Source: Sphingomonadales bacterium
GTDB lineage: Bacteria; Pseudomonadota; Alphaproteobacteria; Sphingomonadales; Sphingomonadaceae
Reading direction: 5' to 3'
NCBI GenBank assembly: GCA_020200315.1
Contig: JAIVIZ010000090.1
Coordinates: 1 to 32,638, forward strand
Length of the DNA stretch: 32,638 bases
The notes under the pieces were generated by a model, which was given only the letters and a program-made list of their open reading frames with translations, made no database searches and was not told where the DNA came from. Made by a program: the position numbers and the translations under genes. Below, in pieces: positions 1 through 32,638 of this stretch. Position 1 is the stretch's first letter. Each line of letters opens with the position of its first letter.

Positions 1-42
1 CGTTCCGAGTCGCAGTTGGTCGAGGCTGATCAACGGGGCCAT
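1..42 (-). CDS. feoA: FeoA-like protein, first 14 codons only (runs off left edge)
   Basis: Reading leftward from an ATG at 40-42 the frame is open to the window edge and begins M-A-P-L-I-S-L-D-Q-L-R-L-G-T. The S-L-D-Q-L-x-L-G-T pattern is how FeoA, the small SH3-like partner of the FeoB ferrous-iron transporter, usually starts. A Fur-box-like sequence lies immediately upstream, which fits an iron-repressed feoAB operon running off the left edge. Only 14 residues are visible, so the identity rests on a short motif plus the regulatory context. It could be another short iron-regulated gene. Confidence 0.5.
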   Translation of the reverse strand, partial: MAPLISLDQLRLGT

Positions 43-45
43 TTG

Positions 46-66
46 CGAGTGATTATCATTATCTGC
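46..66 (-). promoter_or_regulatory. Fur-box-like operator upstream of feoA
   Basis: The segment reads GTGATTATCATTATCTGCA on the plus strand and contains the GATTATCATTATC core of the classical Fur box. It sits a few bases upstream of the putative feoA ATG, where Fur-Fe2+ would block transcription. The match is by eye. It is only meaningful if the leftward gene really is iron-related. Confidence 0.5.
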
Positions 67-89
67 AGCCAATGGCAAGAAATTTACGG

Positions 90-746
90 CTAGGTCGGCG
101 GATACCGCAGGCGACCGACGAAGCGCGCAAACGATGGCCGCCGTTCGGCCGAGCCACGCCACTCCGCCTTCAGCTTCTCGAACTTGCCGACATCGGTCAA
201 TCGCCGGTCGAGAAAGGCGCGTGTCTCGCTCCATCCCTCGCTGTCGTCGTCGATCCACACGAGGAGGGTGGAGGCGTAAATCGAGCTGAGGATCGCGCGC
301 TTCGAATAATGGTTGAAATCCGTGGCGGTGTCGCCCGCCAGCCGCCACATCCGGTCCGCGCTGCGCCAACCGAGCCGCGCGCCGTCGATCACATTCTGCG
401 GCATGGCGAGGATCGCGAGCGCCCGCCGCACAGCCTCTCGCGCCGGCGCCATCAGTTCGAGCCGTTTGAGCAGAATCACGCGTACCCGCTCGGACACGCG
501 CAGTGCCGCCACTTCATCGGCGGGAAAAGCGGCGGCAAGCGCTATGTCCACGCCGTCGGCGTACGCGGCGATCATACCTCGCTGATCCTTCGGGAAGGCA
601 AGCCGCGCGACAGCAGGATCGATGTCGATGGCGATCGCGGCGCTGTCGACGGCCGCTTCGCTCCAGCCGTCGAATACGGCGTTCTCCCCGACCGCAAGCG
701 CCAGACGGTTGCGGATGACGGCAAGTGGGGTGGTGGAGTCGTCCAT
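90..746 (-). CDS. COQ9-family ubiquinone biosynthesis protein
   Basis: This 218-residue protein has the length and residue pattern of alphaproteobacterial COQ9 proteins. Visible hallmarks are a TetR-like helical fold without a DNA-binding head, the segment PQNVIDGARLGWRSADRMW, the DxATDFNHYSKR motif, and a W-x-D-D-S-E-G-W segment near the C-terminus. COQ9 binds lipid and assists the COQ7-type hydroxylation step of ubiquinone synthesis at the membrane. It lies 5 nt downstream of the broken DMT transporter on the same strand, so the two were probably cotranscribed. The ATG start fits the family N-terminus. No lesion is visible. Confidence 0.85.
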   Translation of the reverse strand: MDDSTTPLAVIRNRLALAVGENAVFDGWSEAAVDSAAIAIDIDPAVARLAFPKDQRGMIAAYADGVDIALAAAFPADEVAALRVSERVRVILLKRLELMAPAREAVRRALAILAMPQNVIDGARLGWRSADRMWRLAGDTATDFNHYSKRAILSSIYASTLLVWIDDDSEGWSETRAFLDRRLTDVGKFEKLKAEWRGSAERRPSFARFVGRLRYPPT

Positions 747-751
747 CGGCT

Positions 752-1508
752 CTAGGTGGGCGTCGCCGTCGCCGGACGCAAGCGCACCAGCAGGAGCGCG
801 GCGGCGATCGCCGTTGCCCCAAGCCAGTCACGAAGGCCAAGGCGTTCGCCATAGCCGATCCAGCCGATCGCGGCCGAGATTGCCGGCTGCGTCAGCAGCG
901 CGAGGCCGACCACCAGCGGCGGCACCTTGCCGATCGCATAGACGAGAAGCCCCTGACCAATGAGCTGCGAGCCGATCGCGAGCGCAATGATCGGCCGCCA
1001 GTCGTGCGGCACCACTTGTTCGCCAAGCAGGACTGCCGTCGGCAGAAGCGCGAGTGCGCCGATGGTGCTGGCGATGACCAGCAGTGGGAGCCATCAGCAG
1101 CGCGCAGCCCGCAATGGCGAGCAGCAAGGCGACTGCCTGCAGCGAGGTCGGCCAGCGCCGCGCCAGCCACAGGCCCCATGCCGCGAACGCGAAGCTCGAA
1201 ATATTGCCGAACAGCGTCGCGTTGCCGAGCTTGGTCAGGCGGATGCCGACGTGCCAGGTGCCCAGATCCGCGGCGAAGAACAAGGCGGCCGTCGCAATGA
1301 TCAAGGCCGCTCTTCGCCCGGGCCAGTGCACCGGCTGCCCGATTGCCGTGCCCAGCAATGCCAGCATCGGCACGGCGAGCGCCAGGCGCCAGAACCCGGC
1401 GGCGACCGGGCCCGTATCAGCCAATCGGACCAGCCACGGACCAAAGGCCAGCGCGACGTTGCCCGCGAGCAGCGCGGCAAAGGAGAGCGGGAACGGGCGT
1501 CGGTCCAT
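752..1508 (-). pseudogene. DMT/EamA-family transporter, frameshifted with an internal loss
   Basis: The N-terminal ~140 residues (from ATG 1508) show EamA features: a first helix with NVALAFGPWLVR, then F-F-A-A-D-L-G-T-W-H-x-G-I and T-K-L-G-N-A-T-L-F-G-N. After G-C-A-L-L-M, near 1085, this frame continues as arginine-rich nonsense to 828. The family sequence resumes in another frame with L-V-I-A-S-T-I-G-A-L, then VVPHDW, SQLIGQGLLVYAIG and GYGERLG, ending at 752. Together the two parts give about 250 residues, against roughly 290-300 for intact relatives. The central helix pair is therefore missing as well as the frame being shifted. As written no complete transporter is made. An assembly error is the alternative. 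Confidence 0.75.
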
Positions 1509-1595
1509 CGCCGCTCCCTAACGGCGACCTCCTTGCGTAACCACCCACGGAACAGCCCGCGTGCTGGCCGGTTTTCTCGGACAGGGAGAAGCGGA

Positions 1596-2228
1596 ATGCG
1601 GAAATCCACTTGGGCCGGAATCGGTGCTGCCACGGGCGCGGCCCTGCTCGGCGGCGCGGCGCTCTACTATCTGCGCGAAAAGGCTACCGACGAGCCCGAT
1701 TACCGGACGCTGCGCACCGATGGCGATTTCCAAATCCGTCACTATCCCGAGATCGTCATCGCCGAGACGATTGCCCACGGCCCGCGCAAGCGGTCACTGA
1801 GCGAGGGATTCCGCCGGCTCGCCGACTATATCTTCGCCAAGTCGCGACCGGGCGAGGAACTGGCGATGACGGTTCCCGTGATGCAGGACGCGGGCGACCC
1901 GATGGCCAGCGATCCCCCGCTGTTCGACGATGAGATCGAGGGTGGCTGGCGCACCCGCTTCGTCATGCCGGCGGGACGCGCAACCGACGATCTGCCTGAG
2001 CCGCCGGACCAAATCGAGCTGATTACGATGTCGCCGCGCCGTGTCGGGGTCGTATCGTTCGCAGGACGGCCGGACGACCGCGATTTAGCCGAGCAGGAGG
2101 ATCGATTGCGCGGCTGGCTCGCCCGGCATGGCGAGAAGAGCCAGGCCGAGCCCGAATATGCCTTCTACAATTCGCCGATGATCCCTGGACCGCTGCGCCG
2201 CAACGAGGTGTGGCTGGCGCTCGATTAG
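1596..2228 (+). CDS. SOUL-family heme-binding protein
   Basis: The protein is 210 residues from the ATG at 1596, chosen because a GGGAGA Shine-Dalgarno-like stretch lies just upstream and the open frame before it is a shadow of the transporter. An N-terminal hydrophobic segment (about residues 6-27, [21 protein letters not shown]) probably anchors it in the inner membrane. The SOUL/HBP domain follows, with the motifs [19 protein letters not shown] and [20 protein letters not shown] at the C-terminus. Family members bind heme or porphyrin; the physiological role in bacteria is unclear. It is divergent from the DMT gene. Its stop codon overlaps the stop of the converging ribH remnant by two bases (2226-2227). 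Confidence 0.88.
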
Positions 2229-2554
2229 GAAAAACGCTGTTTGAGGGCGAGCAGCGCCAGGGCTGCTTTCGCGGCATCGCCGCCTTTGTCGCCTTGCCCC
2301 GGATCGGCGCGGGCAATCGCCTGCGTCTCATTCTCGACGGTGAGGATGCCGTTGCCGACCGCCAGCCCGTCCATCGTCAGCGCCATGAGCCCGCGGGCGC
2401 TTTCGCCGGCGACGATCTCGAAATGATAGGTTTCGCCGCGAATGACGACGCCGAGTGCGACGAAGGCGTCATGCCGCTCCGTCTCGGAGGCGAGGGCGAG
2501 CGCACCGGGAAGTTCGAGCGCGCCCGGCACCGTCACAGTCTCATGGCTGTGTCC
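2225..2554 (-). pseudogene. ribH: 6,7-dimethyl-8-ribityllumazine synthase, N-terminus missing
   Basis: The reading frame from 2554 leftward begins [16 protein letters not shown] and continues through [37 protein letters not shown] and [18 protein letters not shown], a faithful lumazine synthase core. Intact RibH is about 140 residues; here the first ~30 (the start codon and the first strand/helix, including part of the active-site loop) are absent. Upstream, the same frame runs into out-of-frame ribBA DNA. The join lies at about 2552-2557, where ribBA stops matching its family. It looks like a deletion that removed the ribBA 3' half, any spacer and the ribH 5' end together. No start codon with a ribosome binding site is evident for the remnant. 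Confidence 0.8.
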
Positions 2555-3564
2555 CCTTGCAGGAGGCCCGAGCGATCGCATTGCTCCCCAAGCAGGTCGG
2601 CGAACAGGTCGATCGAATGCATCCGCACCAGGGAAGGCGCATGGGTTGGGGTGCCGCCGTGAATCAGCGCGACATGCTCCGCGCCGCTGGTCTTGTCGCG
2701 GAAGACCTGCGCGGTCCACCCGGCCTTGGTGCTCGCCGCGAACCGCGTTTCGGCGACGCGCTCGACCATGTGGTCCTTCTTCAGACGATAGGCGATGAGG
2801 TCGCGAATCGTGCCGATCTTCAGCCCATGACTGGCCGCGAAGCTCATCAGATCGTCGAGCCGGGCCATCGTCCCATCCTCGCGCATGATCTCGCAGATGA
2901 CGCCGGACGGATTAAGCCCGGCGAGCCGCGCCACATCGACAGCAGCCTCGGTGTGACCGGCGCGGACCAGCACGCCCCCGGGACGCGCGACAATCGGAAA
3001 GACATGGCCGGGCGAGACGAGGTCGTCCCGACCGCGCGAGGCGTCGATCGCGACGGCGACGGTCCGCGCCCGATCGGCCGCGCTGATACCCGTCGTGACC
3101 CCATCGCGCGCCTCGATCGAGATGGTGAAGGCAGTTTCGTGTCGGGTACCATTGTTGCGCGCCATCGGCTCGAGCCCAAGCTGGTCGACGCGTTCTTTCG
3201 CCAAAGCAAGACAGATCAGTCCACGACCGTGGCGGGCCATGAAGTTGATCGCGTCGGGAGTCGCCATCTGCGCTGGAATGACGAGATCGCCCTCATTCTC
3301 GCGATCATCATCGTCGACCAAGATGAACATGCGCCCGTTGCGCGCTTCATTGATGATCGTCTCCGAACCGACCAGCACGTCGGCGGTGCCGAGCAGAAGC
3401 AATTTCTCAAGCCTGCCGAGCGTGTCGGCGGTCGGGTTCCAGTCGGTTTGGCCGAGCTTTCGCAGGGAATTGGGGTGGAGACCCGCCGCACGGGCGAGAC
3501 CGGCGCGGCTGATCTCGCCCGTGGCGATAATTGACGAGAGGCGCTCAATGAGAGAGGCGGACAT
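2533..3564 (-). CDS. ribB: RibB (DHBP synthase) with N-terminal HTH, truncated RibA-like half
   Basis: The ATG at 3564 gives 343 residues. Residues 1-60 look like a small helix-turn-helix ([18 protein letters not shown]). From about residue 70 comes 3,4-dihydroxy-2-butanone-4-phosphate synthase, with [13 protein letters not shown]-x-I-C-L-A-L, [18 protein letters not shown]-like and GVICEIM motifs, which makes the four-carbon riboflavin precursor from ribulose 5-phosphate. Past about residue 276 a GTP-cyclohydrolase-II-like domain begins ([17 protein letters not shown]) but breaks off after S-G-L-L-Q-G at about 337. Six out-of-frame residues follow before the stop inside ribH sequence. The RibB part looks intact and probably active; the RibA-like half is lost. 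It is downstream of ribD and ribE on the same strand. Confidence 0.85.
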
Positions 3565-3609
3565 GACGAACTGGTATCACACCACAATGTGGTTTTAAAA
3601 TAAGATTCG

Positions 3610-4215
3610 TCACATTCCGTTGCGCGAAGTCATCCGTTGCAAGTAGCGGGCGAGTACGTCGATCTCGACGTTGAGCGTGCGCCCCGAATGAATTCCGCCG
3701 AGCGTGGTGCAGTTAGCGGTGTGCGGAATGAGGTTCACGGTGAACTGCGTCACCTCAGGCTGGTCCTCGACTGTGTTCACCGTCAGGGAGACCCCATCGA
3801 GCGTGATCGATCCCTTCGGCGCGATCATCAGGCCGAGGCCGCGAGCAATGTCGAGGGCCACCTCGAGCGATCCGCCTTGCTCCCGAACCTCCGTTACCGT
3901 CACCATGGCATCGACATGTCCGGTAACCAGGTGCCCGCCCAGTTCGTCGCCGAGGCGCAGCGCGCGTTCGAGGTTCAATCGCGCACCCGCCTCCCACAGC
4001 AGCGGCGCCGTACGGAAAAGCGTCTCGGCGGACACGTCAACCGCGAACCAGTCCTCGCCCTTGTCGACGACGGTCAAACAGGCGCCCGAGCAGGCGATCG
4101 AGGCGCCGAGGTCCACGTCCGCCAAGTTGAGGTCGCAACCGATGGCAATGCGGCGATCGCCCTTCTGCTCGACGGAGCGCACGGTGCCGATGGAGGAAAC
4201 GATCCCGGTGAACAT
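3610..4215 (-). CDS. ribE: Riboflavin synthase alpha subunit
   Basis: The protein is 201 residues, the usual length for the family. It starts MFTGIV, the classic first motif, and shows the duplicated lumazine-binding fold: repeat one has S-G-A-C-L-T-V and repeat two has LVTGHVDA and G-V-S-L-T-V-N. It dismutates two 6,7-dimethyl-8-ribityllumazine molecules to riboflavin. Its substrate is the product of RibH, which is damaged three genes later in this run. The ATG at 4215 shares one base with the ribD stop (TGATG), so translation is probably coupled. An upstream in-frame extension is ribD DNA and was discarded. Confidence 0.95.
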   Translation of the reverse strand: MFTGIVSSIGTVRSVEQKGDRRIAIGCDLNLADVDLGASIACSGACLTVVDKGEDWFAVDVSAETLFRTAPLLWEAGARLNLERALRLGDELGGHLVTGHVDAMVTVTEVREQGGSLEVALDIARGLGLMIAPKGSITLDGVSLTVNTVEDQPEVTQFTVNLIPHTANCTTLGGIHSGRTLNVEIDVLARYLQRMTSRNGM

Positions 4216-5210
4216 CAGCTGGCCTTCTCGTGGCGGGCAGGGCGGACGCGCTCGTAGGCCTCGAGCCGGTCGATGCCAAGCGGAGCGAATTCGGCCACCT
4301 GCCACCGCCCGTGAGCGTCGCCGATCGCGTCGAGGCCGATGTAGCCGACGCTATTCTTCCCCTCCCCGACGATGATCGGCGCCCGGTAGATCAGAATGCG
4401 ATCGACGAGGTCGGCAGCGAGAAACGCCGTTGCCGTTGCGGACCCGCCCTCGACCAACAGGTCGTTGACGTCATGAAGGCGGAACACATCTTGCGGAGAA
4501 CGAAGGATTTCCCACCCCTCAACCGCCTCGCCGCGGGTCAGCAGCGCTCGGCGCGGCGACCACTGATCGAGACCCGGCAGCCGCACGTCGAGGGAGGGCG
4601 AATCCGCCAGATAAGTGCCTCGCCCGACGAGGATCATGTCGCTGTGCGCGCGCTCCAAATGGACGTGGGCGCGCGCGTCCTCGCCGGTGATCCACTTCGA
4701 TTCGCCCGACGGCAGCGCGATCTTGCCGTCGATCGACAGCGCGAGCTTGAGGGTGATCCGCGGCCGGCCGACCGCAAGCCGCGTCAGATAGCCTGACATG
4801 CTCGCTGCCGCTTCTGCTGCCTGAATGCCGGTTTCAACCACGATCCGGTTGCGGCGCATCGCGGTGAACCCCTCGCCGGCCGTGCGCGGATCGGGATCGG
4901 CGATCGCCGCAACGACGCGGGCGATGCCCGCTTCGACAATCATCGTCGCGCACGTCGGCCCGCGAATGCTCCGGTGCGCGCAGGGTTCGAGGCTCGTGTA
5001 GAGCGTAGCTTCTCGCGTTCGCTGGCCAGCCTCCGCTAGCGCCATGGCTTCCGCATGCGGCCGGCCGCCGGGCGCGGTCGCTCCTCGTCCGACGATTTCA
5101 TCCTCGGCGACGATCACGCAGCCGACATTGGGGTTAGGCGCCGTGCGGCCTCGCGCGCGCTCCCCAAGCGCAATTGCCTGGGCCATGAAGAATGCGTCGT
5201 TCAGCGTCAC
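4215..5210 (-). CDS. ribD: Bifunctional riboflavin deaminase/reductase
   Basis: The protein has 331 residues. The cytidine-deaminase-like domain (about 1-145) carries the zinc motif H52-A-E54 and the cysteines C77 and C87 (EPCAHRS...GPTCA). The reductase domain (about 150-331) has the T-L-K-L-A-L-S-I-D-G-K-I-A motif, K-W-I-T-G, and DLLVEGG near residue 260. It performs the second and third steps of riboflavin synthesis. The GTG start at 5210 overlaps the stop of the preceding membrane-protein gene by four bases (GTGA), which supports this start and implies translational coupling. No damage is visible. Confidence 0.94.
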   Translation of the reverse strand: MTLNDAFFMAQAIALGERARGRTAPNPNVGCVIVAEDEIVGRGATAPGGRPHAEAMALAEAGQRTREATLYTSLEPCAHRSIRGPTCATMIVEAGIARVVAAIADPDPRTAGEGFTAMRRNRIVVETGIQAAEAAASMSGYLTRLAVGRPRITLKLALSIDGKIALPSGESKWITGEDARAHVHLERAHSDMILVGRGTYLADSPSLDVRLPGLDQWSPRRALLTRGEAVEGWEILRSPQDVFRLHDVNDLLVEGGSATATAFLAADLVDRILIYRAPIIVGEGKNSVGYIGLDAIGDAHGRWQVAEFAPLGIDRLEAYERVRPARHEKAS

Positions 5211-5527
5211 ATCCCGAACGTGTTTTCGATCTTCTGGAACTCACGTTTGCGGGCTTCCTTCGCTTCCGCCCGTGCCTTTTGATCCTTTAGCTGATCGGCT
5301 TTGATCTCCGCGTCGGTCCGTCCCGGCTTGTAGGATTCCACGAACACGATCTGCTCGGGCGGCGCGGTGTTGATCTGTGGATCGACCAGAAACAGGATGA
5401 CGATGATGATCGTCGACAGAATGGCGAGCATCGCGCCGATGACCTGCTCGCGGCTTCGCTGGCGAAGGAAAGCGGCCAGATCGGCGAGCGCCGCGCGTGG
5501 ACCCGACGGCGGGGGCATGATGGACAT
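5207..5527 (-). CDS. Small single-pass membrane protein, function unknown
   Basis: The protein is 106 residues. A short proline-rich cytoplasmic start is followed by one strong transmembrane segment (about residues 30-49, VIGAMLAILSTIIIVILFLV). A soluble tail follows with a charged, probably coiled C-terminus rich in K/E/A (A-E-A-K-E-A-R-K-R-E-F-Q-K-I-E-N). I do not recognise a named family. It is translationally coupled to ribD by a 4-bp overlap, so it is a real gene, but nothing visible links it to flavin chemistry. The start could also be the second methionine, at residue 4. Confidence 0.75.
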   Translation of the reverse strand: MSIMPPPSGPRAALADLAAFLRQRSREQVIGAMLAILSTIIIVILFLVDPQINTAPPEQIVFVESYKPGRTDAEIKADQLKDQKARAEAKEARKREFQKIENTFGM

Positions 5528-5596
5528 GGCTCGAAGATAGGGAGCGGCGGCGCCAAGAGCCAGACCCCGCGCCGCCGTCCCTTCACCCCGCCGGCG

Positions 5597-6145
5597 TCAG
5601 GCGTCGCCGAGCTCGAACCGCAGGGTGATCACCTTGGTTGACGGCACCGGCTTGCCGTCTTCCGTCGCCGGTTCGAACCGCCACACGCGCAGCAGGTGGC
5701 TGCGCGCACTTCTGAGGAAATCCGGGTCCGCCTTGCCGATCGGCTCGACGGCGACAACTCGTCCGCCGGCGTCGATGGTCAGCTTGAGCGTCAGGGTCGC
5801 TTCCTCACCGAGCATGCGCTTGGCCTCGGGGTAGGGCGGGCGAAGCGAGTCCCCGCGCGTGACAATCTGCGGGCCGCGACGAACGATGTCATGAGTCGCC
5901 GGCGGGACATAAGGCTCCAGCGGCGTGACTCCGGTGCCCGCTCCATCCGTGATGTTGGTTGGATCGGCGGTACCCAGCGGTGCCGTGTCGATGGTTCGTG
6001 TCTTTATCTCGACGATGTCGTGAGGCGTCGAGAAACGGCTTGGCGCCGGATCGAACTTCTTCGGGTCGCGCGGCAGCGGCGGCGGGTCTTTCGGCAGGGG
6101 AATGGGATCTTCGCTAGTCAGAAGATGATACATCATTACATTCAA
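5597..6145 (-). CDS. TonB C-terminal-domain protein lacking a visible membrane anchor
   Basis: About residues 95-182 form a TonB C-terminal domain: P-P-Y-P-E-A-K-R at its start, L-x-I-D-A-G-G-R-V in the middle, and W-R-F-E-P-A near the end. A proline-rich spacer precedes it (DPPPLPRDP and further PP stretches), as in energy transducers that span the periplasm. TonB proteins normally begin with an uncleaved inner-membrane helix that contacts ExbB/ExbD, and none is present here. The frame starts only at a TTG (6145) or ATG (6136) with no clear ribosome binding site, about 50 bases from the gltX stop. The frame stays open upstream but encodes no helix. The N-terminus is probably lost, or the protein is soluble. 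Confidence 0.7.
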   Translation of the reverse strand: MNVMMYHLLTSEDPIPLPKDPPPLPRDPKKFDPAPSRFSTPHDIVEIKTRTIDTAPLGTADPTNITDGAGTGVTPLEPYVPPATHDIVRRGPQIVTRGDSLRPPYPEAKRMLGEEATLTLKLTIDAGGRVVAVEPIGKADPDFLRSARSHLLRVWRFEPATEDGKPVPSTKVITLRFELGDA

Positions 6146-6195
6146 CTGCCAAGCGGAAAAGATGCTGCGGCGCAGCGCGGGGCTCGTCGAGAAAA

Positions 6196-7521
6196 TTAGG
6201 CCCTGCAGAGGGCGGTGCGACGAAGCCGTTCAACGCTGCGCTCGCGACCGATGCGCCGCAGCAGCAGCGCCATCTCCGGGCCCGACTCCTGCCCCGTCAG
6301 CGCAAGCCGCAGCGGACGGAACAGCGGCTTTCCTTTCCGGCCGGTCCGCGCCTTCAGCTGTGCAGCGAGTTCGGCCCACGGCTCCGCCGACCAGTCCAGT
6401 TGGTCCGCGATCTCGCCGGCGACGCCGACAAACTCGCGGTCCTCGCCGTCGAGCTCGGGTGTGCCGACCTCACCGTGGAGTACCGCGGCCCACTGCGTCA
6501 GCTCCCCAAGGTGCGCGATATTGCCGCGCAGCAGGAGCCAGTCCGCCTCGCTGATCCCCGGGGGCGACCGGTGGGCCACCGTCCCGAAATCGAGGTGGTG
6601 GAGCAGCCTGGCGTTGAGTTGCTCGACCTCGGCGAGATCGAAGTGCGCCGGCGCCCGGCCGAAGTGCGCGAAATCGAAGTCATGGGCCAGCTCGGCGAGT
6701 GTGGCGCAGGCTTCCACCGGCTGCGAGGTGCCGAGCCGCGCGAGCACGGACAGCAGCGCCATCGGCTCGATCCCCGCGTTCCGAACGGCCTCGACCCCGA
6801 TGGCTCCCAAACGCTTCGACAGCTTGCCGTCAGCGGCGACGAGCAGCGCCTCATGGGCCAGGCCGGGCGTCGGCGCACCCAGCGCATCGAACATTTGCAG
6901 CTGCACCGCGCTGTTCGAAACATGGTCCTCGCCCCGCACAATGTGGGTCACGCCCAGGTCCACATCGTCGATCACGCTCGGCAACAGGTACAGCCAGCTG
7001 CCATCGGCACGCCGCACGACCGGATCGCTGATGAGCGCGGGATCGAAGTTCTGCTCGCCACGGATGAGATCGTTCCAGTGGATCGGGGCCTGATGGTCGA
7101 GCTTGAACCGCCAATGCGGCGCCACTCCATCGGGTACCGGCGCATCGGCGGGCTTGCGCTCGTACACCGGGGGAAGTCCGCGCCCCAACAGGATCTTGCG
7201 CCTGACGTCGAGCTCCTCGGGCGTCTCATAGCAGGCATAGACTCGTCCGGCGGTCCGCAGCCGTTCGAACTCGCGTTCGTAAATGGAGAAGCGCTCCGAC
7301 TGCCGAACGACGGCGTCGGTCTTCAGGTCGAGCCAGGCGAGGTCTTCGCGGATGGCCTGGTCATGTTCGGCGGTTGACCGCGCGCGATCGGTGTCGTCGA
7401 TTCGCAGCAGGAAGCGACCGCCGTGCTTCAAGGCAAATAGCGCATTGTGGAGCGCCGTGCGTAAGTTGCCGACATGCAGCCGCCCGGTCGGGGATGGCGC
7501 GAAGCGGGTGACGACCATCAC
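6196..7521 (-). CDS. gltX: Glutamate--tRNA ligase
   Basis: The protein is 441 residues, typical for the shorter GluRS form found in alphaproteobacteria. It has the class I signatures APSPTGRLHVGN (HIGH equivalent, near the N-terminus), LRIDDTDRAR, VRGEDHVSN and a KMSKS-type K-L-S-K-R at about residues 231-235. It charges tRNA-Glu (or possibly tRNA-Gln) with glutamate in the cytosol. The start is a GTG at 7521, or the ATG one codon later; the former overlaps the nadE stop by 4 bases. Alphaproteobacteria often carry two gltX genes, and which copy this is cannot be told here. Confidence 0.93.
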   Translation of the reverse strand: MMVVTRFAPSPTGRLHVGNLRTALHNALFALKHGGRFLLRIDDTDRARSTAEHDQAIREDLAWLDLKTDAVVRQSERFSIYEREFERLRTAGRVYACYETPEELDVRRKILLGRGLPPVYERKPADAPVPDGVAPHWRFKLDHQAPIHWNDLIRGEQNFDPALISDPVVRRADGSWLYLLPSVIDDVDLGVTHIVRGEDHVSNSAVQLQMFDALGAPTPGLAHEALLVAADGKLSKRLGAIGVEAVRNAGIEPMALLSVLARLGTSQPVEACATLAELAHDFDFAHFGRAPAHFDLAEVEQLNARLLHHLDFGTVAHRSPPGISEADWLLLRGNIAHLGELTQWAAVLHGEVGTPELDGEDREFVGVAGEIADQLDWSAEPWAELAAQLKARTGRKGKPLFRPLRLALTGQESGPEMALLLRRIGRERSVERLRRTALCRA

Positions 7522-9179
7522 GGCTTACCGGTGTGGAAGGCGTTGCTGATCGGATAGCGACGGTCGCGACCGAAGTTGCGCGCGCCCAGCTTCACCCCCG
7601 GCGGTGCCTGGCGTCGCTTATATTCGGCCCGAAGCAGCTTGCCTTCGATGTCCGCCACCAGCGCCGTGTCTGCGCCGGTCAGCGCCGCTGTCTCGCGCAC
7701 CGACAGCTCTTTCTCGACCAGCGCCTCCAGCATGCGATCGAGTAGCGGATAGGGCGGCAGGCTGTCCTCGTCCTTCTGATCGGGGCGAAGCTCCGCCGAC
7801 GGCGGTTTATCAATGACCCGCTGCGGCATGACAGGCCCGGTGGGACCCAGCGCGTCCTCCGGCCGGTGCGCATTGCGCCAGCGGCACAGCGCGAACACCG
7901 TTGTTTTGTAAGCGTCCTTGAGCACCGAATAGCCCCCGGCCATGTCGCCGTAGAGGGTTGCATAGCCGACCGACATCTCGCTCTTGTTGCCGGTGGTCAG
8001 CAGCATATGCCCAAACCGGTTGGACAGCGCCATCAGCGTCACCATGCGCAGGCGGGCCTGGATGTTTTCCTCGGCAAGCCCGGCTTGCGTGTCCGCGAAC
8101 GACGGTGCGAGCATCGTTCCGAGCGCTTCGACCCCGGCGACGATCGAGATGACGTCGTAACGCACGCCGAGCAGCGTAGCGCAGCTTGCCGCATCTTCCA
8201 GACTCTCGCCGCCGGTGTATTCCGACGGCAGCATCACGCACCAGACCTTGTCCGCGCCGAGCGCATCGACCGCGACCGCCGCTGACAGCGCGCTGTCGAT
8301 TCCCCCCGACAGACCTAGGACCACGCCCGGAAAGCCGTTGCGCTGCACATAGTCGCGCAGCGCAACCATCATCGCGTGGTAGATGTCGGCCGGATAGGGA
8401 TCGAGCGAATGGGACGCGCGAGTCGTGCAGGCCCATCCGCTCTCACGGCGCTGCCAATGGGTCAGCTGCAGCGCCTCCTCCCAATCGGCCATCTGCACCA
8501 AAATCTCGCCATCGCCGGCCATGACGAAGGACGATCCGTCGAACGCGACCTCGTCTTGCCCGCCGACGCGGTTGAGGTAGGCCAGCGGCAGCCCCGTCTC
8601 GGTCACGCGCTCGCGCGCCAGCCGGAGGCGCGCATCGTCCTTGTCCAGTTCATACGGGCTGCCGTTGGGGACCAGCAGCAGCTCGGCTCCGGCGGCCGCC
8701 AGTGCCGCGCACACCGGCTCGCGCCAGATGTCCTCGCAGATCGGAACGCCGATCTTCACGCCGCGGAACCCTATAGGCTGGGGCAGCGGTCCGCTGGCAA
8801 AGACGCGCTTCTCGTCGAACGTGCCATAGTTCGGCAATTCGCGCTTCAGCGTGCGCCCGATGATCCGCCCATGCTCCGCAAGGATCATCGCATTGTAGAC
8901 CAACCCCTCCTCCACCTGCAGCCCCCCGAAGAGCAGCGCCGGCCCACCGTCCGCTGTGGCGTCGGCGAGGCGCTCGGCCGCTTCGAGGCTGCGGCGCACG
9001 AATTCGGGTTTGAGCACGAGGTCCTCGAGCGGATAGCCGGTGAGCTGGAGCTCGGGCACCATGACGAGGTCCGCCCCTTTGGCCTTGTCTCGCCAGTCGA
9101 GCATCGCCCGTGCATTGCCGTCGAGATCGCCAACGCGCTGGTTCAGCTGGACGAGGGCAATGGTGAGCTGGTCGGTCAC
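7518..9179 (-). CDS. nadE: Glutamine-dependent NAD+ synthetase
   Basis: The protein is 553 residues from a GTG at 9179. The N-terminal nitrilase-type glutaminase domain (about 1-270) shows the expected triad context: Glu in [10 protein letters not shown], Lys in [15 protein letters not shown], Cys in GVPICEDIW. The C-terminal synthetase domain has the ATP-pyrophosphatase P-loop L-S-G-G-I-D-S-A (about residue 293) and [16 protein letters not shown]. It amidates nicotinic acid adenine dinucleotide using ammonia channelled from glutamine. It is coupled to gltX by a 4-bp overlap and divergent from prs across a 110-bp gap (9180-9289) that must hold both promoters. Confidence 0.94.
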
Positions 9180-9289
9180 GGGGCCCGGTTAAGCCCGACG
9201 CCCGATTGCGGCAACCCGGCCCTTCCGAAGTCCCTGCTTGGCTTCCGCCGCTGCCAATCGCTAAGGGGAGCACCCAAGAGGACGTCTCG

Positions 9290-10225
9290 ATGAAACTGCT
9301 CGCCGGAAACTCGAACCTGCCGCTGGCGCGCGCCATCGCCGATTATCTCGAGACGCCGCTCACGCAGGCCAGTGTCCGCCGGTTCGCCGACGAGGAAGTG
9401 TTCGTCGAGATCAACGAGAATGTCCGCGGCGAGGACGTGTTCGTGATTCAGTCGACCAGCTATCCGACCAACGACAATCTGATGGAATTGCTGATCTGCA
9501 CCGACGCGTTACGGCGGGCATCGGCCAAGCGGATCACCGCCGTCGTGCCCTATTTCGGCTATGCCCGGCAGGACCGGAAGCCGGGCCCCCGCACACCGAT
9601 CTCGGCCAAGCTCGTCGCCAACCTCATCACCGTCGCTGGCGCCAACCGCGTGCTGTCGATGGATTTGCACGCCGGGCAAATCCAGGGCTTCTTCGACATC
9701 CCGACCGACAATCTGTGGGCCGCCCCCGTCATGGCCGCCGACATCCAGGCGCGCTATCGCGGCCGCAACCTGATGGTCGTATCACCCGACGTCGGCGGCG
9801 TCGTCCGGGCGCGCAGCCTGGCCAAGCGGCTCGACAATGCCCCGTTGGCGATCGTCGACAAGCGCCGCGAACGCGCCGGCGAATCGGAGGTCATGAACAT
9901 CATCGGCGACGTCGAAGGGCATTGCTGCATCCTCATCGACGACATCGTCGATTCGGGCGGAACGCTGTGCAACGCCGCTGCCGCGCTGAAGCAGCAGGGA
10001 GCGGAGGAGGTCTTCGCCTATTGCAGCCACGGCGTGCTGTCGGGCGGTGCGGCGGCGCGCGTCGGCGCAAGCGAACTGAGCGAACTCGTCGTCAGCGATA
10101 CCATCTGGTCGGGCGAGGCCGACGCGAAGGGCGGCAAGATCCGCCGCCTCACCATCGCCCCGCTGATCGGCGAAGCGATCAAGCGCATCGCCGACGAAAG
10201 CAGCGTGTCCAGTTTGTTCGATTAA
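9290..10225 (+). CDS. prs: Ribose-phosphate pyrophosphokinase
   Basis: The ATG at 9290 gives 311 residues and is preceded by an AAGAGGA ribosome binding site about 7 bases upstream; a longer in-frame extension was rejected. Diagnostic segments are [20 protein letters not shown], the [20 protein letters not shown] loop and the PRPP-binding [11 protein letters not shown]. It makes PRPP from ribose 5-phosphate and ATP for nucleotide, His, Trp and NAD synthesis, a natural neighbour for nadE. Its stop codon overlaps the stop of the converging hydrolase by two bases, and its terminator lies inside that gene. Confidence 0.94.
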
Positions 10226-11214
10226 GAGTCGCCATGCAAAAAGGACCGCAGCTCCTCTGCGGTTTTTTCTGGACTCGCTTCCGGGAAAAAATGACCGCCG
10301 TCCATAGGCTTGCCCGTTATGTCGTCCGCCCAGTTGCGCCAAATCCCTGTTGGGCCGCCTTCCGCCTCATACCATTTTGCCAGCGCCCCCTCGCGATCCC
10401 ACAGTATCAGCAGCGGACATTTGATTCTGCGCCCGGCTTGGCGGTCTACCTCGTCATCTTCTCGATCAAGCGAGGCAGCGCTCCGAAACTCCTCGCAGAT
10501 TGCATGCACGTGTCGCGGATCGCTAAGCGATCGGGCGTAAGCGGCACGGATTTCAGCCGGTATCCGATTTACAGGCGTGCCCCATTGACTGACGGCATCG
10601 TCGATTACGGCATCGGGCGATCCGCCGATCAAACGTTCAGGAAGTGGCTCAGGCTGGGCCATCAGCGACCATGGCCAGAACGCTAGCGCTAGGCGCGAAT
10701 CGGCCTTGTCCCATGCTTCGATAATGGGAATGATGTCCAACACCGCGAGGCGGGTGACGCTGGCCGGATGATCAAGCGCCATACGGTAGGCGACTCGGCC
10801 GCCACGATCATGGCCGGCGACCGCGAAGCGATCGAATCCCATGGACTTCATGGCCTCAATCAACTCGTAAGCCATTACCCGCTTGGAATAGGGCCGATGC
10901 TGAACGTCGCTCTCCGGGCAACCGCTCTCGCCCTGCCCTCGCAGATCGAAGCAGAAGGTGGTAAAATCAGAGGCAAGGAGCGGTGCGACTTCCCGCCACA
11001 TGAGGTGAGTTTCAGGGAAGCCATGCAGCAGAAGCAGCGGCGGTCCCGCACCGCGTCCCGAGGTTCGCTCAATGTGGCGCCAATTGACCAGGTGAATCCG
11101 AAGGTGTCGGTGAGTTGGCCGTAGCGGTCGCCCCAGAATTGGTCGGCGAGGGGCATCTTCTTCTTGTCCGCCGGCCTCGGTCGCGCGATTCCATACCGTG
11201 CCGGCATCAGTCAC
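10222..11214 (-). CDS. Alpha/beta hydrolase (haloacetate dehalogenase-like), 5' end fused to VOC remnant
   Basis: From about 11055 leftward the protein is a clear epoxide-hydrolase/haloacetate-dehalogenase-type alpha/beta hydrolase. It has [16 protein letters not shown] (oxyanion region), [12 protein letters not shown], the nucleophile elbow [14 protein letters not shown] with catalytic Asp, and the catalytic His in MDGGHFFPE at the C-terminus. Substrates may be small halo-acids or epoxides; this cannot be fixed from sequence. The native first ~20 residues are missing. Upstream the frame runs into VOC-family DNA ([15 protein letters not shown]), so the open frame from the ATG at 11214 is a 330-residue chimera. 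Catalytic residues are intact, but whether it is expressed is doubtful. Confidence 0.7.
10245..10268 (+). terminator. Rho-independent terminator of prs, inside the hydrolase coding end
   Basis: The stem ACCGCAG/CTGCGGT with a 5-base CTCCT loop is followed by six T residues, 20 bases after the prs stop. The same bases encode E-L-R-S-F on the opposite strand, near the C-terminus of the convergent hydrolase. An A-run on the 5' side (AAAAA) could make the hairpin work in both directions. Confidence 0.8.
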
Positions 11215-11498
11215 ATGGAGATGGAGCGTAACACTGCCGGCGGGCTTGCTGCGCCGCCATATTCGGGAAAGTCATCGTTGAGCATGAGGTGGCCGCCGTT
11301 GACGCGTAGGTGAGAATGCATGATCCGCTTCCCGTCGTCGGCGAGATGCGGCGTCATTTCCGCCTCGGCGCCGAACGCGGCCTTGTAAAAGGCGATAGCT
11401 TCAGCGGCGCGATTGTCGCGGATCGTCAGGTGAGCGGTTATGCCCCCACTCGGGCCCTTGCTGTTCTTCACGTTCCGTCGCGACGCGCTCCTTGCCAT
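11070..11498 (-). pseudogene. PhnB-like VOC/glyoxalase-fold protein, two frameshifts and lost 3' end
   Basis: Three frames together spell one PhnB-type protein. The first (11211-11498) has GGITAHLTIRDNRAAEAI, FYKAAFGAEAE, S-H-L-R-V-N-G-G-H-L-M-L-N-D-D-F-P-E. The second continues as [21 protein letters not shown]. The third is [25 protein letters not shown]. The first break is near 11238 and the second near 11175. Past W-S-I-G-A-T (about 11075) the family sequence stops and hydrolase begins. Intact relatives would have another ~15-25 residues. Their function is often unknown (metal-dependent small-molecule chemistry). This copy cannot give a full protein. Confidence 0.75.
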
Positions 11499-11626
11499 TT
11501 GAGGGCGCGCTGCTTATAGGCGCGCGCTTTCCAGATTGGTGGAAAACGAATGGTCCGGCCAGTGAGGGCTGCCGTGGCAGTTCATAAACGTCGCTTCCCG
11601 TGAGGGACGCACCAAAGGAGACGAAA

Positions 11627-11830
11627 ATGCCCAAGCTCAAGACCAAGAGCGGCGTCAAGAAACGCTTCAAGCTCACGGCGACCGGCAAGCTGAAGCACGG
11701 AGTGGCCGGCAAGCGTCACCGGCTGATCAGCCACAATGCCAAATATATCCGCCAGAACCGCGGCACCGAAGTGCTCGCCGTCGCCGACACCCAGCGCGTC
11801 AAGCTCTGGGCGCCGTACGGCCTCAATTAG
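11627..11830 (+). CDS. rpmI: 50S ribosomal protein L35
   Basis: The protein is 67 residues starting MPKLKTKSGVKKRFKLT, the canonical L35 start. It contains AGKRHRL and a basic composition throughout. The ATG at 11627 follows an AAAGGAG ribosome binding site six bases upstream; a few in-frame codons before it were rejected. It is the first of the rpmI-rplT pair. infC, which often precedes it, is not present here: upstream lies the VOC remnant. Confidence 0.97.
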   Translation: MPKLKTKSGVKKRFKLTATGKLKHGVAGKRHRLISHNAKYIRQNRGTEVLAVADTQRVKLWAPYGLN

Positions 11831-11841
11831 GAGCTTAGGAC

Positions 11842-12222
11842 ATGGCACGCGTCAAACGCGGGGTCACCACCCGCGCCAAGCACAAACGGATCCTGGAAAA
11901 TGCGAAGGGCTATTACGGCCGTCGCAAGAACACGATCCGCATCGCCCGTCAGGCCGTCGAGAAGGCCGGCCAATACGCCTATCGCGACCGCAAGGTGAAG
12001 AAGCGCAGCTTCCGTGCACTGTGGATCCAGCGCATCAACGCGGCGGTTCGAGTTGAAGGCCTGACCTATGGCCAGTTCATTCACGCGTTGAAGCTGGCGA
12101 ATATCGACCTCGACCGAAAGGTGCTGGCCGATATCGCGATGCACGAAGGTGAAGCATTCAGCGCGCTCATCGCACAGGCGAAGTCGGTTCTTCCCAACGA
12201 AGGCGACCGCAAGGCCGCGTAA
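11842..12222 (+). CDS. rplT: 50S ribosomal protein L20
   Basis: The protein is 126 residues, slightly long but normal for alphaproteobacteria. It shows [42 protein letters not shown] (early 23S rRNA-binding part) and [23 protein letters not shown]. It binds 23S rRNA early in 50S assembly. It starts 11 bases after rpmI with TAGGAG/TTAGGA as ribosome binding site. In related genomes pheS-pheT usually follow; here a terminator and unrelated DNA follow. Confidence 0.97.
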
Positions 12223-12244
12223 GCGTGACCTTCGCCGAAATTGA

Positions 12245-12284
12245 AAGGGGCGCTCCGGCACAGGCTAGAGCGCCCCTTCTTCTT
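12245..12284 (+). terminator. Rho-independent terminator after rplT
   Basis: A perfect 10-bp stem AAGGGGCGCT (12245-12254) pairs with AGCGCCCCTT (12269-12278) across a 14-base loop. A short CTTCTT tract follows. It starts 22 bases after the rplT stop and closes the rpmI-rplT transcript. Confidence 0.8.
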
Positions 12285-12607
12285 AGCGGATGCTCTTGCG
12301 GCATCCGTTCTGTGCCGACAACTAATTGCAATCACATAGTTTCCTAGAGCCAACGTAGTTTCGCTCCCACATCGCCTCCCCCACTAGGAGGTGAATAGGG
12401 GCGAACCGTTGCGAACGACGCGGCCGACGATCTGCCCCGGAGCGTCACTCCCAAAAGGGTCAAAAGCCCCTGCCGTAGGCTCGGCACCTGCGAAAGTTGC
12501 GAGAGTTGCGAAAGCGCGGCTCGCGTATGTGGCCGTCAGATCAACGGGCGGGGGACAATAGGGACAATAGGGACGTTAGCACGCGATTAGCCGCCGTCCG
12601 TCCGACG
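12285..12607. other. Non-coding stretch with hairpins and short tandem repeats
   Basis: No convincing gene is present. It holds a second small hairpin (CGGATGC, loop TCTTGCG, GCATCCG at 12287-12307) and a CCTCC/GGAGG hairpin near 12375-12391. It also holds a 9-bp direct repeat of type GTTGCGARA at about 12488-12515, and the GGGACAATA array listed separately. This is where the conserved region ends and the accessory region starts. Confidence 0.6.
12552..12579 (+). repeat. GGGACNNTA 9-bp tandem array, copy 1
   Basis: Three consecutive 9-mers GGGACAATA, GGGACAATA, GGGACGTTA are followed by GCACGCGATTAG. The same unit and a similar CGATT-containing tail occur at 12930 and 29850. Confidence 0.85.
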
Positions 12608-12832
12608 TCAGTGCTCGTTTCGAGTCTTGGCGATGCCACGACGAGGCACCTCGCCCCGCGCCTTCTTGATCCAACTGTGCACGGCGATGACGCGCACTCC
12701 GGCATGGCGAACCGCATCCATCAACTGCGCTTCGGAGCAGCCGAACTCCTTGCACCAATAGGTCACTTCCAACCCGTCATTGACGTTGATCCGGTTCGGA
12801 TCGGCCGGCACCACTTCGTCCGAATTGTTCAC
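12608..12832 (-). CDS. DUF3606-family small protein
   Basis: The protein is 74 residues from a GTG at 12832, with GAGGAG and GAGGG purine stretches upstream. The pattern D-P-N-R-I-N-V-N-D-x-x-E-V-x-Y-W-C-K-E-F-G followed by S-E-A-Q-L-M-D-A-V and V-H-S-W-I-K-K is that of DUF3606, a short helical domain common in alphaproteobacteria and of unknown function. It is flanked on both sides by GGGACNNTA repeat arrays. No partner gene is adjacent on the same strand. Confidence 0.7.
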   Translation of the reverse strand: MNNSDEVVPADPNRINVNDGLEVTYWCKEFGCSEAQLMDAVRHAGVRVIAVHSWIKKARGEVPRRGIAKTRNEH

Positions 12833-12929
12833 CCCTCAAAGCTCCTCGGAATTCACGCGCCGAACTTCTCTCAGACAGGCGGCAGTGTCATTCACACGAT
12901 GGCGAAGCTCGACGCAACAGCTCCGCTGA

Positions 12930-12958
12930 GGACAATAGGGACCTTAGGGACATTAGGT
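12930..12958 (+). repeat. GGGACNNTA 9-bp tandem array, copy 2
   Basis: The units are GGACAATA, GGGACCTTA and GGGACATTA, followed by GGTCACGATT. The array flanks the DUF3606 gene on the opposite side from copy 1. Confidence 0.8.
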
Positions 12959-13023
12959 CACGATTCGCGTGGCGCGACCCAGCTTGCCCCGTTGGGCGAA
13001 AGCGCCCTTTCAAGGCGCCATTG

Positions 13024-13057
13024 CCAATGTCTGCTAACGACCCATTCAGGACATTGG
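13024..13057 (+). repeat. Divergent member of the GTCYGCT palindrome family
   Basis: CCAATGTC at the left and GGACATTGG at the right form a stem. The interior contains CTGCTAACGACCCATT, resembling the other dispersed palindromes. It lies at the 3' end of the TPR fragment. Confidence 0.6.
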
Positions 13058-13372
13058 CGCTCTCGATGTGAACTCACCCCCGGCGGCTTCTTTGGCCCCT
13101 TTGAGCGTCTGAGTATTGGGCTGAGGATGTAGTTCCGTCAGGCCGTGAGCAACAAAATCCTCTTCAACGGTCGGATCGATCTCCAGCGCTTTTTGGCGGT
13201 CCTGCGCCGCCTGTGCCAGGTATCCGCTGCGATGCTTAGCGATTGCTCGGCCATAATATCCCTCACTGCTATCCGGGTCTTTGGAGAGGGCTAGATCGAA
13301 GTCGCTGCGCGCGCCGGCGAGATCAGCGAGCCGAAGCCGAACCAGACCGCGGCAGCGGCTCCCTTTAATCAA
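13046..13372 (-). pseudogene. TPR-repeat protein fragment
   Basis: The open frame contains about two tetratricopeptide repeats: L-A-D-L-A-G-A-R-S-D-F-D-L-A-L-S-K-D-P and G-Y-Y-G-R-A-I-A-K-H-R followed by A-L-E-I-D-P. The frame is closed upstream by a TAG at 13390-13392, and the only start is a TTG at 13372 without a ribosome binding site. The protein opens in the middle of a repeat. It is best read as the 3' remnant of a longer TPR protein whose 5' end was lost where the amidohydrolase gene now starts. The last residues overlap the palindrome. A short functional TPR adaptor is the alternative. Confidence 0.45.
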
Positions 13373-13418
13373 CAGTGGATTGGACGCCGGCTAAAGCTTA
13401 GGTTACACGCACTGCAGC

Positions 13419-14789
13419 ATGACGCGATTGTTGCCGCTTGTTCTGGCCGCGGCTTTGCCGCTGGCAAGCGCGGGGAACGCGAAAGAGCGAGCCGCTGGAA
13501 CCGATCTGGCGCTCGTCAATGTTGCGGTTGTTGACGTCATCACCGGCAAGGTCATTCCTGCACGGTCCGTGCTTATTCACGACGGACGGATCTCTGCCAT
13601 CCAGCCGGCAAGTGCGGCGGTGCCGCCGCGATTTAGGAAGCTTGATGGGCGCGGGGGCTATGCTTTGCCTGGGTTGTGGGATGAGCACGTCCATCTTTCT
13701 GATGCGAGCCTTCCTGACACGGCTAAGCTTGCAGAAGGCTTTGTCCAGGCCGGCGTCACCACCGTCCGGGACATGGGAGGCAATCTTTCGGTCGTCGACG
13801 CGCTACGGGAGCTAATCAGGAGTGGCGCCGTCCGCGGGCCGCGTATCTTCAGGCCCGGGCCGTTCATCGACGGATACAAGAACGGAGCACCGGACCGCGT
13901 GACGGTTGAGAACGCACGCGAAGCGGAGGCGGCGATTGCTGCGCTCAAGCTCGAGAAAGTGGACTTCATCAAAATTCACAATGGTGTTTCGAAAGATGCT
14001 TTCCACGCAGTCATGTCTGCAGCGCGCCGCGCCGGCCTCAAAGTCGCGGTCCACCTCCCGCAATCGATTTCTGCCGAGGAAGCCGCGGCGGCCGGGGCTG
14101 CGACGCTCGAGCATACCGAAACATTGATGGAGAGCGGTCTTCGTTCGCTGAAACTTCCGGGCAAGACCGTCGAAGAAGGTCGCCGCGCTCTCGCTTACGA
14201 GGCGAGAAACGGTCCCGGCTCGCTTATTGCGACGATGCGGTCGAGAAAGACCTGCTTTACGCCAACGCTAAGCGAGTATCGCAGCTTTGCAGCTATGCCC
14301 TCCACTTCCTATCCGGTTGACGCGCCTAAGGTTGCGCCGCCCAGCTTACTAGCGTTCTGGGACCGATATTTCCCGCCCGACTCCCCCGAAAACGCGTTCA
14401 AGAACAAAATCAGGCAGCAGGTCTTCGCGACCTTCGCGTCGGTGGTAAAAGCTTTGTATGCCGCCGGCGTGCCCATACTAGCTGGAACGGATCTTGGCGC
14501 GCGAGACATCTATCCGGGAATTTCGCTTCACGAAGAGCTAAAGCTTCTTTCCGATGCTGGACTCAGCAACTTGGACGTTCTTCGAGCCGCAACCATCAAT
14601 CCGGCTCGCTGCATGGGTCTAGCGGACTCAATTGGAAGTCTTTCGGTTCACAAGGCTGCCGATATCCTCGTAGTTGCCGGGAATCCACTTGTGGAACTCG
14701 CAATGCTTGGTCGGATCAAAATGGTGATAATTGGCGGTCACGTTGTTCGCCGAATAGATGCCAACGAAGTGGCTGCTCGAGGTCACTAG
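13419..14789 (+). CDS. Secreted amidohydrolase (imidazolonepropionase-like family)
   Basis: The protein is 456 residues. An N-terminal signal peptide (about 1-21) is followed by a metal-dependent amidohydrolase. Metal ligands are visible: H90 and H92 in D-E-H-V-H-L, the conserved Lys in D-F-I-K-I-H, His in V-A-V-H-L and L-E-H-T, and Asp in I-L-A-G-T-D-L-G. The small beta-domain closes with L-S-V-H-K-A-A-D-I-L-V-V-A-G-N-P-L. Relatives include exported dipeptidase/prolidase-like and imidazolonepropionase-like enzymes. The substrate is unknown. It stands alone and is followed by a cluster of palindromes. Confidence 0.85.
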   Translation: MTRLLPLVLAAALPLASAGNAKERAAGTDLALVNVAVVDVITGKVIPARSVLIHDGRISAIQPASAAVPPRFRKLDGRGGYALPGLWDEHVHLSDASLPDTAKLAEGFVQAGVTTVRDMGGNLSVVDALRELIRSGAVRGPRIFRPGPFIDGYKNGAPDRVTVENAREAEAAIAALKLEKVDFIKIHNGVSKDAFHAVMSAARRAGLKVAVHLPQSISAEEAAAAGAATLEHTETLMESGLRSLKLPGKTVEEGRRALAYEARNGPGSLIATMRSRKTCFTPTLSEYRSFAAMPSTSYPVDAPKVAPPSLLAFWDRYFPPDSPENAFKNKIRQQVFATFASVVKALYAAGVPILAGTDLGARDIYPGISLHEELKLLSDAGLSNLDVLRAATINPARCMGLADSIGSLSVHKAADILVVAGNPLVELAMLGRIKMVIIGGHVVRRIDANEVAARGH

Positions 14790-14849
14790 ATCCACCTCGC
14801 GCACTTGCGAGCCGCTGTGCCGAGGAATCGATGAAAAGCTGCGGAGGCT

Positions 14850-14976
14850 AACGTCCGTTTTCCACCCATTGCAGACATTGCCGTCTGGGCACGCCGCGAA
14901 CGTTCGCTTCCCACCCATTACGGACATTCCGTCCCGGCCCGAACGACCGCTAACGACCTACCATTGCGGACGTTAG
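14850..14976 (+). repeat. Cluster of three palindromic repeats downstream of the amidohydrolase
   Basis: Three related units lie in tandem. Unit 1 at 14850-14879 (AACGTCCGTTTTCCACCC...GCAGACATT) and unit 2 at 14898-14929 (GAACGTTCGCTTCCCACCC...CGGACATTC) are followed by a shorter unit at 14950-14976 (CTAACGACC...GGACGTTAG). All share the CCACCCATT or ACCATT loop region and inverted GTCYGC arms. They could fold as hairpins in the 3' untranslated region. The small open frames they create on the minus strand are artefacts of the repeat. Confidence 0.8.
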
Positions 14977-15299
14977 GACGTTCGTCGGCGAGAATGCCTA
15001 CGAGCTTTGGCTCCCGTCCATCCGGCGCAGACCAGCCACCCGGCCAAGCACATTAGCCAGACCGGCAACAGAAACAGATACACAACCCCTTGCCCCGGAT
15101 TGTCAGAGTGAACGTGTGCACCGGTCAATGGAGGAAAGCCTTGATCGATAATCCATGCTCCCAAAGGCGCACTGATGAGCAGAAGGATTAGGTTCAGAAC
15201 AAGCTTCGGGATTGAGTTCAACCGGTGAAATGCCAAGCGTCCTCCCGCGAGCATTAATATCGGGGCTGCGGAGCCGAGGAGGAGGAGCGAGGTCTGCAT
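14973..15299 (-). CDS. Small three-helix membrane protein, function unknown
   Basis: The ATG at 15299 gives 108 residues. Three hydrophobic segments are visible: about 5-20 (LLLLGSAAPILMLAGG), 34-52 (LVLNLILLLISAPLGAWII) and 73-94 (VVYLFLLPVWLMCLAGWLV). The C-terminus is basic (K-A-R-R-H-S-R-R-R). I recognise no family. No good ribosome binding site is seen, and the gene sits between two palindrome sites, so expression is uncertain, but the hydrophobic pattern argues for a real product. Confidence 0.5.
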   Translation of the reverse strand: MQTSLLLLGSAAPILMLAGGRLAFHRLNSIPKLVLNLILLLISAPLGAWIIDQGFPPLTGAHVHSDNPGQGVVYLFLLPVWLMCLAGWLVCAGWTGAKARRHSRRRTS

Positions 15300-15326
15300 C
15301 AAACGTTAGGTGCATGGTTGCACATG

Positions 15327-15358
15327 GAATGTCCGCTTTCCACCCAAAGCAGACATTC
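15327..15358 (+). repeat. Palindromic repeat, best-preserved copy
   Basis: GAATGTCCGCTTT and AAAGCAGACATTC form a 13-bp stem with one mismatch around a CCACCC loop. This copy defines the family consensus. It lies just past the 3' end of the large polyvalent-protein gene. Confidence 0.9.
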
Positions 15359-15377
15359 GCAACTTACGGTTTTTGAC

Positions 15378-18300
15378 CTAGCGCGGCGGTTGCAGCACGT
15401 ACCCAGGCGGAAGCGCCGGCACCTTCTGCGCTCTCCGCATCAATTGAGGAGCTAAGCGCCCGGGCACGATCATCCGTGCAGCAGACCCCCGCTGTTGCGC
15501 TGGCGCGGCATCGGAGGAAAAGCCCGGCGGCAGGGGAGGCGCACCGGCTTGCTTGCCCGACCCAGTGCCGGCCAGCTGCGGGAAGTCTGCGATCAGCCGA
15601 CCGCGCGCATCCTTCCGGGCATCCGTGAACGCCGACTTGATCAACTCGCTGCGCTGATCGTCGGTCATGATCTTCCACGACGGCAGCCGGATCGCCTCGC
15701 TGAGCACCTGGTGCGCACCGGCACCTGCGACGCGCTGATATTCATCGAACTGTTCAGGCGTGAGCGGCACGCGCTCACCATCGACCATCACGTTTCGCTG
15801 CGGCATCGAGACCGGAGCCCTCAGCCGAGCGACCTCCGCCCGTAACGGATCGTTGCTGACATAGGAGCCGGCAACCGGCGAGATCAGGTCCGGCCCGAAC
15901 GAGTCGCCCCGCGTCTTCGGCTGGCCCCACATATCCCGGCGAGGGGCAACGTCCCGCGACAGGAACGGCGTGCGGGCCTTGATCGCATCCATCAGCGTGC
16001 GGGCATCGCGCAGGTTCGGGTCTATCGCCTGCGCCGTCTGGTTGAGGACGGACGGCACGACAGCCGTCGCAGCGAGGTTGCGGAAATACTGCTCGCCGTA
16101 GCGGTCAGGATCGTCGAGCATCTGGAAAAAGTCGGCAGCGCCGGAGAGCCATGTCTTGCTGGTCAGGTTCTTCGCCACGCCGAGCGTGAGATGAAGGGCC
16201 AGCTTGTCGGCTTCGTGCGGCTTGGCATTGTGCCCGGCTTCAACAAAGTCGGCGGCGACGCCCGCCAGCAGCGAGAGCGGATCGAACCGCTGGTAAGACA
16301 CCCACCGATCGCCGACACGGACGCTGTAAGGCTGCCAGCCGCCTTGCTGGAGCGCGGCACGCTCACGGGGGTCAGACGGCCCGCTGCCGCTCAGCCGCCC
16401 GTGCATGGCCGCCAAGACCGCCGCTGTGGACAGGCCGGAGCCGAGGGTGATCTTGGCTAGCGCTTCATCCCGAGAACGGCCGCCAGCAGCCAGCGCAGCC
16501 CGGACCTCAGGCATTGCGATACCGAAGACCGATCGCTCGCCGGCAAACTTGACGATGTTGGCCGGGGTGCGGATGAAAGGAACAACGAGTTTGGCGCCTG
16601 GAACGAGGTTCATCACCTCAGTGAACTTCTTGCCCGCAGGCCCGAGTTCACGCTGAAACGTATAGTAACGGGCGGCATCTTCGGCCTGCTTCGCCATCTC
16701 ACCGGTCGGTGCCTTCACGAGCGCTTCGTAGCGGGCTCTGCGGTCGGCGGCGTCAGTGCCCTCGCTCATGGCTTTGCGGTAGGCCAGGGCGTGCAACTCG
16801 GCACTGGCGTTGATCGACTTCCAGAACTCGTCCGCCGCAGTCAGTGCACGGGTCGGAAAGCGCACCACCTTGCCGAATGTCCCGCCGATCGCGTCGTGGA
16901 CGCGACTTTCGACCTTGGAAATGTCGTCCGCAGCCTCGCCGGTGACGAACGCCTTCTTCGCCCGCTGGAGACCTTCTACGGACCCGTTCACCATACCAGT
17001 GATCCGACTGCCGACCTCCCCCAGATAGGAACGGTCAGCCGAGCCCGTCACCTTGCCAATGCCGGCCGTGAGCGCCTGTTCCGGCAGCGAGTAGATCGAG
17101 GTGAGAGCGTTGCCGACGAAGTTGACGACGTGCGTCTTGGGACCGCTCAGCAGCGAGTTGATCCACAGCTCGTTGAGCTTGTCGCGCCACTTCGGTTTGA
17201 GCGCCTGGGACATGAAGTGATTGGCTTGAGCAGGATCCTCCATCAGATCGACAATCTTCTGTGCCGTCTCCTCGATCGACTCCCGACCGCCAGCGCCGTT
17301 GAGGTATGCCTTGACCGCCGCGCCGCGTGCGTCACCTGCCTTCGCCAGCATCTTGAACTGCTGCAGTGCCCGACCGGCCTCAGCCGTCGCGCCGGTGACA
17401 TGCTCTTCAAGCGCGACGTGGCGCACCCACGCCTTGCGGAACGCGAGCACGTCTTCATCGCTCCCACCGATCGCTTGCTTTGCCAGTCCTGCGACGAGCT
17501 GACGGGATTTTTGGACGAGTGCTCGAACCGCATAGAGCTGCTCTGCGTTTAATGCCTGGCCTGTCTTGCGATTCAAGACTCCCCCCGGGGGCAGGCCGAG
17601 TTCGTCCGCCAGCTTGCGGGTTTCATCATTCGTGATGCGCCCGCGGCTGGCGGCATCGAATCCGCCGACGCGCTTCTGAACGTGATCAATGAGCTGGGCC
17701 ACGTCCTGCGGACTCTCCAGCCGGTCGAGATTGATGTTGCCGAGCTTGCCGCCAACGATGCGCGGCGTGTCCTCATAGGCCGATGCGGGAGCCCGGTTCG
17801 CTTCCAGATCATCGAGGGTGATATGCTGGCCGACGTCCTCCGCCAGCGGCGAGCCTTCGTCCTGTGCCCGTTCGACCGCGCCACGCTGTGCTTGTGCGTC
17901 ATGGAAGCGCGCCACTTCCTCGTAATCGTCCGGGTGGAAGTAGCGATGCGCTCCGGTGCTTTCGGTATGCAGGCGATCGATCAGATCGGCGGGCGTGGGG
18001 CGTTCCTGAAACTGCGGGAAGTAGCCTCGTTCCCACAGGGCAAGAGCGGCATCGTCCATCCCCATGCCATTGTCGTGCACCAGCTTGCCGAGGAACTGTT
18101 CATTCGAGCCGAAGTCCATCCGGCGCGGGGTGTTATCAATCCCGAGGTGGGCAAGATCGCCACCGTCATCGCGCACGCCGCCCATCGTGCGAAGCGCTTG
18201 CGTCGTGTCGAGCGGCCCACGGACATAGGCCCCGCCATTCGGCCGGCGCACGTCGAGCGTGGTAAGCTCGTCCGGTGCTTGCACGTCGCGGAATGGGCCG

Positions 18301-20333
18301 GGGTTGGCGCGCATCGCCTCTTCCAGTGAATCGACCTGATTGGCCAGGCGGGGAAGGACCGAGGACGGATCGACGCCTTCGCCCAGCTTGGCGATCTCGT
18401 CGGCACTCAACCGCTCACCCATCGGGCGTGTTGATCCGAACGGAGCATCGAGCTTGTAGCCCTCAGGCAAAGGCGGAAGCTGCGACACGTCGATGATGTC
18501 GGGCCGGCGCAGGACTGGACCCTGTAGGACGGCAGGCGCATGATCGCTGGCCATCGCAGCGGACGAGGGTTGAACCTCATAGCCGGGTGGCGGCGGCGGG
18601 GAAATATCGTCGCGCGCCGTCTGTGCCGACCTTGGAGGACCACCGTTCCCAAGGCCATTATCGACAAGAGTGCCAGCGTCGTAGCCCGCCTGCTCGGCAG
18701 TGTCGGGGACCATGCGGCCCTTGATCCAGCGATAGCCCCGCGCAGCGCCCGCGCCGAGGCCACCAAGTACAACGCCGCCAGCAGCGCCCAGCACGGTTCC
18801 ACCGAGCGCACCAGGCAGGCGATTGACAACGCCACCCTCACCAGCGCCGAACCCTGCAAGGCCACCCTCGACCGCGCCAATCCTCGCAAGCTGTCCGACC
18901 GTCCGCGCCTCGCCGGCGACGGGCACGAACAGGCCACCAGTAAGCTGCCCGCCGATCCGATAATAAGGGTGCGTATCCTCGTCGTGAGCGATGATCGCCC
19001 GATTCTGATCGATGTTGTTCCACAGCACATCGCCAAAGCGCCGATCGCTGTTCCAGACGTTCTCACGGCCGGCAGTGAGGCCGAGGGAGTCTGCGACACC
19101 GCCAACTTCATCGAGCATATTGAACGGATCGCCGAACCCGCGAGCCGTGGTTCCGAACTTGCCATCGCCCGGATCGATTGAGGGGCGCGGAGGCTGGATA
19201 TATGCCAGCGCGTCGGAACTGCCCCCGGCCTTCAGGCGAGCGGCAACGAACTTGTCCGCCGCGTCCTTGGGGACAGTGAAGCCATTCGCCTGCCCGAAGG
19301 CGATCAGGTCAGCAGCGCCGTGCTTGGGATCGTGGGCGAACTCGGCATAGGCCTTGGCGATGTCGTCGCGCAGGCCGTAATTCGGTGTGGCCTCATCACC
19401 GAAGATCGCAGTGCCGTTGCCGTAAGTACCTGGCGTTGCACCCTGCCACGGGCCATCGCCGTGGCGGAATTGCGCGGGCGTCTCGGCATTGGTCCCCTGA
19501 CCGCCGAGCCGGTTCAAACGGGCCAGACGCTCTGCTTCCATGTACGGGCTGAAGCGCGGATCGCCTTGCAGATATTGCGGCTCCGCCAGCGCGTTGCCCG
19601 AGCGCAGCAGCGACAGGGCAGGATCGTCACCGTTGCCACCAAGCGAGACGATCGGACGGCCATAGGACTGCTGCCCGTTGGCTTGCACCGGAGTGGAAGG
19701 GCCGACCTGCGAGGCAAGCGCGTTGCGGGCCTCAATGCCGAGGGGTTGCAGCGAGCCATCTGGCCGACGCCCTTGTTGGCTCAGCTCCCACGCATCGACG
19801 CCGAACAACCGGGCATTCTGACCGTTCGACAGTTGGAACGTGTCGCCGTCATGGACCGCACCCGAGGGAGCCAGCGCGCCGGGCAGGTAGTTGCCCCGCG
19901 ACAGCGAACCGCGTTGGGTAAGCTGATAACCCGGAGGGAGGGGCGGAAGGCCGGAGTTCGGCGTGCCCGGCGTTCCCGGCGCTGCGCCCCAGCCCGGTAG
20001 CTGTAGGTGGACGTGATCGCCCTCGTTCAGCACCTTTCCACCCGGCCACTGACTGGCGATTGCCAAGGCTCGTGCCTGGACATCGCTGAGTCGCATTCCA
20101 GACGTGCCGGGCGTCAGGTCAACAGCGTCGCCCCTGAGATGCAGCGAGTTGGGCGCCGGACTGTATCCTTCGGCCCGCAGCCGCTGAATATCGACAGGCG
20201 TGCGGAAGCCGTTCGTCGGGACCACGCCGGCATCGAGCAACGGCTTGAGCGGATCGCCCGAGGGTCGGGCCGACAGCGTGCCCGGCAGCCTTGGCGGAGC
20301 ATCGAGCTGAAAGCCGGGCGGCAGATTGGGCAT
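15378..20333 (-). CDS. Giant polyvalent/virion-type protein: M15 peptidase-like, thermonuclease-like, LPD38-like
   Basis: The protein is 1651 residues. Residues 35-115 resemble an M15 (D-Ala-D-Ala carboxypeptidase-type) zinc peptidase, with S-L-H65-L-R-G-D-A-V-D72 and D-H107-V-H109. Residues 155-285 resemble a staphylococcal-nuclease fold (VHDGDTFQL, N-A-R-L-F-G-V-D-A, Y-G-R-P, Y-M-E-A-E-R-L-A-R-L). About 465-535 is glycine-rich and hydrophobic. Near residue 1063 comes N-S-L-L-S-G-P-K-T-H-V-V-N and near 1250 P-F-I-R-T-P-A-N-I-V-K-F-A, typical of phage large polyvalent proteins (LPD38 as I recall it). Six copies of an L-P-P-G-Y/F motif punctuate the domains. Such proteins are packaged and injected with DNA; the peptidase could cut the cell wall and the nuclease attack DNA. 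The start overlaps the upstream stop (TGATG). Confidence 0.75.
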   Translation of the reverse strand: MPNLPPGFQLDAPPRLPGTLSARPSGDPLKPLLDAGVVPTNGFRTPVDIQRLRAEGYSPAPNSLHLRGDAVDLTPGTSGMRLSDVQARALAIASQWPGGKVLNEGDHVHLQLPGWGAAPGTPGTPNSGLPPLPPGYQLTQRGSLSRGNYLPGALAPSGAVHDGDTFQLSNGQNARLFGVDAWELSQQGRRPDGSLQPLGIEARNALASQVGPSTPVQANGQQSYGRPIVSLGGNGDDPALSLLRSGNALAEPQYLQGDPRFSPYMEAERLARLNRLGGQGTNAETPAQFRHGDGPWQGATPGTYGNGTAIFGDEATPNYGLRDDIAKAYAEFAHDPKHGAADLIAFGQANGFTVPKDAADKFVAARLKAGGSSDALAYIQPPRPSIDPGDGKFGTTARGFGDPFNMLDEVGGVADSLGLTAGRENVWNSDRRFGDVLWNNIDQNRAIIAHDEDTHPYYRIGGQLTGGLFVPVAGEARTVGQLARIGAVEGGLAGFGAGEGGVVNRLPGALGGTVLGAAGGVVLGGLGAGAARGYRWIKGRMVPDTAEQAGYDAGTLVDNGLGNGGPPRSAQTARDDISPPPPPGYEVQPSSAAMASDHAPAVLQGPVLRRPDIIDVSQLPPLPEGYKLDAPFGSTRPMGERLSADEIAKLGEGVDPSSVLPRLANQVDSLEEAMRANPGPFRDVQAPDELTTLDVRRPNGGAYVRGPLDTTQALRTMGGVRDDGGDLAHLGIDNTPRRMDFGSNEQFLGKLVHDNGMGMDDAALALWERGYFPQFQERPTPADLIDRLHTESTGAHRYFHPDDYEEVARFHDAQAQRGAVERAQDEGSPLAEDVGQHITLDDLEANRAPASAYEDTPRIVGGKLGNINLDRLESPQDVAQLIDHVQKRVGGFDAASRGRITNDETRKLADELGLPPGGVLNRKTGQALNAEQLYAVRALVQKSRQLVAGLAKQAIGGSDEDVLAFRKAWVRHVALEEHVTGATAEAGRALQQFKMLAKAGDARGAAVKAYLNGAGGRESIEETAQKIVDLMEDPAQANHFMSQALKPKWRDKLNELWINSLLSGPKTHVVNFVGNALTSIYSLPEQALTAGIGKVTGSADRSYLGEVGSRITGMVNGSVEGLQRAKKAFVTGEAADDISKVESRVHDAIGGTFGKVVRFPTRALTAADEFWKSINASAELHALAYRKAMSEGTDAADRRARYEALVKAPTGEMAKQAEDAARYYTFQRELGPAGKKFTEVMNLVPGAKLVVPFIRTPANIVKFAGERSVFGIAMPEVRAALAAGGRSRDEALAKITLGSGLSTAAVLAAMHGRLSGSGPSDPRERAALQQGGWQPYSVRVGDRWVSYQRFDPLSLLAGVAADFVEAGHNAKPHEADKLALHLTLGVAKNLTSKTWLSGAADFFQMLDDPDRYGEQYFRNLAATAVVPSVLNQTAQAIDPNLRDARTLMDAIKARTPFLSRDVAPRRDMWGQPKTRGDSFGPDLISPVAGSYVSNDPLRAEVARLRAPVSMPQRNVMVDGERVPLTPEQFDEYQRVAGAGAHQVLSEAIRLPSWKIMTDDQRSELIKSAFTDARKDARGRLIADFPQLAGTGSGKQAGAPPLPPGFSSDAAPAQQRGSAARMIVPGRLAPQLMRRAQKVPALPPGYVLQPPR

Positions 20334-20605
20334 CAGTGCCGCGCGGGCACGATGATGGGTTCGCGGCCCCTGCCGAGCATGAACGACACCGCTGAAGCGA
20401 CCACGCTCATCCCCTCGGGGCTGTCGAGCAGTGCGACGCTGTTGGTCGGCAGCCGCTCGAACGCAGCCACCACCTCATCCCATGATGCATCCAGCTTCTC
20501 GGCCAGCTGCTCGATCAACCACTTGCCGGTTACCTGCCGCCCCTCGATCAGGCCTGGCACCGTATCCTCGGGGCAGAGGCAAAGCCCGTTGAGGGGCCAG
20601 GCCAT
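20333..20605 (-). CDS. Small protein between the two large phage-like genes, function unknown
   Basis: The protein is 90 residues from the ATG at 20605 (M-A-W-P-L-N-G-L-C-L-C). This start was chosen because it overlaps the preceding stop as TGATG; a six-residue longer version is possible. It contains a helical middle (W-L-I-E-Q-L-A-E-K-L-D-A-S-W-D-E-V-V-A-A-F) and no recognised domain. Both ends overlap neighbours by one base, so it is translated as part of the same cassette. It may be an assembly helper or small structural protein of the phage-derived module; this is inference from position only. Confidence 0.65.
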   Translation of the reverse strand: MAWPLNGLCLCPEDTVPGLIEGRQVTGKWLIEQLAEKLDASWDEVVAAFERLPTNSVALLDSPEGMSVVASAVSFMLGRGREPIIVPARH

Positions 20606-21732
20606 CAACGAACCGGCACCCACCGACCACCGCGCAGGACGATCTTCTGACCGTTCGGCCCGGTCGCGGTCGCGCCATCGGCAACACCGGTCGGCCCGGA
20701 GTACCGACCGTGCGCACCGCGCATGGCCATTGCTTGCTGCTCACCCGGCGTCAGCGGTTCGCCGCGCGCGACTTTGGCGATGATCGGCGCATAGACATTG
20801 CCGGTGGTGCGCGGCGGCCCAAGCGATCCGGGAGCCGGCGGATGCATGTCGCGATAGGTTGCGGTGCCCTTCAGATCGGTGCGATTGCCAGCGCGCTGTT
20901 CTTCCAGGCTGCTGCGGTTGCCGGCGCGTTGATCTTCCAGCTTGGTCCGGTCGCCGAACCGAGCGCCTTCGAGCGTCAGCAGCCCTTGCAGCGCCGTCGG
21001 GCCGTTGTTGCGCAGGGTGTAGTCCTCCACGGCCTTGTTGTAGTCGGGCGTGCCCTCCGTGTAGCCGAGCGTGCCGGCGTAGGTCTGCGCTTCGGTTGGC
21101 GCGTCATAGACCGTGCTCGCAGTGCCGGTGATCGGGTCATACTTCACCCGGTCGTCCTTGCCGGAGAAGAACTCCGGCTTGTTGTGCTGGTAGGTGCGCT
21201 CGTCCAGTTGGTCCTGGCGGCCCTGGTCGTGCTGCATTTGTTCGATGGCGTAGTGCTGCTGCTGAAGAGCGGCCTGCCCGGCGCGCTGGTGCTGATCCTG
21301 CAGCAAGGTCACTGCGTTGCCGATCGGCCCGCCGCTGGCTGCCAACAGAGCCTGCCCGATCTGCCCGAGAGCGTTGGTCGGATTGGCGACCCGATCGAGG
21401 AAGCCCATTAAGCCGTGTTGCGGGGCGGCATGCTGGTTGAGAAGCTGGGCCAGTATCTCGCCTACGCCATGCGGCTGAACTGCGGGAGACAGTGCCGTTG
21501 TCTGCTGAGCCCCACCAGTGTCGGGATGCGGCAGCGCGAACGGCGGCGTTCCCAGCGGTGGCTTCGCTCCGTTGATCGGCACCACTGCGGCGGGCAGCGG
21601 CGCGAGCGGATCGACCGTCGGCTGATTGGGCGTCACGGCACTGCCGAACGCGTCGAGATTGGTACCAAGAGCGCCGGGCAGACGTGCCATGCCTTGGGGA
21701 GTCGGGCGGTACAGAGCGGGAGAGGCGACCAT
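20605..21732 (-). CDS. Coiled-coil phage-like structural/ejection protein candidate
   Basis: The protein is 375 residues. A proline/alanine-rich start is followed by a small-residue-rich helical segment (about 110-145, including L-G-Q-I-G-Q-A-L-L-A-A-S-G-G). Next comes a Gln-rich helix (QQQHYAIEQMQHDQGRQDQLDE), a middle domain with Y-D-P-I-T-G-T and N-K-A-V-E-D-Y, and a degenerate repeat of E-D/E-Q-R-A-G-N-R about residues 265-292. The C-terminus is basic (V-L-R-G-G-R-W-V-P-V-R). The pattern resembles internal virion or DNA-transfer proteins encoded beside giant polyvalent proteins in podoviruses. No catalytic motif is seen. It overlaps the upstream RHH gene by one base (TAATG). Confidence 0.65.
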   Translation of the reverse strand: MVASPALYRPTPQGMARLPGALGTNLDAFGSAVTPNQPTVDPLAPLPAAVVPINGAKPPLGTPPFALPHPDTGGAQQTTALSPAVQPHGVGEILAQLLNQHAAPQHGLMGFLDRVANPTNALGQIGQALLAASGGPIGNAVTLLQDQHQRAGQAALQQQHYAIEQMQHDQGRQDQLDERTYQHNKPEFFSGKDDRVKYDPITGTASTVYDAPTEAQTYAGTLGYTEGTPDYNKAVEDYTLRNNGPTALQGLLTLEGARFGDRTKLEDQRAGNRSSLEEQRAGNRTDLKGTATYRDMHPPAPGSLGPPRTTGNVYAPIIAKVARGEPLTPGEQQAMAMRGAHGRYSGPTGVADGATATGPNGQKIVLRGGRWVPVR

Positions 21733-21881
21733 TAGGCTGCCTCCAGCTCACGCCGCACAGCGGCGCGGACCAGTTCGGAGACTGTCATCGATCGATGCTC
21801 GGCTTTGGCGCGCACTTGGGCGACCAAGGCTTCATTCGCCCGAAAACGGACTAGCGTGTCATGCATTCCATGGCGCATCAT
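21732..21881 (-). CDS. Ribbon-helix-helix regulator, 49 residues
   Basis: The ATG at 21881 has a GGAGG ribosome binding site five bases upstream. The protein reads M-M-R-H-G-M-H-D-T-L-V-R-F-R-A-N, the beta-strand T-L-V-R-F-R of an RHH/CopG-type regulator. Two helices follow (EALVAQVRAKAEHRS and TVSELVRAAVRRELEA), ending E-A-A. RHH proteins dimerise and read DNA through the strand pair. Its stop overlaps the next start (TAATG), so it is the first gene of the four-gene phage-like operon and probably controls it through the palindrome upstream. No toxin partner of obvious type is next to it. Confidence 0.75.
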   Translation of the reverse strand: MMRHGMHDTLVRFRANEALVAQVRAKAEHRSMTVSELVRAAVRRELEAA

Positions 21882-21894
21882 CACCTCCGCAAAT

Positions 21895-21915
21895 TGTGGC
21901 TACAGTTATGCCACA
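21895..21915 (-). promoter_or_regulatory. Inverted repeat TGTGGC-N9-GCCACA, candidate RHH operator
   Basis: A perfect 6-bp inverted repeat with a 9-base spacer lies 14 bases upstream of the RHH start codon. This is the usual place for autoregulation by the encoded RHH dimer. Assignment is by position and symmetry only. Confidence 0.5.
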
Positions 21916-21970
21916 GCGAGAGGCGACGGGATGTTCCCGCTAAGAGACAGACGCAGGAATGGCGCGCGCG

Positions 21971-22001
21971 AAAAGGCCACCGCTCGGGGGAGCGGCGGCC
22001 T
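21971..22001 (-). terminator. Rho-independent terminator of the secreted-protein gene
   Basis: Read on the minus strand, GGCCGCCGCTC and GAGCGGTGGCC form an 11-bp stem with one mismatch around a short C-rich loop, followed by TTTT. It lies about 40 bases after the stop of the gene at 22042-22383 and separates it from the phage-like operon. Confidence 0.8.
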
Positions 22002-22041
22002 CTCTTGCTAAACCGCTGGTGCGGCCTGCCTCGCCGAAAGA

Positions 22042-22383
22042 TTACTTCTTCTGGCTGAGCATCTGCCGGTTGACGATTTGCGCCAGCGCCTGGGAACCCG
22101 ACGTCGCGGTGCAGGTCGCCGGGCCTGTGGTGGACTTCCCGAGTACCGCCGCGCTGACGCCACAAACGTTAGCGGCGATGCCGATCGGAGCTTGGACCGT
22201 GATCGGAACGCTCAGGTTGTTGAGCGCCGCGATCTGGTCGTTGTTGAGGAAATTGTTGAGCAGCGTCACGTCGCCGATAGTGACGTTGACGAGCCCGCCT
22301 TGTTGCGTCAGCTGGGCGGACGCCGGCACGGCGGAAGCGATCGCGGTGGTCGCGCCGACTGCAATCAAGATACGCTTGAACAT
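22042..22383 (-). CDS. Short secreted protein, rodlin/chaplin-reminiscent
   Basis: The ATG at 22383 gives 113 residues, with AGGAG about 8 bases upstream. A signal peptide is clear (M-F-K-R-I-L-I-A-V-G-A-T-T-A-I-A-S-A-V-P-A-S-A cut after A-S-A). The mature part has G-L-V-N-V-T-I-G-D-V-T, a leucine/asparagine-rich middle (LLNNFLNNDQIAALNNL), V-P-I-T-V-Q-A-P-I-G-I-A-A-N-V-C and P-A-T-C-T-A-T. The combination G-L-V-N-V-x-V-x-D-V-T plus A-A-N-V-C and two cysteines recalls actinobacterial rodlin/chaplin-like surface proteins. The similarity is short and by eye. It could be a surface-active or amyloid-like coat protein; function unproven. It has its own terminator. Confidence 0.7.
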   Translation of the reverse strand: MFKRILIAVGATTAIASAVPASAQLTQQGGLVNVTIGDVTLLNNFLNNDQIAALNNLSVPITVQAPIGIAANVCGVSAAVLGKSTTGPATCTATSGSQALAQIVNRQMLSQKK

Positions 22384-22598
22384 AGGAACTCTCCTGGATG
22401 TGCGGGCTGCCACACGGCCACGACCTAAAAATGGTCAGGGTTCAGGGGGCAGTATCCGGGTAACGCGCCACATCCGCAAAGGTGCGATCAATCAGGGCCA
22501 GGCGAGACCTTTGCGGGCTGAAGCACTTAACAGTCTTGAATGAGCTCGCCCGCGAGCCTGTTCAGGTTGAAACCTAGCCCTCCGACCGAAGGACGACT

Positions 22599-22793
22599 TT
22601 AAATTGCTTCCCTACTGGCACGGATTGTGAGGCCCCGAGCGCGCATGCCGGCAACTGACTCCCGGTCTCTTCGTGAGAGAACTCTCCGGATGTCGGGTGC
22701 GAGATGAGGCTCTCGACGGCCATATCGGTAAACGACGCTCTGGATAACGCGCCCGGTGGCGTCGAGCGCCTCAAGCTTGAAGATCTTCAGCAT
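22599..22793 (-). CDS. Possible small protein, doubtful
   Basis: An ATG at 22793 opens 64 residues beginning M-L-K-I-F-K-L-E-A-L-D-A-T-G-R-V-I-Q-S-V-V-Y-R-Y-G-R. The first 25 residues look protein-like (alternating hydrophobic strand pattern). The C-terminus is arginine-rich, and the ribosome binding site (GGAG, 12 bases upstream) is weak. No family is recognised. Confidence 0.3.
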   Translation of the reverse strand: MLKIFKLEALDATGRVIQSVVYRYGRREPHLAPDIRRVLSRRDRESVAGMRARGLTIRASREAI

Positions 22794-23266
22794 GGGTGAA
22801 TGCTCCATGAGATCGCGTCTCTGAAGCTTCCGCGCGCAGCCCTCCCAAGCAAGCCGCGATATGTCTGCGTTCGACGGCGGCACACTGCCACTGCAACTCG
22901 GAACCAAAATGAAAAGACTGCGCGGGTCAGGAGCGAAGTGACTGCCTGGGCGCAGGGATGCTCACGGTGCTACGTCAGGGAGCAAGGCCGACTCGCTCAT
23001 ATGAACCACGACAATCTGGCCCGGTAAGCACCTGGAAAGCTTTGGGGCGCGCAGACGGTTAGCAGCACCGCTCGCCTTTTGGAGGAGGAACGGGGCTAGG
23101 GACAGCTCAGCTTGCGTTACCTGGCTGAGCTGTCCCATTTCTCATGCGGCACTCGTACCAGAACGGCACGGGACTACTTGCACCATTCGCAAGCACGCCC
23201 GGCCAGCTGTAGATTATTCGTGCGACTCGAAAGAGTTAGCCAGCGCGTCTGTTGGGGGACAGATTG
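22794..23266. other. Non-coding stretch with one strong hairpin
   Basis: I see no supported gene in these ~470 bases. The main structure is a perfect 13-bp inverted repeat, GGGACAGCTCAGC (23099-23111) and GCTGAGCTGTCCC (23124-23136), with a 12-base loop and only a short ATTT after it. It may be a terminator or a small RNA hairpin. Confidence 0.6.
23099..23140 (+). terminator. Strong 13-bp hairpin, possible terminator
   Basis: GGGACAGCTCAGC pairs perfectly with GCTGAGCTGTCCC around TTGCGTTACCTG. The T-tract is weak (ATTTCT), and no gene clearly ends just before it, so an sRNA terminator or protein-binding palindrome is equally possible. Confidence 0.45.
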
Positions 23267-23440
23267 ATGGAAGCTGATTACGCCTATTTTCGCCGGCGCG
23301 CCTCTGACGAGAGAGAGGCTGCAATGAGGACGGCACCGTTGGCAGCTCGGTTGGCTCACCTTGAGCTTGCCAGTCGCTATGAAGACCTCGCAACCCAGAT
23401 CAAAGCCCAGATGATTAGCGATGAGGTAAGCGCAGCCTGA
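23267..23440 (+). CDS. Small conserved-looking protein, function unknown
   Basis: The ATG at 23267 gives 57 residues, preceded by GGGGGA about 8 bases upstream. The protein (M-E-A-D-Y-A-Y-F-R-R-R-A-S-D-E-R-E-A-A ... A-H-L-E-L-A-S-R-Y-E-D-L-A) is helical with the A-Y-F-x-x-R-A-x-x-E-R and H-L-E-x-A-x-R-Y-x-D-L pattern. I associate that pattern with a small uncharacterised family widespread in sphingomonads. The role is unknown. It is a single-gene unit. Confidence 0.7.
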   Translation: MEADYAYFRRRASDEREAAMRTAPLAARLAHLELASRYEDLATQIKAQMISDEVSAA

Positions 23441-23517
23441 TCCACTGAGTTGCAGTTCAGAGGCGAAACAATTGGCACCGGCTTAGCATAAGTTAGTTAA
23501 TGGTGGTCGAAGCCACC

Positions 23518-23732
23518 ATGCCAAACAGATTGTCTCCATCGCTCTAATCACCAATGAAGAGCTGGCGCTGCTGGGGCCGACATTCTCCCGAGTCTACCCG
23601 GTCGATCAGACGCCCTGCTTCGGTGCGCTGCTTGCCGCCATCGACGACGCCGATCGTGAGGTCTGGCGCGCGCGCGACGAGGCCGAAAGCTCGCAGCCGT
23701 TACTCACGCTCACGATGGCCAATCGCGCCTAA
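23518..23732 (+). pseudogene. Small ORFan with a displaced start codon
   Basis: From about 23522 to the TAA at 23730-23732 the frame reads A-K-Q-I-V-S-I-A-L-I-T-N-E-E-L-A-L-L-G, then a domain-like P-V-D-Q-T-P-C-F-G-A-L-L-A-A-I-D-D-A-D-R-E-V-W-R-A-R-D-E. It lacks an ATG/GTG/TTG in frame. An ATG at 23518 lies one frame off (ATGCCAAACAG); one extra base after it would give M-A-K-Q-I-V-S. The gene is probably real in relatives and lost its start by a one-base deletion. An ATT start at 23529 is the alternative. Confidence 0.4.
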
Positions 23733-23885
23733 CCACTGGGAAAGCACCTCGGCCACTTCGTCGCGCGGGCCGAGGTTCTGGCACCAATCAGCGCGGCCGG
23801 CTGTCGAGCATATCCAGACGCAGCCGTCTTCGTCAGGCCCTTCAATTTCGAAGACGGCGGATTGCTCGGGCTCCTTAAACCTCAT
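23700..23885 (-). CDS. Small protein coupled to an RHH regulator, function unknown
   Basis: The protein is 61 residues (M-R-F-K-E-P-E-Q-S-A-V-F-E-I-E-G-P-D-E-D-G-C-V-W-I-C-S-T). Its ATG overlaps the stop of the RHH gene upstream by four bases (ATGA), so the pair is cotranslated. It looks like a small alpha/beta fold ending in a helix (V-A-E-V-L-S-Q-W-L-G-A-I-G). The 3' end overlaps the opposite-strand ORFan by 33 bases. It could be a partner of the RHH protein in a two-component stability or regulatory unit; no toxin family is recognised. Confidence 0.55.
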   Translation of the reverse strand: MRFKEPEQSAVFEIEGPDEDGCVWICSTAGRADWCQNLGPRDEVAEVLSQWLGAIGHRERE

Positions 23886-24067
23886 TTCGTGAGTCCATGC
23901 TCGACGAGGCGGCGGATAGCCTCAGGACGCGTCGGGAGGTCAGGTTGGGCTCTTCGCCAATGATCGATCGTCGTGAGCAAGGGTGGCGCAACGCGAACCA
24001 TTACTGGCGTCGCCTCTGTGCGCGGACGCCCCCTCTTCGGTTTCTCGATATTATCTATTGACGTCAT
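23882..24067 (-). CDS. Ribbon-helix-helix-type DNA-binding protein
   Basis: The protein is 61 residues. A basic N-terminal arm (K-P-K-R-G-R-P-R-T-E-A) is followed by the strand V-M-V-R-V-A and helix L-L-T-T-I-D-H-W-R-R-A, then T-R-P-E-A-I-R-R-L-V-E-H-G-L, which is the usual second helix of this RHH family. It probably binds DNA as a dimer and regulates its own operon, which it shares with the 61-residue protein downstream. AT-rich inverted segments (GATATTAT at 24047 and ATAATATC at about 24077) surround its start codon, in a divergent spacer shared with the rightward operon at 24157. Confidence 0.7.
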   Translation of the reverse strand: MTSIDNIEKPKRGRPRTEATPVMVRVAPPLLTTIDHWRRAQPDLPTRPEAIRRLVEHGLTK

Positions 24068-24156
24068 GCGAGTATCATAATATCACTAATGACAAGCCGA
24101 GGCAAGGTGGCACCCTCGCCCCGGCTCTAACCGCAACCGTTCCTAGGAGAACGATC

Positions 24157-24294
24157 ATGGCTACCCAACAGCATACCCGTGCGCACCTTCGCGCGCCACT
24201 GGCGATACTAATCGCCGCCCTGATTGGCACGTTGCCGATCGCCGTCTGCATCCTCGCCTCCAACAGCGTGTTCAGCGCGGAGGTGGCACGATGA
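24157..24294 (+). CDS. Very small membrane protein
   Basis: The protein is 45 residues from an ATG preceded by TAGGAGA. It has one transmembrane helix (about residues 14-36, APLAILIAALIGTLPIAVCILA) after a basic start, so the N-terminus is probably cytoplasmic. The stop overlaps the next start (ATGA). It is the first gene of a four-gene rightward operon. No family is recognised. Confidence 0.6.
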   Translation: MATQQHTRAHLRAPLAILIAALIGTLPIAVCILASNSVFSAEVAR

Positions 24295-24926
24295 ACCGCC
24301 GCGAAGTTCTCGCCGGGATCGGCATCGCCGGCGCAGTCGCAGTCGTTCCGCTTAGCGGTGCACTCGCCGCCACCGGGGGAATCGACCGGGCGGAGTGGGA
24401 TGCCGCGATGGCGTCCCTGAAACAATGCGAGCAGGCCTTCAATGTGTCGAACGAGAAGGCCGACGGGTACGCTCAAGCATATGAGGAAGCTCGCCCGAAG
24501 CTGGAGATGATCGACTTCCGCGAGTTCCCCTTCACCGACCGCAACGAAGTCGCTCGCACCTACGACATTGACCACCATGAGCGTCAGCGCCTCGCGGGTG
24601 AAGGGACGACGTGGTGGGCCAAGGACCCGGAAGCGACCCGCGCGAAGATCAAGGCCGCTTGCGAGAGCGTCCGCGAGTTTCGCCGACTGGAGGCTGATGC
24701 TGCCGAGCACACCGGATACAAGGCGTTTTTCGAGCAGCACGAAGCCCTGCTCGGCCGACTGTGCGAAGCGCAGACAGTGTTGGTCGAAATGCCTGCGCCG
24801 GATGCAGAGGCGCTCCTGTGGAAGATCAATCACCTATTCCAACAGGAAGACGTTACGTGGACGCCGGAATATACCGCGCAGTTCCACAGTGACGCGGCCC
24901 GCCTCCTCTCGAACGGGAGGGCATGA
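24291..24926 (+). CDS. Tat-signal-bearing exported protein, function unknown
   Basis: The protein is 211 residues. The N-terminus N-R-R-E-V-L-A-G-I-G-I-A-G-A-V-A-V-V-P ending at A-L-A-A is a twin-arginine-like export signal (R-R-E-V-L). The mature part is mainly helical with many charged residues and Trp/Tyr (F-T-D-R-N-E-V-A-R-T-Y, T-T-W-W-A-K-D-P) and resembles uncharacterised proteins of phage-like or conjugative accessory regions. No metal or catalytic motif is seen. It is translationally coupled on both sides by ATGA overlaps. Confidence 0.65.
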   Translation: MNRREVLAGIGIAGAVAVVPLSGALAATGGIDRAEWDAAMASLKQCEQAFNVSNEKADGYAQAYEEARPKLEMIDFREFPFTDRNEVARTYDIDHHERQRLAGEGTTWWAKDPEATRAKIKAACESVREFRRLEADAAEHTGYKAFFEQHEALLGRLCEAQTVLVEMPAPDAEALLWKINHLFQQEDVTWTPEYTAQFHSDAARLLSNGRA

Positions 24927-25360
24927 CCATAACCCAGCAAGCAAAGGGAGGGGCTTCGGCCCCTTCCAACGTCGTGCGGCTTCCGACTGCCGCGCGGCGA
25001 CAGGTCAAGCAGGCTTGCAACAAGGCGGGTCGGGCCGCCCGCGCCGCTCTGAGGGCTGAACAGCCGTGGCCGGGTGAATACCTGTTCCCCGGCATCCGGG
25101 ACGCCATGCGGCGTTTGCGGGGGCTCCGATCGATGCCGTCAAGTGCGGCCGTCAATCTGGCGCGGAGCGTCGTTGATCCGGAGACTATCAACGAGAGGCC
25201 ACGAGTTCTGGGCCTCATCCGGTGCGGGGTCGATGCGGGCGATCCGTTCGCGCGGGAGGTCCACCGCCTGTTAAGAGAGCTCACAGGAACCACCTACGGC
25301 GACCACAACGACTTCAAGAATGCCCTGACCCGCTTGGCGATGGCGAGGGAGGCTCTGTGA
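24923..25360 (+). CDS. Hypothetical protein of the 24.1-25.7 kb operon
   Basis: The protein is 145 residues. A basic N-terminal third (A-A-R-R-Q-V-K-Q-A-C-N-K-A-G-R-A-A-R-A-A-L-R) is followed by P-W-P-G-E-Y-L-F-P-G-I-R-D-A-M-R-R-L-R-G and a helical C-terminus. The arginine-rich start could contact nucleic acid; this is inference. It overlaps its upstream neighbour by ATGA and its downstream neighbour by TGATG. No family is recognised. Confidence 0.6.
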   Translation: MTITQQAKGGASAPSNVVRLPTAARRQVKQACNKAGRAARAALRAEQPWPGEYLFPGIRDAMRRLRGLRSMPSSAAVNLARSVVDPETINERPRVLGLIRCGVDAGDPFAREVHRLLRELTGTTYGDHNDFKNALTRLAMAREAL

Positions 25361-25701
25361 TGGGCCTCCATAGCATCAGAAGCGCTTCGGCGCTGCCCAT
25401 CGCCCTTTCCGTCATTCCAAGCCTGCCACGCCCCATGCTGTCACGGCTCGTCGCTCGGATCATTGAGCGCATCGACGAGATCGACGGGGACGCCGACCTT
25501 GAGGAGGACAACGAGGATGCGGGCGTTGAGGACGATCCGCTGGGCATAGACCCCGAGCAGGATTATTGCCTCGCCCATGAGGACCACGGCACTTGGGGCA
25601 TGCTCACGCCGGCGCAGAAGCAGGAGGTCCGTAGGGTGAAGCTAGCTGCGAAGGCGCTCAGGAAGCCAAGCAATGTCCTAGCGCGGAATGAGGGCGGTTG
25701 A
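25360..25701 (+). CDS. Acidic hypothetical protein, last gene of the operon
   Basis: The ATG at 25360 overlaps the previous stop (TGATG) and gives 113 residues; a longer in-frame extension lies inside the previous gene. A helix R-L-V-A-R-I-I-E-R-I-D-E-I-D-G-D is followed by a strongly acidic run (D-L-E-E-D-N-E-D-A-G-V-E-D-D) and a basic end (V-R-R-V-K-L-A-A-K-A-L-R-K). The layout of a small Asp/Glu-rich protein with an E-R-I-D-E-I-D-G-D motif occurs in other alphaproteobacterial accessory regions. The role is unknown. Confidence 0.6.
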   Translation: MGLHSIRSASALPIALSVIPSLPRPMLSRLVARIIERIDEIDGDADLEEDNEDAGVEDDPLGIDPEQDYCLAHEDHGTWGMLTPAQKQEVRRVKLAAKALRKPSNVLARNEGG

Positions 25702-25778
25702 ACTCACTAAGGTTGCGGGCAGGACAGCCAATGTCGCACTGTCTCACGGCTGACACTCCCCATGTTCGGCACGCAAGG

Positions 25779-25806
25779 AGCCCGGTCAGAGATGGCCGGG
25801 CTTTTT
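25779..25806 (+). terminator. Rho-independent terminator of the 24.1-25.7 kb operon
   Basis: AGCCCGG (25779-25785) and CCGGGCT (25796-25802) form a stem with a 10-base loop, followed by TTTTT. It lies about 80 bases beyond the last stop of the operon. Confidence 0.85.
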
Positions 25807-25815
25807 GCCGCTCGC

Positions 25816-25846
25816 GAACGTCTGCCTCCGACCATTGCGGACATTC
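25816..25846 (+). repeat. Palindromic repeat copy next to the terminator
   Basis: GAACGTCTGCCTCCGACC...GCGGACATTC shares arms and loop with the other dispersed copies, though the stem is weaker. It sits 10 bases after the terminator T-tract. Confidence 0.75.
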
Positions 25847-25871
25847 AGCACAGCGTCGAAAAGCGACACTT

Positions 25872-26084
25872 ATGGATAGTCTCACTTGGTTCGGCCTCCT
25901 TGCCGTGAGTCTGATGCTGGTTAGCTATGCGATGGAGGGCAGGTCTCGCTGGTGGATTCTGGCCTTTGCATTCTCCTGTATGCTGGGCTCGACCTACGGC
26001 TTCCTGCAAGGTGCTTGGCCGTTTGGCGTCGTTGAGGCCATCTGGTCGGTCGTCGCAATGAGACGGTTTTCGGTGGCGACCTGA
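25872..26084 (+). CDS. Small membrane protein (about 70 residues)
   Basis: The protein is 70 residues with three hydrophobic stretches (T-W-F-G-L-L-A-V-S-L-M-L-V-S-Y-A; W-W-I-L-A-F-A-F-S-C-M-L-G-S-T-Y-G; F-G-V-V-E-A-I-W-S-V-V-A). The L-V-S-Y-A-x-E-x-R-S-x-x-W-I-L and G-x-W-P-F-G-V-V-E-x-x-W-x-x-V pattern is that of a small uncharacterised membrane family in proteobacteria. No clear ribosome binding site is seen. A palindromic repeat overlaps its stop codon. Confidence 0.7.
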   Translation: MDSLTWFGLLAVSLMLVSYAMEGRSRWWILAFAFSCMLGSTYGFLQGAWPFGVVEAIWSVVAMRRFSVAT

Positions 26085-26113
26085 TGCCCGCTTTCCACCC
26101 AAAGCAGACATTC
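26083..26113 (+). repeat. Palindromic repeat between convergent genes
   Basis: GATGCCCGCTTTCCACCC and AAAGCAGACATTC form the family hairpin. It overlaps the stop of the small membrane gene and ends 11 bases before the stop of the convergent TonB-dependent receptor, where it could serve as a bidirectional 3'-end structure. Confidence 0.85.
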
Positions 26114-26123
26114 GGCGGCGGGC

Positions 26124-28184
26124 CTAGAAGGCCTGCTCAAGTCCAATCGTGAATGCTCGCTCACGACCCCTACGCGTCCAGCCCCCTTCCAACGTCGTTG
26201 CATCCCCGGCGAGATAGTGGACGTTTGTGAGGTTCGTTAGGTCAAGGCGGAGGTCTGAAGGCTGTCCGGCTATCCTCACATGATACACAGCAGCGAGCCC
26301 GAGCAGGCCGTAAGGAGAATGGCGTGAGCCGTTGGGCCTCACGCCATCCGAAGTCCGCACCGCGCCGCTCGACACCAGCAGGTCGCCGGCGAGGTTGAGC
26401 CTGCCGAACCGCCGACTGACTCCGCCCGATGCGGTTACCGGACGGTCGCTTGCCAACGGAATGAACCGCCTCGATGCCGCAGCGATCATGGCTGGGGCGA
26501 ACAGTTCTTCGCCGCCGATGATTGTTCTGCCGCGCGCACTTGCCAGAGCAAGGTTGAGCCACGCCGCTGTGCCCCGGCGAGCGTAAGTCGCGGAGAACTC
26601 CAACCCACTGATGCGTGCCCGCCTGAAGCCAAACGCGGTTGGCACTGCCGAGCCCAGTGTTTCGTGCTCGGCGATGTAGTTGCGCGCCGAGCGCCAGTAG
26701 CCGTCGACCCCCAGGGTGAGGTCGCCCAACTTTTGCTGAATGCCCGCGTCGACATAATCGTCGCGCTCCTGAGCCGATCGCGTCCCGATAGGCTCCTCGC
26801 CGGGAGCGGGCACGGACGCATAGCGGGCATAGCCAACGTGGGCTGTGAGGCCACGTGAGGAGCCCCAGACCAAGCTCGCGCGAGGCTCAAGCGTAGCCCT
26901 CGATCCAAAGCCGCGCAGCCATTCCAGCCGGCCGCCCGGATTGAACGTCAGGGAAGGCGCAAGCTTCCACTCGTCTTGCGCGTAGACGGCGACAGACGTT
27001 CGTTTGAGGCTTGACCGGACGCTGCTAAAATCAAGCTCGCGAGCCGTGGATCGGGTGGCGAGCAGACCAAACCGCAGGGTGTGTGCTGTGCCGAGGGCTT
27101 CGCTTGCATCGATCTGGGTACCGAAAGACCTGCGGCGGTCACTGGTCATCTCGCGGAATTGTGAGCGATCCGATGCGACGCCCCCGAACACGGAGGCTTG
27201 GATCGTGAAGCGATCGTCGCTGTGCTGAAATGTTCCAACGGCGTAATCGTCGCTGTTCACCTGCGAACCTGAACCGATGCTCGTCTGACCGATCCTGTGG
27301 CGCTCGTGCGAGCCGCCAAACATCAGGGAGACGCGGTTGTTGGCGTCAAAGACGTGATCGGCAAAGCCAAAGCCTTCGACCTCGGTCCGGCTGTCGCGGG
27401 CAGTCGTGCCCGCATCCGCGAGGATCGAGCGCTCCCGACTCCCGGAAGCAAACAGGCTTGTGCCTTGGACCGACCCTGCCCACTCAATCGCGGGCTCAAC
27501 CATGCTGTCGGTGCTGGCGAACAGTTCGGCCTGGCCCCCGTGCTGATACAGGCCGTTCTTCGTAGTGATGCTGATCACGCCCGCTGGGGCGAAGCCGAAC
27601 TGCGCCGGGAGGGTGCCGGTCACGAGGCGCGTCGTCTCGGCAAGGCGCGAACTCAGATGGTCAGCCGGATCGGAGATCGCCTCGGGCACGATGACGTTGT
27701 TGATGCGGACCTGATTGACGCGTGACCCGCGGACGTTGAGCACGTTCCCTGAGAGAGTAACGCCCGGAGCCTGCAAGAGAACGTCCGAGATGCTTCCCGT
27801 CTCTCCGCCTGGCCGGTTCTCTATGGCATCGTTGCTCAGGGAGTAGACGGTCGCCCCGAGCTCCGCATCTATCTGGGTTCTCGCTGTGTCCAGTCTTCGG
27901 GCGGTCACAACGATCGCGCTTTCGGGCTGAGCGCCGCCTTCCTCCTTGTCGTCGTCCTCAGCGGCATCGTGCTTACGCGGCGGTGACGGAGCGACGGCTT
28001 TCGGGTTCTCATCATCAGCGTCCAACGCAGGCGTGACGACTTGAGGACTCGCCTTAGGCTTCTCGTCGTCTTTGCCTGGCGCCGGCGCAGCAAGCGCTGG
28101 AGGTGCTGGCTGTTTCCTGTGGTCATCATCGTCAGGTGGAGGCGAGCTCATAGTTCCGAGGATGAAAACAGCGGCCATCAGCAT
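26124..28184 (-). CDS. TonB-dependent outer-membrane receptor
   Basis: The protein is 686 residues from the ATG at 28184; a GTG 18 codons upstream is possible. A signal-like start (M-L-M-A-A-V-F-I-L-G-T-M-S) is followed by an unusual ~90-residue acidic/proline linker (P-P-P-D-D-D-D, P-G-K-D-D-E-K-P-K, A-E-D-D-D-K-E-E). Next come a TonB-box-like I-V-V-T-A-R-R, the plug (D-V-L-L-Q-A-P-G-V, L-N-V-R-G-S-R-V-N-Q-V, G-V-I-S-I-T-T-K-N-G) and a beta-barrel with alternating aromatic strands, ending L-E-Q-A-F with the terminal Phe needed for BAM insertion. It imports an unknown ligand. No transporter or regulator gene is adjacent. Weak ribosome binding sites leave the start open. Confidence 0.85.
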   Translation of the reverse strand: MLMAAVFILGTMSSPPPDDDDHRKQPAPPALAAPAPGKDDEKPKASPQVVTPALDADDENPKAVAPSPPRKHDAAEDDDKEEGGAQPESAIVVTARRLDTARTQIDAELGATVYSLSNDAIENRPGGETGSISDVLLQAPGVTLSGNVLNVRGSRVNQVRINNVIVPEAISDPADHLSSRLAETTRLVTGTLPAQFGFAPAGVISITTKNGLYQHGGQAELFASTDSMVEPAIEWAGSVQGTSLFASGSRERSILADAGTTARDSRTEVEGFGFADHVFDANNRVSLMFGGSHERHRIGQTSIGSGSQVNSDDYAVGTFQHSDDRFTIQASVFGGVASDRSQFREMTSDRRRSFGTQIDASEALGTAHTLRFGLLATRSTARELDFSSVRSSLKRTSVAVYAQDEWKLAPSLTFNPGGRLEWLRGFGSRATLEPRASLVWGSSRGLTAHVGYARYASVPAPGEEPIGTRSAQERDDYVDAGIQQKLGDLTLGVDGYWRSARNYIAEHETLGSAVPTAFGFRRARISGLEFSATYARRGTAAWLNLALASARGRTIIGGEELFAPAMIAAASRRFIPLASDRPVTASGGVSRRFGRLNLAGDLLVSSGAVRTSDGVRPNGSRHSPYGLLGLAAVYHVRIAGQPSDLRLDLTNLTNVHYLAGDATTLEGGWTRRGRERAFTIGLEQAF

Positions 28185-28288
28185 AGGGGCTGCACTTGGC
28201 TGCGAGCGAAAGTGTCGGCAAGTGCCCGGAGGGCACACACATGGGACAATCTGGCGCAGCCCCCAAGGCGGCAGTTGCTGCCAAGGTG

Positions 28289-28320
28289 GAAGGTCTGCTT
28301 TCCGCCCCCAACAGACATTC
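28289..28320 (+). repeat. Palindromic repeat upstream of the TonB-dependent receptor
   Basis: GAAGGTCTGCTTTCCGCCC...AACAGACATTC is a copy of the dispersed family with a partly decayed stem. It lies between the receptor start and the end of the mobile-element operon. Confidence 0.75.
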
Positions 28321-28329
28321 GGCCGCCGG

Positions 28330-28503
28330 CTATGAGCCCGCCTTCACATATCCCGCCCGCGTCCGTGCCCACGCAATCACAATCCGCGCCGCTTTAATGC
28401 GACTGCTCAGCTGCTTGCGCTTGCGCTTGCGCTTGTCCTGCTCGGCTTCACGTTGAGCAATGAGGTCCGGCAGGATCGCGACCAGCTCTTGCACCTTGGT
28501 CAC
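28330..28503 (-). CDS. Small Lys/Arg-rich protein ending the mobile-element operon
   Basis: A GTG at 28503 opens 57 residues: M-T-K-V-Q-E-L-V-A-I-L-P-D-L-I-A-Q-R-E-A-E-Q-D, then K-R-K-R-K-R-K-Q-L, then I-K-A-A-R-I-V-I-A-W-A-R-T-R-A-G-Y. It starts two bases after the stop of the HGG-motif gene, with GGAG upstream inside that gene. The K-R run comes from a CGCAAG-type hexanucleotide repeat. Its basic helical nature suggests nucleic-acid binding, which is inference. It is the ninth and last gene of the coupled leftward operon. Confidence 0.55.
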   Translation of the reverse strand: MTKVQELVAILPDLIAQREAEQDKRKRKRKQLSSRIKAARIVIAWARTRAGYVKAGS

Positions 28504-28505
28504 AG

Positions 28506-28775
28506 TTAGAGCGCAGCCAGCTCCGCCCGCATCTGCCGCAGTGCAGCCCGCATGGCTCGATGCTCCGCAGATCGAGCCCCATGCTTCCAGGCGTTTCGAT
28601 TACCCTTCGGCGCGCCGGGCGACGGGCCGCCGTGCATTCGGCACCTTCCGTTCGGCATCGCCGGGGACTGGCAAGGCTTGCCCGAGCGAGTTCGCGCCAG
28701 GCACCGTGGCGCAACCGCCATCTGTGAGGGCTGCTTGAGGTTGTTCGGCTGAAACTCGTTTTCTTCCGCGCGCAT
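28506..28775 (-). CDS. HGG-motif small protein of mobile elements
   Basis: The protein is 89 residues from the ATG at 28775; a start at 28721 (M-A-V-A-P-R-C) giving 71 residues is equally plausible. The core C-L-A-R-T-R-S-G-K-P-C-Q-S-P-A-M, then R-C-R-M-H-G-G-x-S-P-G-A-P-K-G-N-R-N-A-W-K-H-G, is the HGGxSTGP-type family. It has four cysteine/histidine positions that could bind zinc and is common in phages and integrative elements, function unknown. With the upstream start it overlaps the preceding gene by 176 bases, which is unusual and probably reflects a frameshift in that gene. Confidence 0.7.
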   Translation of the reverse strand: MRAEENEFQPNNLKQPSQMAVAPRCLARTRSGKPCQSPAMPNGRCRMHGGPSPGAPKGNRNAWKHGARSAEHRAMRAALRQMRAELAAL

Positions 28776-29253
28776 TGTCGCCTCCGATATTCACCTGTTG
28801 GTGTCCGCTCACGATGTTGGTGTGGCGCGCGAACACGGTCGGGTTCTTGATCTCGGCAATCGCCTCGATCGTCACCCGACACTGTGCCTGTGCCTTCAAC
28901 GCAAGCCGGGAAAAACGCTCATGCGCATTCGGAAAGGCGCTTAGGTTCGCCTGCGCCTGGATCAGGTTGTTCACGAACAGGCCGTTCAGGACATGAGCCT
29001 GCGCGGTGAGCATCCCCTCCAGTTCGGAAATGTCGCCCGCGTTCACCGCCGTAATCTTCGTCTCTAATGCGCCGAGCATGCAGAGGCCCTTGTCGGCATC
29101 GTCCGGGCTCAACAGCTTCCCGAGCAGGACACCGTTCAGGCTGGCGGGAGCGAGCAGGTCAATTGCGCTTTCCATCACCGGATCAGCCGTGTCGGCGAGG
29201 ACCGGCAGGTGTTCGCCATTATCAGCCAGCGCCGGCAGTGTTTCCTTGGTCAT
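28600..29253 (-). CDS. Hypothetical mobile-element protein, C-terminus possibly frameshifted
   Basis: The ATG at 29253 overlaps the stop of the winged-helix gene (ATGA) and gives 217 residues. Residues 1-170 are helical and look family-like (L-L-G-K-L-L-S-P-D-D-A-D-K-G, L-E-G-M-L-T-A-Q-A-H-V-L-N-G-L-F, A-I-A-E-I-K-N-P-T-V-F-A-R-H-T-N-I-V-S-G-H-Q-Q-V-N). Relatives I recall end soon after the Q-Q-V-N motif with an E-N-E-x-x-x-N-x-L tail. Exactly such a tail (R-A-E-E-N-E-F-Q-P-N-N-L) exists here in the HGG frame. Loss of two bases from a GC-dinucleotide run near 28765 would explain the extended out-of-frame end. Confidence 0.6.
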   Translation of the reverse strand: MTKETLPALADNGEHLPVLADTADPVMESAIDLLAPASLNGVLLGKLLSPDDADKGLCMLGALETKITAVNAGDISELEGMLTAQAHVLNGLFVNNLIQAQANLSAFPNAHERFSRLALKAQAQCRVTIEAIAEIKNPTVFARHTNIVSGHQQVNIGGDNARGRKRVSAEQPQAALTDGGCATVPGANSLGQALPVPGDAERKVPNARRPVARRAEG

Positions 29254-29495
29254 TGATCTTCTCCCCTTACCCATCCGATATATCGATCCCGACCGGCACC
29301 TATCCGTTTGACGAGCCCGCGCGCTTCTAGTCGCCGGATCGCGGTCGCGACGTGGTCACGCCGCATGCCGAGGACACCGCTCATCGTCGCATAAGATGGA
29401 CCCCGTCCGGTCTCCGCGATGTGTCGCCGCAAGAGGCCGAGCAGTTGGTGCGCGCGAAACCCAAGCATCCGCTCCGGCCGGATCGGTCGGTTCAT
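29250..29495 (-). CDS. Winged-helix DNA-binding protein
   Basis: The protein is 81 residues from the ATG at 29495, fixed by an ATGA overlap with the upstream stop. L-L-G-L-L-R-R-H-I-A-E-T-G-R-G-P-S-Y-A-T-M-S-G-V-L-G-M followed by V-A-T-A-I-R-R-L-E-A-R-G-L-V-K-R-I is a typical LexA/MarR-like winged helix, with recognition helix near residues 50-60 and a wing at G-A-G-R-D-R-Y. It probably regulates transcription of the element or copy control. No ligand domain is present. Confidence 0.75.
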   Translation of the reverse strand: MNRPIRPERMLGFRAHQLLGLLRRHIAETGRGPSYATMSGVLGMRRDHVATAIRRLEARGLVKRIGAGRDRYIGWVRGEDQ

Positions 29496-29974
29496 CGCCC
29501 CAAGTCCCACAGCAGCACCGCGCCGTGAGCCTCGCGCCGGTTGAAGTACGATCGGCCCCCATCACCATCATCGGCGGCGGCATAGTCAGCCGTGATCGCC
29601 AGCAGCTTGCGCCCGGCGAGCCACACCGCGAGTCCGTCGGCTGCGGGGTCGCTGGTGGCGTCAGGGACGGCTCCAAACAGCTCGAACGGAGACCACCCCA
29701 GAGCCAGCGCCTTTGCGGCCCAGCCGTAGCGGGCGAGACCAAGGGCATCCGACACGACAGCGGGCCATGCCTCAGGCCTGCGCAGTCGCGGAGCGGCCAT
29801 CTTGCGCAGCAGCTTCAACCCGTCCGCGAGTGGCAAAGGGAGAGATGCTGGGACGTTAGGGACGTTAGGGACATTAGCCGCGATTGAGGGGCTATTGTCC
29901 CTATTGTCCCTATTGTCCCTATTGTCCCCGCCATCCGCTTCCAGTCTCGCGGCGAGATCGAGCCACTTACCCAT
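29492..29974 (-). CDS. Hypothetical mobile-element protein with Asn-Arg-Asp repeats
   Basis: The ATG at 29974 gives 160 residues and overlaps the DUF3987 stop by eight bases. Residues 15-42 consist of two tripeptide runs, N-R-D repeated and N-V-P repeated, encoded by inverted GGGACNNTA arrays. The remainder is a helical domain (R-R-P-E-A-W-P-A-V-V-S-D-A-L-G-L-A-R-Y-G-W-A-A-K-A-L-A-L-G-W) and E-A-H-G-A-V-L-L-W-D-L at the end. It resembles uncharacterised proteins encoded after DUF3987 genes in alphaproteobacterial elements. The repeat looks like an insertion into an interdomain linker. Confidence 0.65.
   Translation of the reverse strand: MGKWLDLAARLEADGGDNRDNRDNRDNSPSIAANVPNVPNVPASLPLPLADGLKLLRKMAAPRLRRPEAWPAVVSDALGLARYGWAAKALALGWSPFELFGAVPDATSDPAADGLAVWLAGRKLLAITADYAAADDGDGGRSYFNRREAHGAVLLWDLGR
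29850..29927 (+). repeat. GGGACNNTA arrays in inverted arrangement, inside a gene
   Basis: On the plus strand, GGGACGTTA, GGGACGTTA, GGGACATTA are followed by GCCGCGATTGAGGGGC, then four TATTGTCCC units, the reverse complement of GGGACAATA. Two head-to-head arrays thus surround a CGCGATT core. The array is in frame with the 160-residue gene on the minus strand. Confidence 0.9.
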
Positions 29975-31496
29975 TGGCAATTCCGATCACTGCCGGGTTG
30001 ACGATGTAGTCGGATGATTGCCGCCCAGCCGCTTCGCCGGCCCGCGTTCCCGCCACCTTCAGCCAGTCGGCCTCGACAAGGAACGCCAGCGCTTCATTCA
30101 GCGGCTCGGCTTCGCGCATTCCCGGCAAGTGCTGCTTGAACGGAGTCCGCTTCAGGTCTCGCGCATTCACCTTCTTCAGCTTGTGCTTGACGATCAGCCT
30201 GGCGAGCGTTGCTGCATGGCGTTCGACCAGCGGCAGGACCGCATCCCCGAACACCCGCAGCGCCATCGGCTTGGCATATTCATCGACGAACTCGGCAACG
30301 GCGGCGATCGTCTTGGCGCTGATCGACTGAGGCTCAGGACCGCCACGGTACGCCCAGCCCGCCAGCTCCGCCACCAAGGCGAGCCGCAGCACCATGCCGG
30401 GCAACTTCCCGCAGAAGCTCTTGAACAGGCCCCCAGCCTCGTCCCCGGCGTCACGGTTGGCGCGTTCGAACTGCTCGAACACATCAGCCGCGGCTGGATC
30501 GAGGGTGAGCGTAACAGCGACTTGGCGACCGTCATGCCCGACGCCCCACGCAAGATCGTCGAGGCGGCGGTAGATACTTTCGAGTGCCGCATGATCGGTC
30601 ACCCGGCGAGGCCGCTGGTAATCGCAGCGATCCGGCCACGTCCACAGGAAGCGGGCGACCAACCCGTCATCGGGCTTACCCTTGCCGAACAGCGCATCGG
30701 CCAACTTCTCGGGCTGAATACCGCCGACCACCGACACACCGTTGAACGGCACCATCGTCGGTTCGGGATTGCCCTTCCGATCGATGACGAATGGACGACC
30801 ACCATAGGCTTCGAGCCAGAATTCTCGGCCGCCGGGCGTGTAGCGATCGAAGCTCGTCAGCCATCCCGCAAGCTCGTCGCGCAGGTGCAACGTGCCGCTC
30901 GGATTGCCCGACAATATCTCGGCCAACTTCTCAGGGGTGGAGTCCTGGACGAGGAGGCGGCGGCGTTGGGGTTGCTTCGGCTCGGCTGCGCCCTCCGGCA
31001 TCGGCGGCGTCGGCAATCCGTCTTTCGCCGCTTCCTTCACCAGCCCCTGAAACGTGCCCCACTCGACTTTGGACCGTTCGCAGTCAGCACGCCAATGATT
31101 GATGAGGTCGCCGTGCGTAGAGGCATGGTCCTTTTCCATATCGCGGAGGGGATTGGTCGCACGATCCAAAGCCGGGGACTTGTTGGAGGACGGATCGCCG
31201 ACCAGGCCCGTCCATAGAATGCAGGGCTCCGTCCAGTCGGCGTCGGCGTAAGGCTTCACCTTGCGCTTGCCGCCGATGAGCGAGGCGACGACCGACAGGT
31301 AGCCCACGGCGACATAATCGACGGGCGACCCGGCGCCTTGTGCCATGTCCGCCAGCAACCCCCATGCAGGGCCGAACAGCTCGACTGGCATTGAGGCGGG
31401 GGAGCGACGACCGGCGGCGAGGACCGACATATCCGGTGCCGGCCAGATGTGGATCGGCTCGGCTGAATCATAAGCCTGCGCAAGGTTACGCTGCAT
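29967..31496 (-). CDS. DUF3987-type primase-helicase-like ATPase
   Basis: The protein is 509 residues; the ATG at 31496 is one codon after an alternative GTG. It has a P-loop G-L-V-G-D-P-S-S-N-K-S-P, a Walker-B-like L-R-D-E-L-A-G-W-L near residue 210 and a G-G-I-Q-P-E-K-L-A motif, with F-L-W-T-W-P-D-R later. This is the DUF3987 family found with primase-like proteins in plasmids, integrative elements and phages. It is thought to act as a replicative helicase. It overlaps the upstream gene by 11 bases and the downstream gene by 8, so it is translated with them. The winged C-terminal portion (V-N-A-R-D-L-K-R) may bind DNA. Confidence 0.75.
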   Translation of the reverse strand: MQRNLAQAYDSAEPIHIWPAPDMSVLAAGRRSPASMPVELFGPAWGLLADMAQGAGSPVDYVAVGYLSVVASLIGGKRKVKPYADADWTEPCILWTGLVGDPSSNKSPALDRATNPLRDMEKDHASTHGDLINHWRADCERSKVEWGTFQGLVKEAAKDGLPTPPMPEGAAEPKQPQRRRLLVQDSTPEKLAEILSGNPSGTLHLRDELAGWLTSFDRYTPGGREFWLEAYGGRPFVIDRKGNPEPTMVPFNGVSVVGGIQPEKLADALFGKGKPDDGLVARFLWTWPDRCDYQRPRRVTDHAALESIYRRLDDLAWGVGHDGRQVAVTLTLDPAAADVFEQFERANRDAGDEAGGLFKSFCGKLPGMVLRLALVAELAGWAYRGGPEPQSISAKTIAAVAEFVDEYAKPMALRVFGDAVLPLVERHAATLARLIVKHKLKKVNARDLKRTPFKQHLPGMREAEPLNEALAFLVEADWLKVAGTRAGEAAGRQSSDYIVNPAVIGIANG

Positions 31497-32046
31497 CACG
31501 AAGTTCCTCCCCGTATGTGATGACCGGCAGGCGGTAGGGGCGGCTCAGCGCCTCCTTCAGCCGATCCGCGAGATTGTGATCCTGGCACCGGATGCTCGGC
31601 AGACTGGCCAGATTGATGACTTCCGGCGCAGACCAGTCGAGGACGCACAGCCCGTCACAGCCAGCACGCAGCCAGTCGAGCGGTGACGCCCACAGACGCA
31701 CCTCTGGCTCCCAGCTATGGCGTTCGAAGCCGTCGAGCAGTCCGAGCGACCACCCGACGCCGATCCGCAGCAGCCATGCCAGCGGCTGTTCCGACGTGAA
31801 GGCCACCAGATCGACGAGTTCACCGTCTTCGAACACCGGCAGGATCAGATGCGGCGCTCCGTCGCACGAAGGAGCGTAGAGGCCGTCGTCAATGGCGATC
31901 GCCCGGGAAGTGCCGCCGAAGAAATGACGGTCCCCCATGTGAGCGATCGTTGACCAGGGCACGCCGAGGGCCTGCAGCCGGCGCAGGAGCAGTGGGTGCG
32001 CCGCGAGGGAAAGTTCGCGGAGCTCCCGCGATATGCCGCCGGTCAC
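31486..32046 (-). CDS. Primase/toprim-associated mobile-element protein candidate
   Basis: A GTG at 32046, fixed by a GTGA overlap with the gene before it, gives 186 residues; a 13-residue longer TTG start is less likely. The sequence (L-R-R-L-Q-A-L-G-V-P-W-S-T-I-A, L-I-L-P-V-F-E-D-G-E-L-V-D-L-V-A-F, G-L-C-V-L-D-W-S-A-P-E-V) suggests an alpha/beta fold. It sits where primase-type proteins precede DUF3987 helicases. The acidic D-x-D catalytic motif of toprim is not evident. It could be an accessory primase subunit; the function is inferred from position. Confidence 0.55.
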   Translation of the reverse strand: MTGGISRELRELSLAAHPLLLRRLQALGVPWSTIAHMGDRHFFGGTSRAIAIDDGLYAPSCDGAPHLILPVFEDGELVDLVAFTSEQPLAWLLRIGVGWSLGLLDGFERHSWEPEVRLWASPLDWLRAGCDGLCVLDWSAPEVINLASLPSIRCQDHNLADRLKEALSRPYRLPVITYGEELRDAA

Positions 32047-32252
32047 CGAGACGCCCCCCAGATGATCTGCGCAAACAAGCCGCAACGCTCCACGGGAACA
32101 CCGTGACGGCGTTGGAGCAGTTGATACTGAAGCAGTGCCACTGTATCGTCAGAAATGTCACCGCCAAGCTGACAAATCGGGAGCCGTCCAGCCGAATAGG
32201 CCGGGCGGCTTCTCGCTTTTTCGGAAGCGAGCACACCGATGTGCTGGGGCAC
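32043..32252 (-). CDS. Small hypothetical protein of the mobile-element operon
   Basis: A GTG at 32252 lies one base after the AlpA stop, and the stop at 32043-32045 overlaps the next GTG start (GTGA). This supports the 69-residue product (M-P-Q-H-I-G-V-L-A-S-E-K-A-R-S-R-P-A-Y-S-A-G-R-L-P). The middle (D-D-T-V-A-L-L-Q-Y-Q-L-L-Q-R-R-H-G-V-P-V) is probably a helix plus strand. No family is recognised. Coupling at both ends argues for a real gene. Confidence 0.5.
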   Translation of the reverse strand: MPQHIGVLASEKARSRPAYSAGRLPICQLGGDISDDTVALLQYQLLQRRHGVPVERCGLFAQIIWGASR

Positions 32253-32253
32253 T

Positions 32254-32415
32254 TCAAGAAGCGCTCACGAATTGGCGTAGGCTCTCGACATTCACGAGAC
32301 GACGACGTCCGATGAGGGTTGTGGCAATGCGGCCCTCGCCGATCGCCTTGTAGATGGTGGTCTTGCCGAGGCCCGTCATTTCGCGGGACTCGTTGATGGT
32401 CGCGGTGATCTTCAC
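32254..32415 (-). CDS. AlpA/excisionase-type helix-turn-helix regulator
   Basis: A GTG at 32415 with a GGAGG ribosome binding site gives 53 residues. The sequence T-I-N-E-S-R-E-M-T-G-L-G-K-T-T-I-Y-K-A-I-G-E-G-R-I-A-T-T-L-I-G-R-R-R-L-V-N is a textbook AlpA/MerR-like excisionase HTH: recognition helix K-T-T-I-Y-K-A-I, then G-R-R-R-L wing. AlpA proteins act as excision or transcription activators in integrative elements. It heads the coupled nine-gene leftward operon ending at 28330 and supports the view that this is an integrated mobile element. Confidence 0.85.
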   Translation of the reverse strand: MKITATINESREMTGLGKTTIYKAIGEGRIATTLIGRRRLVNVESLRQFVSAS

Positions 32416-32452
32416 TGTTGCCTCCGTTCATTCGCGCGGAGGGCACCCCCGC

Positions 32453-32585
32453 TTGAACGGCCAACCAATTATCACGGGGCAGGAGCTGGTTTACTTGCCC
32501 TTAGTGGCCGTCAGCGGCGGGAGAAGACCCTTCGCGAACGGCCATCCATTTACACCACATGCGGCCAGCAACCCTTGCCCTTAAG
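32453..32585 (-). repeat. Imperfect ~52-bp direct repeat upstream of AlpA
   Basis: On the minus strand, a segment starting AAGGGCAAG and ending TGGCCGTTC occurs twice, about 80 bases apart (32585 to 32533 and 32504 to 32453). Matches are also seen between (TGGT or TGGA near the end). GACGGCCA occurs near each copy. The repeat lies in the AlpA promoter region and could be binding sites or an att-related duplication. Confidence 0.5.
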
Positions 32586-32638
32586 CCGTCTCATTCGCTT
32601 TTCTTTGCTGGCCGTCGCTACCCGACCAAGCTCAGCAC
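32550..32638 (-). CDS. Possible 3' end of a gene running off the right edge
   Basis: One frame is open from the edge to a TAA at 32550-32552, giving 28 residues rich in Lys/Arg (A-E-L-G-R-V-A-T-A-S-K-E-K-R-M-R-R-L-K-G-K-G-C). If an integrase or other element gene lies to the right on this strand, this would be its tail. It is too short to identify. Confidence 0.2.
   Translation of the reverse strand, partial: AELGRVATASKEKRMRRLKGKGCWPHVV

Follow-up and report, generated by a model that had tools for sequence, protein, structure and literature searches.

The nine coupled genes at positions 28330-32415 of the window (the whole 32,638-nucleotide stretch of sphingomonad DNA analysed here) make up the end that serves excision and replication in a mobile element of about 21 kb. 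The best explanation, to which we give a probability of roughly 60%, is that this operon is the arm for excision and replication in an integrative element of 21.4 kb, most likely a PICI-like phage satellite, working by the mechanism proposed below. We infer its transfer, its helper and the function of its origin. The contig continues beyond the window and the integrase lies in the continuing part. The limits of the element are marked by the following features.

12288..12306, plus strand: attachment core at the far end, GGATGCTCTTGCGGCATCC, a 19-bp exact direct repeat whose other copy is at 33638-33656
32618..32638, minus strand: C-terminal end of the tyrosine integrase (the gene runs to 33496), adjoining AlpA

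The repeat is present in two copies only in the genome sequence searched, and an empty site with a single 19-bp copy was found between rplT and aceA in G357, a genome of the same genus. From the repeat pair and this single-copy empty site, the element is delimited exactly as 12288-33656 (21.4 kb). The preliminary description had predicted an integrase within several kb, and the tyrosine integrase is encoded about 200 bp from AlpA, beyond the window; the attachment site that it had proposed to look for is the 19-bp repeat with its empty counterpart, and a similar gene order accompanied by an integrase was found in other sphingomonads. An environmental isolate, Sphingobium YR768, is among those carrying such an element. 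Of its wording 'integrative or satellite element', the first half is established by the integrase, the flanking direct repeats and the empty site in a relative, which together define an integrative element, and the satellite half is our interpretation. The core is intergenic, 19 bp long and palindrome-like, and its exact sequence is present in one of the 11 same-genus neighbours read. A tRNA gene as insertion target of this element was rejected, since ARAGORN detects no tRNA gene in the window or in the joined contig. Six related elements of 19.6-28.9 kb, each flanked by repeats, are located at tRNA genes.

The operon comprises, from the integrase side:

32254..32415, minus strand: AlpA-type excisionase/regulator (HTH_17 4.3e-8; TIGR01764 'excise' 7.5e-7, above cut-off)
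32043..32252, minus strand: x69, with a homologue directly after alpA in one other record (L035)
31486..32046, minus strand: 186-aa protein in the primase's place (25 other records compared; homologues found in G249 and G120)
29967..31496, minus strand: DUF3987 helicase-type ATPase (PF13148 4.6e-61; PHROG 2373 DNA helicase 1.2e-24)
29492..29974, minus strand: 'DNR' gene following DUF3987 and holding the iteron array (family, 17 aligned)
29250..29510, minus strand: winged-helix protein (Pfam LexA_DNA_bind 1.4e-5, just over cut-off)
28600..29253, minus strand: q217, conserved partner of the HGG protein (family in 8 of 26 records, window counted, and in G221, G088 and G224)
28506..28775, minus strand: HGGxSTG protein (NF041373 3.1e-12)
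28330..28503, minus strand: KR57, small K/R-rich protein (homologues in G120, G199, G282 and G221)

All nine ORFs reported earlier were recovered in place on the minus strand, and their eight junctions are as tight as had been claimed. Two are gaps, of 1 base between AlpA and x69 and 2 bases between HGG and KR57. The six others are overlaps of 4-176 bases: x69-186-aa protein, 4 (GTGA); 186-aa protein-DUF3987, 11; DUF3987-'DNR', 8; 'DNR'-winged helix, 19; winged helix-q217, 4 (ATGA); q217-HGG, 176. The gene starts are predicted ones, and the small purpose-written caller used left x69, the winged helix and HGG uncalled.

The earlier identification of AlpA, the DUF3987 ATPase, the winged helix and HGG agrees with a family model in each case. 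The label 'primase-like' fits the 186-aa protein only by position: it stands in the place of the primase, occupied by a primase cluster in many relatives. No Pfam, PHROG or NCBIfam model matched it at E <= 1, alignment to eight primase-cluster proteins by hhalign gave a probability of 0.2%, and its fold predicted from a two-row alignment (pLDDT 36) is worthless; on these grounds the primase reading was dropped. Primase domains were named by Pfam in one cluster protein and in 3 of 109 element proteins. The DUF3987 protein has distant matches only in the phage collection (7 records, 21-28%) and the plasmid collection (33 records; 20 listed at 23-31%), and no sequence relative in the PDB at E <= 1. 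The winged-helix protein, supported by Pfam, matches replication-initiation PHROGs weakly (2.7e-5) and has no homologue in the 25 other records compared. The HGGxSTG protein weakly matches terminase small subunit PHROGs (2.8e-5), and the order of the q217-HGG-KR57 homologues is kept in G120, G199 and G282.

The remainder of the element contains the following genes.

15378..20333, minus strand: 1651-aa ejection (internal virion) protein (PHROG 6651 4.2e-51)
20605..21732, minus strand: 375-aa partner protein (gene order shared by the elements and the complete phage G372)
21732..21878, minus strand: ribbon-helix-helix protein heading the ejection pair (Pfam RHH_1 0.00027)
13419..14789, plus strand: amidohydrolase, probable cargo (Pfam Amidohydro_1 2.1e-29)
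24291..25701, plus strand: three small genes of families (clusters) common to other elements
26124..28184, minus strand: TonB-dependent receptor, probable cargo (Pfam 1.4e-20)

The preliminary description was silent on the ejection genes (15378-21732) and the iterons. The 1651-aa protein consists of an SNase-like N-terminal part followed by an internal virion protein part. In tblastn it gives matches to internal virion protein D of the autographivirus type, and SNase chains were retrieved from the PDB by profile search (best E 0.0023). The 375-aa protein has no Pfam or PHROG family match and no match in the phage collection. Among 298 genomes of the family, 14 encode ejection proteins of this kind, at 15 loci in all; of 26 DUF3987-bearing genomes or records, only 13 have one at E <= 1e-10, two of them through the SNase part alone.

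With its 375-aa neighbour, the ejection protein is the only recognised virion gene product of the element. TerL, portal and coat were absent among the best 25 of 55 PHROG families for 109 element proteins and the best 25 of 49 for 99 further scanned proteins, searches in which weak matches of single proteins remain possible; the identical search finds all three in phage G372. Proteins cut by piece ends were left out of the scans, as were those below 150 aa in the second set and four integrase or ejection proteins (52 of 56 used). The terminase, portal and coat genes of a complete temperate phage were not seen in the elements scanned and, within the best 25 families per set, neither were the own coat, portal and terminase of a capsid-forming PICI.

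This pattern could also be left by a decaying prophage, i.e. an ordinary podophage deprived of its head genes whose remnants were kept by chance. The temperate podophage G372 (IMGVR_UViG_3300037467_001409) has the same gene pair, its counterpart of the 1651-aa protein being 40% identical over 1649 aa, a related primase (39%) and, weakly, a homologous small gene family. The window ejection protein groups with that of G372 in the tree (SH-aLRT 97, long branches), stops are marked in the aligned stretches of G298 and G308, and the TonB and amidohydrolase genes resemble cargo. However, the ejection gene is kept, with terminase, portal and coat unrecognised, in 10 of 96 genera, at differing sites and both with and without DUF3987. 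The called genes span 1248-1794 aa, and their dN/dS of 0.10-0.20 in five pairs indicates purifying selection; integrase, AlpA and attachment repeats are moreover all present. Unlike the element, G372 encodes TerS, TerL, portal, coat and head closure; none of its called genes is a homologue of DUF3987, and its pieces L144 and L150 hold no GGGAC iterons. We consider chance decay unlikely. The virus contigs G314 and G315 (IMG/VR; siphovirus-like by eye) share the primase-DUF3987-'DNR' order but have many more phage-like genes, a 'DNR' gene without array and no ejection protein of this family.

The element could also be an integrative mobilizable one moved by conjugation. Conjugative elements are known to encode large proteins of several domains, and the 1651-aa protein could act in the recipient like the proteins that these inject. 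NikA-like matches were obtained for 2 of 109 proteins (best 2e-7), and the ribbon-helix-helix gene of the window is weakly NikA-like (0.0052). Against this, no relaxase appeared among the best 25 of 37 Pfam families (109 proteins) or the best 25 of 29 (99 proteins), and the C-terminal half of the large protein is a phage internal virion protein. We hold this reading to be very improbable.

The satellite reading further involves short repeats inside a gene and at the far end of the element.

29850..29928, strand not assigned: inverted iteron array inside the 'DNR' gene, 4 + 3 copies of GGGAC[AG][AT]TA, period 9
12552..12578, plus strand: three-copy iteron block at the distal site R
12938..12951, plus strand: distal iteron pair (second block of site R)

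Distal iterons lie beyond the ejection gene, on the same strand, in all eight elements tabulated, and eight iteron pairs were found versus 0.07 expected. The triple iteron occurs in 5 of 298 genomes at ten sites, all within elements (reversed control, 0). The core differs in sister elements but is alike at both sites, as in G307, where both have changed. A reading of the array as a repeat of the peptide (DNRDNR...NVPNVP) was rejected because the left array of G249 is read in another frame, as GTIGTKGTI, AGG is over-used in the arrays (35 of 59 Arg codons; 3.4 expected) and arrays also exist outside the gene.

Instead of an origin, the iterons may be operator boxes of AlpA/Cox type or of another regulator, or an mRNA hairpin controlling translation. 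This is a possibility of some weight, albeit a doubtful one. Excisionase boxes are typically 9-bp direct repeats close to an attachment site, and for the array RNA a folding energy of -45.9 kcal/mol (z -7.0) was computed. The 'DNR' protein is not proposed as initiator: its predicted fold is good (pLDDT 83), yet no known initiator fold was matched, with nothing in the PDB at E <= 0.001 (best E 1.2) and an unnamed protein as best viral match (E 5.6e-3). In addition, the distal block tracks the ejection gene and the array tracks DUF3987, each being found alone, a pattern that operator sites could show. G221 has distal iterons and the ejection gene without a DUF3987 match, and is the one of eight further ejection elements with an array. 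G120, G199, L020, L023 and L024 have the array, but the stretches read, several of them cut off by a contig end, contain neither ejection gene nor distal block; in G298 a second array precedes the ejection genes rather than following them. The two iteron sites may accordingly be separate matters. On the other side, the distal arrays are of single orientation and can therefore form no such hairpin, and the distance from distal site to attachment core, about 220 bp to 6.5 kb, varies too much to fit excisionase arms. The type of core does not go with that of AlpA, GGCAC-core and GGGAC-core elements sharing one AlpA cluster; AlpA as sole reader of the iterons was rejected for this reason and kept only as part of the present alternative. 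Likewise q217/HGG, absent from several iteron elements, was dismissed as reader.

In the mechanism that we propose for a satellite, AlpA and the integrase would excise the element once a helper phage acts. DUF3987 and its partners would initiate replication from the inverted array of iterons that the next gene contains, and the distal array would be a second site of the same factor, like crr of P4, or would serve to control the ejection genes. Head, portal, terminase and lysis functions would be supplied by a short-tailed helper phage, in whose particle the ejection protein of the element would replace or join that of the helper. Injected with the element DNA, it would carry its SNase-like domain into the recipient. 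P4 replicates by its own helicase/primase with two cis sites, ori and crr, a likeness to the scheme proposed here. Its replication protein differs, and the psu, sid and delta families were unseen among the best 25 Pfam families of each protein set.

The satellite reading is supported by the integrase-AlpA-primase/helicase arrangement, which recurs, in the portions of the reports available, in AH14b and PICMI. AH14b of Pseudomonas ANT_H14, a 16.8-kb satellite packaged in AH14a heads, has int, AlpA and a short Toprim primase adjoining a helicase gene; the paper never uses the word 'ejection' (PMC4936722). The search model for the PICMI of Vibrio combines int and alpA with a 'primase', for which either DUF3987 or DUF5906 is the criterion, so that int, alpA and DUF3987 go together as in our element. 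According to the extracts, PICMI115 resides beside fis (optional in one of two PICMI models), unlike an element between rplT and aceA, and its six genes are described with no mention there of ejection genes (PMC10803314). Gram-negative PICIs such as EcCICFT073 possess int, AlpA, a replication arm and two iteron sets by the replication gene, matching the int-AlpA-replication order and the iterons near a replication gene seen here. In contrast to these islands of ~15 kb, whose definition, as given in the sections accessible, excludes virion genes, the window element and its relatives measure 21.4 and 19.6-28.9 kb and include an internal virion protein; unlike EcCICFT073, the array lies within a protein gene, a far-end block is added and DUF3987 replaces Pri-Rep (PMC6092414). 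The Streptomyces satellites MulchRoom and MiniFlayer also have some virion genes of their own, but these are, in the part of the article available, for capsid and packaging (with short tail fibres in MiniFlayer) and no primase is present (PMC10690885).

As far as these sources extend, known satellites remodel heads, redirect packaging or build their own heads (PMC10803314, PMC10690885, PMC6092414). No integrase-bearing phage satellite of sphingomonads and no satellite-encoded virion protein injected via a podovirus helper was found reported in the open library searched, nor, by titles and abstract starts, a satellite with ejection genes. The repeated tag and the ejection protein without recognised shell genes suggest a new variant of phage parasite. 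Tentatively, we would define a satellite class with helper-made heads, tails and packaging, its own ejection protein bearing an SNase-like tip that keeps the catalytic residues, an iteron origin within a gene and a matching far-end block, the two blocks changing together. The iteron arrays constitute a directly testable candidate origin in sphingomonads, and the triple iteron a tag for locating such elements (10 of 10 matches within elements in 298 genomes). If the satellite reading is true, particles with satellite DNA would inject a satellite-made protein, and a satellite could own the delivery step and what accompanies its DNA into the new cell.

The window covers bases 1-32,638 of a 40,250-base contig from a fragmented genome. 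The integrative element proposed in the preliminary description is borne out by a tyrosine integrase gene just past the window, about 200 bp from AlpA, and by an attachment repeat, the 19-bp GGATGCTCTTGCGGCATCC, found at 12288 and 33638 with no third copy in the genome assembly. In 500 base shuffles, the longest word common to both flanks reached at most 14. In the same-genus genome G357, rplT (protein 94% identical) adjoins aceA (92%) with one exact core copy between them. The two core copies and this single-copy empty site therefore delimit an element of 21,369 bp (12288-33656). The exact core was not found in ten other neighbours (best 5-7 mismatches). The main features are the following.

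12552-12578 and 12938: distal iterons
15378-20333: gene of the 1651-aa protein, a phage internal virion (ejection) protein in its C-terminal part (PHROG 6651, 4.2e-51)
20605-21732: gene of the 375-aa protein
28330-32415, minus strand: nine-gene operon
28506-29253: overlapping q217 and HGG genes of the operon
29492-29974: 'DNR' gene of the operon, after DUF3987
29850-29928: inverted iteron array inside the 'DNR' gene
32618-33496: tyrosine integrase gene
33896-35170: gene after the integrase, presumably aceA by similarity

Six relatives of 19.6-28.9 kb are flanked by 14-23-bp direct repeats, one copy of which overlaps a tRNA gene: tRNA-Gln in G248, G282, G058 and G249, tRNA-Lys in G307 and tRNA-Asn in G300. 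The same search found no flanking direct repeat for G199. The tRNA-Gln elements (L061, L084 vs L067-L069, L064-L066) lie in opposite orientations between genomes: in G248 and G282 the tRNA gene marks the integrase end, in G249 and G058 the ejection end.

All nine open reading frames previously described are present, and their junctions are as tight as claimed: the eight examined comprise two gaps (1 and 2 bases) and six overlaps (4, 4, 8, 11, 19 and 176 bases). Family matches were obtained for AlpA, DUF3987, the winged helix and the HGGxSTG protein (HGG). A homologue of x69 directly follows alpA in one other record, and q217, HGG and KR57 have homologues in kept order in G120, G199 and G282. 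The 186-aa protein had been called primase-like, a label supported by its position: no family match was obtained for it, nor any alignment to the CHC2-Toprim primase cluster (hhalign probability 0.2%). That cluster, one protein of which matches Zn_ribbon_DnaG (2.8e-24) and Toprim_3 (2.3e-14), occupies its place in many relatives; homologues of the 186-aa protein itself occur only in G249 and G120 among 25 other records. The 176-base overlap joins q217 to HGG in the +1 frame. HGG overlaps q217 in this frame in 8/8 elements read, and the HGG motif lies in the same frame in two further elements; the arrangement is either a coupled pair or a programmed frameshift fusion.

The 1651-aa protein matched 74 phage records by tblastn, all below 60% identity. 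Its N-terminal part is SNase-like, matching thermonuclease chains at a best E of 0.0023 (seven-row profile) and a Pfam SNase match (0.017) below the Pfam cut-off. Residues R175, D180, E183 and R226 are invariant across seven aligned ejection proteins, and we take them to correspond to the catalytic Arg, Asp, Glu and Arg of staphylococcal nuclease. The dN/dS ratio is 0.10-0.20 across five ejection-gene pairs. Two stops were marked in the aligned part of G298 and one in that of G308; the genes called there encode 1687 and 1708 aa. The 375-aa protein, encoded by the preceding gene, has no family match and no match among the phage records. In G372, a complete temperate podophage on a 35-kb virus contig, genes of both types are adjacent as in the element, the product of the larger being 40% identical over 1649 aa; the gene next after this pair is related in part to a G249 gene. 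A second ejection gene lies on contig C181 of the window's genome (C181:5001-25000, L158, at 3974-8836; protein 83% identical), with iterons just beyond it, which reflects either two elements per cell or two strains per bin.

Among 298 family genomes, 14 carry the ejection protein (E <= 1e-100; 15 loci) and 14 carry DUF3987 relatives (E <= 1e-20). Half of the DUF3987-bearing genomes or records (13/26) have an ejection-protein match at E <= 1e-10, G306 and G312 via the SNase part alone. The 15 ejection neighbourhoods were read over the stretches fetched, which are incomplete for C181, G224 and G088. Six of them have the DUF3987 arm (window, G307, a record identical to G062, G248, G249, G282 and G058); it was not seen in the stretch read of the other nine, single proteins of which match Prim-Pol, DUF927 or primase families. 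In the ejection-protein tree, nine rows with the arm and ten without it seen are intermixed (six changes, no better than shuffles).

Terminase, portal and coat were not found in eight further ejection loci by BLAST against G372, which returned an integrase in G221 and two proteins of the phage's ejection region in G006. They were likewise not among the best 25 of 55 PHROG families for 109 proteins of five elements, nor among the best 25 of 49 for 99 proteins of at least 150 aa. The matches listed include internal virion protein (three members), DNA ejection (one) and 'virion structural protein' (one). As a positive control, the same scan detects TerS, TerL, portal, coat and head closure in G372. 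Several elements carry SRAP-family genes, which account for at most 3/109 and 3/99 of the proteins, in their right arms (L062:3462-4064, L068:12740-13351).

The iterons, GGGAC[AG][AT]TA with a 9-bp period, form an inverted array of 4 + 3 copies in the 'DNR' gene and recur at the distal site. Eight iteron pairs are observed vs 0.07 expected. The triple iteron occurs in 5/298 genomes at ten sites, every one inside an element, vs none for the reversed pattern. The array is present in 15 of the 27 'DNR' regions listed (L037 and L027 repeat other rows wholly or nearly), and DUF3987 proteins without it are set apart from the rest by a branch with 100/100 support (8/23 rows). Both arms agree within each element, with GGGAC/GTCCC cores in ten, GGCAC/GTGCC in G307, L022, L023 and L024, and GTGCC/GGCAC in L026; in G300 only one arm has clear copies. 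AGG accounts for 35/59 Arg codons in the arrays vs 3.4 expected (31/52 without a locus counted twice, G120 and L025). Because of this over-use, and because G249 reads the left arm in a shifted frame, it is the DNA rather than the peptide that is kept.

In 8/8 elements tabulated (window, C181, G307, G248, G058, G249, G282, G300), iterons of the element's own core form a same-strand distal site 29 bp to 2.8 kb beyond the ejection-gene stop, and G221 also has a distal site. G307 and G249 are sisters in the DUF3987 tree (100/100) but differ in core, each core being found in both places. In G298 the second array precedes the ejection genes instead of lying past them. No distal site was found within the 0.5 kb available for L026. 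The sequence read for G120, G199, L020, L023 and L024, which in several cases ends with the contig, contains the array but no distal block or ejection gene. Among the eight further ejection elements, only G221 has the array; G057 has three scattered pairs and the other six none. From these exceptions, the presence of the array tracks with DUF3987, and that of the distal block with the ejection gene. The elements without the distal block make slightly likelier the view that the iterons are operator boxes and not an origin, a possible but doubtful reading, and slightly lower our confidence in the following one.

The best explanation, with a probability of about 0.6, is that the operon is the excision-replication arm of an element living as a phage satellite with its own ejection protein. 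By analogy with known satellites, the array beside DUF3987 would be the origin of replication, while the distal block would serve either as a second site comparable to crr of P4 or to control the ejection genes. Head, terminase and lysis would be supplied by another phage, most plausibly of the short-tailed kind of G372, in which such ejection proteins are found, and the element's ejection protein would enter the particle and then the next cell. In the published accounts, AlpA is necessary and sufficient for PICMI115 excision (PMC10803314) and drives EcCICFT073 induction, and E. coli PICI origins are an AT-rich stretch flanked by two iteron sets (PMC6092414). The element works like a PICI-type satellite, but PICIs by definition have no structural genes and this element carries a virion gene, and it is therefore not filed as one.

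Virus contigs G314 and G315 (L071-L074) share the primase-DUF3987-'DNR' genes with the elements, without the array, and this module seems to pass between phages and elements. A small opposite-strand gene pack (24291-25701) is common to many elements and weakly to G372 (9e-5). Between the operon and the ejection genes lies a TonB-dependent receptor gene (26124-28184); such receptors often act as phage receptors, and this one may be more than cargo. Overall, the operon first noticed was a sound finding, read correctly in essence, and the ejection genes and paired iterons make the element more interesting than was then supposed.
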